Of a stretch of DNA of 64,000 nt, positions 1 to 64,000 are shown piece by piece. The first letter of the stretch is position 1; every line of letters starts with the position of its first letter. The notes beneath the pieces are model-generated. The model ran no database searches, was not told the origin of the DNA, and saw only the letters and a list, made by a program, of their open reading frames with translations. Position numbers and translations under genes: made by a program. The DNA comes from Chitinispirillales bacterium. Its GTDB lineage: Bacteria > Fibrobacterota > Chitinivibrionia > Chitinivibrionales > Chitinispirillaceae. The stretch is taken from contig JAIRVB010000018.1 in NCBI GenBank assembly GCA_031254105.1, positions 1-64,000 of the forward strand, given 5' to 3'.

Positions 1-1200
1 ATCCTTATTCCACTCCGATTTTTCACACACGATCATGATTTGATTCAAATCAAGTTTTTCTGATTCTATTGCTACTTCGCAAATATTCTTATTCCACCCC
101 GATCTTTCACACACGGCCATGCTTTGATTCAAATCAAGTTTTTCTGATTCTATTGCTACTTTGCAAATATCCTTATTCCACTCCGATTTTTCACACACGA
201 TCATGATTTGATTGGAATCAACTTTTTCTGATTTTATTGCTACTTCGCAAATATTCTTATTCCACCCCGATCTTTCACACACGGCCATGCTTTGATTCAA
301 ATCAAGTTTTTCTGATTCTATCGCTGCTTTGAAAACACCACTATCATAATGTATACGAAATTCTTCACGCATTTCATGCATAGTAATGATTTGATTGGAA
401 TCAAGTTTCCCAGATCCCATCGCTACTTCCAAAAAATCCTCAAACTCCCAATAACTTCTACATGTGTCCTGTGAAATTTTTCTGCATATGATCACGATTT
501 GATTGGAATCAAGTTTTTCTGATTTTATTGCTACTTTGCAAATATCCTTATTCCACTCCGATTTTTCACACACGATCATGATTTGATTCAAATCAAGTTT
601 TTCTGATTCTATTGCTACTTCGCAAATATCCTTATTCCACTCCGATTTTTCACACACGATCATGATTTGATTGGAATCAACTTTTTCTGATTTTATTGCT
701 ACTTTGCAAATATCCTTATCCCACTCCGATTTTTCGCAAATGGTCATGATTTGAGTGGAATCAAGTTCTCCTGATTCTATCGCTACCTTGAAAAAAATCT
801 TATCCCAGCACCTTGCCACGATTTGATTGGAATCAAGTTTTCCTGATTTTATTGCTGCTTTCCAAATATCCTTATTCCACCCCGACTTTTTGCACACGGC
901 CATGATTTGAGTGGAATCAAGTTTTCCTGATTCTATCGCTACTTCGCAAATATCATTATTCCAACGATCACTACTTGTTTCTTTAGTTTTTTTGCACAAG
1001 GTCATAATTTGATTTAAATCAAGTTTTTCTGATTTTATCGCTGATACGCAAATACAACTATTCCACCACGATTTTTTGCACAAGGTCATGATTTGACCGG
1101 AATCAAGTTTTTTTGATACTATCGCTGATATGCAAATATCCTTATCCCACTCCGATTTTTTACACACGATCATGATTACATCAGAATCAAGTTTTCCTGA
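1..1200 (-). repeat. Tandem 84-bp repeats within the coding region
   Basis: The motif TTTGATT(C/G)(A/G)AATCAAG recurs about every 84 bp (for example near 39, 123, 207 and 291), exactly 28 codons. Some copies are nearly identical at DNA level (those around 60-300 and 540-700), while copies near 330-480 and 960-1000 have diverged and carry small insertions. Near-identity of neighbours indicates recent unit duplication or gene conversion. Confidence 0.9.
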
Positions 1201-1230
1201 TTCTATTGTTTCTTTCCAATTTTTTCCCAC
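1..1230 (-). CDS. 28-residue tandem-repeat protein, 5' part only (runs off left edge)
   Basis: Reading the minus strand from 1230 gives about 410 codons with no stop up to base 1, so the gene continues outside the window. The protein is built almost wholly of 28-residue units with consensus near AIESEKLDSNQIM, IVCEKSEW, NKDICEV; 14 copies of the KLDSNQ core are visible. Each unit looks like two short amphipathic helices joined by loops, which suggests an alpha-solenoid binding scaffold (inference). One conserved Cys sits in each helix and a Trp precedes the NKD turn. No signal peptide is seen. The start is uncertain: an in-frame TAA lies at 1258-1260 and the first usable start is GTG at 1228-1230, with AAGGATAGG just upstream. 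I do not recognise the family. It is divergent from lpxB. Confidence 0.8.
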   Translation of the reverse strand, partial: MGKNWKETIESGKLDSDVIMIVCKKSEWDKDICISAIVSKKLDSGQIMTLCKKSWWNSCICVSAIKSEKLDLNQIMTLCKKTKETSSDRWNNDICEVAIESGKLDSTQIMAVCKKSGWNKDIWKAAIKSGKLDSNQIVARCWDKIFFKVAIESGELDSTQIMTICEKSEWDKDICKVAIKSEKVDSNQIMIVCEKSEWNKDICEVAIESEKLDLNQIMIVCEKSEWNKDICKVAIKSEKLDSNQIVIICRKISQDTCRSYWEFEDFLEVAMGSGKLDSNQIITMHEMREEFRIHYDSGVFKAAIESEKLDLNQSMAVCERSGWNKNICEVAIKSEKVDSNQIMIVCEKSEWNKDICKVAIESEKLDLNQSMAVCERSGWNKNICEVAIESEKLDLNQIMIVCEKSEWNKD

Positions 1231-1520
1231 AGACCTATCCTTTGATTTACTCCTACTTTAAAATGCAACAAATATAAAAATGAAAATTTAAATATAGTTC
1301 ACAAGCATACGATAAAATGTGAACTTTACATAACTGTAAAAGTTCCTTATCAATCGCAGATTACCGTTTACTCCGTAATAATTACAATGATCTTTGCAAA
1401 TGGTCTTTTGTACAATATTTTAAAACGTTCCATTTATATATGTAGTTATATTTAAAGTAGTTGAATATTCGGAAAAAATCAACAAAAAAGTATGTTATTA
1501 ACTATATTTTGATTATTATT

Positions 1521-2681
1521 ATGAAAATTCCTTCAATAATGTTCATCGCCGGAGATCCGTCAGGAGACCAGCACGCCGCTCCGATTATAAAAAAGCTTAC
1601 AGTGTGCTGCCCTCAGGTTAAAACATGGGGTATAGGCGGACAAGCTATGGCTGCCGCCGGATTTGAGCAAATTTTGCCCTTTGAGCAGTTTAACCGCATG
1701 GGTTATGTTGAAGTATTAAAACATCTGCCCTTTTTTCTCAGCGCGAAAAAACATCTGATAAATTTGATGAAATCACGGCGTCCGGACGCGCTTGTATGTG
1801 TTGACTATCCGGGTTTTAATATGCCGGTGATGAAAGCCGCGCATAAGCTGAATATTCCCGTGATCTGGTACATAGCTCCAATGGTATGGGCCTGGAAGAG
1901 CGGACGCGCCAAAGCGCTTGGGGCTTACGCCTCTCATATCGCAACAATTTTTCCCTTTGAAGTCCCATATTTTTCACCTTTTAAAGCCCCGGTAACTTTT
2001 GTGGGTAATCCGCTCTGCGAATCGCTTCCGGCTATCGAAAACACGGTGAAAAAATTTCCGGCGGATGGGGCTTTCAGGTTGGCGGTTATACCCGGGAGCA
2101 GGCCTCAGGAGATAAAAAATATGCTGGAGATCATGCTTGGGGCGGCGGATCTGCTTAAAACCCGGCATCCGCGGATAAAAGTTACAGTTTCACGCTTTAA
2201 GGGATTTGATGAGACACTCTTTGAAACCGCAAAGCAAAGAGGGATCGAATTGTTTAACGGCCCTCTTTGCGAGCTTCTCAAAAAAAGCGATCTGGCGCTT
2301 GTAACGTCCGGAACAGCTTCCCTTGAGGCCGCGCTTATGGGGGTGCCGATGATTATCACTTACCGCACCTCCGCCATCTCTTACGCAATCTACAGAAGCT
2401 TAATAAAGGTTCCCTTTATCGGACTTCCAAATATCATCGCACAAGCGCCGGTCGTACCTGAGTGCATTCAAAATGAGGCGGGGCCGGAAATTTTGGCCAA
2501 TCACATGAACCGTTTTCTATACGAACCGCGTTATTGGGAAGAAACAGCTAAAAACCTCAGCGCCTTGAGAGCCAGGTTGGGTGAAAAGACTCCATCAAGC
2601 GAGGTCGCGGATATTATACAAAAAATAGCAGTTAACGGCCGGTTACCGGAAAAACAAAATTTTATTGATACATCTTCTTAA
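1521..2681 (+). CDS. lpxB: Lipid-A-disaccharide synthase
   Basis: LpxB (GT19 family) joins UDP-2,3-diacylglucosamine to lipid X to make the disaccharide of lipid A, at the inner face of the cytoplasmic membrane. From the ATG at 1521 the protein is 386 aa, close to the E. coli length (382). Family motifs seen: AGDPSGD at residues 10-16, CVDYPGFN near 93-100, IPGSRPQEI near 190-198 and TSGTASLEAALMGVP near 272-286. The frame is open from a TTG at 1461, but the added residues are lysine/isoleucine-rich and unlike the family N-terminus, so 1521 is preferred, although no strong ribosome binding site precedes it. It stands alone here, without lpxA/lpxD neighbours. It shows that the host makes lipopolysaccharide. 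Confidence 0.95.
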   Translation: MKIPSIMFIAGDPSGDQHAAPIIKKLTVCCPQVKTWGIGGQAMAAAGFEQILPFEQFNRMGYVEVLKHLPFFLSAKKHLINLMKSRRPDALVCVDYPGFNMPVMKAAHKLNIPVIWYIAPMVWAWKSGRAKALGAYASHIATIFPFEVPYFSPFKAPVTFVGNPLCESLPAIENTVKKFPADGAFRLAVIPGSRPQEIKNMLEIMLGAADLLKTRHPRIKVTVSRFKGFDETLFETAKQRGIELFNGPLCELLKKSDLALVTSGTASLEAALMGVPMIITYRTSAISYAIYRSLIKVPFIGLPNIIAQAPVVPECIQNEAGPEILANHMNRFLYEPRYWEETAKNLSALRARLGEKTPSSEVADIIQKIAVNGRLPEKQNFIDTSS

Positions 2682-2853
2682 AATTAATCACTGACCGGCA
2701 GCCGCAGCAGCCTTTCCCGTTCCGCTCTTGGATACACTTTTCGCAAGTTTTAAGGATTTAATGCGCGGAGTCTGTAACTTATTTATATAAAATAATGTAT
2801 ACTTAAGTATTCATCTCTTTAATTGTTCATTATTAGCTGTTTAGTTATTACTT

Positions 2854-4776
2854 ATGACAAGACGCGATTCTATATCAACGATTATTATTCTGCTTACCGC
2901 CGTTGCCTGCTTTGCCCAATTTCCTGACCCTCATATTATCGCTGATTTTAACATTAATGATACGGAGATTGTTGAAAAGGGCGGTTTTGGCATAAAACAG
3001 CGGGAAACGGATACGCTTTTTGAGCTTGGGTATCCGCCTCAGTTTATCAGACCCGGCGAAGTGGTTGTCAGGAAAAAATATGGTGTTGACTACAAGTTAT
3101 TCTTAGGAGAGCTTGACTCTGCCGCGTTCAGCGCTTTTCCTCCGCTTTACTCATTTAGGATTCCTTCGTGGAGCAGGGCGGGGCAGATAATGTGGTACCG
3201 TATTTACAGCGATCCCGATGACAAGCGCAATCTTGATGTGGAAACGGTTTTTTTCGACAACGAGAGAATTTACGTTCAGCATCACAAAACTATCTTTTAT
3301 TGCAGAAATGACCGGTGGTATCCGCTGCACGCGGCTTCTACCCCTCCCTTTGGGTCACTTAGCGTAAATAGCGAGCCTCAGGGAGCGGATATTTACATTA
3401 ACGGTAAATCAACCGGCCAAAAAACTCCGGCTTTGCTTGAAAACCTTATGGCAGGAAAACACGAAGTTGAACTTTTTCTGCCAAACCACCATTTTCAGCG
3501 CCGCACCGTAAAAATTACGAACGGCGCCATAACCTCAAGCTCCTTTGAGCTGATGTCTGATTTTGACACGCTTTTAGTGCTTGGCGAGAACCAACACGGC
3601 ATTCTTGTGCTCCCCTACCCGCCTGTTGACTCTACCTACAGGATAAACGGTTCTGTTATAACCTCTTTTAAGGAGCAGCTTCCTGACGGCGAACATCATA
3701 TCCAATGGCGCGGCGGAGATATTTATAAAGATATTGACACTTTCATTTTTATCCCAGCGGGCAAGATGGTTTACTTTAACGTGCCGTTTGAACGGTTGTC
3801 CGGCAAAGTGACTTTTGAACTTGAGCCAAAGGACGCGCTTCTGTGTATTGAGGGATTTCCCTGCTGGCCGGGAGAACTTGCAATAAATTTGCCAAGCGGG
3901 TTTCACACTGTCAGAATAAGCAGATATGGTTATGTTACCGAAAGACGCCAATTCAGGGTAAGCCACAACAAAGTGGCTCTTGTAAAGATACACCTTGAGA
4001 TCAATACTGACCGTGACGGAGATGGTTTTCTCGATCATGTTGACAGATGCCCTGATGATTACGGCCTTTACGATGGATGCCCAAAGCCGCGGTTCACGGA
4101 CAGGGTGATGATCATGACACAGGATATTAACGAATATATCGAAACCGAACCATTTTCTTTTGCGGTTTCAGCTATTGGGCTTATAAACCGCTCACCCGCC
4201 AACCGGAGGTTTCACAACTTTTTATCCTCTTTTTCGGGCGGGCGCACAGGGGGACTCAATAATTACCAGGGGCTTACAATCGGTAATATTTACCAAGCCT
4301 CCTACAGAGGGCTTATAGGACAGGCGGAGCTTGGACAATGGTCATCGGGGATAAAGTTTCAGCGCCCTGATACATTGACAATGAAAACCAATAACGGCAG
4401 CTATATTGTCTGGTACGATTCGCTTTTCTCAATCGATCCGGCTATATTCATACCAAGTACCGCTATAAGCGGCGGATTTAAATACCGCTATAAAAATTAT
4501 TCCATAGCCTACAGTCTTGGGTACCAGTGGGAAGATATTATAATCGACCAGATTCAAAGAGTTTCAGACGGTCAGTTCACACGCGTTACCTATGATAACG
4601 ACTGGTGGTTTCACGAGCTTTTATTTGAGGGGGATCTTTTTACAGATACATATATGACGCCCGCGCTGTACGCTAAGTTTAAATTTCCATTTGGTAGCGG
4701 TGTGAGGACAAATTGGCACTCTTTTCAGTTTGGACTTAATATCCGGTTCAGACCGTCAAACTGGAAAAATTCATAA
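2854..4776 (+). CDS. Secreted PEGA-domain envelope protein with calcium-type repeat and C-terminal barrel-like region
   Basis: 640 aa. An N-terminal signal peptide (hydrophobic residues about 9-22, ending CFAQ) is followed by a beta-rich region. A PEGA domain lies at about 168-235 (core LSVNSEPQGADIYINGK, with LMAGKHEVEL), a fold common in cell-surface proteins. A second, weaker PEGA-like stretch follows at about 325-380. DRDGDGFLDHVDRCPD at about 386-402 is a thrombospondin type-3/calcium-binding repeat of the kind that precedes outer-membrane domains. The last 200 residues alternate aromatic and polar residues as in outer-membrane beta-barrels. Function is not known; a surface structural or anchoring role is inferred. 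The ORF is followed after 52 bp by a small lipoprotein gene on the same strand. Confidence 0.8.
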   Translation: MTRRDSISTIIILLTAVACFAQFPDPHIIADFNINDTEIVEKGGFGIKQRETDTLFELGYPPQFIRPGEVVVRKKYGVDYKLFLGELDSAAFSAFPPLYSFRIPSWSRAGQIMWYRIYSDPDDKRNLDVETVFFDNERIYVQHHKTIFYCRNDRWYPLHAASTPPFGSLSVNSEPQGADIYINGKSTGQKTPALLENLMAGKHEVELFLPNHHFQRRTVKITNGAITSSSFELMSDFDTLLVLGENQHGILVLPYPPVDSTYRINGSVITSFKEQLPDGEHHIQWRGGDIYKDIDTFIFIPAGKMVYFNVPFERLSGKVTFELEPKDALLCIEGFPCWPGELAINLPSGFHTVRISRYGYVTERRQFRVSHNKVALVKIHLEINTDRDGDGFLDHVDRCPDDYGLYDGCPKPRFTDRVMIMTQDINEYIETEPFSFAVSAIGLINRSPANRRFHNFLSSFSGGRTGGLNNYQGLTIGNIYQASYRGLIGQAELGQWSSGIKFQRPDTLTMKTNNGSYIVWYDSLFSIDPAIFIPSTAISGGFKYRYKNYSIAYSLGYQWEDIIIDQIQRVSDGQFTRVTYDNDWWFHELLFEGDLFTDTYMTPALYAKFKFPFGSGVRTNWHSFQFGLNIRFRPSNWKNS

Positions 4777-4828
4777 GTTGAGCCGCGGAGAGTAAACTGA
4801 GAAATTAAAGGGTAAGATGGATCACTAA

Positions 4829-5002
4829 ATGAAAAAGAATATTCTTGCGCTAAAAGTATCACTAATAAAAAAACTGGGAGCTGCGGCATGCGCGGCGGCG
4901 GTTTTGCTTTTGAATAGCTGCGGCGGCGGATTTGGAACAGACAGCGAAAACGCCAAAGAGCTGAAACCTTCGATTTTTGGGCCTGATTCTACGCGCAGGT
5001 AA
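4829..5002 (+). CDS. Small lipoprotein, 57 aa
   Basis: ATG at 4829 with a weak purine-rich site (GGTAAGATGG) upstream. The peptide has a basic N-terminus (MKKN, IKK), a hydrophobic core of Ala/Leu, and a lipobox LLNSC with the acylated Cys at residue 31 followed by GGG. The mature part is only about 27 residues (FGTDSENAKELKPSIFG region), ending TRR. It should be cleaved by signal peptidase II and anchored in a membrane. Function unknown. It follows the PEGA protein in the same direction and could be co-transcribed with it. Confidence 0.7.
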   Translation: MKKNILALKVSLIKKLGAAACAAAVLLLNSCGGGFGTDSENAKELKPSIFGPDSTRR

Positions 5003-5306
5003 GACTTTGCCTTGATAAACACGCGTCTATTTGCTATTATGGATGTACGCGACTCACACATTTCATAATCATATCATACATCTAATGAATGACAGATGCG
5101 TACAGTAAGCGGCGGTCTCGTAAATTCGGAGTATCAGAAAACGGTTTTTTACAAATCGGCGGTTTATTGTATACTTTCAGATATAATGGGCGGTTTGTAA
5201 AATAACTATAAAAAATTAACAGGAGCATCTGATTCCATTCCGCGTGCTCCAACGTATTATATTTTATATAACTATTGAAATATTTTTCGTTGAAAGGCAG
5301 TTTTAC
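5003..5306 (+). other. Leader region upstream of queD; no gene seen
   Basis: About 300 bp AT-rich sequence. A TATAAT hexamer at 5182-5187 is a possible -10, but no good -35 stands 16-18 bp before it. A stem GGAGCA/TGCTCC (5222-5227 with 5245-5250, 17-nt loop) lies in the probable 5' UTR. I looked for a preQ1 riboswitch because of the downstream genes and could not form its pseudoknot. Confidence 0.4.
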
Positions 5307-5669
5307 ATGTACGAAATAACGACGGAAGCTCACTTCAGCGCGGCGCACCGGCTTCTTAACTATGACGGCCCCTGCGAAAACCTTCACGGACACAATTGGA
5401 CTGTGAAAACAACCGTGAAGTGCGGAAGTGTTGACAAAAGCGGCTTAGGCATCGATTTTAAAATACTCAAGCAAAAGCTGAAAAACATACTTGAAGAGTT
5501 TGACCATAAAAATGTTAATGACATTTTTGGCGATAAAAGCCCCTCATCGGAAAACATCGCCCATTACATTTTCCATAAACTCACCAAATCACTGGAAGAC
5601 TGGAATGGTAAAGTGGCCCGTGTCGTGGTTCAGGAAACTCCGGGTAACTGCGCCGCGTATTATGAGTAA
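5307..5669 (+). CDS. queD: 6-carboxy-5,6,7,8-tetrahydropterin synthase (QueD)
   Basis: QueD converts 7,8-dihydroneopterin triphosphate to 6-carboxytetrahydropterin, the second step of the queuosine (preQ0) pathway. From ATG 5307 the protein is 120 aa, the usual family length; AAAGGCAG lies about 8 bp upstream. An upstream GTG at 5244 would add 21 hydrophobic residues unlike the family. Zinc ligands are His14 (HFSAAHRL), His27 and His29 (ENLHGHNW), and the catalytic Cys is Cys23. The conserved EEFDHKNVND and SSENIA stretches are present. The gene starts a tight queD-queE-queC operon: the gap to queE is 5 bp. Confidence 0.95.
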   Translation: MYEITTEAHFSAAHRLLNYDGPCENLHGHNWTVKTTVKCGSVDKSGLGIDFKILKQKLKNILEEFDHKNVNDIFGDKSPSSENIAHYIFHKLTKSLEDWNGKVARVVVQETPGNCAAYYE

Positions 5670-5674
5670 ACGCT

Positions 5675-6313
5675 ATGCTTAAGGTTTGCGAAATTTTTAC
5701 ATCGATCCAGGGTGAATCTACCCTGGCCGGATCTCCATGCGCTTTTGTGAGGCTTTCAGGGTGTAACCTTGAATGCGTATGGTGCGATACCGCGTATTCA
5801 CGTCAGGAAAGCGGTATGGAGATGAGCGTTGGACAGATTCTGCAAGAAGTAAGCAAATCACATGTAAAATTAGCGGAGATCACCGGAGGCGAACCTCTGC
5901 TGCAGCCGGACACGGTTACACTGTGCGAGGAGCTGCAAAGAAACGGGTATTGCGTAATGGTGGAAACCAATGGAACTCAGGATATAAGCGTTATTCCCGC
6001 TAATATACGGCGTATAGTAGATGTTAAGTGCCCAGGAAGCGGGGCGGCGGAAAGTTTTTTGCTTGACAACATAGATCAACTGAAAAAAACAGATGAAGTG
6101 AAATTTGTAATATCATCTTTTAATGACGCCGTCTGGGCTGAAAATTTTTGTATTGAGCATAATCTCACGAGCAGATGTCCGGTTATTTTTTCACCTGTAA
6201 TAAATATCATGCCGCCTTATCTGCTTGCTGAGTGGTTGGTAAAGAGCGGACTTGAGGCACGTCTTGGGCTTCAGCTGCATAAGGTGATCTGGGGGGAAAG
6301 GAGAGGCGTTTAA
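5675..6313 (+). CDS. queE: 7-carboxy-7-deazaguanine synthase (QueE), radical SAM
   Basis: QueE is a radical SAM enzyme that rearranges 6-carboxytetrahydropterin to 7-carboxy-7-deazaguanine. The 212-aa protein has the iron-sulfur motif Cys30-X3-Cys34-X2-Cys37 (CNLECVWC), the N-terminal IFTSIQGES signature, and the SAM-binding GGEP at about 73-76. Length fits the family. It lies between queD and queC; its stop codon is one base before the queC start, so translation is probably coupled. Together the three genes supply preQ0 from dihydroneopterin triphosphate. No queF is in the window. Confidence 0.95.
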   Translation: MLKVCEIFTSIQGESTLAGSPCAFVRLSGCNLECVWCDTAYSRQESGMEMSVGQILQEVSKSHVKLAEITGGEPLLQPDTVTLCEELQRNGYCVMVETNGTQDISVIPANIRRIVDVKCPGSGAAESFLLDNIDQLKKTDEVKFVISSFNDAVWAENFCIEHNLTSRCPVIFSPVINIMPPYLLAEWLVKSGLEARLGLQLHKVIWGERRGV

Positions 6314-6314
6314 A

Positions 6315-7001
6315 GTGAAAAAAGCGATACTCCTTTTAAGCGGCGGTTTGGACAGCGCTACCTGCGGCCTCATAGCCCGTAATGTAGGGTTTGAGATTTA
6401 CGCGATGAGCTTTTTTTACGGGCAGAGGCATGATTTTGAACTGAACGCGGCGAAGAAAGTCGCCTCTTTTTTAGATGTTAAGGAACACCGTATCGTAAAT
6501 ATTGATCCAACGGCGTTCGGCTCAAACGCGCTTACTTCATCAAATATTGACGTCCCCAAAGGGAGTAATATCTCTAAAGACAGCTCAGATATACCCATTA
6601 CATACGTTCCGGCGCGCAACACAATATTTTTATCCTACGCCCTTGCCTGGGCTGAGGTTCTTAATTGTACGGACATTTTTATTGGCGTAAATGATGTAGA
6701 TTACTCCGGATATCCAGATTGTCGGCCGGAATATATCGCCGCTTATGAAAGAATGGCAAACCTGGCCACTGTCTCAGGAATACAGGGACAAAAACTAAAA
6801 ATACATACCCCGCTGATCTCTTTTTCCAAAGCTGAAATAATAAAAACCGGCCTGTCAGGCGGAATAGACTACAGTATAACTCACAGCTGCTACGATCCTG
6901 ACGCTCACGGAAACGCCTGCGGCTCCTGCGACAGCTGCCAAATCCGCAAAAAAGGTTTCGAGGAAGCGCAAACCGCCGACCCTACGGTATATAATTCTTA
7001 A
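6315..7001 (+). CDS. queC: 7-cyano-7-deazaguanine (preQ0) synthase (QueC)
   Basis: QueC uses ATP and ammonia to turn 7-carboxy-7-deazaguanine into the nitrile preQ0. The 228-aa protein opens with the PP-loop LLSGGLDSAT (about residues 6-15) of N-type ATP pyrophosphatases, has FFYGQRH, and ends with the four-Cys zinc site CYDP...CGSCDSC typical of QueC. It begins with GTG one base after queE; the site GGAGAGGC lies inside the end of queE. Confidence 0.95.
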   Translation: MKKAILLLSGGLDSATCGLIARNVGFEIYAMSFFYGQRHDFELNAAKKVASFLDVKEHRIVNIDPTAFGSNALTSSNIDVPKGSNISKDSSDIPITYVPARNTIFLSYALAWAEVLNCTDIFIGVNDVDYSGYPDCRPEYIAAYERMANLATVSGIQGQKLKIHTPLISFSKAEIIKTGLSGGIDYSITHSCYDPDAHGNACGSCDSCQIRKKGFEEAQTADPTVYNS

Positions 7002-7007
7002 GCCATT

Positions 7008-7295
7008 TTAAAAATGAATACTTATACCCATCTGAACATTTAATCTATGTACTTCTATCAACTCATCAGCAAAGTCAAAACGATAGTTTATTGAAGGTTC
7101 AAAAGCAACTCTCTCGCTTAAAAACCAGGCATACCCAACCGCAGCATTAAAACCATACATCGTTTGTGAACTTTCGTTATTGAATGTGTGAATAATGTCA
7201 AAGCTTGAACCAAGAAAAACTTTTACCGGAAAATAGTAACGAAGTCCTAAACCGCCACCCAATTGGACGGAATAATCATTCTCAACACCACTGCT
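7008..7295 (-). pseudogene. C-terminal remnant of an outer-membrane beta-barrel protein
   Basis: The open frame from 7295 to 7008 encodes alternating aromatic/polar strands (GGGLGLRYYF, YGFNAAVGYAWF, VAFEPSINYRF) and ends in a Phe (GISIHF), the typical last strand of an 8-stranded OmpX/OmpA-like barrel. About 95 residues remain. The frame begins just after a TAG at 7296-7298, with no signal peptide or proper start; a TTG at 7260-7262 lies in the middle of strand sequence. I read it as the 3' end of a broken gene. The missing N-terminal part is not found in the upstream sequence. Confidence 0.6.
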
Positions 7296-7401
7296 CTAAG
7301 CAACCCCCGGATACAAGCTTATATTGAATGATAAGTTATTTGCAAAAAAATATCAGCCATGGATATCTATGGTGTATCTTATATGTTATCGATCCTTCAA
7401 T

Positions 7402-7434
7402 AAAAATAGGAGCCGTTTTTATGGCTGCTCCTAT
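7402..7434 (-). terminator. Rho-independent terminator
   Basis: On the minus strand, ATAGGA(G)...GCC, an ATAAAAAC loop, then GGC...TCCTAT forms a hairpin followed directly by TTTTT. It lies about 35 bp after the stop of the 57-aa Cys-rich gene and would end that transcript. Confidence 0.7.
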
Positions 7435-7470
7435 CTCAATCATCTTGTTATATTATCTGCAAAACTACCA

Positions 7471-7644
7471 TTAGTAAACCGAATTCATCATATGTCGAAT
7501 TTCTGCTTGGCATGAAGGACAACATGCACCGTATGCTTCTTGGTAATACTGAATTTTAGTTTCACGATTATTCGATGCGTTTGCTGCTGCAATACAAGCT
7601 TGCACGGTTTTACCGTAATGTACCAATTTATGCCCGCAACACAT
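7471..7644 (-). CDS. Small cysteine-rich protein, 57 aa
   Basis: ATG at 7644 is preceded by a textbook ribosome binding site (AAGGAGG, 10 bp upstream). The peptide starts MCCGHKLVHYGK, has a lone Cys17, and ends with CCPSC (41-45) and HMM. Cys2, Cys3, His5, Cys17, Cys41, Cys42, Cys45 and His51 could form a metal-binding (zinc-ribbon-like) site. There is no signal peptide, so it is probably cytoplasmic. A terminator follows, so it appears to be a single-gene transcript. An inverted repeat GAACATT/AATGTTC (7717-7746) about 75 bp upstream may be an operator. I do not recognise the family. Confidence 0.75.
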   Translation of the reverse strand: MCCGHKLVHYGKTVQACIAAANASNNRETKIQYYQEAYGACCPSCQAEIRHMMNSVY

Positions 7645-7773
7645 TTCTTTGATACCTCCTTATTTAACTGTTGAAAAGTTATAGTTGATAAAAAATAGAT
7701 AATAGATTTATAATGAGAACATTTGACTAATGTCATAATAATGTTCCTATTAAACTTTCAGGCCAGCTTCCAA

Positions 7774-8769
7774 TCAATAGCCGCGTAACCCCTGCCACTG
7801 TGAAAAATTCAAATTTATACCTGTACCTGCAGGACGCATAAGATTATTTGATGATACCGTATTACTCGCAGACAACCCTTTCCTTTTAGCTAATTCATGC
7901 GCGGCCAATCTCCCTATTTCCGCCTTGTCTTTGGAATTGGTATTGAAAGGTATAAAAATGAATGGAGAACTTATCGTTACATTAGTAGAATTAGTTGCGG
8001 TATTTAACAGTACTACATAATAATCTGCGCTGCTAACATTATTCCTAATAATTTGCTTCAAGGAATCTACATATCTACTATTGCCGAGGCTATGATTTCC
8101 ACTGGAAATTGTTTGCTGAGAAAAAGTAACGGTTTCAACAGATTGCTTAAAAGCAGAACTAATTTTTTCCTTTGCTGAATCAAAATACGAGTTATCGTTA
8201 AAATCTTTTACTAAATGAACCTTCATCGTTTTTGATGGATATATAACGACATAACCATAGTTTACTTCTTTTAATGATCCTATTGAATCATCTTCTGTGT
8301 ATCCTTTAACCGAAAACCGATATGGAGTTCCAAAACTGTTTGCTAAACCTATAAAAAACGTTCTTGTCGCAACGGAACTATTTAGATTATCAGGTACATT
8401 TAAATTCTCAATTCTCACCCTGTCATCAGAAGTAATTTGACGGGGTATTTCCATATAAAACTTATCATAATAACTGGTTGCGGGAGTATCAATAACAACA
8501 TCAATGTAAGTACCGCTCAAATGTTGAACAGAAATATATGCTTCATTTCTGCCTTGTTGATTATTAAGTTCTTCAGTAATGCCAAAATTAGTACCGTATA
8601 CTCCGTTAGCGTCTGGAAATCTTTCCCTAAAAGAAACTCCTGTTCTAGCATTGCCGAAATCTTGTGGTTCAATTTCACCATCTTTCGTCTGCTTTCCTTT
8701 CCAATCGCAACCCAAAACAAAAATAACAGAAAATAACACCAAGAAAAAAATCACAATATCATTTTTCAT
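7774..8769 (-). CDS. Lipoprotein with a degenerate metzincin-like motif
   Basis: 331 aa from ATG 8769, which has GGAGG 8 bp upstream; a TTG at 8781 would swallow that site. Signal peptide with lipobox VLGC (Cys21). A beta-rich N-terminal half is followed by a protease-like region: LAAHELAKRKGLSAS at about 288-302, then NNLM. This matches the metzincin pattern HExxHxxGxxH...NLM in spacing, with HE kept, but the second zinc His is Lys or Arg and the third is Ala. The protein therefore probably kept a metalloprotease-like fold without activity, or is a very divergent enzyme (inference). It is the last gene of a three-gene minus-strand group of secreted proteins. Confidence 0.7.
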   Translation of the reverse strand: MKNDIVIFFLVLFSVIFVLGCDWKGKQTKDGEIEPQDFGNARTGVSFRERFPDANGVYGTNFGITEELNNQQGRNEAYISVQHLSGTYIDVVIDTPATSYYDKFYMEIPRQITSDDRVRIENLNVPDNLNSSVATRTFFIGLANSFGTPYRFSVKGYTEDDSIGSLKEVNYGYVVIYPSKTMKVHLVKDFNDNSYFDSAKEKISSAFKQSVETVTFSQQTISSGNHSLGNSRYVDSLKQIIRNNVSSADYYVVLLNTATNSTNVTISSPFIFIPFNTNSKDKAEIGRLAAHELAKRKGLSASNTVSSNNLMRPAGTGINLNFSQWQGLRGY

Positions 8770-8796
8770 AATTTCCTCCAAATGTTCGAGTTTAAT

Positions 8797-9354
8797 TTAA
8801 AGTTGTCTATTGTAAAAATCTACTACCCATTTTGAATTTCCCTCCGGTACCGGTATTAAATCGTATTTAGAGTTGTAAATACTCCCGCATTCAACTTTAT
8901 CAACCAAAAAAATTGGTTTTCCATTGGTAATCTTACCGTCCATAACTCTTTGTGTTGAATACTCAAAATGATCCGCTGTCTCATTGGTTCTAAAAAACCA
9001 TACTTTGTATCCCTTCGAAAAATCCTTTCCGCTTTCATAAGCAAATCTAAGATAGGCATAAACGGAGTCTTTATCTTTAATGTATTTATTTTTACCAATT
9101 CTTACTCTGAACGTCATTTCTGCCAAAGATCTGATTAGTCTCTCGTAATCGTATTCAGTCAATTCATTACAAGGCTGCAACACTAGCTTTTTTGTCTCCC
9201 GAAGGGAATTATCTGCTGTCAAATATCCGCGCTCAGGATTACTAATATTTCCAAATTTAGGAACATCAAAAAGACCAATGTCCTCACATCCAATTGTTAT
9301 AACAAAAGTTAGTACCAATAGGCAGAAAAAAGGGGGTTGTTTGATTAATTTCAT
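8797..9354 (-). CDS. Lipoprotein with a domain shared with the next upstream protein
   Basis: 185 aa. Signal peptide with lipobox TIGC (Cys23). Residues about 40-170 are clearly homologous to the last 140 residues of the 1070-aa protein encoded just upstream: both carry ERGY, ETKKLVL or KTKKLVL, RLIRSLAEMTFRVR, VYAYLRFA, GYKVWFF and GKPIFLV. The domain is unknown to me. The duplication indicates that this domain works both as a separate lipoprotein and as the C-terminal module of a large secreted protein. It lies 37 bp downstream of the large gene and is likely in the same operon. Confidence 0.75.
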   Translation of the reverse strand: MKLIKQPPFFCLLVLTFVITIGCEDIGLFDVPKFGNISNPERGYLTADNSLRETKKLVLQPCNELTEYDYERLIRSLAEMTFRVRIGKNKYIKDKDSVYAYLRFAYESGKDFSKGYKVWFFRTNETADHFEYSTQRVMDGKITNGKPIFLVDKVECGSIYNSKYDLIPVPEGNSKWVVDFYNRQL

Positions 9355-9391
9355 AATAGATATCCTCTTTCAAAAAAAACTTAACGATCAA

Positions 9392-12300
9392 TCAATCTTT
9401 GAACTGTTCATGTGGAACATCTATTCTGCATTTAGAGGTTTGCGGTGATGGTATCAAGTCGTATTTGGGGTTGGAAGTACTCCCATGCTCGACTTCTTTT
9501 ACCAAAAAAATTGGCTTGCCGTCAACAATCTTACCATTCACAGCTCTCTGCGTAGAATACTCATAATAACTTGCAGTTTCTTTAATTCTGAAAAACCAAA
9601 CCTTATAACCAGATGTAAGGTCTTTTCCGTTTTCATCTGCAAATCTGAGGTATGCATAAACAGCGTCTTTTTTCTGAATATACTTATTCTTTTCAACCCT
9701 TACTCTAAAAGTCATTTCCGCTAAACTCCTAATTAACCTATCATAATCTTCCTCTGTACAATCATATAATACCAATTTTTTTGTCTTTCTTAATTCGTTT
9801 TGGGGATTTATATATCCGCGTTCAATAATATTTATTTCTTCCACTTTAGAAATTTCATACGCCCCCATATCAACCCTGTCACCCATCGGCCTGATGTTGG
9901 CGATAATATCAGTTTCAGGAAAATCGCTTTTGCTTCCCCCGTCAATACAGGGACTATTTTGCGACAGCCGCAATCCGTCATCAACCGTACCAAAATAGCC
10001 ATCCATACCCGCAGGTTGGGCGCTGTTCACAAAATTTGGATTTCGGCTTATGTTACCAATTCCCAAATAACCGCCAATGATGCAGGTATAACTTACAAAA
10101 GCGGCATCGCCGCTAATCTCCTGCTTGCCTTCATTATTCCAGAGAATACTGTTTATTATTGATACGTTTCCCTTTTCATTCCAAATACCCTGCCAGTTTC
10201 TTGCGGTGTTTAAAGCAAAGGTGCTGTTTTCAACAGATACTTTTCCGCTATCGTTATATATTGCGCCACCGTCTTTTTTTGTATCGTTTCTTGTAAAAAT
10301 GCTATTCACAATATTAAGCGTTGTTCCTTTCATATACAGGGCAGCGCCGCCAATTTGACTTATTGTATCCTGCATAATATTTCCATCAAAAACAGACGCA
10401 TCTATTTGAAGGCTGCCTTTTGTAGTATAAAGCCCTGCACCTCCTGATTTCATCGAGATATTATTCTTAACTAAACAGTATTCCAACTTCTTTACTCTAC
10501 CCTTATCCATAATTCCCGCTCCGGATGAAGCTGCTGTATTTTTCGATATAATAGTATACATAAGTGTTGGCGCACAATTTACATTTAATACGCCGCCGCC
10601 AGTACTGTTTTCTCCAGTTCCGTTCGCCGCACCGGCGGAAATTGTAACCCTTTCAAGTTTGATTTCACCAACATTGCCGTTTCCGGACATTGTTACCACA
10701 TGGTAAGCATTGTCTGTCAACTTATCTTCTGAAACCGGCCATGCAGTTCCATCATTTTTACTTAAGTCTCCACTCAAAATAGTCAAATACGGAGAGCCTT
10801 TAGGCTCCCTTTCCGTTTCGTTTCCATTAAACCCGCCAATAATTTCTATCCCTGGCTTGATTAAAAAAGTAGCCGACCTTGAATCACTCGTGTCTGTTCT
10901 GAACACCGGATAATAAGTTCCCTCAGCTGCCCAAATCTCCTTACCCTCTTTCTCCGCTTTGGCTATCGCTTTTTGCAAACATTTATACGCGCTCTGCCAG
11001 GAATTCCCATCCTCCTGTCCTGATAAGGCGGGAGATTTCTCGTTTACAAAAATCTGATAGTCCGGAGACCTTTGCACATTTATCACATACAATGTCTTAC
11101 CGCAGTTTTGCTGGTCTTTTACCTCAACAATTATGTCGGTTGATGAGCCGGTAAGAACAACAGACACGCTTGAACCATTCCCGTAACTGTTACCATTAAC
11201 AAAAACCTGAGCGTTTTGCGGTATATAAGGAGTAAACTGCAATATTCCGACAGCATCCGAAACTACAGCTTTGTATTCAAATGAAAGCGGATCAAAATCT
11301 GGAGCGTAAGCCCACTCAGAATGCCAAAAATCCGAAAGTGTCGCAGGTTTACAAACAACGGCATTGGGTTCTATTATCACCTGCTTACCCATTATCATCC
11401 CGTAAACCGTAGTTCTGGAGTTTACAACAACGCTCGCGTTAGGCGCACTTATCTGTCCGTAAATGACCGCATCAGTCCCAATTCTGAACTGCCCGCCCTG
11501 TTCACTGTAAATTGACACTGCCAGCGGTATAGTATCACCAATAAATTGAAATTTTGTCCGGTCTCCAAACCGGCATTCACTCTTCACACGTATATCTGTT
11601 TTCCTTCCCTTTTGTGATTCAAAGATCAAATTTACATCCGGTTCGATTATGAGGCGGTCAATCTCATAAACTCCTGTACTAAAAGTTACTGAAGAGTTAG
11701 CATAGATGACAATTTCCCTGTAAGACCCGGAATTTACAGTACCGCTTCCATTAGGCCCGATAACCACATCCCATGCGCCTGGGTTGATCTGGTGAGATAC
11801 AATTTGCGGGAAGTTGATCTCCGCAAAATTTCTCTCTGTTCCTGTGATAATAGTGTTGTTCTGCTTCTTTATCTCCTGTTTAGCGGCTGCGTCTCCGTTG
11901 ATCTTCGCGCGTTCACGCAAAAAAATGTCTCCGCCGGAAAGAAGCTCTCCGCTTACTACCGCGTCACAGCCTACTTCTGTGTAAACCGCGGAACCGGCAA
12001 TTCCGCCCTTTACTGTAGACCTGTCCCTAAGACCGGTGTACTCAGTGGAAAATACAGCGTACTGCGAATTTGAGTGTTTGATTTCAGGAGGCAGCGGCGG
12101 GGTTTCGGGGTTGGGTAAGCTGCTGCCTGAGATCTGAATTCCGTTAGCTAAGAAGACGGGAATTTTACCATTTTGCTGAAATTCAGAACTGTTGTCAAAT
12201 GAATAGTCATTTGTCTTATTCCACGGCGACCAGTCTAAATACCTTAACCCGGTCACATTTCCTTGGGCGTCAGGGAGGATATCACCGGGGTTAAAACTTA

Positions 12301-12604
12301 TATTTCGGTAATCATACTTTACCCTGTAATCTCCGCTGCCAAGGTCTTCCAAACTTACAAAGCAATTAGACGCGTGGTAGCGTTCAACTGTGGGGACTTT
12401 CCCATTTTCCGCGGAAAAATAGTAATAATAGTAAAAATCATGGATAGCCTCTGTTCCGGTGTTCTCAACATAAACCCTCGGACGGGAAACGTTCTGCTCC
12501 TGTATATTTTCATGTTTCGAATAGACACGAACCGAATATTGAGCGTTCACAGCTCCAAAAAACATTACTACTGTAATAAAAACTTTCAAGTTTAGTTTAA
12601 ACAT
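9392..12604 (-). CDS. Large secreted multidomain protein: CBM-like, cadherin-like and beta-helix modules
   Basis: 1070 aa. Signal peptide (VMFFGAVNAQ). The N-terminus (about 20-150) resembles a cellulose-binding-type beta-sandwich (RVYVENTG, DFYYYYYFS, PGD). About 190-420 is a beta-helix-like, glycine/valine-rich segment (VYTEVGCDAVVSGELLS). A cadherin-like beta-sandwich follows at about 430-515 (AQVFVNGNSYG, IIVEVKDQQNCGK, YVINVQRS). From about 520 to 910 is a right-handed parallel beta-helix of the pectin-lyase type (GNSWQSAYKCLQKAI, GTYYP, repeated N-x-S/F-x-x-N turns). The last 140 residues are the domain duplicated in the following lipoprotein. Probably a cell-surface carbohydrate-binding or adhesion protein; no catalytic residues can be assigned. 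Confidence 0.75.
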   Translation of the reverse strand: MFKLNLKVFITVVMFFGAVNAQYSVRVYSKHENIQEQNVSRPRVYVENTGTEAIHDFYYYYYFSAENGKVPTVERYHASNCFVSLEDLGSGDYRVKYDYRNISFNPGDILPDAQGNVTGLRYLDWSPWNKTNDYSFDNSSEFQQNGKIPVFLANGIQISGSSLPNPETPPLPPEIKHSNSQYAVFSTEYTGLRDRSTVKGGIAGSAVYTEVGCDAVVSGELLSGGDIFLRERAKINGDAAAKQEIKKQNNTIITGTERNFAEINFPQIVSHQINPGAWDVVIGPNGSGTVNSGSYREIVIYANSSVTFSTGVYEIDRLIIEPDVNLIFESQKGRKTDIRVKSECRFGDRTKFQFIGDTIPLAVSIYSEQGGQFRIGTDAVIYGQISAPNASVVVNSRTTVYGMIMGKQVIIEPNAVVCKPATLSDFWHSEWAYAPDFDPLSFEYKAVVSDAVGILQFTPYIPQNAQVFVNGNSYGNGSSVSVVLTGSSTDIIVEVKDQQNCGKTLYVINVQRSPDYQIFVNEKSPALSGQEDGNSWQSAYKCLQKAIAKAEKEGKEIWAAEGTYYPVFRTDTSDSRSATFLIKPGIEIIGGFNGNETEREPKGSPYLTILSGDLSKNDGTAWPVSEDKLTDNAYHVVTMSGNGNVGEIKLERVTISAGAANGTGENSTGGGVLNVNCAPTLMYTIISKNTAASSGAGIMDKGRVKKLEYCLVKNNISMKSGGAGLYTTKGSLQIDASVFDGNIMQDTISQIGGAALYMKGTTLNIVNSIFTRNDTKKDGGAIYNDSGKVSVENSTFALNTARNWQGIWNEKGNVSIINSILWNNEGKQEISGDAAFVSYTCIIGGYLGIGNISRNPNFVNSAQPAGMDGYFGTVDDGLRLSQNSPCIDGGSKSDFPETDIIANIRPMGDRVDMGAYEISKVEEINIIERGYINPQNELRKTKKLVLYDCTEEDYDRLIRSLAEMTFRVRVEKNKYIQKKDAVYAYLRFADENGKDLTSGYKVWFFRIKETASYYEYSTQRAVNGKIVDGKPIFLVKEVEHGSTSNPKYDLIPSPQTSKCRIDVPHEQFKD

Positions 12605-12941
12605 TAACGTTCACCCTTTCATTTTTGTTGAACTTGTAAATAACTAAAACTTAATGGACACACCGTCATTGAGCGGTTGTGCTTTACACCTGCGGAGTCT
12701 ACGTTCAAGTTCATTTTTTGACAAATACAGATGTATATCTATATTAAAGTTTCAAACTGTACTGCCGCGCACTCATAATCAATATATTATAATTTTGAAG
12801 TAAAATCAATATTATTTTTGTTGCATGAAATTATTTATAACTTTATTGTTTCATAAAATAACCTTGGCTTACAGATCTGCTGAAATCCATTGTTTTAATT
12901 TTAACCTCTTAACATTGCGCTGAATATCATCATCAAAAAAT

Positions 12942-12968
12942 TAAAGTTTCAGCCGTCTCTGCCGATAT
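12942..12968 (+). promoter_or_regulatory. Sigma-28 (FliA) promoter for flgM
   Basis: TAAAGTTT (12942-12949), an 11-bp spacer and GCCGATAT (12961-12968) match the sigma-28 consensus TAAAGTTT-N11-GCCGATAA at 15 of 16 positions. It points toward the FlgM-like gene, whose ATG is about 100 bp downstream. The rest of the 12605-13070 intergenic region is AT-rich; a second TAAAGTTT with the same spacing but a poor -10 (GCCGCGCA) lies at 12745-12771. No other gene is seen there. Confidence 0.85.
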
Positions 12969-13070
12969 TCCTAATAGGGGAAACGGACGTTCCCTGAGCC
13001 GCGGCTGATTACGCCATAGATAATGCTCTTTCGGCTATGGCTCGTACTATCAACGGACTGGAGCTTAAAA

Positions 13071-13298
13071 ATGGCTGATGGAATAACAAAACCATCATCT
13101 TCGCCGAATATCCTGCCGCGCCCCAAAAAAGGGTGCGAATGGGACGCTTCCAAGCCGTCCGCAAGAGGGCTTTCAGAGGAGCGTCTGAAGCACCTCAAGG
13201 ATATTAAAGAGCAAATCGCAAAGGGTTTTTATAATAGTGATAAAGTGGTGGATGATCTCAGCCACTCTTTCACAAAAGCGGTGGATGTTTTGATCTAA
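13071..13298 (+). CDS. flgM: FlgM-like anti-sigma-28 factor
   Basis: 75 aa from ATG 13071, preceded by GGAG 7 bp upstream; a further in-frame start at 13023 has no such site. The N-terminal half is polar and probably disordered. The C-terminal half has the FlgM pattern: LKDIKEQIAKGFYNSDKVVDDLSHSF, matching the I-x-x-I-x-x-G-x-Y helix of FlgM that binds sigma-28. FlgM holds sigma-28 inactive until the flagellar hook is complete. The sigma-28 promoter directly upstream strongly supports the call and gives the usual autoregulatory loop. No other flagellar gene is nearby. Confidence 0.75.
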   Translation: MADGITKPSSSPNILPRPKKGCEWDASKPSARGLSEERLKHLKDIKEQIAKGFYNSDKVVDDLSHSFTKAVDVLI

Positions 13299-13382
13299 GG
13301 ATCAATACAGAGGTGAAATTTTAGATATTATAAAGTTTTTGTTGAATCATGAGTGTTTTTAATATTTCCGCATTAAGCCATT

Positions 13383-14330
13383 TTATTTCCGCGTTATCCG
13401 AAATTTCTTTACAAGCATGCATGGATACCAGGACATCTTAGCTTTTTTCAGATTTTCTTTTCCCAAATCCTGTTCCCTGTTAATAAACTTTACATTACCG
13501 AACTCTTCGGCGCAAAAACGGCTTGCTATGTATGTGTAAAGATTATGGATATCATGATTAGCTTTTTCAACATGGATTACCGCGGTGTCGTTGTTGAGAA
13601 GCTCTCCAAGCGTTAAAGCTTCAACTTTTTCGTTTATGGTTAGTGCCGCCGCCCTGCAATTGAAATATTCCAGGTTTTTAAGTATTTCTGTTACAGATTT
13701 ATGTTCGCTGTAAAGAGCGGCTTCCCCACGATATTCTCTTTTATACCATCTGTTTAAAAATTCCAAACAGTTATCAAGATTGCTTTTGCTGACCGGTTCA
13801 TAACCGGCGGTTTGTTTGCGCAAAAACTGGGAGACGTGATTTCGTTTGCCGTGAAGTTTACGTCCGGACATTGGGTAGAAATTTTTTAATGGATAAAGAT
13901 AGTCAAAATGCTCCGGCTGCGGCTCAACGCTGAAACGGCTGTCACCCTCGATCTCTGATAAAAACTTACTGTCAGCCCTTTCTATAGACGCTCTTTCACT
14001 ACCCAGAGTTTTTAAAAATGAGAGAAGACGCAAAGCGGCCGGAACCCGGTCCCCCCTGCCAACCGGAACAAGGGCGCCTAAGTCTGATCCGCTAAAAAAT
14101 CCTGTAAAAATGACAAAACCGTTCAAGGTACTCCAGCTTATGCGGTAGAATTCCCGCCATATAAAAAGATTTGTAAAGCTAAGCTCCGAAGTTACCGGAT
14201 TATCAGATTTTAAAATATGGTCCAAAAATTTCTTATCATCAATAGTAAGAGGGATAAAATCCGGAAATACGGGGATATTTGATTTTGGCAAAATATAACT
14301 CCAAAAGTAGTTTAAACCGTTTTTGATCAA
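13383..14330 (-). CDS. DUF2156 family protein (GNAT-like, LPG-synthetase C-terminal domain)
   Basis: 315 aa with the DUF2156 layout: an N-terminal half (SELSFTNLFIWREFY at about 44-58) and a C-terminal acyltransferase-like half ending in FINREQDLGKENLKKAKMSW, the family signature. The domain is related to aminoacyl transferases that modify phosphatidylglycerol, but stand-alone members lack the membrane flippase part and their substrate is unknown. No membrane segment or signal peptide is seen, so the protein is cytoplasmic. It is convergent with flgM. Confidence 0.85.
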   Translation of the reverse strand: MIKNGLNYFWSYILPKSNIPVFPDFIPLTIDDKKFLDHILKSDNPVTSELSFTNLFIWREFYRISWSTLNGFVIFTGFFSGSDLGALVPVGRGDRVPAALRLLSFLKTLGSERASIERADSKFLSEIEGDSRFSVEPQPEHFDYLYPLKNFYPMSGRKLHGKRNHVSQFLRKQTAGYEPVSKSNLDNCLEFLNRWYKREYRGEAALYSEHKSVTEILKNLEYFNCRAAALTINEKVEALTLGELLNNDTAVIHVEKANHDIHNLYTYIASRFCAEEFGNVKFINREQDLGKENLKKAKMSWYPCMLVKKFRITRK

Positions 14331-14509
14331 CTATCGGGCCATTGTTTCTCAAATACACGCAGCTGACGTATTGCGGGCTGAGGGTGCAAGCATTTATTTT
14401 GTGAATGGAAAAAGAGAACTCAGAGCTCAGAATTTAAAACAATAACTATGTTTCATGAACTATGAATCATGCGCAGCGATAGTCACAATTAAAAAAGGAG
14501 TTACGGATA

Positions 14510-14734
14510 ATGAGAGATGAAGTGGAGAAAGCGATAGATGAGATTCGCCCGAGATTGCAGGCTGACGGCGGGGATATTGAACTTATAGGTATTACCGAAG
14601 ACAACATTGTACAGGTACGTTTGCGCGGGGCTTGCGCCGGGTGTCCTGGAGCCGCCATGACACTTAAGATGGGTGTAGAGCGTGTTATAAAGGAAAGAGT
14701 TCCACAGATAAAAGGTGTAGAGAATATCCAGTGA
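14510..14734 (+). CDS. NifU C-terminal-like iron-sulfur scaffold (Nfu)
   Basis: 74 aa, a stand-alone Nfu domain. It has LQADGGDIEL and the CAGCPGA motif, whose CxxC binds a [4Fe-4S] cluster across a dimer for delivery to target proteins. ATG 14510 has AAAGGAG 9 bp upstream. It overlaps the next gene by 4 bp (GTGA), so the two are translationally coupled; the partner has a Cys-rich segment that could be a cluster client (inference). Confidence 0.9.
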   Translation: MRDEVEKAIDEIRPRLQADGGDIELIGITEDNIVQVRLRGACAGCPGAAMTLKMGVERVIKERVPQIKGVENIQ

Positions 14735-15576
14735 CAAGTGAGGCGGCTCAGATTTCTGCGAATTCAGTTTCGAGCGTTCTGAGGGGAGAGGAGAGCGCCT
14801 GGCTTGCGGCGTGGAAAAAATTCCCCTTTTTATCGTTCTGCTGGATAAGCTTATTTTTATTGATAGCGGGCGGGATGTTAGCCGCGTATCTTGTATACCC
14901 AAGGCTCTACGCTCTGGGGCAGCCTTTAAATTATCTGTTTTTCAGCGGTCTCGGAGTTTTTTTTGTTGTATTGGGCGGGGGGCTGGCTTTAATTACTGTT
15001 ACCTCCCTTACCGGAATTGATCTCTTGTATCCGCATGGAAAACGTTCGGTAACTGTCAAGGTGCTTTTCCCTATAGCGGTCTTTCTCGCGATGCTTGTAC
15101 GGTTTAACCGCGCAAGCCTCATGGTTTCCTTTGTGAAGGTCAATAATTCATTGACAATAGCTCAGGCCGCAAGAATTAAGGGAAACAGAATCTTGGTGCT
15201 CCTTCCTCATTGTCTGCAAATTGACGTATGTAACAGGAAAATAACTAATGATCTGTCAAACTGTGTGCGCTGCGGAAAATGTCCGGTTGGAAACCTTATA
15301 GAAATCAGTGAAGAACATGGCCTTAAAATTGAAGTGGTGAACGGCGGGACTCTCGCACGTAAAAGGGTAGCGATGTTCAGACCTCAGGGGGTAATAGCCG
15401 TAGCCTGTGAACGCGACCTTACCTTGGGAATTCAGGATGTACACCCTGTGCCTGTTTATGGAGTAATTAACGACCGTCCGCATGGGCCGTGTGTAAATAC
15501 GTGCGTTGATATGACTCTTGTAAATGAGGCGGTAGAATTTTTTAAAAAACCAAAATTAACAAACCTGCCACAGTAA
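14731..15576 (+). CDS. DUF116 family membrane protein
   Basis: 281 aa. Three hydrophobic segments lie at about 28-56, 66-92 and 106-122. The C-terminal DUF116 part contains LLPHCLQIDVC, then CVRCGKCPVGNL, a Cys cluster fit for metal or Fe-S binding, and ends with the family pattern VACERDLTLGI and INDRPHGPCVNTCVD. The function of DUF116 is not known; members often sit near methionyl-tRNA formyltransferase or metal genes. Coupling to the nfu gene by a 4-bp overlap suggests cluster assembly in this protein. Confidence 0.85.
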   Translation: MTSEAAQISANSVSSVLRGEESAWLAAWKKFPFLSFCWISLFLLIAGGMLAAYLVYPRLYALGQPLNYLFFSGLGVFFVVLGGGLALITVTSLTGIDLLYPHGKRSVTVKVLFPIAVFLAMLVRFNRASLMVSFVKVNNSLTIAQAARIKGNRILVLLPHCLQIDVCNRKITNDLSNCVRCGKCPVGNLIEISEEHGLKIEVVNGGTLARKRVAMFRPQGVIAVACERDLTLGIQDVHPVPVYGVINDRPHGPCVNTCVDMTLVNEAVEFFKKPKLTNLPQ

Positions 15577-15594
15577 ACGTTTTAGGAAGTTACT

Positions 15595-16401
15595 ATGGAA
15601 AATTTAAGAGATGTTATTGCAGATTATTCTAATGAACAGCTTCTTGATGAATACTATAAACGCCGCGGTGATTATATCGAAGAGGCGCAAAAGGTTCTTG
15701 AGGAGGAGATCATCCGCCGTAATATCGACATAAAGGCCGCTGAGGCGGATCTGCTCAAGCAAGCCGCCAAAACTACAGGGGTTCCTGCTCCGGGAGCAAA
15801 AGTCAGCCGTGAAGAATTTACCCCTCTTGAGCGGGTTTTTTCGAAAATTGACGTACTTACCGCCAACGCTGTTCTGCGTGACAGTAAAGTCCCTTATTAT
15901 ATCGAAGAGAATGATGAACCGAAACAGTCAGACGGTTTTGAGGAATCTTTTAAAATTTTTGTGTACAAAAACGCTTTTACGCAAGCTGTCGAATTGATAG
16001 AGGAACACTTTAGCGCAGGGCCTGAAAGCATGTATATTTTACGTCAATCTGATATTATTGACCGCTTAAAATCATTTAATTTCTACGATATTACATTTTC
16101 AGATGCTGCCGCTCAGGAAAAGCTTGATGTATCATTTTCAGATGAAGAAAACAAAACGTTAATAACACTGGCTCAGGCTCTTCTTGACGAAGCGGGAAAT
16201 GTCGAAGAAGAGCGGCAGCGGGTAGTATTCTTCTATGACAGTTTAGAACAGCTTATCGAAAAGCTCAAAGGCAGGGGCGGATTTACCAGAACAGATTTTC
16301 TGGCGATCCTTGAGCTTTGTCAAATTTACTGTGAAGATAAGCGGTATGATCCGGTTTTGAATCAGACAGTTTCCGCGATTTTGTCATTTTTTCTGGAATG
16401 A
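15595..16401 (+). CDS. DUF2007-like signal-transducing domain protein
   Basis: 268 aa, soluble. The N-terminus (YSNEQLLDEYYKRRGDY at about 10-26) resembles the short helical motif of proteins that sense or bind envelope partners. Residues about 80-140 (NAVLRDSKVPYYIEEND, then FVYKNAFTQAVELI) match DUF2007, the PII-like putative signal-transducing domain. The C-terminal third is helical and acidic. It follows the DUF116 gene by 18 bp, so is likely in the same operon. Function unknown. Confidence 0.6.
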   Translation: MENLRDVIADYSNEQLLDEYYKRRGDYIEEAQKVLEEEIIRRNIDIKAAEADLLKQAAKTTGVPAPGAKVSREEFTPLERVFSKIDVLTANAVLRDSKVPYYIEENDEPKQSDGFEESFKIFVYKNAFTQAVELIEEHFSAGPESMYILRQSDIIDRLKSFNFYDITFSDAAAQEKLDVSFSDEENKTLITLAQALLDEAGNVEEERQRVVFFYDSLEQLIEKLKGRGGFTRTDFLAILELCQIYCEDKRYDPVLNQTVSAILSFFLE

Positions 16402-16515
16402 TTCCCGGCAGCCGGCAAAACATACCTTCCCGGGGATGAGGCGTGGGCAGCTTATTTACCTCATTGGCAAGGCAGGCGAATATAGAACATGCATCTCGAT
16501 AATCACCGCCAAAAA

Positions 16516-18156
16516 CTATTCTAACCAGATAATCTGAGCCTGGCTTGAGAAAGCGTTTAAAGAGTGGGAGGAGGTATTGATGCCGCTGTGACTCAGCAGG
16601 CCTTTGCCGGCTCCGGTAGACGCGTACACTGAAATATTTTCGCAGTCACAAATATTTCTTATCGCCCGAGTCAATAGAAAAACATCCCTTATAATATCTT
16701 TTTGAGAACGCTTGTTACTTTTGTATTCTACTCTGTATGTGCCGTCATCTCTGTAAGTATCAATCAACTCTCCGAACGGATTTACAATAGAGTTTATGGA
16801 TTCAACCCTGTCGCCGAATATTTTTTTCATCCGCTCTTCTGTCTCTATAGCCTCAGCTTCTTTTTCGAGATCCCTGTAAGCTTGCAGCAATCCCTGCCAT
16901 GCCGCGAGGTTCTGCGGGTTAAAGGAGATGGCGGCCCTGTAGAACGCGACGCTGAATTCTATATTATTTCCCAGAGCCCTGGCAGAATCTACATACGCGT
17001 TTGCCTGCTGTCTTTGCTGGTTAGATACGGGTTGGCGGGGTTTTCTATTCTGCGAATCGGAATCTGGGCCGCGGGAATCCGCTGTTGACGCCGCTTCGTT
17101 TTCCGTCTCTGTTGTTTTACCTTTTACTTTACTTCGTTTTGAGCTTTTGGCTTTATCCTGCTTTGCGCTCATCTCAGCGGGATTGTCTGAAGATTTTATT
17201 GCGTAAACTTTCTCTTTGGGCAGGAAAAAGAAAACTGTTGTAATAATGATTAGAACGCCTACGACTATAAACGCCTGCCTCTTGAAGTTTTTCCTTTCAG
17301 ACTGTTCCGCATCGCCCAAACTGCTTATACGAATTCCTGATTGAAAACGGTTGCGGCCCTCTTTTTTTTCTTTTGAGGCAGAGGTTTTAAGTGGTTTTTG
17401 ATTACCGCCGGATTTGAATTTATCATGTTTCTTATCAGTATCGGATTTTTTTTCAGGCAGCGCGGGCTGTTTCCGGCTGCTTATACTTTTGACATATTCC
17501 TCTAACGTATCATCACCCTTTTTAGAAATACCGTCATCAGCAGATACCTGAGTTTGAATCGCTTTTTGAGAACCGGCGTCAATTTTCTGTATGTCAGCGG
17601 GTTTTTGATTATCTGTGATAGATTCTTGCGCTTCTGCGGGCAGATTATGGGCGTTTACAATTTGCCGCTTTATATCATCGGGGATTTTCCGCGAAACTGT
17701 ATCTGATTTATCAATATCAACTGAATTTTGAGGATAAACGGCGGCTGTCTGCTGACCGGTGTGTTCGCTCTCTCCGATGGCAATGGGTTCCTCTTCCTGT
17801 ACAAAAGACGCGTTTTGAGAAACCGGGGCGATTACACCCCCATCAACAAAATTTTGAGGATTTATAACAGAATCCTGTGGTTCCATATCCTCATTTTGAG
17901 CGTTTTCGGCTGTCTCGACAAATTCGGCTTTTGACTCATTAATTTTAAAACCTATGCCCGATTTCTTCAGCCGTATGATATGCTGTTCCGCTTCCCTTAA
18001 CTCTATACCCCGAAAAAGCAGCAGCGGCGGTTTCTCCGCTATACCCAACGCTGCCTGCAGCGGAATCGACGGATTCACCGAAGCGATATGACGGGCGACA
18101 ATCAGTCTCGCTTTCTGGTCGGGAACGGATGTTACATAGACGTCAAATTTTGGCAT
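16516..18156 (-). CDS. Single-pass membrane protein with N-terminal L7/L12-like domain and C-terminal TPR region
   Basis: 546 aa. Residues 1-75 (FDVYVTSVPDQ, PLLLFRGIE, LKKSGIGFKI) have the layout of the ClpS/ribosomal L7/L12 C-terminal fold. A long polar, Gln/Asp-rich linker with many AQN and DIQK repeats (80-280) leads to one membrane segment at about 290-312 (VVGVLIIITTVFFFLP). After a Lys/Ser-rich stretch, residues about 390-450 look like TPR helices (NLAAWQGLLQAYRDLEKEA). The topology suggests a large cytoplasmic part and a periplasmic TPR part. The same N-terminal domain starts the AgmX-like protein at 31935-33281. Function unknown; an envelope-scaffold role is inferred. Confidence 0.65.
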   Translation of the reverse strand: MPKFDVYVTSVPDQKARLIVARHIASVNPSIPLQAALGIAEKPPLLLFRGIELREAEQHIIRLKKSGIGFKINESKAEFVETAENAQNEDMEPQDSVINPQNFVDGGVIAPVSQNASFVQEEEPIAIGESEHTGQQTAAVYPQNSVDIDKSDTVSRKIPDDIKRQIVNAHNLPAEAQESITDNQKPADIQKIDAGSQKAIQTQVSADDGISKKGDDTLEEYVKSISSRKQPALPEKKSDTDKKHDKFKSGGNQKPLKTSASKEKKEGRNRFQSGIRISSLGDAEQSERKNFKRQAFIVVGVLIIITTVFFFLPKEKVYAIKSSDNPAEMSAKQDKAKSSKRSKVKGKTTETENEAASTADSRGPDSDSQNRKPRQPVSNQQRQQANAYVDSARALGNNIEFSVAFYRAAISFNPQNLAAWQGLLQAYRDLEKEAEAIETEERMKKIFGDRVESINSIVNPFGELIDTYRDDGTYRVEYKSNKRSQKDIIRDVFLLTRAIRNICDCENISVYASTGAGKGLLSHSGINTSSHSLNAFSSQAQIIWLE

Positions 18157-18227
18157 GCTTTAAATATAATAATAATTTCATCTTTTTTAACTGCCTAAAT
18201 GGTAAAAAAGACCAGGCACAGCAATTT

Positions 18228-18359
18228 TTACCATTTTTCAAAAGTAATCCGCTTATAAACACTGCCATCAGGATTATACACAGTCATGACGCCATCAGGT
18301 ACAGCGTCATCATAAAAGATATCGGACTGCATTTATCCATCTTCAAAATAATAGGCAGC
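18228..18359 (-). pseudogene. Decayed YwqK/MORN-like repeat protein fragment
   Basis: The minus-strand frame reads RAAYYFEDG, a TAA stop (18333-18335), then a 34-residue piece MQSDIFYDDAVPDG, VMTVYNPDGSVYKRI, TFEKW and TAA at 18228. The Y-x-x-DG / Y-x-P-DG spacing is that of YwqK-type antitoxin or MORN-like repeats, and the frame is continuous if the TAA was once AAA. Homology stops about 50 bp from a MITE-like element at 18408, so the 5' part seems lost. Confidence 0.5.
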
Positions 18360-18407
18360 GCGCGACAAGTTACAAAATTTTTTGCCGCAAGAGTAAACGA
18401 TAAGTTT

Positions 18408-18575
18408 TTTAACCTAAATTCCGCAGTTGATTTTTCATTCCTCATAACGCCTGCTTCCGTGCCCCCAAAGGGCGTACACGCCGTCTTGGGTGTGTCCTTA
18501 TGAGCGCGCCCTCTTTCAGGGCTTACAAAAAGTAAAAATATCCTTATAAAAATCAAACGCGGAATTTAGGTTTAA
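18408..18575. mobile_element. MITE-like element with 28-bp terminal inverted repeats
   Basis: Left end 18408-18435 and the reverse complement of right end 18548-18575 share the core CCTAAATTCCGC and a downstream TTGATTTTT, matching at about 25 of 28 positions. The 168-bp unit has no transposase. Its middle is rich in short hairpins (GGCGTACACGCC; GCCCT-CTTTC-AGGGC). No clear target-site duplication is visible. The remaining sequence from 18157 to 18832 outside this element and the pseudogene is AT-rich with no gene seen. Confidence 0.65.
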
Positions 18576-18832
18576 CAACTGTTTTTTGCGGTATTATCAT
18601 ATAATAACATGTATGCTGTCGTATTCTGCAACATAAAAAATATACATTTACCTGTTCTCAGAGTATAAAAAATGCGTTGCGTCATCTGTTCTATGATATA
18701 AAAATATAGCAAAACTTGTTTTTCTGTTTTAATTTTAATTTTACCGAAGTTAAACAAGAAATTGAACCTCGCATAAAATATTTTTACTATTTTAAATTAC
18801 ATTATCAAGAGAACTTAAGGAGGGATAAATAG

Positions 18833-19348
18833 ATGGATACAACAGATCAGTGCCCATGCGGAACTGGACGGATGTTTAAAGATTGCTGTGAACCGGTTGT
18901 AACAGGAGCGCGGAGTGCGGCTACTGCGGAAGAACTAATGAGAGGCCGTTACAGCGCCTACGCCAAAGGCGCCGTTGAATTTATACTCTCCTCCACACAC
19001 CCCGACAGGCGTTCTGAATGCGATGAAAAAGCGATAAAATCCTGGTCCGCCAACTCGCAGTGGAACAATTTTGAGGTGGTATCAACCGAAAAAGGACAGT
19101 GCGGCGACACTGAAGGCGCTGTTGAGTTTATCGCCCGCTTCACAGAAGACCGCATGAAAAAAACCTTGCACGAAACAGGAGCTTTCAAATGCGTTGATGG
19201 AAGCTGGTACTATATTGATGGAAAAATCCACCCGCCCAAACCCTTCGTGCGTCAGGAAGAGAAGATCAACCGAAACGATCCCTGCCCATGTGCGAGCGGA
19301 TTGAAGTATAAGAAGTGCTGCATGAGAATGGAGAGTACATCTGTATAA
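18833..19348 (+). CDS. YchJ-like protein with two SEC-C motifs
   Basis: 171 aa, UPF0225/YchJ family. An N-terminal SEC-C motif ([13 protein letters not shown], residues about 8-20) and a C-terminal one ([13 protein letters not shown]) flank the central NTF2-like domain ([21 protein letters not shown], then WYYIDGKI). SEC-C motifs bind zinc. AAGGAGGGAT lies just upstream of ATG 18833. YchJ function is not established. An imperfect hairpin at 19343-19377 (GTATAAGG with CTTATAC arms) follows the stop and could end transcription. Confidence 0.9.
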
Positions 19349-19403
19349 GGACGGCTCGCAAACAGCCGCCCTTATACAACATGCCTGAAACAGGAGAAGA
19401 TAC

Positions 19404-21893
19404 TTACTTATCCTTGTTCATGGTATTTACAGCAATAATAAGTGTAACAAGAGTAGCAAAAAAGCTTGTTATCTTGAGAACACCGTCAGCAGTATCCATA
19501 AAGAGCTTGAGGTTGTTGGAGTAGCGCACTTTAGTAGGAACCACTACCGCATCTCCGGGTTCAAGAGCGACTGACGCAATGCGAACCTCTTTGTTTGAGA
19601 TAACAGTACCGTTTGCCCTGACTATGTATATCTCTTTTTTTGCCGCTGTTTCTTTAGGTCCCCCGGCCAAATTTAAATAATGCCTTACCGTAGTTCTTTT
19701 GTCATCCCGCCTGAACGTAGCCGGATTGTAAACTTCACCCAGCACAGAAACCGTATTAGGCATTTTGGGAATAATAAGCTCATCGCCATCTTCTAAAGTA
19801 AACGCACGATAGTGGCTTTCATTAGTCATATCAATAAGCACCCGCCCCATTACTGTTGAGCTGTCTAACATCTCCTTTAACCGCATTTGCTGCTCGAAAA
19901 GAGAGTTGGTATTCAGCCCTTTTGAGGCCATCTCAATCGCAAGCTTGACCATGTTCGCTTCGAGTTCGGTGGCATACTGAGCCTGTTTATTCTGTTCCAG
20001 AACTCTGATTGATCTGCGGATAAATACCGATGCCTGCAGATAAGCGCCCGGTTTAAACCCGCCCGCCCGCTCAATAAGATCACCCAATGTTTCATATTCA
20101 AATATTACATACGTACCAGGGTAAACAATCTCACCCATAAGCGTAACCCTGCGTTCAGGTTCCCAGCCTTTCATGCTGCGTATAAATATCCTGTCGTCTT
20201 TATTAAGGAGCTTGTTATGTTCCGGATCAGCCTGCATAATCTTTTCTACGTTAAACTCCGTCTTTTCAAAAAAGCCGGCGCCGTCTCCCTGCCTTCTGTA
20301 AAGTTCTCCCCGCTGCTTGCTCGCATCGTCGCTGAGACCGCCGGACTGTAAAACCAGATCCCGTATTGTCATATTTTCAAGAATTTTGTATATGCCGGGA
20401 GTGGTCACCGATCCATCTATGCTTATTGTCCGTTCAGGAGTAAAGTAGTCCAGAGGGTAAATAATAATCTCATCCTGTTCTTCAAGAAGCAGATCATCAT
20501 CCGAACCTGGATTTTCAAGCGCTTTCTGCAAAGAGAACGGTACTATTCTTTCAATAAATGCCGGGAATGTCTTACGCAGTACAACCGCGTATTCAAAATG
20601 AGATTCAGGGAGCAGATCCAGGTGGTCGGTTATCACATCTCTGATACGCATCCCGCTTTTATGTTCGTATTTGCCGGGACGCAAAACGTTTCCGCTCAAA
20701 AACACAGCGTTTTTACCTTTGGATAAAACCGGAAATACCTTTATAAGGTCGCCATCCTGAATAATGACGTCAGGCAGCGCCACGCGGGAGGAATCGATGT
20801 CAAGTACGATCTGGCGGCTGTTTCCATGAAAACGCTCCACCTGTATGCGGTTCATATATCCGGCAGGACTAACTCCTCCCGCAGTTTCAAGCACTTCCGA
20901 GAGTTTTGTGGGTTTTTTAAGTTCATAAAAAGCGCTCCTGCGCACGTTTCCGACTACAGCTACCATCTGCCTGGCGATAGGCACTACTATAACGTCTCCG
21001 GATTGCAGCCTCAAACCTGAGTTATCTTTACCAGAGATAAGAAATTCGTAAAAATCAACTTCAGCCATAAGCTTGCCGTTACGCTTGAGTTGAACCTGGC
21101 GTAATGAACCGCGGCTGGTTATGCCCCCTGCGGCAAATAACGCGTTCGTAACATTGGTAAGAGGACTCACGGTGTGAAACCCCGGGGAGTTCACCTCTCC
21201 CACAATGTAAATCCCAATAGGCCGCAGCTCCCCCATAGAAAGAGATACATTTACACCTTCAATATTCTGAAGCTTCTGGCTCACATTACGCTGCATAGTT
21301 CCAAAAGGCATACCGGCAACTGTCACAGGACCTACGCGGGGCACATTCACCTTTCCCTCACGGCTGACCTTGAGAAGATGCTCTTCATTTATTCTGCCCC
21401 ATAAATGAACCCTGACCTCATCGCCGGCCTTTACCGGATAATCCACAGGAACGTTACCCATATCGCCCGGACTGAAGCTGTGAACCCTGTCCTGGGAGAA
21501 AACATCATAACCAAACATCTGAAGAGAGCCGATGAGGCTGTCGGGTATAATATCCTTACCCTTGAACATACTTTCATACACAGAAATTTCCCGAAAAACC
21601 GTATCCTTCGCAGTTGCCTTTAAAAACTCGGCGCTTAAAACATCGGCAGTATCCTTACTTAATTCGGAACGCATAAAAAGAGAATCCCGCACAGCAGGGT
21701 TTGTCAAAAGACGGTTTACCTGACCGGAAGCGTTTACGTCATTGGCGGTATTCGCCATATAACGGTTTAGCTGCTCCTGCGCGTTTCTGTCATTTTGAAA
21801 CTGCCGCCTGATATCGTCAGGGATTACGCTCTGAGCAAATATTCCAAAAAAAGCCAAAAACAACATCAGAGAAAAATACCGAAATTTGAACAT
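19404..21893 (-). CDS. Polysaccharide export protein with multiple SLBB domains
   Basis: 829 aa, Wza-like. A signal peptide (FLAFFGIFAQ) is followed by a helical region, then the polysaccharide export domain at about 150-240 (YPVKAGDEVRVHLWG, GKVNVPRVGPVTVAG) and about six SLBB repeats, each with the pattern VxGxVxxPG and GGxxxxGxxxxxxxxR. The C-terminus has a hydrophobic segment (ITSFFATLVTLIIAVN), which classic Wza lacks as a true inner-membrane helix. It should form the export pore for capsule or exopolysaccharide. Its start overlaps the upstream dehydrogenase stop by one base, so the gene ends an operon with two nucleotide-sugar enzymes. Confidence 0.9.
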   Translation of the reverse strand: MFKFRYFSLMLFLAFFGIFAQSVIPDDIRRQFQNDRNAQEQLNRYMANTANDVNASGQVNRLLTNPAVRDSLFMRSELSKDTADVLSAEFLKATAKDTVFREISVYESMFKGKDIIPDSLIGSLQMFGYDVFSQDRVHSFSPGDMGNVPVDYPVKAGDEVRVHLWGRINEEHLLKVSREGKVNVPRVGPVTVAGMPFGTMQRNVSQKLQNIEGVNVSLSMGELRPIGIYIVGEVNSPGFHTVSPLTNVTNALFAAGGITSRGSLRQVQLKRNGKLMAEVDFYEFLISGKDNSGLRLQSGDVIVVPIARQMVAVVGNVRRSAFYELKKPTKLSEVLETAGGVSPAGYMNRIQVERFHGNSRQIVLDIDSSRVALPDVIIQDGDLIKVFPVLSKGKNAVFLSGNVLRPGKYEHKSGMRIRDVITDHLDLLPESHFEYAVVLRKTFPAFIERIVPFSLQKALENPGSDDDLLLEEQDEIIIYPLDYFTPERTISIDGSVTTPGIYKILENMTIRDLVLQSGGLSDDASKQRGELYRRQGDGAGFFEKTEFNVEKIMQADPEHNKLLNKDDRIFIRSMKGWEPERRVTLMGEIVYPGTYVIFEYETLGDLIERAGGFKPGAYLQASVFIRRSIRVLEQNKQAQYATELEANMVKLAIEMASKGLNTNSLFEQQMRLKEMLDSSTVMGRVLIDMTNESHYRAFTLEDGDELIIPKMPNTVSVLGEVYNPATFRRDDKRTTVRHYLNLAGGPKETAAKKEIYIVRANGTVISNKEVRIASVALEPGDAVVVPTKVRYSNNLKLFMDTADGVLKITSFFATLVTLIIAVNTMNKDK

Positions 21894-23128
21894 TAGGAAA
21901 CCACCTGTTTTATATCGTAAAAAATACCATTTTCAACCAAGCATGACTTCAGCTCACTAATGTTTCTCAGAAACTGCTCATGCTTTACAGCTAATACAAC
22001 AGCTTCGTAAGCGCCCTGTTTAGGAGCCGCTGTCAATTCAAACCCATACTCCCGCAGTACATCGGCCCTGTCAGCCATAGGATCAAACACTTCGGTCTGT
22101 ATCCCGAAATCGTTGAGTTCTTTTACAATGTCGATCACTTTAGAATTCCGGATATCCGGAACATCTTCTTTAAACGTAATACCTAAAATAAGAACCTTTC
22201 CATCCATCCGCAGCTTACGGTGAATCATTTGTTTAATGAGCTCACGGCCAAAGTAACGTCCCATAGCGTCGTTAATACGCCGTCCCGCCATAATAATCTG
22301 AGGATGATGACCGATCTCCTCCGCCTTATAAGCAAGATAATACGGGTCAACCCCTATGCAATGTCCGCCGACAAGCCCCGGCTCAAAAGGTAAAAAATTC
22401 CACTTTGTACCGGCAGCCTCCAGAACCTCCTTGGCGCTGATTCCAGCTTTATCAAAAATAATACGTAACTCATTCATTAACGCGATGTTTATATCTCTTT
22501 GAGTATTTTCGATTACTTTTGCCGCTTCCGCAACTTTGATCGAGGATACCTTGTGTACGCCAACCTTAACAACAGCGTCATACACATGGGCTACTTTGTC
22601 AAGAGTCTCCTGAGTATCGCCGGAAACAACTTTCTTTATAGTAGTAACGGTATGCACCTTGTCACCAGGGTTAATTCTCTCCGGAGAATACCCTACAAAA
22701 AAATCCTTTTTCCACTTCATACCAGAGACTTTTTCAAGTACAGGCACGCATTCCTCCTCAGTAACTCCAGGATACACCGTAGACTCATAAACCACCACCG
22801 CCCCAGGCTTAAGATTAGCGCCCACCGTTTCTGAAGAGCGGTACAGCGGGGTGAGATCGGGGTTTTTATGATCATCAATAGGAGTCGGCACTGCCACAAT
22901 TACAAAATCAGCGTTTCTTATAACCGCTGGCGAAGTTGAGAATTCAACATTACTCTCCTTAAGCTCCTGCGCCGTTACCTCTCTGTTCGGATCTTTAAAA
23001 TCTTTTAATGAATTTATTCTGCTCTCTTTAATATCAAAACCGTAAGTTTTAAAATGCTTCCCAAGCTCCACAGCTAAAGGAAGTCCCACGTATCCAAGCC
23101 CGAGAACGCAAATTTTGGGATTATACAT
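21893..23128 (-). CDS. UDP-sugar 6-dehydrogenase (UDP-HexNAc dehydrogenase, TviB/WbpO-like)
   Basis: 411 aa. Rossmann motif GLGYVGLPLA at about 10-19; catalytic Cys257 in GLVGGHCIGVDPYYLAYKA; IENTQRDINIALMNE and a C-terminal UDP-binding domain (GKVLILGITFKEDVPDIRNS). These enzymes oxidise C6 of a UDP-hexose with two NAD+ to the uronic acid. The GHHPQIIMAGRRIND stretch fits the UDP-GlcNAc/GalNAc dehydrogenase branch better than UDP-glucose dehydrogenase. With the adjacent epimerase and SLBB exporter it should supply an amino-uronic acid for a surface polysaccharide. Confidence 0.9.
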   Translation of the reverse strand: MYNPKICVLGLGYVGLPLAVELGKHFKTYGFDIKESRINSLKDFKDPNREVTAQELKESNVEFSTSPAVIRNADFVIVAVPTPIDDHKNPDLTPLYRSSETVGANLKPGAVVVYESTVYPGVTEEECVPVLEKVSGMKWKKDFFVGYSPERINPGDKVHTVTTIKKVVSGDTQETLDKVAHVYDAVVKVGVHKVSSIKVAEAAKVIENTQRDINIALMNELRIIFDKAGISAKEVLEAAGTKWNFLPFEPGLVGGHCIGVDPYYLAYKAEEIGHHPQIIMAGRRINDAMGRYFGRELIKQMIHRKLRMDGKVLILGITFKEDVPDIRNSKVIDIVKELNDFGIQTEVFDPMADRADVLREYGFELTAAPKQGAYEAVVLAVKHEQFLRNISELKSCLVENGIFYDIKQVVS

Positions 23129-23163
23129 GGTTTAACCCTTCTTTACAGTTACGCTGCATTTGC

Positions 23164-23182
23164 GGGCGGCAAATTGCCGCCC
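23164..23182. repeat. Intergenic palindrome (REP-like)
   Basis: GGGCGGCAA, one base, TTGCCGCCC: a perfect 9-bp inverted repeat followed by TTACAC, between two genes of the polysaccharide operon. One of many short palindromes in the window with arms ending GCCC and followed by TTAC. Confidence 0.75.
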
Positions 23183-23187
23183 TTACA

Positions 23188-24132
23188 CTATTTGTAATTT
23201 GCCAGATACCATTCCACAAACCTCTTTATTCCCACGCCAATATCCGTAGCAGGCTCAAAACCAAGCGCTCTCATTTTTGAGATATCGGCAACTGTAGCCG
23301 GTACATCGCCCGGCTGCATTGGGAGAAAATTATACTGCGCCTTTTTGTCAAGACATTTTTCGATAACGCTTATGAAATCAAGAAGCTGCTCAGCGCGGTT
23401 GTTTCCGATATTGTAAAGTTCATACGGCAGGGGATTGTCCAGTACTCTGATTATGCCGTCAACAACATCATCTATATATGTAAAGTTACGCTTCATGCCG
23501 CCATTGTTAAATACATCTATCGGCTTACCTTCAAGTATGGAGCGGGTGAATAAAAACAGCGCCATGTCAGGCCGCCCCCAGGGGCCGTAGACTGTAAAAA
23601 AACGCAAACCCGAAGCGGGAAGACCAAAGAGGTGGCTGTAACAATGGGCAACTAACTCATTAGAACGTTTTGTGGCCGCGTAGAGCGATATCGGATGATC
23701 AACAGGATCGGACTCGCTGAAAGGAAGTTTTTTGTTCGCTCCATAGACAGAAGAAGAGGAAGCGTAAACAAAATTTTTCACCCTGCCATGACGGCCAAGC
23801 TCTATAATGTTGAGAAAACCTTCATTGTTTGATTTCTGATATGCAAACGGATGACTGAGAGAATAACGCACACCGGCCTGCGCCGCCAGATGACAAACCT
23901 TTTCAGGCTTATATTTTGAAAAAACTTCTGAACAACCCTCATAATCACAAAGGTCAAGGCGGTGAAAGTAAAACTTTTTATACTTACTTAAAATATCAAG
24001 ACGCTTTTCCTTAAGGGAAGGATCGTAATAATCATTTACAGAATCAATTCCGGCGACTTCCACGCCTTTGTCAAGCAGAGCTTTTGTCAGATGAAACCCG
24101 ATAAATCCGGCGTTGCCTGTGACAAGTATCAT
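23188..24132 (-). CDS. NAD-dependent sugar epimerase (UDP-glucuronate 4-epimerase-like)
   Basis: 314 aa, extended short-chain dehydrogenase fold. NAD motif GNAGFIGFH at 6-14; catalytic Tyr151/Lys155 in YAATK, with SSSSVYG as the Ser-rich motif near 125-131. DYYDPSLKEKR and GLRFFTVYGPWGRPDMA match CapI/LpsL-type UDP-glucuronate 4-epimerases. The product would be a UDP-uronic acid epimer for surface polysaccharide. Its start overlaps the ftsE stop by 4 bp, and the dehydrogenase follows after about 60 bp carrying a palindrome. Confidence 0.88.
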   Translation of the reverse strand: MILVTGNAGFIGFHLTKALLDKGVEVAGIDSVNDYYDPSLKEKRLDILSKYKKFYFHRLDLCDYEGCSEVFSKYKPEKVCHLAAQAGVRYSLSHPFAYQKSNNEGFLNIIELGRHGRVKNFVYASSSSVYGANKKLPFSESDPVDHPISLYAATKRSNELVAHCYSHLFGLPASGLRFFTVYGPWGRPDMALFLFTRSILEGKPIDVFNNGGMKRNFTYIDDVVDGIIRVLDNPLPYELYNIGNNRAEQLLDFISVIEKCLDKKAQYNFLPMQPGDVPATVADISKMRALGFEPATDIGVGIKRFVEWYLANYK

Positions 24133-24827
24133 AGTTTTACTCCCATAAATTTAGGTTTGAGCGTAGCGTCCGCTCCTTTTATAAGCGCGCCGCGCGACAG
24201 CTCAATTGTGCGGTAATGATAGGGAGAGATAAGATTGAGATCGTGGGTGGCCATAATAACAGTTGTTCCCCATGAATTTATAGTCTGAAGCAGTGAAAAT
24301 ATCTCCTGAGACACAGCCATATCAAGATTTCCCGTAGGCTCATCTGCCAAAAGAACCCACGGTTCGTTTACTATTGCGCGGGCGATGCAGACTCTCTGCT
24401 GTTCGCCGCCGCTAAGCTGGCTTGGAAAATTTGAACACTTGTGGCTTAACCCCGTATGCGCCAGCACCTTAAAAACCTTGCGCTTAACCTCACGCTCGGA
24501 AATCCCTGTAACCCGCAGAGAAAACGCCACGTTTTCAAAAACGTTACGGTCGTGAAGCAGCCTGAAATCCTGAAACACTATCCCAAGCTTGCGGCGCAGA
24601 AAAGGAAGATCGCGGTGAGCCGCGCTCCTTGAATCATAACCGCATACAAGCACCTGACCTCTGCTCGGCTTCTCTTCCATGTAAATATGCTTAAGCAAGG
24701 TGGTTTTACCGGCTCCGCTTGCTCCGGTAAGAAAAACAAACTCCGCCTTGTCTATAAAAAACGATAATCCGTCAAGCGCCCTGAACCCCCCCCCGTATTC
24801 CTTAGTCACATGGAGAAACTGTATCAT
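24129..24827 (-). CDS. ftsE: FtsE-like ABC transporter ATPase
   Basis: 232 aa. Walker [10 protein letters not shown] at 35-43, Q-loop FQDFRLL, signature LSGGEQQR at about 138-145, Walker [13 protein letters not shown], and H-loop ATHDLN. The short form and FQDFRLL are typical of FtsE, which with FtsX controls septal peptidoglycan hydrolases during division. No FtsX permease gene is adjacent: a methyltransferase precedes and an epimerase follows, both with 4-bp overlaps. It may still pair with an FtsX encoded elsewhere, or serve another permease. Confidence 0.85.
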
Positions 24828-25570
24828 AGCCCGCCATTTTTTCTGAGAAGAAAATGTATGCGCTCCGATTTACTTGAGTACTTGCGAAAAGTGTACCCAT
24901 CCCATATCCCAAGCACGCTAAAAAAATCACGCGGAACGCTCTTTTCTACCTGAGCGGCGGAAAACACCTTTTGGCAGTGCTCCTCAATGTTTTTTTCATA
25001 AAGTTTCGGGTTACTCTCAGATTTGCTGTAAATAGTGAAATCATTATGCTGGGTCGCGTTTTTTTTATTGAAGTAACTGTGCCGCAGATAGCTGAAATCA
25101 TCGAAATCTTCAAAGTACATAGAATCACTGAAATGCTTTATGGAATTTGTACTGGTCGTTATGTCAAAAAGAAAAAGTCCGCCGGCGGCAAGCACATTAT
25201 AAACAGAATCGAAAAGTTTACGGTAATCATCAAGGGAATGCAGATAGTTTATCCCATCATAAAGAAATAACGCCAGATCAAACTGCTTTTTTAAAGGCAG
25301 ATACGTTCCGTCCGCGACACAAACCGGCAGCTTACGCACACTTCGTGCCTGTTTACACATCGAATACGAAAGATCTGAGGCGATATAATTGTACCCCATA
25401 TCAACAAGGTAAGAGCCCAAAATACCGGTACCGGCGCCCACTTCAATAACATCGGGCGAAGCGGTCAAACCGAATTTAGCCACTACCCTTGTTATAAGAT
25501 CAGCCCACTCCTCATACTCCACATGACTCATAAGCCTGTCATACATTGGCGCAAGCGCATCGTACTGCAT
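24824..25570 (-). CDS. Class I SAM-dependent methyltransferase
   Basis: 248 aa. Motif I VIEVGAGTGILGSYL at about 41-55, motif II region IASDLSYSMC, and VADGTYLPL at about 85-93 are those of class I methyltransferases. The central FDITTSTNS and YFNKKNATQ stretch is seen in small-molecule methyltransferases. The substrate is unknown. Translationally coupled to ftsE (4-bp overlap) and 10 bp after the SurA-like gene. Confidence 0.8.
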   Translation of the reverse strand: MQYDALAPMYDRLMSHVEYEEWADLITRVVAKFGLTASPDVIEVGAGTGILGSYLVDMGYNYIASDLSYSMCKQARSVRKLPVCVADGTYLPLKKQFDLALFLYDGINYLHSLDDYRKLFDSVYNVLAAGGLFLFDITTSTNSIKHFSDSMYFEDFDDFSYLRHSYFNKKNATQHNDFTIYSKSESNPKLYEKNIEEHCQKVFSAAQVEKSVPRDFFSVLGIWDGYTFRKYSSKSERIHFLLRKNGGL

Positions 25571-25579
25571 CGGTTTATA

Positions 25580-26893
25580 TCAGATCCTTATATCAATGAA
25601 CACCTTTTCACGCCACTTCCCTACTGTTTCAAGAAGCTTCTTTTGAGCGAAAATATCCCTTGCTTTCTCAGCGATCGCGGGATAGTCATTTTCAAGCGTA
25701 AGTTTCCTGCTGTCTGCGCGCTTATTGACCCTGTAAACAGACATCATGTCGCCTTCGGTAACAGGCGCGCTTATCTGTCCGTCTTCAAGATCCTTTATCG
25801 CGCCGCGCACCACAGGAGATACATCAAACAGAGATACCCATCCCATAAAACCGCCCTTGGCGCGCGTGACGTGATCCGCGCTCATTGATCTGGCGGCTGC
25901 TTCAAACTCAGATTGGTTTTTAACAGCGCGGCCCAGCGAATCAAGTCTTGCAGCAATCTCCTCAAGCTGCCGCTCCGCCGGAGTCAGCCTGACTAAAATC
26001 TGACGCAAACGTACCCTGCGGTCACGTTTCTCTACTACCTGAATAATATGATAACCAAGCCGTGTCTCGAACGGCTCGCTTATTTGTCCGACATCCATTG
26101 TAAAAGCGCGCTCCTCAAAGGCAAGCTCCGTTGTGGAACCTTTAGAGATATACCCCAAATCCCCGCCTGCCGCCCCCTCAGGACTCTCGGAATGCTCTTT
26201 AGCGAGTTCTTCAAAATTCGCGCCCGCATTAAGCTGATTTTTTATAGATTGAATTTTAGAAAAAGCCGCGCCTCGAACCGAATCCGATGGAGCAAGCTTC
26301 GCGCTCAACTTAGACAGTTCAAAACTCTCCCCGACCTGCGGCAAGCTGTCGCTGTACTCCGCGTAAAACTTCTCTACGTCACGGCGGTTGATTTGTGTAG
26401 AAAAATAGTAGCTCTGCTGTAACTTCTGCTTTAAAAGCTGCTCTCGGATCGTCCTGCGCGCTTCTGACTTAAAACGTGCCAGAGTCGTACCCTGCTGAGC
26501 GCTAAGCTGGCTCTCAAGCTGCGCCAGCGTTATACCGTTTTGCTGTAAAATCATGCTGATGTGATTATTGAGAGTATTTTCCACCTCATCACTGCGCACA
26601 GAAATCGTGCTGTCTTCCCTGGCCTGTACCAAAAGCACCTTGTTATCTATAAGTTCATTGAGAAATCCAAGCATAAGTTCTTTGGCATCTACGTCTTGCG
26701 GATCAATTCCCATCGCTGAAACACGCATATAAGCGTACGCCTCAAGTTCGGAATTCATGATTATCTCATCGCCCACAACGGCTGCGATTCCATCAAGACG
26801 CCCTGAAGCGCCAACATTGAATACCGTAAAAGCGGTAGTAACCAAAACTGCGGTAACTGCGGTTTGCAAAATTTTCACGCCAAACTTCTCCAT
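25580..26893 (-). CDS. SurA-like periplasmic peptidyl-prolyl isomerase
   Basis: About 437 aa from ATG 26893 (AGGA 6 bp upstream); a longer frame from 26941 adds unlikely residues. Signal-like segment (TAVTAVLVTTAFTVFNVGA). SurA N-terminal region (LDGIAAVVGDEIIMNSELEA), then two parvulin domains: the first at about 175-290 with GGDLGYISKGS, FEERAFTM and LGYHIIQVVEKRD; the second is more divergent (VRLRQILVRL, GGFMGWVSLFDVSP). SurA chaperones outer-membrane proteins through the periplasm, fitting a genome rich in barrels. It is encoded after another SurA-like lipoprotein in the same direction. Confidence 0.88.
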   Translation of the reverse strand: MEKFGVKILQTAVTAVLVTTAFTVFNVGASGRLDGIAAVVGDEIIMNSELEAYAYMRVSAMGIDPQDVDAKELMLGFLNELIDNKVLLVQAREDSTISVRSDEVENTLNNHISMILQQNGITLAQLESQLSAQQGTTLARFKSEARRTIREQLLKQKLQQSYYFSTQINRRDVEKFYAEYSDSLPQVGESFELSKLSAKLAPSDSVRGAAFSKIQSIKNQLNAGANFEELAKEHSESPEGAAGGDLGYISKGSTTELAFEERAFTMDVGQISEPFETRLGYHIIQVVEKRDRRVRLRQILVRLTPAERQLEEIAARLDSLGRAVKNQSEFEAAARSMSADHVTRAKGGFMGWVSLFDVSPVVRGAIKDLEDGQISAPVTEGDMMSVYRVNKRADSRKLTLENDYPAIAEKARDIFAQKKLLETVGKWREKVFIDIRI

Positions 26894-27035
26894 TTTTTCC
26901 TGTTTTCTATAGTGCGGGCGACCTGTAATCGCATCACCCATCTCTTTTCATTCATACCTGGACAGCCACACAGTACCTGTACGGACACCTCTCGCGAATG
27001 CCAAACCATACCCCGCTATGACATCTGTCATGTAC

Positions 27036-27119
27036 GGGCGTTGCGCGCAACGCCCTTGCGATATACCTACCCGAACTACCATTATTTTTGCGCAAATGAG
27101 AGCGTTGCGCGCAACGCCC
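27036..27119. repeat. Two REP-like palindromes
   Basis: GGGCGTTGCGCGCAACGCCC (27036-27055) is a perfect 20-bp palindrome; the core GCGTTGCGCGCAACGC recurs at 27102-27117 in a similar setting. The intergenic stretch 26894-27314 contains no gene that I can support; several open frames there only reflect these repeats. Confidence 0.8.
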
Positions 27120-27314
27120 TTACGCGGACATTATTATGGATGCGCGATATCCGCTATCACTCTGTTTCTGCAAAGGCGATTCTGTGTGATCATCCATTTT
27201 TCTTTATTCAAACATGGACGTCCGCAAGGGCCGCCTCTACCACCGTACATTATGCGATTATTCCATCCGGGTGAACTTATACTTTGCAAATACGGAGCGA
27301 TCGATGACCGTTCC

Positions 27315-28208
27315 CTACTCGGAATCGTTTTCCTGCTGTAAGACGATGGGCTGCCTGTCGGAACCCGGAATAAGATCGACATTAAATTCTACATTGGTTT
27401 TTAAACGCAAATCCGCGATCAGACGGTCTATCTCGCTTCTTTGTGACATACTGGTCAACCTGGCCACAATCTCATCGTGTACCTCTTCTAAAGTAGATAC
27501 TCCGCCCTTCTCATATCTGCCAAGTATCCGCAAGATATGAAAACCTTCATCAGACCTATAGGGACCGGCTACAGATGGAACCACAGCTGCCGCAATCCTG
27601 GGCCGCAAAAACGGCGGTACGGCATCCATCGGCACAAATGGCGGAGTGTCAAGGCTTGTCGGAGGGATTTTAGAGTGAGCGGCAAGCACATCGTTAAATT
27701 TGTCAAGTGTAACAGTATTACGAATCTCCCAGGCCAAGCTCAAGTCCTGCACCACTATCTCCTGATAACGCACCATATCCTGTTCGCGGATAAACTGATT
27801 CTTGTTGTTTTCGTAATACTCCCGTACCGTTCGCTCGCTTACGTCTTCAGAGCTGTTAAACGAGTTACGGTTTATAATCTCGGCGCTAAGCAAATCTTTT
27901 CTCATCTTCTCCAAACGCGCCTTTATCTCTTTCTCTTTGTCTACCTTACGGCGCAGCGCCTCCTGGTAAAGAAGCTCAGTACTGATCCACTGCCTCACAT
28001 AATGAGCGTTCTGATCATAAGTAATAATATCACTGTACTCCGGCGGAATACTGGCTGAAAGATCATCGATAGTTAAAACCTCATCGCCTACCCGCGCAAT
28101 AACCGCGGAGGCGGGCTTCTTCTGTGAAGAGAAAAACTTATGTTCGCATCCGGTAAAAAACATCATAGAGCAGATAACTACGCTCAAGACTGAAATGTAT
28201 TTTCTCAC
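27315..28208 (-). CDS. SurA/PrsA-like peptidyl-prolyl isomerase lipoprotein
   Basis: About 297 aa. The GTG at 28208 has AAAGGA 7 bp upstream and gives a proper signal peptide with lipobox FTGC; an ATG at 28256 adds 16 basic residues. N-terminal SurA-type helices (VIARVGDEVLTIDDL, QWISTELLYQEALRRKV), then one parvulin-like domain (IREQDMVRYQEIVVQ, GPYRSDEGFHILRILGRYEKG). The conserved catalytic residues of parvulins are not all obvious, so it may act mainly as a chaperone. It precedes the second SurA-like gene. Confidence 0.85.
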   Translation of the reverse strand: MRKYISVLSVVICSMMFFTGCEHKFFSSQKKPASAVIARVGDEVLTIDDLSASIPPEYSDIITYDQNAHYVRQWISTELLYQEALRRKVDKEKEIKARLEKMRKDLLSAEIINRNSFNSSEDVSERTVREYYENNKNQFIREQDMVRYQEIVVQDLSLAWEIRNTVTLDKFNDVLAAHSKIPPTSLDTPPFVPMDAVPPFLRPRIAAAVVPSVAGPYRSDEGFHILRILGRYEKGGVSTLEEVHDEIVARLTSMSQRSEIDRLIADLRLKTNVEFNVDLIPGSDRQPIVLQQENDSE

Positions 28209-28803
28209 TTTTTTCCTTTGATTCACGTGGAGCCTCAACGTTATTTTTTTCTGCATAATTTTTTAGATGATTTCTGTTTGAATCAAGATTCGTGCCAAAT
28301 CGAGTTTATGGATCAATATAAATACAATCCAATAATATAAATATATATGGTGGATGGTGGGAAATGCTAAATTCTGGAGTGATAAAAGGGGAGATCTTCG
28401 CCTGATTGCTATTTTCTCATTTATGAATCCCACCAATCTATAAAATTTTTCTCACATGCATAAATATACAGTTTTTTGATTTTTCATTGACATCTTATCA
28501 AAAATCTGACGTTTTCTATAATATCCCCAAATGCTGCCTGCCGCTTACCGCGCATAAATTAATCCCTTACAATCCTGCGAATCTGTTTATACTCCGTCCG
28601 CAGCCTATTTAAAACCGTCTGTAAATACTTTCGTCTTTTAACTTCCCGGCGTACCTTTGGTAAACCGCGAACACTGTTATGGAAAATCCGCTTTGGACCT
28701 AAACAACAAACAATGTAATAACATTAGAAAACAAATACTATATTTTACTATCTGAGCTCCAAGTTCTGAGCTCTGAACCCTATCTTCCCAACCGGAGTAA
28801 AAT
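28209..28803. other. Intergenic region, no supported gene
   Basis: About 595 bp between divergent genes, strongly AT-rich in the first half. A minus-strand frame of about 50 Arg/Lys-rich codons ends at 28559 (VRREVKRRKYL, then LNRLRTEYKQIRRIVRD) but has no start codon. The right end carries CCGGAG 7 bp before the kinase ATG at 28804. Confidence 0.4.
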
Positions 28804-29808
28804 ATGACCGCCCCTTTCAAAGTAGACCCAGCAAAAAGCAGAGTAACCGCAATCGGCTCCGCGCTCATGGATTTGTGCCTCATGGAAGAAGACGCCTTTC
28901 TAAGCGAATCAGGCGCGCAAAAGGGCGGAATGGTGATGGTTGATCACACACATATAACAAGCCTGCTCTCAAAAAGCGTTTCGCGTCCAAGCATCGTGCC
29001 CGGAGGCAGCGCATGCAATACTATCGTTGGGGTAGGAAGACTTGGAGCGCCCGCAAGATTTATAGGGAAACGGGGAAACGATGAACTTGGTAAAACTTTT
29101 GAAAAAAGCCTTGTCGCCAGCAATGTCGACCCAATCCTTTTTACCTCACCCTCTGCGACCGGACATGTATTGTCAATAATCACCCCCGATGCTCAGCGGT
29201 CAATGCTTACTTACCTTGGGGCTTCCGCGGAAACGAAACCCCATGAGATAATCAACGAACATTTCGCGGATAGCGCCTTTGTCCACCTGGAAGGGTATTT
29301 ATTATTTAATCCGCAGCTTATAAAAGCGGCGCTGAAAGCGGCTAAAGCGGCAGGCGCGTTTATCTCACTTGATCTGGCCAGCTTTACGGTTGTGGAGTCG
29401 TCACTGGAGCTTCTTGAAGAGATTGTTCATGAATATGTTGATATTGTTATAGCCAATGAGGATGAAGCCGCTTCGTTTACAGGACATAAGGATGAAGAGA
29501 AGGCGGCGGAAGCTCTCGCGAAAAAAGCCGCGGTTGGGGTGATGAAGCTTGGCAAACGCGGCAGTATCATCACACATGGGAACAATAGTATGCGAGTCGC
29601 TCCCAGAGGCAGCGGAAAAGCTGTTGACACAACAGGAGCCGGTGATCTGTGGGCCTCAGGATTTCTTTACGGTCTTGTGAAAGGATACGATATTGAGACA
29701 AGCGGCAAAATCGCCTCTCTTTGCGGATACGAAGTTTGTCAGGTTGTTGGAGCGCATATTCCAGATGATGGTTGGAACAGGATCAAAACAGAATTTGGTA
29801 TTGATTAA
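28804..29808 (+). CDS. PfkB-family carbohydrate/nucleoside kinase
   Basis: 334 aa. The PfkB signatures are present: GGSACNTIVGVGRLG near 63-77 and DTTGAGDLWASGFLYG near 275-290, the latter with the catalytic Asp of the anion hole GAGD. ADP-ribose or adenosine kinase-like length and the IANEDEAASFTG stretch place it among adenosine/ribokinase-like members; the true substrate cannot be told. CCGGAG lies upstream of the ATG. Stands alone ahead of a rhodanese gene. Confidence 0.88.
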   Translation: MTAPFKVDPAKSRVTAIGSALMDLCLMEEDAFLSESGAQKGGMVMVDHTHITSLLSKSVSRPSIVPGGSACNTIVGVGRLGAPARFIGKRGNDELGKTFEKSLVASNVDPILFTSPSATGHVLSIITPDAQRSMLTYLGASAETKPHEIINEHFADSAFVHLEGYLLFNPQLIKAALKAAKAAGAFISLDLASFTVVESSLELLEEIVHEYVDIVIANEDEAASFTGHKDEEKAAEALAKKAAVGVMKLGKRGSIITHGNNSMRVAPRGSGKAVDTTGAGDLWASGFLYGLVKGYDIETSGKIASLCGYEVCQVVGAHIPDDGWNRIKTEFGID

Positions 29809-29889
29809 CAATTAGTAATCACTGCAGGGAACGGCAGCCTGCCGCCGCCGCGTTTTTACGTAAACGTAACGAACAACCAAAAGAATATT

Positions 29890-30321
29890 ATGAACAAATC
29901 CAAACACAAAAAGTTTTCATTTACTACCGTTTTTCTGTTGACATGCACATATTTGTCAGTTATGCCATGCACATCCTGCAACGCCTCATCCTTACAATCC
30001 AAATACAAAAAAATATCCGCAAAACAGGCGCATAATATGATGACAAAGAATAAATCATATATTCTGCTTGATGTCAGAACAGAAGAGGAATTTAAAGAAA
30101 GGCATATAAAAGGAGCTGTGCTTATCCCCGATTTTCAGATAAAACAGCGCGCCGAAACTGAGCTGACAGATAAAAACGCTCTTATCCTTATCTATTGCCG
30201 CAGCGGGCGTAGAAGCGCTAATTCCGCGCGGCGGCTAATCGAAATGGGATACACAAATGTCTATGATTTCGGCGGTATTATCGATTGGCCGTATGATACG
30301 GTTAGGGATAAATCATTATAG
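29890..30321 (+). CDS. Exported rhodanese-like protein
   Basis: 143 aa. N-terminal signal sequence (FLLTCTYLSVMPCTSC) with a possible lipobox-like end. Rhodanese domain at about 42-140: YILLDVRTEEEFKERHIKGA, LIYCRSGRRSANSA with the active-site Cys in the CRSGRRS loop, and MGYTNVYDFGGIIDWP. These domains carry a persulfide on the Cys. The CRSGRRS loop is close to single-domain periplasmic PspE-like rhodaneses. Substrate unknown. Confidence 0.88.
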   Translation: MNKSKHKKFSFTTVFLLTCTYLSVMPCTSCNASSLQSKYKKISAKQAHNMMTKNKSYILLDVRTEEEFKERHIKGAVLIPDFQIKQRAETELTDKNALILIYCRSGRRSANSARRLIEMGYTNVYDFGGIIDWPYDTVRDKSL

Positions 30322-30442
30322 AAACTACTGAACAATTCAAGTGCAATTGCATTGCGGACGTGATTATTGATCAAAAGCAAATTAAAAGGATAATACCGAC
30401 AAATAAATGATTTGGAACGGGTTATACAGGTTATAAGCAGCT

Positions 30443-30508
30443 GCGCCCTCTTCAGGGCGCGAAATAAAAAACGGATGGTTCCCGAAGGAACTATCCGTTT
30501 TTTATTTC
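30443..30508. terminator. Strong bidirectional terminator with adjacent second hairpin
   Basis: Arms 30461-30482 and 30487-30508 form a 22-bp stem around a CGAA loop, with A-tract on one side and T-tract on the other, so it works on both strands. Immediately before it, GCGCCCT-CTTC-AGGGCGC (30443-30460) makes a second perfect hairpin. It separates the convergent rhodanese gene and the eight-gene envelope operon. Confidence 0.85.
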
Positions 30509-30543
30509 AACATATTTAAAACGCCCCGCAGGGAGTTTTCCTG

Positions 30544-31791
30544 CTAAAACCGGTAAGTTGCGCTGATCTTTCTAAACAGAGAGAGCTGAGGTCCGCTTAT
30601 AAGATTGGTGAAAGTATAAGCAACGTCATTGGTTGAAACGAAATCAATGCGCAAACGGTTATCGATGTTGATGCCAAAACCCAGGCCAACCAAACCGTCT
30701 TCATCATCAAAATTCTCTTTGTTGTATTCAACCCATTTGCTGCTCTTGTTCTTATCGTCGTTCACATATCTGAACTCTTTCTCACCGCCTACACGGATCA
30801 GGAACCAATCCCACACAATGTTACGTTCAATACCAAAGCTGATCCTGCCGCCGATAGACTCATGATCAGCGCTGCCGTCCTTGTCCATCTGAGTGTAAAG
30901 ACCCTGCAAACCCGCCCAGAAAAATCCGCGGTCGATGTTCATATTAAGACCTATACCGCCGGTTACGTCAATAATTTCGCTTTTGTTCAGCTTCATGTGT
31001 TCCATTGAAACCTGAGGTACAAAAGCGCCGTTGATAGAGGGTACCGCGGAAAAGAAACGCACATCGCCGCGGTAGAAATAATCTCCGTCACAAACTTTTT
31101 TAATATAAGAACCGGCAGGATCATAATTTTCAGTAGTTTTGTCTGTAGTACGGTACCTGCCTACCATGCTTCCGCCATTAAAAGAAGCCTCGAAGTCAAG
31201 ACCCTGGTCAAGATTCCAGTTTATTCCCGCTGTAATCTTATAAACGCCGGACTGATTCATAATATCGTCATTTTCTTGAACTTTCTGATGAGCTCCGTAA
31301 AGACCGAATCCGAGAGCAATCCCGTTGCCTAAATCGTAGCCGAACATAAGATCAAGCTTGCCGACAGGATCTTTAAGGTTATACCCTTTCAGCTCCTGCG
31401 TTCCTCCGATATACGCCCCTCTCACTTCACCGCTTGCCTCAAGAAGACTCTGCACAAGACGGTCGCGGCGGTTCACAAACGCGCCGATGGACAACATCGG
31501 GGCATTGTCCCCTTCACCGAGCTTATGGGAGAACATCGCTCCAAAGAAAGGATCACTGAGTGTAAGGTTCCCTCTTTGTGAGACATAAATTTGGTTTTTT
31601 TCCTTATCTACCCAGCCATAAGAACCATACAGCATATTCGGATACAAACTCATATCAGCGGGATTTCTGAATACGCTGATCTCATCACGGAAGAAAGCAT
31701 CATGCCTTCCCATAACATCAACACGCGCATCCGTAGCATAACTACCAGCTACACACCCCGCTGCAAGCACTAATGCCAGCACCTTATTCAT
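30544..31791 (-). CDS. Outer-membrane beta-barrel protein
   Basis: 415 aa from ATG 31791, with GGAGGCGGGG just upstream. Signal peptide (ALVLAAGCVAGSYA), then alternating polar/aromatic strands throughout, ending in the terminal Phe of a barrel (ISATYRF). FRNPADMSLYPNMLYGSYG near the N-terminus resembles UPF0164/PorV-like barrel openings. It is the last gene of the eight-gene operon coding for the energised envelope machine, before a terminator. A role as the outer-membrane element is inferred. Confidence 0.75.
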   Translation of the reverse strand: MNKVLALVLAAGCVAGSYATDARVDVMGRHDAFFRDEISVFRNPADMSLYPNMLYGSYGWVDKEKNQIYVSQRGNLTLSDPFFGAMFSHKLGEGDNAPMLSIGAFVNRRDRLVQSLLEASGEVRGAYIGGTQELKGYNLKDPVGKLDLMFGYDLGNGIALGFGLYGAHQKVQENDDIMNQSGVYKITAGINWNLDQGLDFEASFNGGSMVGRYRTTDKTTENYDPAGSYIKKVCDGDYFYRGDVRFFSAVPSINGAFVPQVSMEHMKLNKSEIIDVTGGIGLNMNIDRGFFWAGLQGLYTQMDKDGSADHESIGGRISFGIERNIVWDWFLIRVGGEKEFRYVNDDKNKSSKWVEYNKENFDDEDGLVGLGFGINIDNRLRIDFVSTNDVAYTFTNLISGPQLSLFRKISATYRF

Positions 31792-31934
31792 AAACCCCGC
31801 CTCCATCGCAATTTTTTATTATGTTTCTTTTTTAAGTATACTACAGTTCGCGCATCATTCTCCATGTACGAGCGCCTGGGCGGGCGATAGGGGCGGATAA
31901 TTACGCCCTCTATGCCTGCGCCAACCAATTATCA

Positions 31935-33281
31935 TCACTGAGAGAACACAAACGGATAAACAACCTCCGTCACATCTCCAGGTTTGTCAATCTTGTCAAA
32001 ATTCCAGCTCTTCACACGGTCTACAACGGTTTTTTCAAGTTCAGGATCAGCCATTGTTGACTCAACTACCTGAGCGAAAATCACCTTTCCAAACTCATCA
32101 ATAGCGAATTTGACCGTGATTTTACCGTTCAAACCGGGTTTTTCACGCAAACGTCTATTGTAAGCGTGACGAAGCGCAGCCATATTCTGCATAACAACAC
32201 GCTGAATACTTGCACGGCTTCTTCCGCCCGTAAGCTGACCGCCCTTCAAAAAGTCAGGTGATGAAACTTTCAGTTCACCGCGCTTTTTAAGGTCAAGCCC
32301 GCCCCCGCCGCCGCCCATAAGGCCGCCGATAAGATCATCAATACCGCCGCCGCTGCCGCCGAAGCCGCTGCCATAACCGGAACCGTAACCGATACCGGCT
32401 ACACCCTTACGGCCTACGCCGCCGTCGCCGCCGGACTTAAGGCCGCCGACACCAGACAAAATAGCGTCAATATCTGTAGCAAAACCCCCCTTACCAAAGA
32501 TATCGGCGCTGGCCACACTTTTACCCTTGATCTGCCCGGATACAATACCAAGCACACCCATGTGGGTAACGCGCGCTCTGGGGTCTCCGCCGCCGCCCGT
32601 CATACCGCCCGCGCCTTTATTCTTTTGAGGCGTAAGCTTCTTCTGGTCGGTTTTGACCTCTTCCTCTTTCTTCTTTTCCTCTTCCTTCTTTTTATCCAAA
32701 GCAGCCTCAACATCCTCAGCCTTTACGAGCTTGGCGGTACGTTCTTCAGGCAGCTTTTCAAAAAAGTCGGTCGCAATCTCCACAACTGTGCGTGTTCCCA
32801 TGAAAATGATGAAACCAACAGCGAGAAGCATGGCTATGAACTGAACATTTCTCTGTCGAGTCTCTTTTTCTACAGTAAAAATATCCGCGCGTTTTTTAGC
32901 CATCTCGGCATACTCGGCATCAGTAAGGATTTTGACATTTTCATCATCGTCATCATCGTCATCGTCATCATCGCGGGACCTTGCCACCGGTGCGGCGGCT
33001 GCTGCTGCAGGAGCTGCGGCAGCGGCAGCGATCGGGGGGGGAGGCACAGCTGCGCCGTCATTCAATGGTACGAGATCCACTTCCGCGCCGCAAGCGCTAA
33101 ACTGCGCTTTGAGCCGCACCGCTTCCTCTTCTTCCGCTTCCTTCTTGATGCAAACAGCCTTTTGCGTAACGGCGTTAAACACCACATCGGCGGGACTTCC
33201 TGAGTAGCGCGCTATCTCATCGGCGATTCGGGAAGCTCTCTGAGGATCCTCGCACTTTTTTATAAGGATCTTATACTTCAC
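31935..33281 (-). CDS. AgmX/TonB-like energy-transducer protein
   Basis: 448 aa, GTG start, 2 bp after the preceding ExbD-like gene. Layout: L7/L12-like N-terminal domain (1-75; YKILIKKCEDPQRAS, AVRLKAQFSACGAEVDLV); Pro/Ala linker; a run of ten Asp; membrane segment near 147-167 (FIAMLLAVGFIIFMGTRTVV); Lys/Glu coiled segment; Gly-rich region (about 230-345); and an AgmX/PglI C-terminal TonB-like domain (ASIQRVVMQNMAALRHAYNR, GKITVKFAIDEFGKV, VKSWNFDKI). AgmX-type proteins belong to Myxococcus gliding complexes. With TolQ/TolR-like partners next to it, it should carry force across the envelope. Confidence 0.85.
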   Translation of the reverse strand: MKYKILIKKCEDPQRASRIADEIARYSGSPADVVFNAVTQKAVCIKKEAEEEEAVRLKAQFSACGAEVDLVPLNDGAAVPPPPIAAAAAAPAAAAAAPVARSRDDDDDDDDDDENVKILTDAEYAEMAKKRADIFTVEKETRQRNVQFIAMLLAVGFIIFMGTRTVVEIATDFFEKLPEERTAKLVKAEDVEAALDKKKEEEKKKEEEVKTDQKKLTPQKNKGAGGMTGGGGDPRARVTHMGVLGIVSGQIKGKSVASADIFGKGGFATDIDAILSGVGGLKSGGDGGVGRKGVAGIGYGSGYGSGFGGSGGGIDDLIGGLMGGGGGGLDLKKRGELKVSSPDFLKGGQLTGGRSRASIQRVVMQNMAALRHAYNRRLREKPGLNGKITVKFAIDEFGKVIFAQVVESTMADPELEKTVVDRVKSWNFDKIDKPGDVTEVVYPFVFSQ

Positions 33282-33283
33282 CG

Positions 33284-33781
33284 TTAATCATCCCTTTCCA
33301 TGACCGCAAAGTTCATATTGTTGTAGCCGACCTTGCCGCAGGTGTTCATAATCTTAAACATAACATCAAAATCTATGTTTTTGTCGATCTGAACGATGAT
33401 CCTGCCATGCACGGCGTTAAGAGCGCCCATGCGGACCATCTCCTCCTCCATCGCGAGACAGACCTTGAGCTTCTCCTCAAGCTTGGTGATAACAGGATCA
33501 TGCTCCTCTGCAGATATGTTCCTTGCATCCTCTGTAGGAACAACTGCCGCGTTGTCAAGAAGAATCATATCGTTGGTCACAGCGATCTGCAGGTTGACCT
33601 CCTGGGGCTTCTTCTTGGACTCCGAGTTAGGAAGCACTAAGTTATCAGCATTGGTCAGAATGGATCCGTCAGCCGAAAAACTCTTAATCAAAAACACCAG
33701 AATGATGGTAAACATGTCCATCATTGACGTAATGTTAAGATTAGTGTCTCCGGTTCTTGCTTTTACTCTTCCGCGTCCCAT
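33284..33781 (-). CDS. ExbD/TolR-like protein, with canonical membrane Asp
   Basis: 165 aa. One N-terminal membrane helix with Asp22 in NITSMMDMFTIILVF, the position of the proton-carrying Asp of TolR/ExbD. The periplasmic part ends with the ExbD-like IIVQIDKNIDFDVMFKIMNTCG. It should pair with the TolQ-like subunit to form an ion-driven motor. GAGGGG upstream of the ATG overlaps the end of the preceding gene. Confidence 0.88.
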   Translation of the reverse strand: MGRGRVKARTGDTNLNITSMMDMFTIILVFLIKSFSADGSILTNADNLVLPNSESKKKPQEVNLQIAVTNDMILLDNAAVVPTEDARNISAEEHDPVITKLEEKLKVCLAMEEEMVRMGALNAVHGRIIVQIDKNIDFDVMFKIMNTCGKVGYNNMNFAVMERDD

Positions 33782-33782
33782 A

Positions 33783-34562
33783 TTAACCCCTCAATTTCGC
33801 TATAGATATGTTCGGGAACTCCGCACTGCGTGCCGCATCCATGATCTGAACGATTTTATCGAAGATCACTTCGTTTTCCGCCGCTATGATCAGGTCATCC
33901 GCATCCTCAGCGTCACGGTAGCGCTCCTTAATCTTCATAAGACGATTCTTGAGCTCATCATAAGCGGAAAGCGGCTTGCTTTCAAACTCCGCCGGGTTAG
34001 ACACAATAATACGTCTGCGCGGGTTAGTAAGAGCGAATACAGTATCTCCGGCAACTACTTTTTCTACCGGATTTCCGTCAACATTAGTCAGCATCTCACC
34101 GAACTTGGTGTACATGCAATTGATAATGCTGCGTTTATCATCGGAAGTGTACAGAAAAATATCATAGCGTTCGTAAACCGTAAGCTCTCTGCCGCTGGGG
34201 TGCCTGGGCTGTTTGCCCGGTTCATACTCAACCAAAGTGTCAAGACCGTCTTTAGTGACATAACGGTGAAATTCACGGTAGAACAGGCTCGGCATGAATC
34301 CGCCCTTAGCGCCGAGAGTTACAACCGAGTCAGTGATAATCGCGGTCAAAAGTATTTTGGCGCTCTTATCCTCCTGCGGCTGCTCGGTAACAGCGCTTCT
34401 GGTTTGTGATCCTCTGGCTTCAGGAAGCTTTATGTCAATAACCGCCACTTTCGCGAACTCAGCGGAAACAAGCAACAGCGGAATGAGCACAACCATCAGG
34501 TTCATGAAGCACTTAAGGTCAAGCTCCGGAGCAGGTTTCATCTCTATATTTAATTTAGACAT
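33783..34562 (-). CDS. ExbD/TolR-like protein lacking the membrane Asp
   Basis: 259 aa from ATG 34562 (GAGAGGAT upstream); longer than usual. The membrane helix reads LDLKCFMNLMVVLIPLLL: Asn21 stands where the other paralog has Asp22. The remaining sequence is a TolR-like periplasmic part with a large insert (GRELTVYERYDIFLY, DDKRSIINCMYTKF) and a typical end (DLIIAAENEVIFDKIVQIMDA). It seems not able to bind a proton at this site, so it may be a structural subunit. It lies between the TolQ-like gene and the second ExbD-like gene. Confidence 0.85.
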   Translation of the reverse strand: MSKLNIEMKPAPELDLKCFMNLMVVLIPLLLVSAEFAKVAVIDIKLPEARGSQTRSAVTEQPQEDKSAKILLTAIITDSVVTLGAKGGFMPSLFYREFHRYVTKDGLDTLVEYEPGKQPRHPSGRELTVYERYDIFLYTSDDKRSIINCMYTKFGEMLTNVDGNPVEKVVAGDTVFALTNPRRRIIVSNPAEFESKPLSAYDELKNRLMKIKERYRDAEDADDLIIAAENEVIFDKIVQIMDAARSAEFPNISIAKLRG

Positions 34563-34585
34563 GAGGTATCCTCTCAACCAATGGT

Positions 34586-35212
34586 TTAAGCTTCAATCAT
34601 ATTAATAAGTTTGGACGACTTCTCATCAAGCTCCTGAAGAACGCCCTGAGATTTACCATCAAGAACACCGTGAAGAAGAAGCAAAGGAATAGCTGTCAGC
34701 AGTCCCCAGAGCGTAGATGACATCGCCATGGAAATACCGGAAGCCAGCGCCTGAGCTCTCTGAGCGGCAGGAACGTTAGCAACAGCGTCAAAGCAAAGCA
34801 TCAGACCGTAAATAGTTCCCATAAGACCCACGAGTGTAGCAAGGTTAGCCATAATAGGAATAAGATAAATGTTACGTGAGACGCGGGGCGCTTCTGTAAG
34901 AAACACTTCATCAACAGCTTTCTGTACCTGTTTCGAGCTTCTCCCGCGGTTCTGCAAGATAGCTGTAACGCTCTTTGCAAGAGGAGTATTCATTGAAGAG
35001 GAATACTTGATCGCCTTCTCATACTCTCCGGCTTTAATGTACTTTGATATACCGGCCATAAACGTACCGCTTCCGCCGCCGCATTTAATGAAAAGATAGT
35101 AGATCTTCTCACCGACAAGACCAAATCCCGCAAACAAAAGAAACGTAATCATCCACATAACCCAACTACCACTGGTAAGAAAACCATCGAGAACAAACTT
35201 GTACAGCTGCAT
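34586..35212 (-). CDS. MotA/TolQ/ExbB-like proton channel protein
   Basis: 208 aa from ATG 35212 (AAAGGAG upstream). Membrane helices at about 16-40 (WVMWMITFLLFAGFGLVGE), 118-142 (LIPIMANLATLVGLMGTIYG) and 160-182 (SSTLWGLLTAIPLLLLHGV), with the family hallmark ATLVGLMGTIYGLM. The pore-forming subunit of ion-driven motors of the ExbB/TolQ class. The next two genes are ExbD/TolR-like, completing the motor. Confidence 0.92.
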   Translation of the reverse strand: MQLYKFVLDGFLTSGSWVMWMITFLLFAGFGLVGEKIYYLFIKCGGGSGTFMAGISKYIKAGEYEKAIKYSSSMNTPLAKSVTAILQNRGRSSKQVQKAVDEVFLTEAPRVSRNIYLIPIMANLATLVGLMGTIYGLMLCFDAVANVPAAQRAQALASGISMAMSSTLWGLLTAIPLLLLHGVLDGKSQGVLQELDEKSSKLINMIEA

Positions 35213-35432
35213 CTTAGAGACTCCTTTCAATTAACAAAAAAGTACATTTTTATAGATTGTAACAATAGGATTCGAATTATTCAATACTTTTTTTGGAGAG
35301 CAGAGGCAAACCTTACCCCTACATCCCTCTGTACAGGCAGGATTTGCCCCTGCCTCCTGATTTTCCAAAACGCTCCTTTCATCTTTTTTAATAAAATGAA
35401 TAATTATTATCAACCAAAATTTCTCTTTTACA

Positions 35433-35459
35433 CAGGGAACGGTCACTGACCGTTCCCTG
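35433..35459. repeat. Perfect 27-bp palindrome
   Basis: CAGGGAACGGTCA, one base, then TGACCGTTCCCTG: 13-bp arms with no mismatch, in the gap between the TPR gene and the TolQ-like gene. It may act as a REP-like or attenuating hairpin. The 35231-35492 region holds no gene. Confidence 0.8.
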
Positions 35460-35492
35460 CGGCGATGCTCATAATTTCAGCGCATCTTAAAT

Positions 35493-38400
35493 TTACAAAC
35501 CTAATTTTTTCTTAAGTTCGCTGATTCTTTCCTGCTCCATAAGGATATTTCTGTCAGCTTCCATCTTTATACGCTGGAGCTGACTGATCTTCTCATCCAC
35601 ACCTATGTTCATGGTTATGATGTTGCCGATACGGCGTACGTTTCTGTCATACTCCGCGTCCCTCGAGGCCGCGGGGATAACATTACCCTCTTCATCAAGG
35701 CGCTCCTCCGGCTTCCACTCAACGATAACAATATCCTTGGCTTCTGAGGAAGGGTTAATAACATTTATCCTGTCCCTGATTTTGTCGATCCACTGGCTGT
35801 TGGCGATCCCGATATCTTTAGCCATGTGCATAGCTTCCTCATATTTCGGCAACGCGGCGTCGAGAGCTTCCAAATACTTCTCCTCAAGGAGTTCTATATA
35901 CATCTCCTTATCCTCTTCAGACATACCTCTTGGAACAGGTGAATTTTTGAATGTAAGCCCAACCTCTTCAAAAATCTGCCCGCGAAGATACGCCATCTCC
36001 ATAAGAGCCTGCATCGAAGAATCTATATAAGCGCCCTTGATATTCTGTTCCTTCGCCCAGGTAATGTTCTGGATGAAGTAATCCATCGCTCTCTCATAGT
36101 ATCTTTCGAGGCTTGAGAGAACCTTGATTTTTCCGGCGACCTTTTCCATCTCGTTTCCAAAGAGAGTCTGCTTGGCAACAGCATCGGCCATGTCATAAAA
36201 ACCTTTACCAATCATGTATGTCGCGCGAACAGTCCACTCCTCCACCCCAAGCTCAATCGCCTTGGCGTAGGACTTGGCAGGCTCCTCAAGCGCCCTTGTC
36301 TTGTTGCGCACAACTGTTCCCATCTCTTTTTCGTTTCTGGCGGTAAGCGGGATAGCGAGAAACTTTTTGTAATTAACCTCCCCCAGCATGAAGTAAGCCT
36401 GCGCAACGTTGGCAACATCGATATCGCTTGTTTTTGAGTGCTGCTCATAAACCCTTACAGCCATATTATAGTTGTCTTCAGCGTCTTTCAGGTTACCCAT
36501 GTTAAAGTAAGCGTTTCCAGCCTTAACAAGCGCCTGCACCTGCTTGTACCTGTCCGAAGTGTGCTTCTTTGCATAGTCGGAGAATACATTGGCCATCTTC
36601 GCGAACTCTTCAAGCTTCTCCCAGCAAAGACCGATTGAGAAGAACGCCTCTGCCGCAAACTCACTTGACGGGTAACGCTGAGCCAAAGCCTCATACACAT
36701 TGATAGCATTGTGGTAGTGCCTGCCCTTTTCAAAGATAAGACCCGCGTTATAAAGCGCCATGGGGGTCTGCGGATCATTTGCGTAACGTTCATAAATAAG
36801 CTCGAACATCTTTCCGGCCATATCGTACTGGTTGAGCTTCTGGTAACATTCAGATGCGCTTGACAAACTCGGAATCGCAAACTCAGCCTTGGGGATATTG
36901 TTCGCGGCTGTTAAGTAGACCTGAGCGGCTCTTTCCCATTTTTCTGTTTTCTTAAAGTTCTCAGCTGCGCGGATGTACGAATTTTCACGTATGGCTGATC
37001 TCGGAAATTTTTCGGTAAGCTGCAGAAATGTCTCAGCAGCCTTATCGAAATCCTTCTGCTCCTCAAAGCATACGCCAGCCTCAAACCATCCGCGGTCCGC
37101 CACCTGAGAGTTCGGGAACTCATTGGAGATCGCCTGAAAAGCGGTTACGGCTCCGGCCAAATTACCGCTCCTTTTAATCCCTTCGGCGTGGCGGTACATG
37201 GCGCCGGCCGCAAGGTCGATAATCTCCACATATTCATTGGAGTTAGGCGGTGTTTTGGCTATAAGAGTCTTGTATGTCTGCATCGCCATATCGAACTGAT
37301 TGTTGAATGAGTAGCTGTTTGCAAGAAGTCTTAACGCGTTAGGGGCGATCTTGGCATCCGGGTATTGGTCAACAATCTGCTTGAATACAGGGACTGCGCT
37401 TGCGTACTGTTTGGCTCCATAATGAATATTACCCGCCAAATAAAGCACTTCCGGAGCGTTGGAGCTCTTATCAAAACGCTGCTGGAACCGCAGGCAGTAA
37501 TCTATAAGCTTCTTTGTAGAAGGCAAAGCGTAGGCCTTTTCATCATCAAGACCCTCCTTAGCCATCTCTTTTTTGCGGCAGTTGTCAAGAGCTACTATAA
37601 CGTTGTATCCGGCGTCTTCCTGAGAGATAGCGACAGGGCTGCTTTTGTCCCCCTTTGTAGCCTTGAGCCTCTCAAGCTCCTCCGCGTCCATACCGAGAGT
37701 ATCGACATCAGGTATAAAAGCCGGATATTTGGAAAGATCCTCCATAGCAACGAAATTGTAGTTTTCGGCGGCCTTTTCACAGTCTCCCAGAGAGCTGTAA
37801 ATTTCCGCTACGTTATATCTGTATTCGTAAATTCTCCACTTGTCATCAGGGAACTTCTGGAAAAACTCGTTGTACCTCTTCATCGCCCTCTCATACATCG
37901 AACGGTCGCGCGTCTTCTGCGCTTCAGCATGGTAATAAAGAGCGATGGAACCCAACGCGCGGCGAACCTCAGCTCTTGACTTTTCGATAACCACACGCTG
38001 GTTTGAGTTTGCGGCGTACCACTTGCTGCCCTCACCGTAATCGTCAACAAGTTTCTCACGCTCATCATTAGCTCTCTTATGCTCCTTCTTAATTACCAGA
38101 CACTCAATAAGGTGCTGGCGGGCAATAGGCGCTTCCTTATACATGGGGAAACGCTGGAGAGCGCTTTCGAGCGCAGGTATAGCGGCGTCATACTGGCCGT
38201 GGGTTCTGTTTTTTATACCGACAGTATAAATAACCTGAGCCTCATAAGGCTTGTTGGGATGCTTCTTGAAAAATTTCATCGCCTCCTGCGCGCCGTTTTC
38301 CATATCGGAAAAAGAGATAGCCATGTATTCAAGCGCCATCTCGCGGAACTGCTTGCTTGGATAACGGTTGGCATCGCACTCAAGAACATAGCTGTGGAAA

Positions 38401-39188
38401 AGTTCAACAGCGCGGTCAAAATCACCCATACTGTAGTAGCACTCCGCGCGCCGGTAATGAGCCATCTCCCAGGAGATAGGATCAACCTCGTTTCTCTTAA
38501 CTCTTTCAAGATGCTTTGACGCCTCAACAAAGTTATGATCCATAAACGCCAGATCAGCCAAACGGAAATGCGCGCCGCTGACACGGGGGCTGTTTGGGAA
38601 ACGCTGAACAAGCTGCTGCAGAATTATCTTTGTAGTGTCAAGCGCTCCGGCCACAAGGTAAATGTTGGCCATCTGAGTAAACGCCTCAGGCAGTTTTGGA
38701 AAGGACGGATACTCACGTGTGAGCTGCCAGTACATACCCAAAGACTTGTTGTAATTGGGAACAGGAGCCCTGGGCGGGGTTCCGCGGCCCGTACGTTCAA
38801 AAGCTTTTATTTCATCATCGTGGCGTTCAACCGCTTTAACAAAATTGTCACGGTCCTGATCATAGTATAAAGAGGCGAGAGTAAACATCACATCCGCGCA
38901 ACGGTCGGTTTTTCTTACCGCACACCCCTCAAGAAGTCTCTCATAACGGGCCACGATCTCCCCAAGACTCTGCCCTGTAGGACGGCTCGCCTCAACAGTT
39001 TCATGCCTTTTCTTCTCATTCTGCTGTTTCTGGCGCAGCAACTCATTCATTCTCGCCTGCTTCTCCTCCGGCGTCATATCTTCAATCTTCTTCTGCCCTT
39101 TCTGAGCTGAAACTGAAGATACAAATACAATCAGCATGACAAAAAGAAACCGCATTACACAAGCGCCGACCCCAGATCTCCTGGACAT
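35493..39188 (-). CDS. Large periplasmic TPR protein
   Basis: 1231 aa from ATG 39188 (AAAGGAGAG upstream). Signal sequence (FLFVMLIVFVSSVSAQ), a basic coiled segment (EEKQARMNELLRQKQQ), then more than twenty TPR-like helical hairpins (e.g. GALDTTKIILQQLVQRFPNSP, FDRAVELFHSYV, DFDKAAETFLQLTEKFPRS) and a helical, acidic end (KISQLQRIKMEADRNIL). The TPR type with R/K-F-P-x-S turns is that of YbgF/BamD and Glt proteins. A scaffold in the periplasm of the machine encoded by this operon is inferred. Confidence 0.88.
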   Translation of the reverse strand: MSRRSGVGACVMRFLFVMLIVFVSSVSAQKGQKKIEDMTPEEKQARMNELLRQKQQNEKKRHETVEASRPTGQSLGEIVARYERLLEGCAVRKTDRCADVMFTLASLYYDQDRDNFVKAVERHDDEIKAFERTGRGTPPRAPVPNYNKSLGMYWQLTREYPSFPKLPEAFTQMANIYLVAGALDTTKIILQQLVQRFPNSPRVSGAHFRLADLAFMDHNFVEASKHLERVKRNEVDPISWEMAHYRRAECYYSMGDFDRAVELFHSYVLECDANRYPSKQFREMALEYMAISFSDMENGAQEAMKFFKKHPNKPYEAQVIYTVGIKNRTHGQYDAAIPALESALQRFPMYKEAPIARQHLIECLVIKKEHKRANDEREKLVDDYGEGSKWYAANSNQRVVIEKSRAEVRRALGSIALYYHAEAQKTRDRSMYERAMKRYNEFFQKFPDDKWRIYEYRYNVAEIYSSLGDCEKAAENYNFVAMEDLSKYPAFIPDVDTLGMDAEELERLKATKGDKSSPVAISQEDAGYNVIVALDNCRKKEMAKEGLDDEKAYALPSTKKLIDYCLRFQQRFDKSSNAPEVLYLAGNIHYGAKQYASAVPVFKQIVDQYPDAKIAPNALRLLANSYSFNNQFDMAMQTYKTLIAKTPPNSNEYVEIIDLAAGAMYRHAEGIKRSGNLAGAVTAFQAISNEFPNSQVADRGWFEAGVCFEEQKDFDKAAETFLQLTEKFPRSAIRENSYIRAAENFKKTEKWERAAQVYLTAANNIPKAEFAIPSLSSASECYQKLNQYDMAGKMFELIYERYANDPQTPMALYNAGLIFEKGRHYHNAINVYEALAQRYPSSEFAAEAFFSIGLCWEKLEEFAKMANVFSDYAKKHTSDRYKQVQALVKAGNAYFNMGNLKDAEDNYNMAVRVYEQHSKTSDIDVANVAQAYFMLGEVNYKKFLAIPLTARNEKEMGTVVRNKTRALEEPAKSYAKAIELGVEEWTVRATYMIGKGFYDMADAVAKQTLFGNEMEKVAGKIKVLSSLERYYERAMDYFIQNITWAKEQNIKGAYIDSSMQALMEMAYLRGQIFEEVGLTFKNSPVPRGMSEEDKEMYIELLEEKYLEALDAALPKYEEAMHMAKDIGIANSQWIDKIRDRINVINPSSEAKDIVIVEWKPEERLDEEGNVIPAASRDAEYDRNVRRIGNIITMNIGVDEKISQLQRIKMEADRNILMEQERISELKKKLGL

Positions 39189-39252
39189 TTTTCTCTCCTT
39201 TTTATTGGGCTGGGGCAAGCCCTGCCCCTACTGCCATTTTCTACCTATGTAC

Positions 39253-39317
39253 GGGCGTTGCGTGCAACGCCCTCCCTGTTTTTTCTTTGCCAAATGGGGG
39301 GTTGCGCGCAACCCCCC
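39253..39317. repeat. Two REP-like palindromes
   Basis: GGGCGTTGCGTGCAACGCCC (39253-39272) and a longer G6-TTGCGCGCAA-C6 palindrome (39296-39317) lie in the 39189-39410 gap. They match the palindrome family found at 27036. The gap also has GGGGCAAGCCCTGCCCCTAC near 39211 and GAGCGATTTATCGC near 39343. Confidence 0.8.
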
Positions 39318-39410
39318 TACAATTTTCCTATCTTCGTACAGGAGCGATTTATCGCACCCTTTTCATAATCAATCTTCGCATTGGCATGGGTGCGACGCCA
39401 CGCCGTATTA

Positions 39411-41867
39411 TTATTGCCCTTCGGCCTCAAGCTCCTGCCTGAGTCTTTCGATCTCCTCCTCCAGTCTCTCCTGTTCGCTTCTCATGCCGTCAAGCGTCCT
39501 GGAAGAGCCTCTGCTCTTAACATAGTTTGTTGCTTTGGCAAGCGCGTAAGTAGCATCGTCCACGATCTCATCCTTGCGCATGAAGAACCTCGTGTGAGAC
39601 TTCTGCATAACCTTATAATCGAAAAACTCCTTGTTCTCCTTTGCAAATACTTCGTACTCTCTCTGAAGCCCTGGCCTCTCTTCAAGTGTGCGCTGGCTTG
39701 GCTTCCTTGACGCGTTTCTTTTAATTCTATCGGCAGTCGGGCCAAACGCGTCATTCGCTTCATCAAACTGAACCTTGCGCGTCCTTACATCATTTTCGGT
39801 TAAATACGCTTTTTCTGTCGCGGCCAGGCAACGCTCAAGCGTAATAATCGCTTCGGGGAAGCGCTTTTGCAGCATAAGCGAGTAACCCTTTAACAGCTGC
39901 GCTTCAGGAACAAGCGGCGACTGGGGGTGAAGCGAAATTATTCTATCCGCTCTCTGCCACGCCAGCTGCGCCTGACCCGCCTTAATCCAGGCCCACGCGC
40001 TTCCAAGCAGCGCCTCATCGCCGTAAGGATCCGCGTTGTCAGGAACTCTGCCGTACGCCTCAACCGCTTCTCTTAGCTTGTCGCCCGCTTCAAAATACAG
40101 GTGTCCGAGCTTTAACGCAGCCGCGTGCTGAAGCATAACATCTTCAGTCCGTGAAGAGGTATCATGAATAACAATCAGAAGATTCTGTATGGCAGCCTGC
40201 ATCCTGTCGCTTTGCAGGTTTATAACAGAAAGCGTATACTGAGCGTTTTTGTAAGAAGGATCCGTAGTCTTGACTAAATCTAAAAGTCTTTTTGCTTCTT
40301 CGTGATTATCGCGCATAAACGCTATCTGGCCGGCCAGATAATGAGCTTCACCCACAATTTCGCTGTCTTCATAGAGATTTATAATAAAAGCATAGTTTCT
40401 CAGCGCCTCATCGTAAAGTTCCTCACGGTAATCAACATTCATGAGCCCGTAAAGATAATGGGCGCGCATGTCTGAAGTGGAGTACTCCTCCATCGCTTCC
40501 TTAAACACTTCGCGGGCGGTTTCATTCATGTAAAGATGCCTGTAGCTCTCTCCCATGTAGTAAACAGCTTTGTCATTAAGATAGAATGTGGGATAAAGCG
40601 CCATGAGTTTGCCGTAAGCAAAAACCGCTTCCCAGTACCTTCCCGCGTAAAAGAGGCGCATCGCTTCCTGATAGGTATCCATAGGAGCCACAACAAGCCT
40701 GTCGTAGAGACGCTTTGACTCTTTCTGCTCACGGGTTTTACCCATATCCGCAGACAAACGCAGCATCATAACCATACCGCGCTCATCCTTAAGCGTACCC
40801 TGCGCCTTTTCGACAAAACTATATCCGAAATGATAATCAAGGTTGAAATAGTTTATCATTTCAGGAAGCGGGTAGATGAAATTGTAGTTAAAACCGAGAT
40901 AAGGAATGTTATTATTTGTCCATCCGCCCTTGAACCAGATCTGAGGGATAAACATGTACTTCGCGTGAAATCCCCAGCGCGGTACAATAGGGGGCGAGGA
41001 GATCGAAAAACCTGTCGGATAATTGCCGGGGTTATTCTTTACCTCATCCTTAAGCCTCGCCATATCGCTTTTCATCCAGTTAATGTTATCATGTATGAAT
41101 TGCATCGCGTTATCAAGGATCATCTCAAAACTTGTGACAAGATTATCGTTAAGACCGCTGTAACGGATACCGAAACGGGCACGCGAGGAGGTGACAAGAT
41201 TGTCGTTGTCGGAACCAGCGATTGCGGCTACCGCGGCGGCATTCCAAGGGGTCTGGGTCGGCATAATATCAAGAAGCGCGATGCTTACTCCCAAATCCCC
41301 GAAACGGTAATGGTCAATCGGGTTGAAATATAACCCCATATCAAGACCAGGAACTTTGGAAAGCGAGGTCTCTCCAAACTGAATCTGGGAGCGGAGTTTT
41401 AAATTAGCGCCCGCCACAAACCATGGAAAAAACCTGTAGCTGTAATTACCCACGATCCACAAATCCTGAAAGGAAACCATCCCGAGCTCCCGGTACCCAT
41501 CACTGCCGGCATCAGGAACAGCTCTTTCCATGGAATTGCGCGTGTGAAGCAGGGTAAGTCCAACAGTATGGTTGAGACGTACAGGGTAATAGAGGCCAAA
41601 ATCCTGATACCCCATATTACCTCTGTCAAGACCCCAGCGGTAAAACGCCATACTGGCGTGCAACTGGTTAACTCTGTAAAGCAGCGCGGGGTTTACAAGC
41701 GCGGATGTCCAGCTGTTAAGATCCTGAGTAAAGTCAGCCTGGAAATATGGAGCGTCATAACCGCCGCCGCCATCACCAGCGCCCTCCTGCCCAATAGCGC
41801 AGACAGACAAAAGCAGTAAAGCCACAAACAAAACCCGCAGAAAACCGGCATTTTTTTTCGTTTTCAT
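39411..41867 (-). CDS. Outer-membrane barrel/TPR fusion protein
   Basis: 818 aa; GGAGGGG precedes ATG 41867. Signal peptide (LFVALLLLSVCAIGQ). Residues about 35-360 resemble a barrel of the PorV/UPF0164 type (NSWTSALVNPALLYRVNQLH, then many aromatic strands such as YSYRFFPWFVAG, GVSIALLDIMP). Residues about 385-700 are TPR-like helices (YQEAMRLFYAGRYWEAVFAYGKL; SDMRAHYLYGLMNVDYREELY), and the end is a coiled coil (RSEQERLEEEIERLRQELEAE). Fusion of a barrel to a periplasmic TPR arm would link the outer membrane to the TPR scaffold encoded next. Confidence 0.8.
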   Translation of the reverse strand: MKTKKNAGFLRVLFVALLLLSVCAIGQEGAGDGGGGYDAPYFQADFTQDLNSWTSALVNPALLYRVNQLHASMAFYRWGLDRGNMGYQDFGLYYPVRLNHTVGLTLLHTRNSMERAVPDAGSDGYRELGMVSFQDLWIVGNYSYRFFPWFVAGANLKLRSQIQFGETSLSKVPGLDMGLYFNPIDHYRFGDLGVSIALLDIMPTQTPWNAAAVAAIAGSDNDNLVTSSRARFGIRYSGLNDNLVTSFEMILDNAMQFIHDNINWMKSDMARLKDEVKNNPGNYPTGFSISSPPIVPRWGFHAKYMFIPQIWFKGGWTNNNIPYLGFNYNFIYPLPEMINYFNLDYHFGYSFVEKAQGTLKDERGMVMMLRLSADMGKTREQKESKRLYDRLVVAPMDTYQEAMRLFYAGRYWEAVFAYGKLMALYPTFYLNDKAVYYMGESYRHLYMNETAREVFKEAMEEYSTSDMRAHYLYGLMNVDYREELYDEALRNYAFIINLYEDSEIVGEAHYLAGQIAFMRDNHEEAKRLLDLVKTTDPSYKNAQYTLSVINLQSDRMQAAIQNLLIVIHDTSSRTEDVMLQHAAALKLGHLYFEAGDKLREAVEAYGRVPDNADPYGDEALLGSAWAWIKAGQAQLAWQRADRIISLHPQSPLVPEAQLLKGYSLMLQKRFPEAIITLERCLAATEKAYLTENDVRTRKVQFDEANDAFGPTADRIKRNASRKPSQRTLEERPGLQREYEVFAKENKEFFDYKVMQKSHTRFFMRKDEIVDDATYALAKATNYVKSRGSSRTLDGMRSEQERLEEEIERLRQELEAEGQ

Positions 41868-41895
41868 ATTCTATAACCCCTCCATGAAGCATACG

Positions 41896-43251
41896 TTACT
41901 TCAGCGGGATAACCTCCACTCTGCGGTTAGCGGCCCGCCCCTCTGCCGTTTCGTTAGATGAAATGGGACGTTCTTTTCCGTATCCCCGAGCCCTGATACG
42001 ATTTTGAGCGATACCGTGGGAAACAAAATAATTCATCACAGCCCTGGCCCGGCGCAAAGAGAGCGACATATTAAAGTCATCTTTGCCCTGGTTATCTGTG
42101 TGCCCTGCGATTTCAACCCTGAGATTCGGATAATACATAAGACTGGCGTATATCTTATTTAATTCTTCGTAAGACTCATCAAGGAATTCATCACTCTCTG
42201 TTCTAAAATTAACCCCGCGAAGAACAACTGTTTCGGTAATCTCCATCGGTTTCCCTTCCGGTTCCGGCACAGACTGCTCTTGCGGCGGTCCGTAAGAGGG
42301 AGCGGGAACAGGATCATTATAAGATTTCTGATAGCTCTGAGAAAAAGCCGTTTCCTCCTCAGCCTGCTGCGAGGCCATGTTCACAGGAGCAGCCTTAGCG
42401 CCAACAGCCGCAATACCGATATCGGCGCCATCCTCACCTCTGCCCTTGCACAGCGAAGAGGGCCTGAGCGAGTAGTCAAACTTTGGATACCCCGGACTGC
42501 TGAACTGCGGCGCCACTGAAATATTGGACTGCCGCACAGTTTCATTATCCGCGTTAGAGTTGTACTGTACACGGTTATTATAGAAGTTATTATTAGTAAT
42601 TCTTACCCTGCGCGAATCCGGCACCAGAAAAATCCCATACTGCTTGTTACCGCTAAAAATATTATTGCGCACCAGAACCTCTGTTCTGCCGGCCCCAAAG
42701 ATTCCGTTGTAACCGTTCTCCAGAATAACATTATTGGAAATAGAGGTGCGTGTTCCGCGCACTGATTCAAGAAAGATACCTGTCCACTCATTGCGGTAAA
42801 TTATGTTGTTAGTAATATCCGGCAAAGTTACTAAAGCGTGAATACCGGTTCCCTTATTGTCAATAATTAAATTACGGTCTATAATCGGCCTTGTATTCTT
42901 GCACAGTATGCCTGTTTTACCGTTACGGATTGTAAACCCTGTAATAGAAGCGCCGTCGGCTCCCGCAACTACCGGCCCCTTGCGGCGTCCATCTATTATG
43001 GTTGTAAGCATATCCTCGCCCACAAGCGCTACATCATCAACCAGGGTTATGTTTTCCTTGTAAAGTCCCTTTCTAACAAATACCGTATCTCCCTCCTCAG
43101 CCACATTAAGAGCAGCCTGAATTGAGGAGAAATCCTTAGGCACCGTAATCTTTTTTTGCGCCCACGCTGAAGCAGCAACCGATAAAATCAGTAAAGTTCC
43201 TGTGACTGCCAGCTGTTTTGTTTTTTTTGTGCTCATACCCGTTTTCTTCAT
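41896..43251 (-). CDS. Beta-helix protein with C-terminal OmpA domain
   Basis: 451 aa. Signal peptide (LLILSVAASAWAQ), then a NosD/DUF1565-type right-handed beta-helix at about 35-245 (IQAALNVAEEGDTVFV; NNVILENGYNGIFG; NNNFYNN), a Pro/Gln-rich linker, and an OmpA-family peptidoglycan-binding domain at about 325-451 (VEIAGHTDNQGKDDFNMSLS with Asp and Arg ligands for diaminopimelate; ARAVMNYFVSHG). The first gene of the operon, so it likely anchors the machine to peptidoglycan. The start site is uncertain: a Met at residue 6 is also possible. Confidence 0.85.
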   Translation of the reverse strand: MKKTGMSTKKTKQLAVTGTLLILSVAASAWAQKKITVPKDFSSIQAALNVAEEGDTVFVRKGLYKENITLVDDVALVGEDMLTTIIDGRRKGPVVAGADGASITGFTIRNGKTGILCKNTRPIIDRNLIIDNKGTGIHALVTLPDITNNIIYRNEWTGIFLESVRGTRTSISNNVILENGYNGIFGAGRTEVLVRNNIFSGNKQYGIFLVPDSRRVRITNNNFYNNRVQYNSNADNETVRQSNISVAPQFSSPGYPKFDYSLRPSSLCKGRGEDGADIGIAAVGAKAAPVNMASQQAEEETAFSQSYQKSYNDPVPAPSYGPPQEQSVPEPEGKPMEITETVVLRGVNFRTESDEFLDESYEELNKIYASLMYYPNLRVEIAGHTDNQGKDDFNMSLSLRRARAVMNYFVSHGIAQNRIRARGYGKERPISSNETAEGRAANRRVEVIPLK

Positions 43252-43536
43252 TAAGGGCTTAAATTGTTAGAGACCGCATTACCGGATATAGAAGTGCTGA
43301 TAATAGATAATATACTTACATAGATATTTGCGAGTCAATATCCATCTAATTCTTCTTAAGCGATATACCGCAAAATGCATATAACTAAGTGTATCTCTTT
43401 TTTTAAATCTATCTTCTTTCACTGATATGTGCAAGGTTTTTTTGCATGAATATGATAATAAAAATAAAATATAAGGTTAAAAGTCTCCCATAACCGCGGT
43501 TTTTTAATGTTTTTGGCCGCGTGGCTTTAAAAATAT

Positions 43537-43632
43537 AATGCGAAAATAGAAAGCGCTCAATAATGCGACAAAAACTCCGTCATATCTTAATTTTTTATTT
43601 TCCGCGTTCTACTGCTATCTATTTCTGCATTG
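43537..43632. repeat. MITE-like 96-bp repeat, copy 1
   Basis: Begins AATGCGAAAATAG and ends TATTTCTGCATTG, imperfect inverted ends. The interior ACAAAAACTC(C/T)(G/A)TCA(T/C)AT is shared with the copy at 54131. The rest of the 43252-43729 region is AT-rich and holds the divergent promoters; GAGGAG lies before the ATPase ATG. Confidence 0.55.
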
Positions 43633-43729
43633 ATCAGCGGATCATTTAATTTGGAGAGCGCCTTTCCAAAATGATTCCGCAGCTTTTTGCGCGGCTTTAT
43701 GTATTTTCCGCTATATATGAGGAGAAACA

Positions 43730-45424
43730 ATGAAATTAAAAAAATTGCCTTATGGTCTGCCAAATTTTGCTGATTTAATAGAAAGCGGTTACACTTATGT
43801 TGATAAAACCCGTTTTATCGAACTTTTGGAGAATGAGAGCAATCGGTTCCAGTTATTCCTGCGCCCCCGCAGATTCGGCAAAAGTCTGTTTTTATCCGTG
43901 TTGGAGAACTATTACGATCTTGGCGAAAAGGAGAAGTTTAAATCTCTTTTCGGTGATCTTTACATTGGCAAAAATCCCACGCCGGAGCAGGGAACATACG
44001 TGATTCTCGGGTTTGATTTTTCCGGCCTGGATATTTCCGGCAGTCCCCAACAATTCAGAACATCGTTTTTGAACCGTATTGAACGAAGTGTTATCGCGTT
44101 CTTTGAGAGATATGAAAATATTTTTACAAATGCCGCCGAGGAGGCGCGGGAAATTCGGGAACAAAAACCGGGTATAGGTGCATTGGATTTTGCGTATGGT
44201 GCAGCAGCGAAAGCCAAAGTTAAGATTTTCGTCATAATAGACGAATACGACCATTTTGCAAATAGACTCATTTTAATGGGTGAAGCCTACAGTAGAGAGG
44301 TGAAACCCGAAGGCACAATCAAAGCGTTTTATGAGACATTAAAAGCAGCAACCAAATCAGTAGTCAAACGGATGTTTATAACGGGTGTCAGCCCCATGAT
44401 GCTCAGCGACCTCGCGAGCAGTTTTAATATGTCAACAAATATAAGTTTGGATGATGCTTACAACGAAATGTATGGTTTTACGAAAAACGAAGTGGAGCGG
44501 CTGGCGCGTGAGACCGGTATGGATATGGATTTGATGCAAGTTGATATGGAATATTATTACAACGGTTATATGTTTAGTGATCACGGCAGCGAAAAGGTAT
44601 ATAACCCGCAGATGGTCTTATACCTGTTTGATCAAATATTGAAGTTAAAGAACCCCCCTAAAATAATTGACCCCAATCTGCGAACCGATCCGGAGCGCTT
44701 GCGCCGCTTGGCCGAAAACGAAAATAATCTGGAAACAATGATGCGTATCATAAAAGACGGCGGCATTTCTTCCAAAATAGTTGAGATGTTTTCATTAGAC
44801 AATCTCAACCGCAGCGAGTATTTTGTTTCCTATCTATTCTATCTTGGGATGCTCACAAACGGCGGTACTTTTGAGGGGTTAACATACCTTAAAATTCCTA
44901 ATTATTCCATAAAAACGCTTTATTGGGAATATTTAGCATTTTCCATACAAAATTTGGAAACAGATACAGCCCGTTATGATGAATTTATGAAAACGGTGCG
45001 GGAAATGGCTTTCAAAGGAAACGCGGCGCCCTATCTGAACTTCTTCGGAGAATTTATTTTAAAGCATCTTTCAAACAGAGACATGGCGAAGTTTGATGAG
45101 AAATACATCAAAGCCATGCTATTGGCTAACCTGCTCATGAGCGGATTGTATCTGCCCAAATCCGAAGACGAAAACATTAACGGCTATACAGATATATATC
45201 TTCAAAAGCACCCGGCAGTGAAGGATATAAAATTCGAGTACATATTTGAAGTGAAATATGTCAAAACCAACGCGGATAAAAAAGAGAAAACCTCAAAGCT
45301 CACCGAAGCGGCAACCCAAATTGAGAAATATAAAAAAGATCCGCGCTTTGCCAATAGGAATGATATAAAATTTTTCGCGCTTATCTTTGAGGGGAAAAGG
45401 GTTTACGAGGTAATGGAGATATAA
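43730..45424 (+). CDS. AAA-ATPase-like protein with PD-(D/E)xK nuclease-like C-terminus
   Basis: 564 aa. N-terminal AAA-ATPase-like domain: LPYGLPNFADLIESGYTYVD, then the Walker A-like RPRRFGKSLFLS (about 45-56) and Walker B KIFVIIDEYDHFA. The C-terminal DUF1703/PDDEXK-9 domain includes IKFEYIFEVKYVK with the E-x-K of the nuclease core. The family occurs in many copies in Bacteroidetes, Fibrobacteres and anaerobes; its function is not shown, and a defence or mobile role is often guessed. GAGGAG lies upstream of ATG 43730. It is flanked by a MITE-like copy on the left. Confidence 0.85.
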   Translation: MKLKKLPYGLPNFADLIESGYTYVDKTRFIELLENESNRFQLFLRPRRFGKSLFLSVLENYYDLGEKEKFKSLFGDLYIGKNPTPEQGTYVILGFDFSGLDISGSPQQFRTSFLNRIERSVIAFFERYENIFTNAAEEAREIREQKPGIGALDFAYGAAAKAKVKIFVIIDEYDHFANRLILMGEAYSREVKPEGTIKAFYETLKAATKSVVKRMFITGVSPMMLSDLASSFNMSTNISLDDAYNEMYGFTKNEVERLARETGMDMDLMQVDMEYYYNGYMFSDHGSEKVYNPQMVLYLFDQILKLKNPPKIIDPNLRTDPERLRRLAENENNLETMMRIIKDGGISSKIVEMFSLDNLNRSEYFVSYLFYLGMLTNGGTFEGLTYLKIPNYSIKTLYWEYLAFSIQNLETDTARYDEFMKTVREMAFKGNAAPYLNFFGEFILKHLSNRDMAKFDEKYIKAMLLANLLMSGLYLPKSEDENINGYTDIYLQKHPAVKDIKFEYIFEVKYVKTNADKKEKTSKLTEAATQIEKYKKDPRFANRNDIKFFALIFEGKRVYEVMEI

Positions 45425-45707
45425 AGCGTTATTGATAGCATGTAACAAGAGATCAATTTTATATCAAATATAACTTTGGAAAGTAAAATATGAATACAAA
45501 ACAGGAAAGGTCAGAACTCTTCAGGTTTTTTCAATAGATATCGGAGTGTTGAAATTCAATGGTACAACGCTGTTCAAGCGATCCAGTTGTAATCAGTTTA
45601 AGCCGCCCGGGCTCAACCATATTGTATCTTTAATAATCAAAAACACAACCCTTTATATTGAAATAAGCAAGGTACGGCACAGAAGGCGAAGTTATTGCAG
45701 GAGATCA

Positions 45708-48700
45708 ATGAAACTACCCATAAAAAACCCATTGCTCATCACAGCAGCCGCTATTATTGTATTTATATTACCCGCGGCGGTTTCAGGCTTCGGCAAAAAT
45801 AAAGTCCAATACCGGATGATGAGCTGGCAGCGCATGGAAGCTCCCCATTACACTCTTTACTATCATCAGGATCAGGGCCCGCTTCCTGAAATTACCTATA
45901 CGCTCCTTAATGATATATACCGCGACCTGAGCGGCAGGTTCGGATATGTACACAACTCAAAGGTACCTGTAGTCATATACGAATCTCCCGCCCTCTTTGA
46001 GCAGACAAACATAATCACTGAGATTCTGCCTGAAGAGGCCGGCGGTTTTACCGAATATTTCAAGAACCGCGTCGTTATGCCGTTTAACGGCTCTCTTCAT
46101 GATTTCCGCCACGTGCTGCACCATGAGATGATACACGCCTTTGTTTTTGGGATGGTTTACGGGGGAAGCATCTTCAGAATCACCAATGCGCAGGTGCCGC
46201 TGTGGTTCAATGAGGGATTGGCGGAAGTGCTCTCCGCGGGCTGGAACAAGGAAGCCGACATGTTCATGCTCGACAGAGTCACGAGTTCACACGTCGCGGT
46301 TCCGGGCCCGGAACTTAACGGTTATATGGCGTATAAGGGCGGACAGTCTTTTTTATACTACTTATACAGCACCGAAGGCGACAGCCTGTTTAACCGGATG
46401 CTCACGAGTTTCAAAACCGGCAAGAACGCGGAAAAAGCTATAGAACATGTTTACAAAAAGAAATTAGAAGCTCTTGGAATGGAATGGATCCGCGAACTGC
46501 GCCGCATTTACTGGCCGGAAGCGGGGCGGCGCATCAGCCCGGAAAGCAACAGTCTGCCTGTGACAAACAATATCAAAGAGAGAAGCCATATAAACCTGCG
46601 CCCGAGGATCTCTCCCGATGGTAAACTTGTCGCTTTCTACAGTGACAAAAAAGACTACACCCGCATTATTATCGTGGATACCAGTGGTAAAGAGATCAGA
46701 CAGATAGGTCAGCATGGATTTGGAAACACAATCGAATCGTTCCAACCCTTTAACAGCGGCATGTGCTGGTCGCCGGATGGCAGGCAGCTCGCGTTCACCG
46801 CGAAACTGGGAGGGCGTAACGAGATCAGAATTGTTGACGTCAAAAGTGGAAAGAACAGACGTACAATAAAATTGCCTCTCTCCGCAATTAACACTCCCGA
46901 CTGGTCAAAAGATGGTTCCAAATTAGTTTTTACCGCTATCGACAAAGGTCAGAGCGATCTTTACATGTACGATTTGACGACATCCGGTCTTAAACGCCTC
47001 ACAAATTCCGTACAATCAAAAAGTTTTCCAAGATTCAGCCCCGATGGCGGTAAAGTTATCTTTTCAAGCATTGATACAACCGGACTTGCCGCGGGGCCGC
47101 ACTCCGGAGCGCTCGGATCAACATGGAATATCACCATATTTGATATTGACAAAGACAGCAGCTTCGTTTTGACAAATACTCCATGGAACGACAGGCAGCC
47201 GGTCTGGTCGCCTGACGGGAACTCTTTTATCTTCGTCTCCGACCGCAACGGTATTGACAATTTATACTTAGCTGCGATTGACGCGCCCGGTCAGGCAAAG
47301 CCTCTTACAGACTATATGGGAAACTGCTCAAGCCCAGACTGGGCTCAAAACGGTTCGGCGATAGTTTTTGACCTTTTTTCAAAGCAGGCGTGGAACATCC
47401 GGCGCATGGAAAATCCATTAGAAAAAGTTATGGATGAACCTCTCGCGCTCACCAGATGGGCTGAGCATGAACAGGAGCGAAGTATCCCGTTCTTCAAAAA
47501 AAGCGATATGATAACATCAGCAAAAAAAGTTGATGATAAGGGATCAAAAAAAGCTGTGCTGACAGAGGTTGTTGATTCTGTTAACATCACCGATTCAACC
47601 GACTTATCTGTCTCTGTCGATTCTGTCAATACAACCGATTCCACAAATTCAACTGATCCCATTACCTTGGTTGATTCTGTCAACGTTATCGATTCCACGG
47701 ATTCAGCAGTTTCCGTTGATTATATCAATTTAGCGAATTCTGTTGACCTTATCAGCTTAAAAGATTCCGCCCAATTAGAAAAATTTGTTGATTCGCTGAA
47801 TCTTGCGCAAATTAATGACACTGCAAATACCGCGGAGGAAACAGACAGCTCCGACGGTGAAAACCTTGCCAGAAAATACGCGACTCCAATTTTTAAGGAT
47901 TTCATTTCCGCAGACACCCTGCCCTACCCTCTTTCATACAGGCTTCGCTTTACACCTGACCTTGTGATATTCGGGCTTGGTCTGAGCACTTACAGCGGCG
48001 CCTCCGGACAGTGGCTTGCCATGTTCAGCGATATAATGGGAGATCACCGGATCACTCTGGCCGGAGATGTGCAGGCAAACTTTAATGAATACGCTCAACT
48101 CTACCTGACGTATCATTTTCTGAAATACCGCGTCAATACCGCAATCGGAGGTTTTTACTCTAAAGACTACGCCCACGATGGTCTTTTCAACAGATATTAC
48201 CATGATATGGAAGCGGGCGGGTTTTTAGGGTTCAGCTACCCCTTCTCAATGTTTACAAGAGCGGACCTGCATTTTTTCGGACGCCGTATGGAACGCGCTC
48301 TAGTCTCAAAAAGCAATAACAGCGCCGCACAAAGACATGACGCCCTGCTGTCGGTACTCTCCCTCTCTTTTGATAACATTTTGTGGGGTATCACAGGTCC
48401 GCTTAACGGAGTGCGCGCCCAGACACGGTTCCACCTCTCGCCCGCCCTGTCTTTTATTGACGAACCATATATAGCGGGCGATGTTGACATGCGTCACTAC
48501 TGGCATATCGCGAAAACATTCGTATGGGCCAACCGCTTTACAGCAGGCGGATCAATCTCTCTTAATGATGACAAATCCGCCAGGCGCTTCTTTCTTGGCG
48601 GAACAGATAACTGGTTCAACTACGACGTTCACCGCGCGAACTATGACAATAACCTGCGGTACAGCTATTACTCCGACATAGTTTCGCCTCTTAGAGGGTG

Positions 48701-49028
48701 GGATTATTTTGGCGTGACAGGTGACCGGATGATGCTTATAAATTCAGAGTTCAGATTCCCGTTCATAAGAGAGATCTCAACCGTATGGCCGCTGCCGCTC
48801 CGTATCCGTTATGTTAACGGCGCTGTCTTTACAGACGCAGGATATGCCTGGGACGGCCGTGATCAAAAATGGAGCGTGCCTCTTCCCTCAAAACTTTTAT
48901 GCGGCGTAGGTTTTGGGATGCGGGCTAATCTTGGAATATTCGTACTCAGGTATGACAGGGGATGGCCCACAGACTGGCTGAGTACCGGATCCCCTGTCAA
49001 TTATTTTTCACTTGGGGCTGAGTTTTAA
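45708..49028 (+). CDS. Fusion of gluzincin-type metallopeptidase, TolB-like propeller and BamA-like barrel
   Basis: 1106 aa from ATG 45708 (GCAGGAG upstream); a TTG/other start at 45546 gives a longer, less probable N-terminus. Signal peptide (IIVFILPAAVSGFG). Residues about 35-270: peptidase-MA-like domain with zinc motif His139-Glu140-x-x-His143 and Glu169 (NEGLAE). About 280-560: PD40/WD40-like propeller (RISPDGKLVAFYS; WSPDGRQLAFTA; FSPDGGKVIFSS; WSPDGNSFIFVSD). About 570-700 a Ser/Asp/Val/Thr low-complexity linker. About 720-1106: surface-antigen/BamA-like barrel (PLRGWDYFGVTGDRMM; NSEFRFPFI; FVLRYDRGWP). The domain order suggests a self-anchored surface protease. Confidence 0.85.
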   Translation: MKLPIKNPLLITAAAIIVFILPAAVSGFGKNKVQYRMMSWQRMEAPHYTLYYHQDQGPLPEITYTLLNDIYRDLSGRFGYVHNSKVPVVIYESPALFEQTNIITEILPEEAGGFTEYFKNRVVMPFNGSLHDFRHVLHHEMIHAFVFGMVYGGSIFRITNAQVPLWFNEGLAEVLSAGWNKEADMFMLDRVTSSHVAVPGPELNGYMAYKGGQSFLYYLYSTEGDSLFNRMLTSFKTGKNAEKAIEHVYKKKLEALGMEWIRELRRIYWPEAGRRISPESNSLPVTNNIKERSHINLRPRISPDGKLVAFYSDKKDYTRIIIVDTSGKEIRQIGQHGFGNTIESFQPFNSGMCWSPDGRQLAFTAKLGGRNEIRIVDVKSGKNRRTIKLPLSAINTPDWSKDGSKLVFTAIDKGQSDLYMYDLTTSGLKRLTNSVQSKSFPRFSPDGGKVIFSSIDTTGLAAGPHSGALGSTWNITIFDIDKDSSFVLTNTPWNDRQPVWSPDGNSFIFVSDRNGIDNLYLAAIDAPGQAKPLTDYMGNCSSPDWAQNGSAIVFDLFSKQAWNIRRMENPLEKVMDEPLALTRWAEHEQERSIPFFKKSDMITSAKKVDDKGSKKAVLTEVVDSVNITDSTDLSVSVDSVNTTDSTNSTDPITLVDSVNVIDSTDSAVSVDYINLANSVDLISLKDSAQLEKFVDSLNLAQINDTANTAEETDSSDGENLARKYATPIFKDFISADTLPYPLSYRLRFTPDLVIFGLGLSTYSGASGQWLAMFSDIMGDHRITLAGDVQANFNEYAQLYLTYHFLKYRVNTAIGGFYSKDYAHDGLFNRYYHDMEAGGFLGFSYPFSMFTRADLHFFGRRMERALVSKSNNSAAQRHDALLSVLSLSFDNILWGITGPLNGVRAQTRFHLSPALSFIDEPYIAGDVDMRHYWHIAKTFVWANRFTAGGSISLNDDKSARRFFLGGTDNWFNYDVHRANYDNNLRYSYYSDIVSPLRGWDYFGVTGDRMMLINSEFRFPFIREISTVWPLPLRIRYVNGAVFTDAGYAWDGRDQKWSVPLPSKLLCGVGFGMRANLGIFVLRYDRGWPTDWLSTGSPVNYFSLGAEF

Positions 49029-49054
49029 AGTAAAATGCAGAAATAACAATGCAG

Positions 49055-49183
49055 AATGCAGAAATATTAAAATACATAGATAAACTATTCAACTATCTTA
49101 CCTGTTTTATTTCTGCATTAAACAAACTAAATTACAGAAAATAATTTACACTCTCGGATATTTTATTTCTGCATTCCGCATTA
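49055..49183. repeat. MITE-like repeat, compound copy
   Basis: AATGCAGAAATATT at 49055 and TATTTCTGCATT at 49108-49119 are inverted ends; a second ATTTCTGCATTCCGCATT lies at 49166. The sequence fits the inverted-end pattern of the copies at 43537 and 54131. The whole region 49029-49203 is otherwise featureless. Confidence 0.5.
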
Positions 49184-49203
49184 TGCATTATTATTTGTCT
49201 TAG

Positions 49204-50208
49204 TTATTCTTCTTTAAGCAAAAACTCATTATTCAAAACCTTAAAAGAAACTGACTTCGGGCGGTTGATATCACGTACTACAATACCCTCCTTGTCAAGA
49301 CCGCTGCCGGGGTATTTGCCTTTGGCTTTCTCAAGAAGTGTTTCCAGTGAGTACGCAAAACTCTCCCCCCGCTCTTCCAGCGGAACAGCGTTAATTTTAA
49401 GAGTGCCGCAGATCTCGCATATTTCATCATAAGGAATACATCTTCCGGTATCCAAATCTACTATGTCAAATACATACCATTCGATATTCGGAAGTCTCAA
49501 CTTGTTTTTCTGTATGCCGGGGCCGCAGATTTCTCCTATTAAACTTATATTTTTTCCAAAACCTGCTAATTTTTCCTTAAGATCGTGCTTGTAAACAGGC
49601 ATCCAGTACAGGGCGCCCGGATCATCCTTGATCTCCTTGTTGCGGCTGCAGCAGCCTACCTGTCCGTTCATGTGATAAACAGTGCCTGAAGTGCCATCCA
49701 TTTTTGTGGTTATATAGTATGGCCTGCCTGTTAACTTTTCGAGCAGCTCCAGAGCGGACTGAATCCGTATCTCATCAGATGTCGGAATACCGCTTGGGCG
49801 CTCACCGATAATTACACCGCCCGCTGTCGAGGTCTCGGGGATATACCACTTTTTAACCCTAAGTTTTTCGGTAACATCGTCTCCTTCGTTAAGACCTTCA
49901 AACTCAGGAAAAGAGGAGATGGGTAAAATAAGCCCCTGTGAGAGTTGGCCGCGCATTTTGGCTGTACGGATACGAAAGCCTGTACCGTTGTCAGCATTTT
50001 CCCGATATGAGGATTTTCGTAAAAATTCGTAACGCGGCTCTACCGGAATAAAACTGTCGACTTCAAAATATACGCCTAAATCTCCCTCATGAAACTCACC
50101 CTTTTTAGTGACGCACTGCCAACCCATAACATGAACAGTCTCAAGAAAATCCGAATCGGCGATGGCGCTTATTTTTTTTACTCTTTGAATTGTAACTAAT
50201 GAACGCAT
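49204..50208 (-). CDS. RNA ligase, Rnl5/DRB0094 family
   Basis: 334 aa. N-terminal OB-like module (about 1-120; RVKKISAIADSDFLETVHVMGW, GLILPISSFPEF), then a nucleotidyltransferase domain with motif I KMDG at 169-172 (catalytic Lys169), motif III-like YVFDIVDLD, motif IV GIVVRD and motif V SFKVLNN. The layout, OB first then ligase, matches the Deinococcus Rnl5 family, which seals 3'-OH/5'-phosphate nicked RNA or RNA/DNA. The substrate in this host is unknown. No RNA-processing gene is adjacent; the neighbours are the metalloprotease fusion and Fic. Confidence 0.88.
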   Translation of the reverse strand: MRSLVTIQRVKKISAIADSDFLETVHVMGWQCVTKKGEFHEGDLGVYFEVDSFIPVEPRYEFLRKSSYRENADNGTGFRIRTAKMRGQLSQGLILPISSFPEFEGLNEGDDVTEKLRVKKWYIPETSTAGGVIIGERPSGIPTSDEIRIQSALELLEKLTGRPYYITTKMDGTSGTVYHMNGQVGCCSRNKEIKDDPGALYWMPVYKHDLKEKLAGFGKNISLIGEICGPGIQKNKLRLPNIEWYVFDIVDLDTGRCIPYDEICEICGTLKINAVPLEERGESFAYSLETLLEKAKGKYPGSGLDKEGIVVRDINRPKSVSFKVLNNEFLLKEE

Positions 50209-50530
50209 CTGAGCCCCCTTTTTCAGCTTCGGTATTTTTGAGAGTTTATTAACTTGATTTTTATATTACGTATGGGAATACAGGTTATTGTGGCTTTTGT
50301 TAAGAGAAAACCCAAACCATATAAATAATGATGATTGTATAATCTCCGCTAAACGATGTTCCCAAAAGTAGAAATTTTCTGTACCGTAATATATAAAAAA
50401 TCAGACCAAAAACAAAATTGTTCAAGCGTCTCATATCAGCTTGCTTGTAATATACTAAGAATCAACAGGCACTTAATATTATATTCATTTATTGACTGTA
50501 CAGGTAATCAAATCACCAAATAGCATATCC
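50209..50530. other. Intergenic region, divergent promoters presumed
   Basis: About 320 bp AT-rich sequence between the RNA ligase and Fic genes. I see no gene, repeat or clear promoter. An in-frame TTG at 50492 would extend Fic by 13 residues. Confidence 0.35.
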
Positions 50531-51277
50531 ATGACAATATTTGAAAAAACAGACAAATACAAAGCCGCGATAGACAAACTGCGCCCGTTTGAGGAACCCA
50601 TTCTAAAGCAGCTGCGGGACTACTACCGCATAGGTCTTACCTGGTCATCAAACGCCCTTGAGGGAAATACACTCACCGAGATGGAAACCAAGGTGATTCT
50701 TGAGGATGGACTGACCATAGGCGGCAAGCCGTTGCGGGAGATATACGAAACTGTCGGGCACGGAAAAGCCTATGATTACATTTTCTCTATCTTTAAAAAC
50801 GCACTTATAACAGCCGAGAATATAAAAACTATCCATAAACTCTTTTATCAGGCAATCGACGAAAAAAACGCAGGCGTCTGGCGCGGGGAAAATATCATTG
50901 TCAGCGGAACAAACTATGTCTTTCCACCTCCGAAGCAGCTTGACAATCTAATACATGAACTTATACTGTGGATAGATAGCAGCCGCGCCGAGCTTCACCC
51001 TGTGCGTTTCGCAGCGCTGCTGCATCTCAAATTTGTGACCATTCACCCGTTTATAGATGGAAACGGCAGAGTCGCCCGCCTGCTCATGAACCTCGCGCTG
51101 ATACAGGACGGGTACATGTTAGCGGTTGTTCCCCCAATATTGCGAACCGATTATCTATCCGCCATACAAGCGTATCAGAACCGCGGAATTGAAAATACCT
51201 TCTGTGAATTTATAGCCGAACGGGTATACGAATGCCAGAAAGAGATCGCGCGGCTGCTGCATGTTTCTGTACCGTAA
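50531..51277 (+). CDS. Fic family protein (class II, self-inhibited)
   Basis: 248 aa from ATG 50531; no strong ribosome binding site is seen. The Fic active site HPFIDGNGRVAR is complete (His172 catalytic, Arg183). An N-terminal inhibitory motif S-x-x-x-E-G is present at 40-45 (SNALEG), so AMPylation is intrinsically inhibited, as in class II Fic proteins. A beta-hairpin flap (VSGTNYVFPPP) is the target-docking element. The protein adds AMP (or a related group) to hydroxyl side chains; its target is unknown. No antitoxin-like partner is adjacent, which fits class II. Confidence 0.9.
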   Translation: MTIFEKTDKYKAAIDKLRPFEEPILKQLRDYYRIGLTWSSNALEGNTLTEMETKVILEDGLTIGGKPLREIYETVGHGKAYDYIFSIFKNALITAENIKTIHKLFYQAIDEKNAGVWRGENIIVSGTNYVFPPPKQLDNLIHELILWIDSSRAELHPVRFAALLHLKFVTIHPFIDGNGRVARLLMNLALIQDGYMLAVVPPILRTDYLSAIQAYQNRGIENTFCEFIAERVYECQKEIARLLHVSVP

Positions 51278-51377
51278 ACAAAATTGACATGTGATATATT
51301 GTTCACATCAAATAAGTTGAACTTATAGTTGATCTCCTGAAAAATGCCTGTTGCGCGATAGTGTAGCCTTTCGTCCA

Positions 51378-51545
51378 TCATCCCCAGGTCACGCCCCAGT
51401 TTTTAGCGATGAGCGCATCCAGAAATTCCTCGAACCGAACCGGATCCATTCCTAAATTATCATCCTCAATATGAAAATTGCGCGCTTTATAATCAGTAAC
51501 CAAAAGCTCCATATGCCTCATTATGTAATCAACGGAGCGGCGCAT
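51378..51545 (-). pseudogene. Radical-SAM/B12-binding protein fragment
   Basis: A 55-codon frame reads MRRSVDYIMRHMELLV, TDYKARNFHIEDDNLGM, DPVRFEEFLDALI, AKNWGVTW. The pattern H/E-x-x-x-L-V-x-x-Y, then I-E-D-D-N, then R-F-x-x-F-x-x-x-L, then W matches the middle of B12-binding radical SAM enzymes after the Fe-S loop. The N-terminal B12 domain, the CxxxCxxC loop and the C-terminus are missing; a TAG lies six bases upstream in frame. It is a decayed gene fragment. The surrounding 51278-51700 sequence has no other gene. Confidence 0.5.
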
Positions 51546-51700
51546 TTTCTATGATTTCGCCATTTTTTTAATACGCAAGATTGGAAACAATTGACAAAAC
51601 AGTACAACAGAAAATTTCTATATAGAAAAAGGACGGGGATCGCCCCGCCCTGTTCTTTAGATGTACTGCCACCGGTTATCTCCGGCATGACCTCCGCGTA

Positions 51701-53929
51701 TTACTGGCAGCCCCCCGTTGGGCACGGCGCCGGTACGAATGTCGATTGGCCGATTTCCTCAAAGTAACTATTGTTATATATCGAAGACGCTTGACCCTTC
51801 GGGATCTCGCCGGTGCAGATGCTGCCACAGGCATTGTTCAAAGTGCTGCTGTTGTTGTCCGTTTTCGTGAACATCCTGAAATCACCGCGCTCATACCCCA
51901 TGAACGAGTTGTGATAGAAGGTTCCATCGCTCGTTACGGCATACAGATAATCGACTGTATATCCGTCTGAGTGCGTTACGCGCAGGAATGTGTTGTTGAC
52001 CGTAAACCAATTGCCGTTAGCGAGCATAGTCCGGCTGCTGCCTTGATTAACGGTGAACCTGAACTCGTCAACATCTACGTCTTTTCTGTAGTGGTGGGCC
52101 GAACCCTGGTTGTGCTGGAACCATCCCTGGTTTGCCCCGTCGAGCAGTCGCGAATCCTGTTGTCTAACCGACTGCGGAATGTTGACCATATCGACCATCT
52201 TATAATCATTCCCCGCTGCTGCTGCTAATTCCGCGCCGCTCTTTAGGTTGGATATGGTGGGTTTAGCGACGTTGCTCGCCGCCTCCTTCACTATCCTCCC
52301 GATATAACCGTTCACAAAACCCCCATCGGAAATAAGCGACCCTTGTGTTTCATCAAGAAAGATATATGCGTACTTCCTGACAGAACCTGAATTCGGAACA
52401 AACACTAAAGCGATGTTGTTTGAAGTGAACCATTGACCATCAATGTCGGCGATTTGGAATCTGTCGTTATAGCCTCTCAATCTCGCGGCGCCATCTTCCC
52501 AAATCCTGAGATCAAAACTGCCTATCGCTATATCACCCGACGACGTCCACCTGGCGTCACTGCCTGTAACCCACCGTGGGTCGCGGTAAGAATTCACCGG
52601 TTCACCGTCCAGCGTTGGGGCGTGGATATCGCACGCTGGAACCATGCCCGGCGGAAAGTCCATTTCCGCCGAGATGACTAAGCGCAACGCAGGACCTATG
52701 CCTTCGATCGAACGGATGAGGCGCCCTGTTATGTTGTCGCCTACTCCCTGCGCGTCGCGCCGCGTTTTCTGATTGTGTATGGCTCCGCCCGGCCCTATGG
52801 GATCAATCCCGCCCGAATGCGAAGCGTTCCAGGTGTTATATGCCCATTCTTCGTTGGAGTTGCCTATTCCTTCCAAACTGCTAAGGTGATTTTTTGCCGC
52901 GTACTCCCACTCCGCCTCGGTCACCATACGATAATTCCTACCTGTCATCCGGCTTAACTTGCAGGCGAATTCCATGGCGTCATACCAGGTCATGTTCGTG
53001 TAGGCGTTGCTGCCGCCCCAAGATGCACTGCCGCCCATCACAGCATGCCACAGATTTGTCGTCACCTCGGCTTTCCCGATAAAATAGCTGCTGACTGTCA
53101 CGCCTGACACGGGGGATGTGTTAGCGGGGCAGCCGCTGCTGCTCTCACATCCGATAGTAAATGTGCCGCCCGGCACGTATATCATGTCAAAAGAGACATT
53201 ATTCACAGTCTCCGTGAAGTTTTTCGCAGCCAGCGGCTGACTGAGCGTTATATTCTGGACGGGGTTAGTTCCTTTCACAGGAGTGAACGAATACGACACG
53301 GTGTTATATCCCGTAGCAACCGCGGTTATCGTCCAGGCATCGGAAGGGACTGAGTTTACCTGTTTCCGCATCGAAACATCTTCGCCGCCAAACGCGACAT
53401 TAATATTCAACGCCCCGCCGCGGTGAGTCAGCTTATTTGTAAATGAACTGCCGTTTACCCCCTTGACTGAAAGCAGATAAACTCCCTGTGCGATATTTGG
53501 CCGCGATATGTTTATCTCTCCCGATTTTGAGGCGGACGCTTTACTCTGCATGATCCGTTTCCCGCTCACCGAAAACAGCGAAACTTCCGCGTTTCCGAAT
53601 TGCTGCCGGTTAAGTTCAAGCAAAAACTTTCCGCGGCTGTGTCTGACTGCTGCCGGGACGTCTGCCTGTCTTTGAGCAATATAGGAAACCGAGGTGCTTC
53701 GGGGGATCAAGAGAGTCAGTGTTGTCTCAGTATTAGCCATCACATTAGTTTGCTCCCCTCTGGGGCAGCCAATGGAAAGACATACATCAAAATCAGGCAG
53801 TATCGAAACTGCGGCGTTTACGTTTACGCGGACAGGTACGTATGCGGTATCCACTCCCTGTGAAAATCCACCTATCGTAAAAACCACCGCAAAAAGCAGC
53901 GCTTTCATTGTGTTTTGCCGAATAGACAT
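51701..53929 (-). CDS. Secreted SUMF1-like protein with C-terminal repeated beta modules
   Basis: 742 aa. Signal peptide (LLFAVVFTIGGFSQG); GGAAGGTGG precedes ATG 53929. About 100-185 is a sorting-domain-like beta-sandwich (VSLFSVSGKRIMQSKA, GVYLLSVKG), usual at the C-terminus of type 9 cargo but internal here. About 240-420 is a formylglycine-generating/SUMF1-like fold (IYVPGGTFTIGCESSSGC, YFIGKAEVTTNLWHAVMG, NYRMVTEAEWEYAAKN). The last 270 residues hold two related beta modules with the same GQWFT/GNWFTVNN pattern. The SUMF1 catalytic cysteines are not evident, so it is more likely a binding than an enzymatic domain (inference). Confidence 0.78.
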   Translation of the reverse strand: MSIRQNTMKALLFAVVFTIGGFSQGVDTAYVPVRVNVNAAVSILPDFDVCLSIGCPRGEQTNVMANTETTLTLLIPRSTSVSYIAQRQADVPAAVRHSRGKFLLELNRQQFGNAEVSLFSVSGKRIMQSKASASKSGEINISRPNIAQGVYLLSVKGVNGSSFTNKLTHRGGALNINVAFGGEDVSMRKQVNSVPSDAWTITAVATGYNTVSYSFTPVKGTNPVQNITLSQPLAAKNFTETVNNVSFDMIYVPGGTFTIGCESSSGCPANTSPVSGVTVSSYFIGKAEVTTNLWHAVMGGSASWGGSNAYTNMTWYDAMEFACKLSRMTGRNYRMVTEAEWEYAAKNHLSSLEGIGNSNEEWAYNTWNASHSGGIDPIGPGGAIHNQKTRRDAQGVGDNITGRLIRSIEGIGPALRLVISAEMDFPPGMVPACDIHAPTLDGEPVNSYRDPRWVTGSDARWTSSGDIAIGSFDLRIWEDGAARLRGYNDRFQIADIDGQWFTSNNIALVFVPNSGSVRKYAYIFLDETQGSLISDGGFVNGYIGRIVKEAASNVAKPTISNLKSGAELAAAAGNDYKMVDMVNIPQSVRQQDSRLLDGANQGWFQHNQGSAHHYRKDVDVDEFRFTVNQGSSRTMLANGNWFTVNNTFLRVTHSDGYTVDYLYAVTSDGTFYHNSFMGYERGDFRMFTKTDNNSSTLNNACGSICTGEIPKGQASSIYNNSYFEEIGQSTFVPAPCPTGGCQ

Positions 53930-54263
53930 TTTAGACCACCTTCCGCAAAGTTTATTTTGTATAGACTGCTAAATCCGTATATATACAATATAACCAAAAT
54001 GGCAGGTGGGGACGCTATTATTTTTTAAAAGTTCAAAATCGTCAAACGCGCCTCTCAGAACCATAAGGATCCAATTCCGTTTATACAATTCCCGGAGTCT
54101 GTAAATTTATCTTTCGATCAACCCAAAAGCAAGTGCAGAAATACTAGGAACACTTGATAATACAACAAAAACTCTATCACATCCTTACTTTTTTATTTCT
54201 GCAATCTGCATTAATATTTCTGCATTGATTACGGTATAGCCTATGATATAGATTTACATTATC
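53930..54263. other. Intergenic region upstream of parA-like gene
   Basis: About 330 bp without a gene. It contains a MITE-like copy at 54131-54226. Upstream of the ATPase ATG 54264 I see no strong ribosome binding site. Confidence 0.35.
54131..54226. repeat. MITE-like 96-bp repeat, copy 2
   Basis: AAGTGCAGAAATAC on the left and TATTTCTGCATTG on the right are inverted ends; interior ACAAAAACTCTATCACAT matches the copy at 43537. Both copies have the same length (96 bp). Confidence 0.6.
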
Positions 54264-55103
54264 ATGAAAATTATCTCGGTCCTCAATCATAAAGGCGGGG
54301 TGGGTAAAACCACGTTTACCGGAAGTATCGCACAGGCGCTTTCTTTGACCGGAAAAAAAGTTCTGGCCATCGACAATGACAGCCAGCACAACCTTTCATC
54401 ACTGCTTAATGTAGGCGTCAAGCATCCCAACATTCTTGATATTTACGCCGCTTCCCCATCCGAAGCGCCAAAGTTGCTGCTTGGGTCAATTGTGAAAACC
54501 GGATTGCCTGGGCTCCACCTTATAACATCATGCAGCGGTCTGCTTGACAGCGTGGTTTCTGATCTGTTTCATCTTAAAAACGCTATAGAAGCCTGTGGGC
54601 TTGAGAGGTATTATGATTTCATTTTAATTGACAACGCTCCTGGGATGGACAAACTGCAATCATCGGCGATTAACGCGTGTCATGAGATATATGTTCCCAC
54701 TGAACTTAAGCAGTTCGCCGTTGACGGACTTGCGGAGATGGAACGAGTCCTCAAAGAACGCTGCCCTCAGGGCGGGCGTATCACAAAAATTATTCCGAAT
54801 TTCTACCGTTCCATCCGCCGTCAAAACACTTTCATAGCCGCTCTGAATACAATGTTTCCGGGAAGAGTTACCGAAACCCGCATACCGGTTGATTCTGTGT
54901 TTGACGAGGTTGTGACAGAGGGTAAAATTTTATTTTTACACAGGCTTTACTCCAACGGAGCCGCCTGTTATATTAAACTTGTGCATGAGCTTTTTATGTT
55001 AGATGAAGATGGTGTGTGGGATTCGATTGCGGACAAACGCATCGAACACATCCGCGCTCAGGCGCGTGACAGATATTACAAAAAGAGACGGAAAGCGGAA
55101 TGA
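54264..55103 (+). CDS. ParA/Soj-like ATPase
   Basis: 279 aa. Deviant Walker A with signature Lys (KGGVGKTT, 10-17), switch regions DNDSQHNLSSLL and FILIDNAPGMDKLQ, and VDGLAEMERVLKE. It lacks a ParB partner in this window, unlike chromosomal parAB. It sits in a coupled group with a tail-anchored protein and a class II aldolase; the ParA stop lies 4 bp before the next ATG. Orphan ParA-like proteins position other cargo, such as chemosensory arrays or carboxysomes; the partner here may be the next protein. Confidence 0.9.
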   Translation: MKIISVLNHKGGVGKTTFTGSIAQALSLTGKKVLAIDNDSQHNLSSLLNVGVKHPNILDIYAASPSEAPKLLLGSIVKTGLPGLHLITSCSGLLDSVVSDLFHLKNAIEACGLERYYDFILIDNAPGMDKLQSSAINACHEIYVPTELKQFAVDGLAEMERVLKERCPQGGRITKIIPNFYRSIRRQNTFIAALNTMFPGRVTETRIPVDSVFDEVVTEGKILFLHRLYSNGAACYIKLVHELFMLDEDGVWDSIADKRIEHIRAQARDRYYKKRRKAE

Positions 55104-55107
55104 AAAT

Positions 55108-55350
55108 ATGGATACAGAAAAAACAGGGGAACCGGTTTTTACAAATATTGATAAGATACTTGCTGAGAAAATTATCTCACGCTCTAAGGAAAACAGCAGA
55201 GAATCTACGCCAAACGAAAAACAAACGGTTAACGAAACTTATACCGTGGATGAACCGCGCGCGTCAATTCCGATTAAATGGCTGATAGCCGCAGCAGCCA
55301 TTACGCTGCTTGTTATAGTAACGTTCCTTCGGAAAAGTAAAAAGATATGA
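55108..55350 (+). CDS. Small tail-anchored membrane protein, 80 aa
   Basis: ATG 55108. Polar, Glu/Lys/Asn-rich N-terminal 50 residues (NIDKILAEKIISRSKENSRES), then a single C-terminal membrane helix (IKWLIAAAAITLLVIVTFL) and a basic tail (RKSKKI). The tail suggests a cytoplasmic N-terminus and a C-terminal anchor. Not recognised. It lies between the ParA-like gene and the aldolase, and overlaps the latter's start by 4 bp. A cargo or membrane-tether role for ParA is inferred only from position. Confidence 0.65.
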   Translation: MDTEKTGEPVFTNIDKILAEKIISRSKENSRESTPNEKQTVNETYTVDEPRASIPIKWLIAAAAITLLVIVTFLRKSKKI

Positions 55351-56642
55351 TTAACCGCTGGAATGATGACGACGAACAGAAATATATATATCAAAACGAT
55401 TTAAATATCGACGAAGCGAAAGGAATAGTTCAGCAGGCGTACGCCACCTCGCTCCTTGGCGCGGAAAGTGATTTAACCATACATGGCGGAGGCAACACAT
55501 CTGTAAAGATTTTAGTAGGCGACAATCGCGACACCGCTATGCGTGTATTATGTGTAAAGGCTTCCGGAACTCCGTTAGCCTCGTTTATTCCGAAGTATTT
55601 CGTCTCAATGGATTTAAGTTATTTAGAGAGGTTGAATCAGCTTGACGCTCTTGGCGACAAAGAGATGGCTGATATGTTTGAAGGGTTTAAGGTTTTAAAA
55701 AGCGAATACCAGCCCTCAATCGAATCTACAATGCACGCGTTTATCCCCGCAAAATATGTGAATCATACGCATCCTGTCGCGGTCTTAAAAATTCTTAACA
55801 GAGTAAACGGGATAGAGCTTTTTAAAGAATGTTTTGGAGATGAACTCGCGGTAATTCCCTACGCGAGACTTGGGTTTGATTTCGCCAAAGCCGCGCTTAA
55901 GGCAGTAAAACAAAATAACAATTGCAAAGGGATCGCGATTGCCCATCATGGACTTGTCACCTGGGGGCAGGAGGCGCGTGAAGCTTACGAAAGAACTATC
56001 GGCATAGTTACTAAGGCGGAAGACTTTTTGTCAAAAATTTCCGTTAAGCCGGTAACGCCGCAAACAGCTATCACCGCTGACAGTTCAAAGAAATATTTTA
56101 AACGCTTTGCACCTGTAGTAAGAAACAGTATAACATATATCTGTAAGGGCGCAGGCTTTAGGGGCCGTAAAATATCGTTTTCGCTGCTCAACGCGCCGGA
56201 TGTACTTGATCTGATTAACTCACGCAGCGGCAGGGATATAATCTGTAACCCGCCAATGACTCCGGACTACCCCATGCTCAACCGAATATTGCCTCTGTGG
56301 ATAGATGTTGATCTTAGCCTTGCCAAAAAAAAAATTGTATTACATGTCAGGCAAGCTGTCGCAAAATTCATCGAGGAGTATATAGCATATCTTAATAAGC
56401 ATGACGCGGCGTCATGCCCTGTCACAGAACTGCTTCCAAAAGTCATCATTCATCCGCAAATTGGAGCAGTGTGCTGCGGGCTGAATCAAGATGACGCGCA
56501 AAAAACCGCTGACCTCACCCATCAGGCGTTTTCAATAAGGCGGGCTGTCGCCGAGACCGGAGGCGTTTACGAAAGCTTGCCGGAAAAATATCTTTTTGAT
56601 ATGCAGTACAAAGGTTATCAGCAGGCGAAAAAACAAAAGTAA
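55347..56642 (+). CDS. Class II aldolase/adducin family protein
   Basis: 431 aa, longer than single-domain fuculose aldolases. The aldolase core (about 12-235) has HGGGNTSVK, then the metal ligands HTHP near 131-134 and HHGLVTWG with its zinc His. IESTMHAF carries the catalytic-position Glu. The domain resembles the aldolase half of bifunctional rhamnulose-phosphate aldolase/lactaldehyde dehydrogenase proteins, but the dehydrogenase half is absent and the C-terminal 190 residues are an unrecognised region. ATG overlaps the previous stop (ATGA). Substrate unknown. Confidence 0.82.
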   Translation: MINRWNDDDEQKYIYQNDLNIDEAKGIVQQAYATSLLGAESDLTIHGGGNTSVKILVGDNRDTAMRVLCVKASGTPLASFIPKYFVSMDLSYLERLNQLDALGDKEMADMFEGFKVLKSEYQPSIESTMHAFIPAKYVNHTHPVAVLKILNRVNGIELFKECFGDELAVIPYARLGFDFAKAALKAVKQNNNCKGIAIAHHGLVTWGQEAREAYERTIGIVTKAEDFLSKISVKPVTPQTAITADSSKKYFKRFAPVVRNSITYICKGAGFRGRKISFSLLNAPDVLDLINSRSGRDIICNPPMTPDYPMLNRILPLWIDVDLSLAKKKIVLHVRQAVAKFIEEYIAYLNKHDAASCPVTELLPKVIIHPQIGAVCCGLNQDDAQKTADLTHQAFSIRRAVAETGGVYESLPEKYLFDMQYKGYQQAKKQK

Positions 56643-56681
56643 GAGTACGCTAAACATTTTTCTATTCTATGTTAAAAAAAC

Positions 56682-56710
56682 TTGCATACTGTTCATTCGA
56701 ACAGTATATT
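56682..56710 (+). promoter_or_regulatory. Promoter with LexA-like (SOS box) operator
   Basis: ATACTGTTC-N4-GAACAGTAT (56686-56707) is a perfect inverted repeat containing CTGT-N8-ACAG, the E. coli LexA-box pattern (TACTGT-N8-ACAGTA here). It fills the space between a -35 TTGCAT (56682-56687) and a -10 TATATT (56705-56710), 17 bp apart. Repression of the GyrI-like gene downstream is therefore likely. Whether LexA of this host uses this box is unknown. Confidence 0.65.
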
Positions 56711-56771
56711 TACAACATGATCGGCCGAAGACCATTAAAACATAACTTCAAATAGGAGACAAAGGATAGAA

Positions 56772-57233
56772 ATGGGAATCAAACTTGAGATTATCCAGCA
56801 AAAAGAAGAAATTACATTAGCGGTGCGCAAAACAGTATCTACCGCGGATTTGCCGCGTACAATAACCGAGGGATACGCTAAAATTCATGATTATATGGTT
56901 AAAAACGGTATTGAAATGACTGCCGCGCCGTATGCAGCGTATTCGGACATGAATGAGGACAAGTGGGATATTGAGATGGGCTTTCCTGTCTCAAAGGAAT
57001 TCGCGGGTGAAGGTGATGTTTACGCGGGTAAAATCCCGTCGGCCCCTCGGGCGGCTTCGTACAAATACAAAGGGTCATATTCAGGGATTGAAGCGGCATA
57101 TACCGCGGTTTTCAAGCAGATAGAGGAAGATGGCCTGAAACCCATAGGCGTGTGTTATGACTATTATTTAAACGATCCGAGTGTTACGCCCGAAGATGAA
57201 CTTTTAACGCAGATTATTGTGCCGGTAGAATAA
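56772..57233 (+). CDS. GyrI-like small-molecule-binding domain protein
   Basis: 153 aa with the SOUL/GyrI-like fold: LEIIQQKEEITLAVRK, then YAKIHDYMVKNGIEMTAAPYAAY, VYAGKIPSAPRAASYKYKGSY, and CYDYYLNDPSVTPEDELLTQIIVPVE. In E. coli, GyrI (SbmC) inhibits DNA gyrase and is SOS-controlled. Here the start codon follows AATAGGAGAC by about 15 bp. It has no DNA-binding HTH, so it is a stand-alone effector-binding domain. Binding partner unknown; the SOS-like operator supports a stress role. Confidence 0.85.
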   Translation: MGIKLEIIQQKEEITLAVRKTVSTADLPRTITEGYAKIHDYMVKNGIEMTAAPYAAYSDMNEDKWDIEMGFPVSKEFAGEGDVYAGKIPSAPRAASYKYKGSYSGIEAAYTAVFKQIEEDGLKPIGVCYDYYLNDPSVTPEDELLTQIIVPVE

Positions 57234-57380
57234 TGAAAAATAAGCTTACAGATAGCGCGGAAAGACCTCTACATAGATTTTATGCTTATTAACAAACTTA
57301 TATTTATGAAATCTTAATTTCAGCGTTGTCTGTATGCTTAACTTACCTATGTAAATTATGGCGCGATAATAGAATATCGG

Positions 57381-58511
57381 CTAATAAAGATCATACTCAT
57401 AAAGCCTGCACTCTATTTTTCCACTAAAAAAAGGGATCTTCCTTTTAGCTTTTAATCCGATTTGTCCGGCAAGACTGGTATTAGCCGTAAATACGCCTCC
57501 AAGGTAACCTCGGCAATTTTTCTTTAGAAACGCGCCTATGCCTCTGTATGTGTCAATAAGGTCTGATTCCTCTCCCATCCTCATCCCATACTCAGGATTA
57601 AGAATAACAACGCCTGGAGCGGGGGGAACCGGCGTTTGCGCGTAGTCGCAGACTTCAAAACTTATAAGCTGCTCAACGCCCGCGGTTTGAGCGTTTTTAC
57701 ACGCGGCTTCAATAGCTTTTTCGTTTTTGTCAGTAGCAACAATTTTTGACGGTATTGTCCTGAGGACTTTGGTTTTGGCTTCTCTTTTCATCTCTTCCCA
57801 GGCTTTCATGTCAAAGCCAAGCAGATGAAAAAAACCAAAATTCTGACGTGCCAAACCTGGAACCCTGTTGCTTAAAGCAAGCGCGGCTTCTATGGCTAAT
57901 GTTCCGCTTCCGCACATAGGATTGACAAAGTTTTCTCCCGCTTTAAGATTGCCTGCCATAAATACTCCGGCGGCAAGCGTCTCCTGCATCGGCGCGCCAA
58001 GAGGGATATGGCGGTATCCCCGTTTTGAGAGGACTTCGCCGCTTGTGTCAAGATATACGGTACAGCGGTTCTCTCTCCAGAAAAGACTGACTACCGCGCC
58101 GGTTCTTTCGGGGCCGGAATCGGGCCGCCTGCCTTTTCGTGTTTGGATTCTGTCAACGATAGCGTCTTTAGCGCGAAGATTAGCATAGCGGGAATCCCTA
58201 ATAGTATCGTTACGGACATTTGAGACTACCGACAGATATTCGTTTGACGGGATGATAGTCTCCCACGGTATGGTTGATAATTCTTTGTAAAGTTCCTCAG
58301 CGTCACTGCATCGAAACGCGGCGATCTGCAAAAGAACATGATGTCCTGTGCGTATGTGAAGATTGAGTTTCATCGCGTCATTACTTGTACCCTCTGTTAT
58401 GAGACTTGTTGCGGATACCGACTTGATTGGTAATCCGAGTAATTCCACTTCTGTTTTGAGGAAAGGGCAGAGACCTTCGGGGACTGTGATTACTATGTTT
58501 GATTTTTTCAT
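57381..58511 (-). CDS. RlmL-like THUMP-domain RNA methyltransferase
   Basis: 376 aa. N-terminal THUMP-type region (about 1-155; LNLHIRTGHHVLLQIAAF), then the Rossmann methyltransferase domain with VNPMCGSGTLAIEAAL and motif IV NPEYGMRMG. RlmL family enzymes methylate N2 of a 23S rRNA guanine (G2445 in E. coli) by SAM. The usual catalytic motif is NPPYG; here the second Pro is Glu (NPEYG). This could be natural in the lineage or mark another substrate (e.g. tRNA). It lacks the RlmK-like C-terminal half found in E. coli RlmKL. Confidence 0.85.
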   Translation of the reverse strand: MKKSNIVITVPEGLCPFLKTEVELLGLPIKSVSATSLITEGTSNDAMKLNLHIRTGHHVLLQIAAFRCSDAEELYKELSTIPWETIIPSNEYLSVVSNVRNDTIRDSRYANLRAKDAIVDRIQTRKGRRPDSGPERTGAVVSLFWRENRCTVYLDTSGEVLSKRGYRHIPLGAPMQETLAAGVFMAGNLKAGENFVNPMCGSGTLAIEAALALSNRVPGLARQNFGFFHLLGFDMKAWEEMKREAKTKVLRTIPSKIVATDKNEKAIEAACKNAQTAGVEQLISFEVCDYAQTPVPPAPGVVILNPEYGMRMGEESDLIDTYRGIGAFLKKNCRGYLGGVFTANTSLAGQIGLKAKRKIPFFSGKIECRLYEYDLY

Positions 58512-58546
58512 TTGTAATGTAAGTTATCCTGTATGCGTGAATCCGC

Positions 58547-58620
58547 GGGCGGCAGGCTGCCGCCCTTACAACAAATTATATGTGACTATCGACCATGTTG
58601 CGGACGACCGATGGTCGTCC
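58547..58620. repeat. Two REP-like palindromes
   Basis: GGGCGGCAG, one base, CTGCCGCCC (58547-58565, perfect) followed by TTAC, and GGACGACC-GAT-GGTCGTCC (58602-58620, perfect) followed by CTAC. Between the RlmL-like gene and polA, they belong to the same palindrome family as 23164 and 27036. Confidence 0.75.
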
Positions 58621-58677
58621 CTACAACGGATTATCGTGGCTGCCGGCATGTTGGGGGGAATAATTATTCGCCTTTAC

Positions 58678-61344
58678 TTAATGCGCTTCTCCCCAGTGTT
58701 TACCTATGCCCGCATCTACTTTTAACGGTACTTTCAGTTCATACGCTGCGCTCATCTCCTCTTTTACCCAGCCGGCGAATTTGTCCGCGTTTTCCTGAGG
58801 AACCTCGAAAACCAGTTCGTCGTGAACTTGCAGGAGCATCTTTGCGCCCGGCCATTCATTTAATTTTGGGTGAACGCGCACCATCGCGATTTTGATTATA
58901 TCAGCCGCTGTTCCCTGCACAGGCGTGTTGATGGCAGTGCGCTCGGCAGCTTCTCTGACGACATGGTTCCCAGCGTTGATTTCAGGCAGGTAACGCCTGC
59001 GGCCAAGCAGGGTTTCGGAGTATCCGAGATCACGCGCTTTTTGTATGGATGTATCCATGTATTTGCGTATTGAGGGAAATTGGGTAAAGTAAGAATCTAT
59101 AAAACGTTTCGCGTCGGTAAAGGATATTTTCAGATCTCTCGCAAGTTTAATAGGTCCCATTCCATACATCAGTCCAAAGTTAATGGTCTTGGCCGCACGC
59201 CGCATATCGGCAGTTACCATTTCCGGGAAAATTCCATATATTACAGACGCGGTTTGCGTGTGAATATCCTTATCATCTATAAATGCCTGAACAAGAACGT
59301 TGTCATCTGACAAGTGAGCCAAAATGCGCAGCTCAATCTGAGAGTAGTCGGCGGATACAAGTACGCTGCCTGCAGGCGCGGCGAACGCTTCCCTGATCTT
59401 GCGTCCGCTTTCCGTACGCACGGGAATGTTTTGAAGATTAGGATTTGTGCTTGACAAGCGTCCAGTTGCGGCTACAGCTTGATTAAAGGAGGTGTGTACC
59501 CGTCCCGTTTCAGGCAGAATCTGCGCGGGGAGCGCGTCTATATAAGTTGAAAGCAGTTTCTGCTTCTCTCTGTAGTCAAGAATCTTTTGAACTATCGGAT
59601 AATCATTGGCTAATTTTTCAAGAATTTCGGCGTTTGTTGATTGTGCGCCGCCTTTGGTTTTCTTGCCTCTGGGAAGGCCAAGTTTAACAAACAATACATC
59701 CGCCATCTGTTTAGGCGAATTGAGATTGAACTGCTCTCCGGCAGCTTTATATATTTCACCGGCAATTTGCTCAAGTTCGAGCGTATACTCTTTTGACATA
59801 GCCGCAAACATCTTCGTATCAACAAGCATCCCCTGCCATTCAAGGTCGGCCAGGACATACTCAAGAGCAAGTTCAATATCTGTAAACAGACTCATGCTGT
59901 TTCTTTCGGCAAGTACGGGCTCAAGCTTCTCTTTTACGAGAAATACGCCGCATGCTGATTGAGCTGCAAATGGCGCGATTTCATCAACCAGCAGATCCGC
60001 AACCGTATCTTTTTTGCCAACTACCCGCTCAAGAGTTTTTATCTCAAAACCAAACAGATCGCGGACAAGTTCAAACAGCTCATATTGCCGTTTACCGGGA
60101 TCAACTAAATAAGCGGCCAGCATGGTGTCGAACACAATGCCGCGCAGCTCAAGCCCCTGGCGCCTCAGTACCTGAAAGTCAACTTTAAAGTTATCTCCGA
60201 TTTTGCCTGTCTTTGTTGATTCGATTATCTCAGTAAGGAGGTCAAGAACCGATTTTTTGTCAAGATTGCCCCCGGTCTTATGTCCAAGCGGAATATAAAA
60301 AGCGGAACTTGAATCAAGGGCCAGAGTGATTCCCACAAGTTCAGATGTTCTTGGCAAACTGCCCGCAATCTGAAGATCTATAGAAACTTCACCCTTCTCT
60401 TTAATTTTACAAACGATATCAGAGATTTTATCCGTAGAATCAACAATTTGGACAGACGGCTCAAAATTAGTTCCCCCGCCAAAGATAGGGTTTTTCATCA
60501 GTGAGACAAATTCGAGTTCTTTAAGTAAAGCGAGGCTGCGCGCCGAATCCACATTGCGCCGCAGCAGATGATCCATTTCAAAATCTACGTCAACATCGGT
60601 TTTGAGCGTTGCGAGCATTTTGGATATTCGAAGCTGTTCTTTGTACTCCTCTATTTTACTGATGAGTTTTGGGGATTCAAGAACCGCCGGATCAGCTAAA
60701 ATTTGATCAACATCAGCTTTTTCTAAAATTTTTACAGCGCTCTTCGGGCCTATATTCGGTACGCCTGGAATGTTATCGGATGAATCTCCGATAAGAGCCA
60801 GATAGTCAACTATCTGCTCAGGTTTTATTCCCATTTTCGCATATACCTCATCAGGCCCGAATGTTTGGAACACACCTGTTCCCTCAGGCGCGAGCATGGT
60901 TACATTTGGGCTCACAAGCTGCATCAGGTCTTTATCTTTTGTCACTAAGAACACATCAAATCCGCTTGCTGTAGCTTTATGCGTAAGAACCGCGATAAGA
61001 TCATCCGCTTCAAGACCGTCCCGCATAACGACAGGAATATTAAACGCGCTTATTAACTCATTGATATAGGGAATCTGTGTTTTTAAATCTTCCGGCATCT
61101 GTTTACGGTTAGCTTTGTATTGCGGATACGCTTCATGGCGGAAAGTCGGCTGGCTGCTGTCCATCACCACCGCCATATAAGGACAATTATAAACGTCAAT
61201 CAACCGCAGAAGATAATTGGCAAAACCATACACCGCGCTTGTGGGAATACCTTTAGAGTTTACGAGCTGATTTTTGGCAAGGGCATAGTAGGCGCGGTAC
61301 GCTAAAGCGTGGCCGTCAATTAAATATAGTTTTTTTTCATTCAT
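58678..61344 (-). CDS. polA: DNA polymerase I
   Basis: 888 aa. The 5'-3' exonuclease domain (about 1-290) is complete (LIDGHALAYRAYYAL, DGLEADDLI, GDSSDNIPGVPNIGPKSA). The 3'-5' exonuclease region (about 300-475) has lost key acids: ExoI reads IDLQI instead of DTE, and the ExoIII equivalent reads FAAQSA, lacking Tyr and Asp. The polymerase domain is intact: motif A DYSQIELR, motif B RRAAKTINFG, motif C QVHDE. It fills gaps in replication and repair; proofreading is likely absent. No partner genes are coupled; a AAA ATPase gene ends 5 bp upstream. Confidence 0.93.
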   Translation of the reverse strand: MNEKKLYLIDGHALAYRAYYALAKNQLVNSKGIPTSAVYGFANYLLRLIDVYNCPYMAVVMDSSQPTFRHEAYPQYKANRKQMPEDLKTQIPYINELISAFNIPVVMRDGLEADDLIAVLTHKATASGFDVFLVTKDKDLMQLVSPNVTMLAPEGTGVFQTFGPDEVYAKMGIKPEQIVDYLALIGDSSDNIPGVPNIGPKSAVKILEKADVDQILADPAVLESPKLISKIEEYKEQLRISKMLATLKTDVDVDFEMDHLLRRNVDSARSLALLKELEFVSLMKNPIFGGGTNFEPSVQIVDSTDKISDIVCKIKEKGEVSIDLQIAGSLPRTSELVGITLALDSSSAFYIPLGHKTGGNLDKKSVLDLLTEIIESTKTGKIGDNFKVDFQVLRRQGLELRGIVFDTMLAAYLVDPGKRQYELFELVRDLFGFEIKTLERVVGKKDTVADLLVDEIAPFAAQSACGVFLVKEKLEPVLAERNSMSLFTDIELALEYVLADLEWQGMLVDTKMFAAMSKEYTLELEQIAGEIYKAAGEQFNLNSPKQMADVLFVKLGLPRGKKTKGGAQSTNAEILEKLANDYPIVQKILDYREKQKLLSTYIDALPAQILPETGRVHTSFNQAVAATGRLSSTNPNLQNIPVRTESGRKIREAFAAPAGSVLVSADYSQIELRILAHLSDDNVLVQAFIDDKDIHTQTASVIYGIFPEMVTADMRRAAKTINFGLMYGMGPIKLARDLKISFTDAKRFIDSYFTQFPSIRKYMDTSIQKARDLGYSETLLGRRRYLPEINAGNHVVREAAERTAINTPVQGTAADIIKIAMVRVHPKLNEWPGAKMLLQVHDELVFEVPQENADKFAGWVKEEMSAAYELKVPLKVDAGIGKHWGEAH

Positions 61345-61349
61345 TTTGT

Positions 61350-62345
61350 TTATTCATCATGTAAATCTTCCATTGATTTTTGTATTACATCTTTGTAAAG
61401 CCGTTCGCCGGCATCGTCTATGGAATTTGGCTGCAATTTGAGAAATGAATCGGCATAGCTGTAGCTGACAGTATTTTTTTCCTTGTACAGGCTTATAAAT
61501 TTTACTTTATCCTCTTTCTTCCTCATTATGTCAATATATCTGGCTAAGTTATACTCATGCGTAGTTATTATCAATTGTACACAGTTTCGCTGTAATTCCA
61601 TAATTATACTGGCAACAAGAGGAAGGTTACTAGGGTTTAAACTCGATTCCGGCTCATCCCATAAAACGAGGCTGTTTTCGTTTATGCTTCCGTTCATCAG
61701 AAGCTGCCATATCAAGCCTAAACGTCTCAGTCCCTCCGCTTCCATTGAAAACGGAATTGACGTTCCATCACTTTTTTCCATCCAAAACGAACCGTCATCC
61801 CTCACGTCAACGGTACCATCAATAGAGTTTTTGATTAATGGCTCGATTCTTTTAGCTATTGGAGGCGTTTCTTTCAATCTCCAACCCTGCGCGTTTTTTA
61901 TAATATCCAACAAGGTAATATCAAAAGGCATATTTTTGCCATATTTTTCTTTCATGGCAAGCAGACCGTTTGCATGCGTCAGCATTTCCTTGGCCGGAAT
62001 AAAAACGGTATTGCAATTTGTAGAAAGGGATCTGCCTTTAACGGGATCAACGTAAAATTCCACATTTTTAAGAAAGCTGTCCGCATACTCACCATCAATA
62101 CCGAGAGTAGATAAAAGACTTTCATTTTTGTGGAGTTCTTCTAAACCTGTGATAAACTTTCCTTCTGAACGTTCTTTTCTAAACTTTGCGTCCGCATATA
62201 TAGCTTTTAATAAAAGAGTTTTACCTGTACCATTTTCCCCGATAATGATATTAACTCCGGGAGAAAACTCAAGATTACTATTTGCAAAGATTGCAAATTT
62301 ATTGATTCTTATACTTTGTAACACTAAAGCTCTCCCATAATTCAA
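61350..62345 (-). CDS. AAA-type ATPase with SMC/ABC-like site (AAA_15/21-like)
   Basis: 331 aa. Walker A IGENGTGKT at about 35-43, central helical region, signature-like FSMEAEGLRRLGLIW, Walker B NSLVLWDEPESSLNP (about 225-239), and ITTHEYNLARY. Such ABC-like single ATPases without transporter partners occur in OLD-like and other defence or repair systems. No nuclease (TOPRIM) domain follows, so it is not a full OLD protein. It lies just before polA in the same direction (5-bp gap). Confidence 0.85.
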   Translation of the reverse strand: MNYGRALVLQSIRINKFAIFANSNLEFSPGVNIIIGENGTGKTLLLKAIYADAKFRKERSEGKFITGLEELHKNESLLSTLGIDGEYADSFLKNVEFYVDPVKGRSLSTNCNTVFIPAKEMLTHANGLLAMKEKYGKNMPFDITLLDIIKNAQGWRLKETPPIAKRIEPLIKNSIDGTVDVRDDGSFWMEKSDGTSIPFSMEAEGLRRLGLIWQLLMNGSINENSLVLWDEPESSLNPSNLPLVASIIMELQRNCVQLIITTHEYNLARYIDIMRKKEDKVKFISLYKEKNTVSYSYADSFLKLQPNSIDDAGERLYKDVIQKSMEDLHDE

Positions 62346-62449
62346 CTTAATTCGTTAATACTCTGATTAATATAATTCAAATTACCAAGATTTGACAGTT
62401 TTTTTAAGCGAAGGCGTATTTTAACAAATTTATGCCGGTGTTTTAAAAA

Positions 62450-63067
62450 CTATTGTTGTATTACGATTATTTTGCGTTCCCCAAGCTCCGGCAGAGAAGC
62501 GTCAAAAATCTGAACATTTTCAAACTGCTCCGTATCTTCAAGATTACGGCTTTTGTAAAGGACAAGCTTCCCTTGCGGTTTGAGAAGTTTTAGCAGTTTT
62601 TTCCTGAATGACGGCTCAATTCTTACAGACCTGCTTACAATCAAATCAAATTCAGCGTCATGTTTTGAGGATAACTCTTCAAGCCTTTCTCCCAAAAAAA
62701 CGCAGTTAGCTAAACCCAAACGCAGAGCCGCTTCTTTGACAGATTCAATTTTTTTCTTCCTTGAATCAAGCAGCGTAACAGACGCATCTCCATAAATAAT
62801 GGCCAGCGGGATTCCTGGCAAGCCGCCTCCTGTCCCAAAATCAAGAATTCTGCGCTCCGCAAATTCTACATATTTTACGGAAAGCAGAGAATCAAGAAAG
62901 TGGGTAGTCCATATATCCGCCGGATCAGTTTGCCGTGAGATCAGGTTGATCTTACTGTTCTCCCGCACAAGCCAAGAATGAAACAGCTCAAACTTTGGGA
63001 GAAAATTTTCCCATTCATGAGGAAACTGATCAGCGAGGAAAGTTTGAAAAAGGTCTTTTTGATTCAT
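62450..63067 (-). CDS. rsmG: 16S rRNA m7G527 methyltransferase (RsmG)
   Basis: 205 aa. Family motifs: INLISRQTD, HFLDSL, then the SAM-binding DFGTGGGLPGIPLAI (about 70-84) and VSRSVRIEPSF. RsmG methylates G527 in the 530 loop of 16S rRNA. Typical rsmG (gidB) genes are near gidA or parAB; here none of these is next to it. GGAGG-like AAAGGTC is not obvious before ATG 63067. Confidence 0.93.
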   Translation of the reverse strand: MNQKDLFQTFLADQFPHEWENFLPKFELFHSWLVRENSKINLISRQTDPADIWTTHFLDSLLSVKYVEFAERRILDFGTGGGLPGIPLAIIYGDASVTLLDSRKKKIESVKEAALRLGLANCVFLGERLEELSSKHDAEFDLIVSRSVRIEPSFRKKLLKLLKPQGKLVLYKSRNLEDTEQFENVQIFDASLPELGERKIIVIQQ

Positions 63068-63252
63068 AAGCCTGTACGTAGTATATACTATATTCGCGGC
63101 GGTGTTTACAACAATCGGCAGTGAGTAGCGAATATGATGAATAATAAAGTTTTTGCCCGGTTCGAATTATCATAAAATCCGCCACTTTAAAGACGCTTGT
63201 ATTATTTTGAATAGTTATCCTGTTTTAGCAATCATTTCACCGTGGAGGATAT

Positions 63253-64000
63253 ATCAACGCAGTAACAAAACCGGCGCCCAGGAATCTGGATGCTGTTTTC
63301 AATAATATCGCTCGTTTCCCGAACCGTCTTTCGAAAGGTGATTTCTATCTTACCGCTTACCCGGCCATGTATGTGACCAGGCAGATGGATATAAGGTTCA
63401 AGGAACTTTTTCGAAAAGGGCATGTTAAGGGAACTGTCATTATAGCAGCGGGAAACGAGGCAAGCGCGGTTGGAATGGCAATGCCATTTCGGCCCGGCAA
63501 GGATATTGTGTCCCTGCTTCACCGTAACCTGGGCGCTCATCTCGTGCAGGGCTGCTCACCATTTTCCTCAATTTGCCAGTACATGGCAAACGCTCAGAGC
63601 CCCACTCACGGCAAAGAGGGCAATGTGCATTATGGAGATGCCGCCTCACTTCGTTTTCCGATGGTCAGTCATCTTGGCAGTATGCTTGCGGTTGCGGTGG
63701 GCGGGACGTGGTCAGCCCGCAGAAACGGCTGCGACGCGTTTGGACTTGCCGTAATAGGCGACGGGGGAACAAGCACCGGTCAGTTTCATGAGGCGCTTAA
63801 CATGGCGTCGGTTAATAAGGTTCCGGTGGTATTTATTGTTGAGAATAATGGTTACGCTTTTTCCACTCCCGTGGAAAACCAGTACAACTGCAAGTCGCTT
63901 TCCGACAGGGCGGCCGGTTACGGAATAAGTGGACGCACTGTAAACGGCCTCGACGCTTATGAAGTGTACAGCGCGGTTACAGAGGCTCTTGAACTTATGG
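63253..64000 (+). CDS. 2-oxoacid dehydrogenase E1 alpha subunit, 5' part, unusual start
   Basis: The frame continues to the right edge (about 249 codons in the window). TPP-dependent E1-alpha features: MYVTRQMDIRFKELFRKG, VKGTVIIAAGNEASAVGMAM, HRNLGAHLVQGC, then the TPP motif GDGGTSTGQFHEALNMASV and VPVVFIVENNGYAFST. Such subunits act in pyruvate or branched-chain oxoacid dehydrogenases. No ATG, GTG or TTG stands before residue 38 in frame back to a TAG at 63226. GGAGG at 63244-63248 precedes ATC at 63253, which is taken tentatively as start; CTG 63286 or ATG 63367 are alternatives. Confidence 0.8.
   Translation, partial: MNAVTKPAPRNLDAVFNNIARFPNRLSKGDFYLTAYPAMYVTRQMDIRFKELFRKGHVKGTVIIAAGNEASAVGMAMPFRPGKDIVSLLHRNLGAHLVQGCSPFSSICQYMANAQSPTHGKEGNVHYGDAASLRFPMVSHLGSMLAVAVGGTWSARRNGCDAFGLAVIGDGGTSTGQFHEALNMASVNKVPVVFIVENNGYAFSTPVENQYNCKSLSDRAAGYGISGRTVNGLDAYEVYSAVTEALELM

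Follow-up and report, generated by a model that had tools for sequence, protein, structure and literature searches.

An eight-gene cluster of Fibrobacterota in the Agl/Glt core-complex lineage, proposed as a proton-driven force machine of the cell envelope

Gene content and transcription of the cluster

Eight open reading frames were located on the minus strand of the window (the whole 64,000-nucleotide stretch of Chitinispirillales DNA that was analysed), running from 43251 to 30544 and encoding, 5' to 3', a beta-helix–OmpA protein, a PorV-like barrel–TPR protein, a giant TPR protein, TolQ, two TolR proteins, a GltG/TonB-like transducer, and a barrel protein. A sequence-only reading had described eight genes in one transcription direction at these positions; the coordinates were confirmed, and its domain assignments were upheld by Pfam and NCBIfam profile matches. 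Four starts were revised using ribosome-binding sites and relatives (P3, ATG 39188; P4, ATG 35212; P5, ATG 34562; P8, ATG 31791). By protein masses and pI, the cluster is the orthologue of FSU_2396–FSU_2404 of Fibrobacter succinogenes. The features are as follows.

43309..43338, minus strand: candidate sigma-70-like promoter, TTGACT-18-TATATT, 57 bp upstream of P1 (consensus scan only)
41896..43251, minus strand: P1, 451 aa, signal peptide, right-handed beta-helix, and C-terminal OmpA peptidoglycan-binding domain; FSU_2396 orthologue (Pfam, orthologue masses)
39411..41867, minus strand: P2, 818 aa, PorV/FadL-like outer-membrane barrel fused to a TPR superhelix; FSU_2397 orthologue (AlphaFold, structure matches)
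35493..39188, minus strand: P3, 1231 aa from the revised start, exported giant TPR scaffold; FSU_2398 orthologue (TPR_6, 2e-43; conserved locus position)
34586..35212, minus strand: P4, 208 aa, TolQ/AglR-like proton channel; FSU_2400 orthologue (MotA_ExbB, 2e-22)
33783..34562, minus strand: P5, TolR-a without the transmembrane proton-binding Asp, with a periplasmic insert of ~100 aa; FSU_2401 orthologue (ExbD, 2e-11, in two pieces)
33284..33781, minus strand: P6, TolR-b, transmembrane Asp retained; FSU_2402 orthologue (ExbD, 5e-14)
31935..33281, minus strand: P7, GltG/TonB-like transducer; FSU_2403 orthologue (NF033760, NF033768, AlphaFold, Foldseek)
30544..31791, minus strand: P8, predicted outer-membrane barrel, weakly PopA-like; presumed FSU_2404 orthologue (NF053618 PopA, 1.5e-5)
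30455..30515, minus strand: strong intrinsic terminator at the 3' end of the cluster (61-nt fold of -28 kcal/mol, z = -7.0)

The strong terminator claimed for the end of the cluster is thus real. Terminators between the genes had been named as evidence against a single unit, and no intrinsic-terminator-like site was found on the minus strand in the intergenic gaps. Palindromes in the P2–P3 and P3–P4 gaps were rejected as unit-splitting terminators, as they had no T-run and were partly dispersed repeats that recur elsewhere. In many relatives, the intergenic gaps are tighter.

Motor, transducer, and envelope proteins

P4 resembles AglR among TolQ proteins, and the Thr residues of its proton channel are intact: counted from the TTG at 35230, Thr139 and Thr173 were invariant and are positional equivalents of TolQ Thr145 and Thr178. 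The two TolR proteins differed at the transmembrane Asp column, which was G, N, C, or S in 51 of the 51 P5 sequences having a residue there, and Asp in all 50 P6 sequences. AglQ and AglS are both described with the transmembrane Asp (PMC9389320), whereas in the P5/P6 pair it was found in P6 only. This restriction to one TolR bears on mechanism and not on descent.

P7 consists of an L7/L12-CTD-like cytoplasmic domain (1–75), a transmembrane helix (136–163), a Gly-rich linker, and a TonB-CTD-like AgmX/PglI domain (350–448). The last of these matched the NCBIfam AgmX/PglI C-terminal domain (NF033768; 3e-24, 84.8 bits, above the 40-bit cut-off), P7 also matched TonB_C in the Pfam search, and Foldseek comparison of the AlphaFold model returned 1ctf (TMt 0.81) and TonB CTDs (TMt 0.5–0.68); the N-terminal domain matched PF00542 at 0.0037. 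The description of P7 as AgmX-like/TonB-like holds for its C-terminal domain and TonB fold, but GltG (NF033760; 6e-32, yet far below the 650-bit equivalog cut-off) fits P7 far better than GltJ/AgmX does (5e-5). An FHA domain was not found on P7; its place is taken by the L7/L12-like domain, an addition of the class of the window, while the Fibrobacter P7 (308 aa) has no such N-terminal domain.

Among the envelope proteins, P1 matched OmpA (9.6e-22) and Beta_helix (1.2e-17) in Pfam. The AlphaFold model of P2 (pLDDT 79) comprised a barrel (~60–375), TPRs (379–720), and a long helical tail; it matched chain F of the T9SS translocon (6h3i_F) and the FadL homologue 3dwo, and P2 matched the PorV family NF033709 at 6e-4. 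The match of P2 to GltC was weak (8.5e-8), a score that TPR similarity alone could produce. P8 matched none of the sequences of solved structures, and the idea that the P2 and P8 barrels are duplicates was rejected, as no profile or sequence similarity was found between them. Profile matches identified YbgF/CpoB-like TPRs in the cluster. Sequence comparison did not identify P2, P3, or P8 as GltC, GltD, or any Glt barrel; P3, being a TPR protein of GltD size, is a candidate GltD counterpart.

Conservation in Fibrobacterota and relation to known machines

Gene-order conservation across Fibrobacterota, which had been suggested as a check, was found in 53 of 54 informative loci (at least four cluster genes present), far above chance; 32 loci reached from P1 through P8, and the single exception was a paralogous array. 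The order is conserved throughout a phylum of plant-fibre and chitin degraders and is not local to the genome of the window. P7 was present in 159 of 168 Fibrobacterota genomes; two of the nine genomes without it retained a strong P4, and in the 98% complete genome G162 its absence from the sequence looks like a true loss. A possible second copy of the cluster on C13 was rejected, as it held P5–P6–P7 only, with no TolQ or TPR.

The cluster is a variant and not a new class: it belongs to the core-complex lineage that Luciano et al. described in 2011 (PMC3169522). In that article, the core complex (AglRQS with GltC, D, E, and G) is ancestral to Myxococcus Agl/Glt gliding, its genes lie together in a single region in every non-deltaproteobacterium examined, and F. 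succinogenes groups with deltaproteobacteria in its phylogeny; AglR and GltG bind in the two-hybrid assay. The likeness lies in a clustered TolQ, two TolR, a GltG-like transducer, and a large TPR protein, while the text consulted does not describe the P1 beta-helix–OmpA, the P2 barrel–TPR, or P8. The cluster of the window differs in a P7 without FHA and one TolR without Asp. With the Myxococcus Agl-Glt gliding and Nfs sporulation machines, which transport surface glycans (PMC3858216), it shares the motor class and transducer logic; MglA and GltA/B/F/H/I/J/K were not recognised for the system of the window. A pair of dissimilar tolR genes accompanied by TolQ and TPR also occurs beside vWA force transducers (PMC12204202), where the transducer end is vWA, in contrast to the TonB fold here. 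The vWA transducer forms within Fibrobacterota are separate paralogues.

Tol-Pal shares the motor class, an OmpA-type peptidoglycan anchor, and TPRs, but the cluster has no TolA-type transducer or TolB. The absence of TolB/Pal noted earlier is true of the cluster and not of the whole genome, in which TolQR lies at the end of contig C16 and TolA-TolB-CpoB on contig C23; Pal was not located in the genome contigs. The TolB locus seems to be served by a TolQR other than that of the cluster, and no tolB set using P4–P6 was found. Because a separate Tol system is present, identity with Tol-Pal was rejected. The earlier view of one energised trans-envelope machine is upheld, closer to Agl/Glt than to Tol-Pal.

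The F. succinogenes S85 orthologues correspond in genes, order, sizes, mass, and pI, differing in the shorter P7. They were reported to be up 1.2–1.7-fold on cellulose and, from sheep rumen, as "eight highly expressed genes"; FSU_2396/2397 were reported to share a multi-protein complex with a fibro-slime protein and cellulases. The genes were read as a TonB transporter, an OmpA/TPR cellulase scaffold, or vesicle genes (PMC6851124, PMC4619616, PMC8092306). FSU_2397, FSU_2398, and FSU_2400 were also detected on glucose. The cellulose induction of the F. succinogenes cluster was already known, but its members had been interpreted as separate nutrient-uptake and vesicle genes; the barrel–TPR and beta-helix–OmpA set that had been called distinctive is phylum-wide, with its F. 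succinogenes copy already in the literature. The present analysis found the P5/P6 Asp asymmetry, the L7/L12-like transducer domain in the class of the window, and the adjacency to mreBCD-pbp2-rodA in Fibrobacter.

Proposed function and alternatives

We propose, with a probability of roughly 0.6, that the cluster encodes a PMF-driven, envelope-spanning force machine of the Agl/Glt core-complex type by which polysaccharide-binding complexes on the cell surface are moved or anchored. The proposal is supported by the phylum-wide order, the invariant P4 Thr residues, the P6 Asp, the GltG-like P7 with its TonB-fold CTD, the literature on the core complex and F. succinogenes, and the transport of surface glycans by Agl-Glt/Nfs machines. 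That it is a PMF-driven trans-envelope machine is very likely, and the cargo step is tentative, at slightly less than even odds. The rise on cellulose is modest; the expression and complex results were obtained in Fibrobacter, outside the class of the window.

In the proposed assembly, a P4 pentamer and the P5/P6 pair would conduct protons, with a protonatable Asp on P6 only, and drive P7. The transmembrane helix of P7 would lie in the inner membrane, and its TonB-like end would extend through the periplasm to P3 and to the TPR arm of P2. The outer-membrane end would be formed by P2 and P8, and the OmpA domain of P1 would hold peptidoglycan. The load would most likely be surface polysaccharide-binding complexes, moved or mechanically held, and in Fibrobacter the cellulose-binding fibro-slime/cellulase complexes. 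In a rather unlikely form of this proposal, Fibrobacterota would run a rotary-type motor with two TolRs whose axle is obligately unequal (one proton-binding Asp per motor, not two), and this motor would drive or grip cellulose-bound surface complexes; if true, contact-dependent fibre degradation would be mechanically assisted in bacteria without demonstrated motility. The TolR pair offers a clean test case for unequal-axle motors.

It has long been asked how F. succinogenes, which lacks cellulosomes, attaches to crystalline cellulose and breaks it down. Motility-core phylogenomics, envelope proteomics, and rumen transcriptomics are three threads on one eight-gene machine, and no work joining them was found in the open-access literature; once joined, "TonB uptake" and the "OmpA/TPR scaffold" become parts of one testable motor. 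No genetics on Fibrobacterota members was found in the literature.

A second Tol-like envelope-integrity machine, in which the motor pulls an outer-membrane/peptidoglycan tether (P1-P2-P3) and keeps the envelope joined as the cell grows but does not move surface cargo, is unlikely, although it would account for the near-universal presence in Fibrobacterota, the OmpA anchor, and the YbgF/CpoB-like TPRs. The cluster also lies directly upstream of mreB-mreC-mreD-PBP2-rodA in 27 of 51 testable loci, in Fibrobacter-type genomes that are all outside the class of the window. The resident Tol set with its own TolQR, the Agl/Glt-type transducer, and the reported cellulose induction point away from it. 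Members not known as cellulose degraders carry the cluster as well, and a general envelope role fits this distribution equally.

True gliding of the Myxococcus kind, to which the sequence-only reading had likened the cluster, is quite improbable despite the shared motor, two TolRs, and GltG-like transducer and the cellulose hydrolysis of F. succinogenes along the crystal axis. It is unsupported because no MglA GTPase was found in the genome, where Arf-family hits were only frames of 565–892 aa, the size of translation GTPases. The FHA domain and recognisable Glt outer-membrane families are absent, motility of F. succinogenes is not demonstrated, and core genes are described as insufficient for gliding (PMC3169522). 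T9SS-type C-terminal tails are present (25 hits), so that any gliding could be powered by a different motor.

An outer-membrane-vesicle formation machine, suggested for FSU_2396-2404 (PMC8092306), is very doubtful: FSU_2396 and FSU_2397 were reported in vesicle complexes and the eight genes are strongly expressed in rumen, but presence in vesicles may merely mirror outer-membrane location, and no mechanism of vesicle formation requires two TolRs and a GltG-like transducer. TonB-type energised oligosaccharide uptake, proposed earlier for FSU_2400-2403, would fit the TonB fold of P7 and the cellulose induction but is highly improbable, as profile searches of P2 and P8 found no plug or barrel family of TonB-dependent receptors, the transmembrane helix had no His or SHLS-like motif among 11 aligned P7 sequences, this reading does not account for the OmpA, TPR, and barrel parts, and contig C23 carries another ExbB-ExbD-ExbD-TonB set, close to a receptor-like barrel.

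Gene order, transcription unit, and conservation

All eight minus-strand open reading frames (43251 to 30544) claimed by the sequence-only reading were confirmed as real, and the domain content that it had inferred was borne out by profile matches. The starts of four genes were refined from the ribosome-binding site and the length of the relatives' proteins.

Genes of the cluster in order, with refined starts
P1, beta-helix-OmpA protein
P2, barrel-TPR protein
P3, giant TPR protein; ATG 39188, minus strand
P4, TolQ-like protein; ATG 35212, minus strand
P5, TolR-like protein; ATG 34562, minus strand
P6, TolR-like protein
P7, GltG/TonB-like transducer
P8, barrel protein; ATG 31791, minus strand

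Signal-peptide-like N-termini were found in P1, P2, P3, and P8, and the inner-membrane proteins are P4, P5, P6, and P7. The strong terminator described at the cluster end was recovered (17-bp stem followed by a U-run, z = -7.0), and scanning the coding strand of the gaps between the cluster genes revealed no terminator-like site that would split them. Two of the gaps (39189-39410 and 35231-35492) contained short dispersed repeats with perfect palindromes, parts of which recurred at window position 27030 and in locus L014 (contig C13).

In a search with P7 as the query, a match was obtained in 159 of 168 Fibrobacterota genomes. The conservation of gene order across the phylum, which had been proposed as a check, was observed: among loci drawn from many families and counted if they carried at least four cluster genes, 53 of 54 kept the order P1-P2-P3-P4-P5-P6-P7-P8, and the span from P1 to P8 was complete in 32. 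The relatives bearing names were Chitinispirillia, Chitinivibrionales, and Fibrobacter MAGs. A strong P4 was still present in two of the nine P7-negative genomes, and G162 (98% complete) looks like a true loss. The machine is real, ancient, and phylum-wide.

Motor and transducer

The channel threonines of P4 (139 and 173, counting from the TTG at 35230) were invariant in 10 diverse sequences and correspond by position to TolQ 145 and 178. When the transmembrane Asp column of P5 and P6 was set by alignment with the canonical TolR of the same genome, P6 carried the Asp in 50 of 50 sequences, whereas P5 carried it in none of the 51 sequences with a residue there (G in 26, N in 20, C in 3, and S in 2). 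The same split, N in one protein and D in the other, was found in a further set of TolQ, two TolR (an ExbD pair), and TonB on contig C23 (L015:7010-9535). The cluster, with Asp in P6 alone, thereby differs from Myxococcus xanthus, in which Asp is described in both AglQ and AglS (PMC9389320). The simplest reading is a heterodimeric P5/P6 axle with a single proton site; alternatively, P5 could be a non-conducting accessory instead of an axle partner.

In the predicted structure of P7, residues 1-73 form a confident L7/L12-CTD-like domain (TMt of 0.81 to 1ctf), followed by a transmembrane helix, a Gly-rich linker modeled at low confidence, and, at the end, a TonB-CTD-like part. The cytoplasmic L7/L12-like domain was present in the order to which the window belongs and absent from Fibrobacter and other deep families, and its position is held by an FHA domain in Myxococcus GltG. 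A regulatory role for this domain would be a guess.

A second, partial P5-P6-P7 copy was located on contig C13 (L014:7849-10487; 79% DNA identity over 2.6 kb), with no TolQ, TPR, or barrel genes adjoining. The gene directly downstream of it encodes a YfbK-like vWA protein (L014:5749-7695), in whose N-terminal part the Gly-rich linker of P7 is copied with 77.6% DNA identity across 156 bp. In relatives (L053-L058 and L061), the P7 linker and/or the AgmX/TonB-like domain occurred in fusion proteins, the partners being VIT/vWA proteins of 860-1375 aa and, in L061, a TPR protein. On contig C25 (L149:1228-3183), a TonB-like domain was apparently fused to a TonB-dependent-receptor-like protein.

Correspondence with Fibrobacter succinogenes genes

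The calculated masses and isoelectric points of seven Fibrobacter-type orthologues agreed with the published values for F. succinogenes proteins.

Fibrobacter-type orthologues and the published proteins with which they agree
P1: 55.9 kDa, pI 4.86; FSU_2396
P2: 83.85 kDa, pI 5.51; FSU_2397
P3: 146.56 kDa, pI 8.50; FSU_2398
P4: 23.0 kDa, pI 9.14; FSU_2400
P5: 32.44 kDa, pI 4.72; FSU_2401
P6: 18.24 kDa, pI 4.73; FSU_2402
P7: 32.46 kDa, pI 9.84; FSU_2403

The proteins FSU_2396, 2397, 2398, and 2400-2403 were 1.2-1.7-fold higher on cellulose. Cellulases and a fibro-slime protein were reported to share a complex with FSU_2396 and 2397, and FSU_2400-2403 were interpreted by the authors as a TonB uptake operon (PMC6851124, PMC4619616). 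In a rumen study, the eight genes FSU_2396 to FSU_2404 were highly expressed, and vesicle formation was suggested (PMC8092306). In Luciano et al. 2011 (PMC3169522), F. succinogenes genes were placed in a 'core complex' ancestral to Myxococcus gliding. Judging from gene content and class, these are probably FSU_2396-2404. In the open-access literature searched, only Luciano et al. 2011 fully linked Fibrobacter with AglRQS; within that literature, the joining of the motility-core, cellulose-proteomics, and rumen-expression threads is new.

Function and genomic surroundings

The machine is a variant of the Agl/Glt kind, and its function is most likely to exert force on surface complexes. At the outer-membrane end, P2 was predicted to combine a FadL/PorV-like barrel with a TPR superhelix that comes after it, and P8 is a putative barrel by weak PopA similarity; a profile comparison of the P2 and P8 barrels found no relation. 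T9SS-type tails were present in the genome.

The main rival to force on surface complexes is envelope maintenance. In Fibrobacter-type genomes, mreB-mreC-mreD-PBP2-rodA lies directly downstream of P8 (e.g., L113:12666-18101), and no such link to the cluster was seen in the class of the window. The lack of TolB and Pal noted from the sequence holds for the cluster; elsewhere in the genome, TolQR ends contig C16 and the TolA C-terminus, TolB, and CpoB start contig C23, and Pal was not located. Judging from these contig ends, the two parts probably adjoin as one Tol set. Gliding motility, to which the sequence-only reading had likened the cluster, is possible but unsupported, as MglA was not found in the genome.

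Divergent to the cluster, a plus-strand gene (45546-49028) encodes a protein with Peptidase_MA, a PD40 propeller, and a barrel-like part, and a similar large divergent gene adjoins the cluster in several relatives. Between P1 and this neighbor lies an AAA-ATPase/nuclease-like gene (43730-45424, plus strand), which was not seen at the same place in relatives such as L024 and L025.
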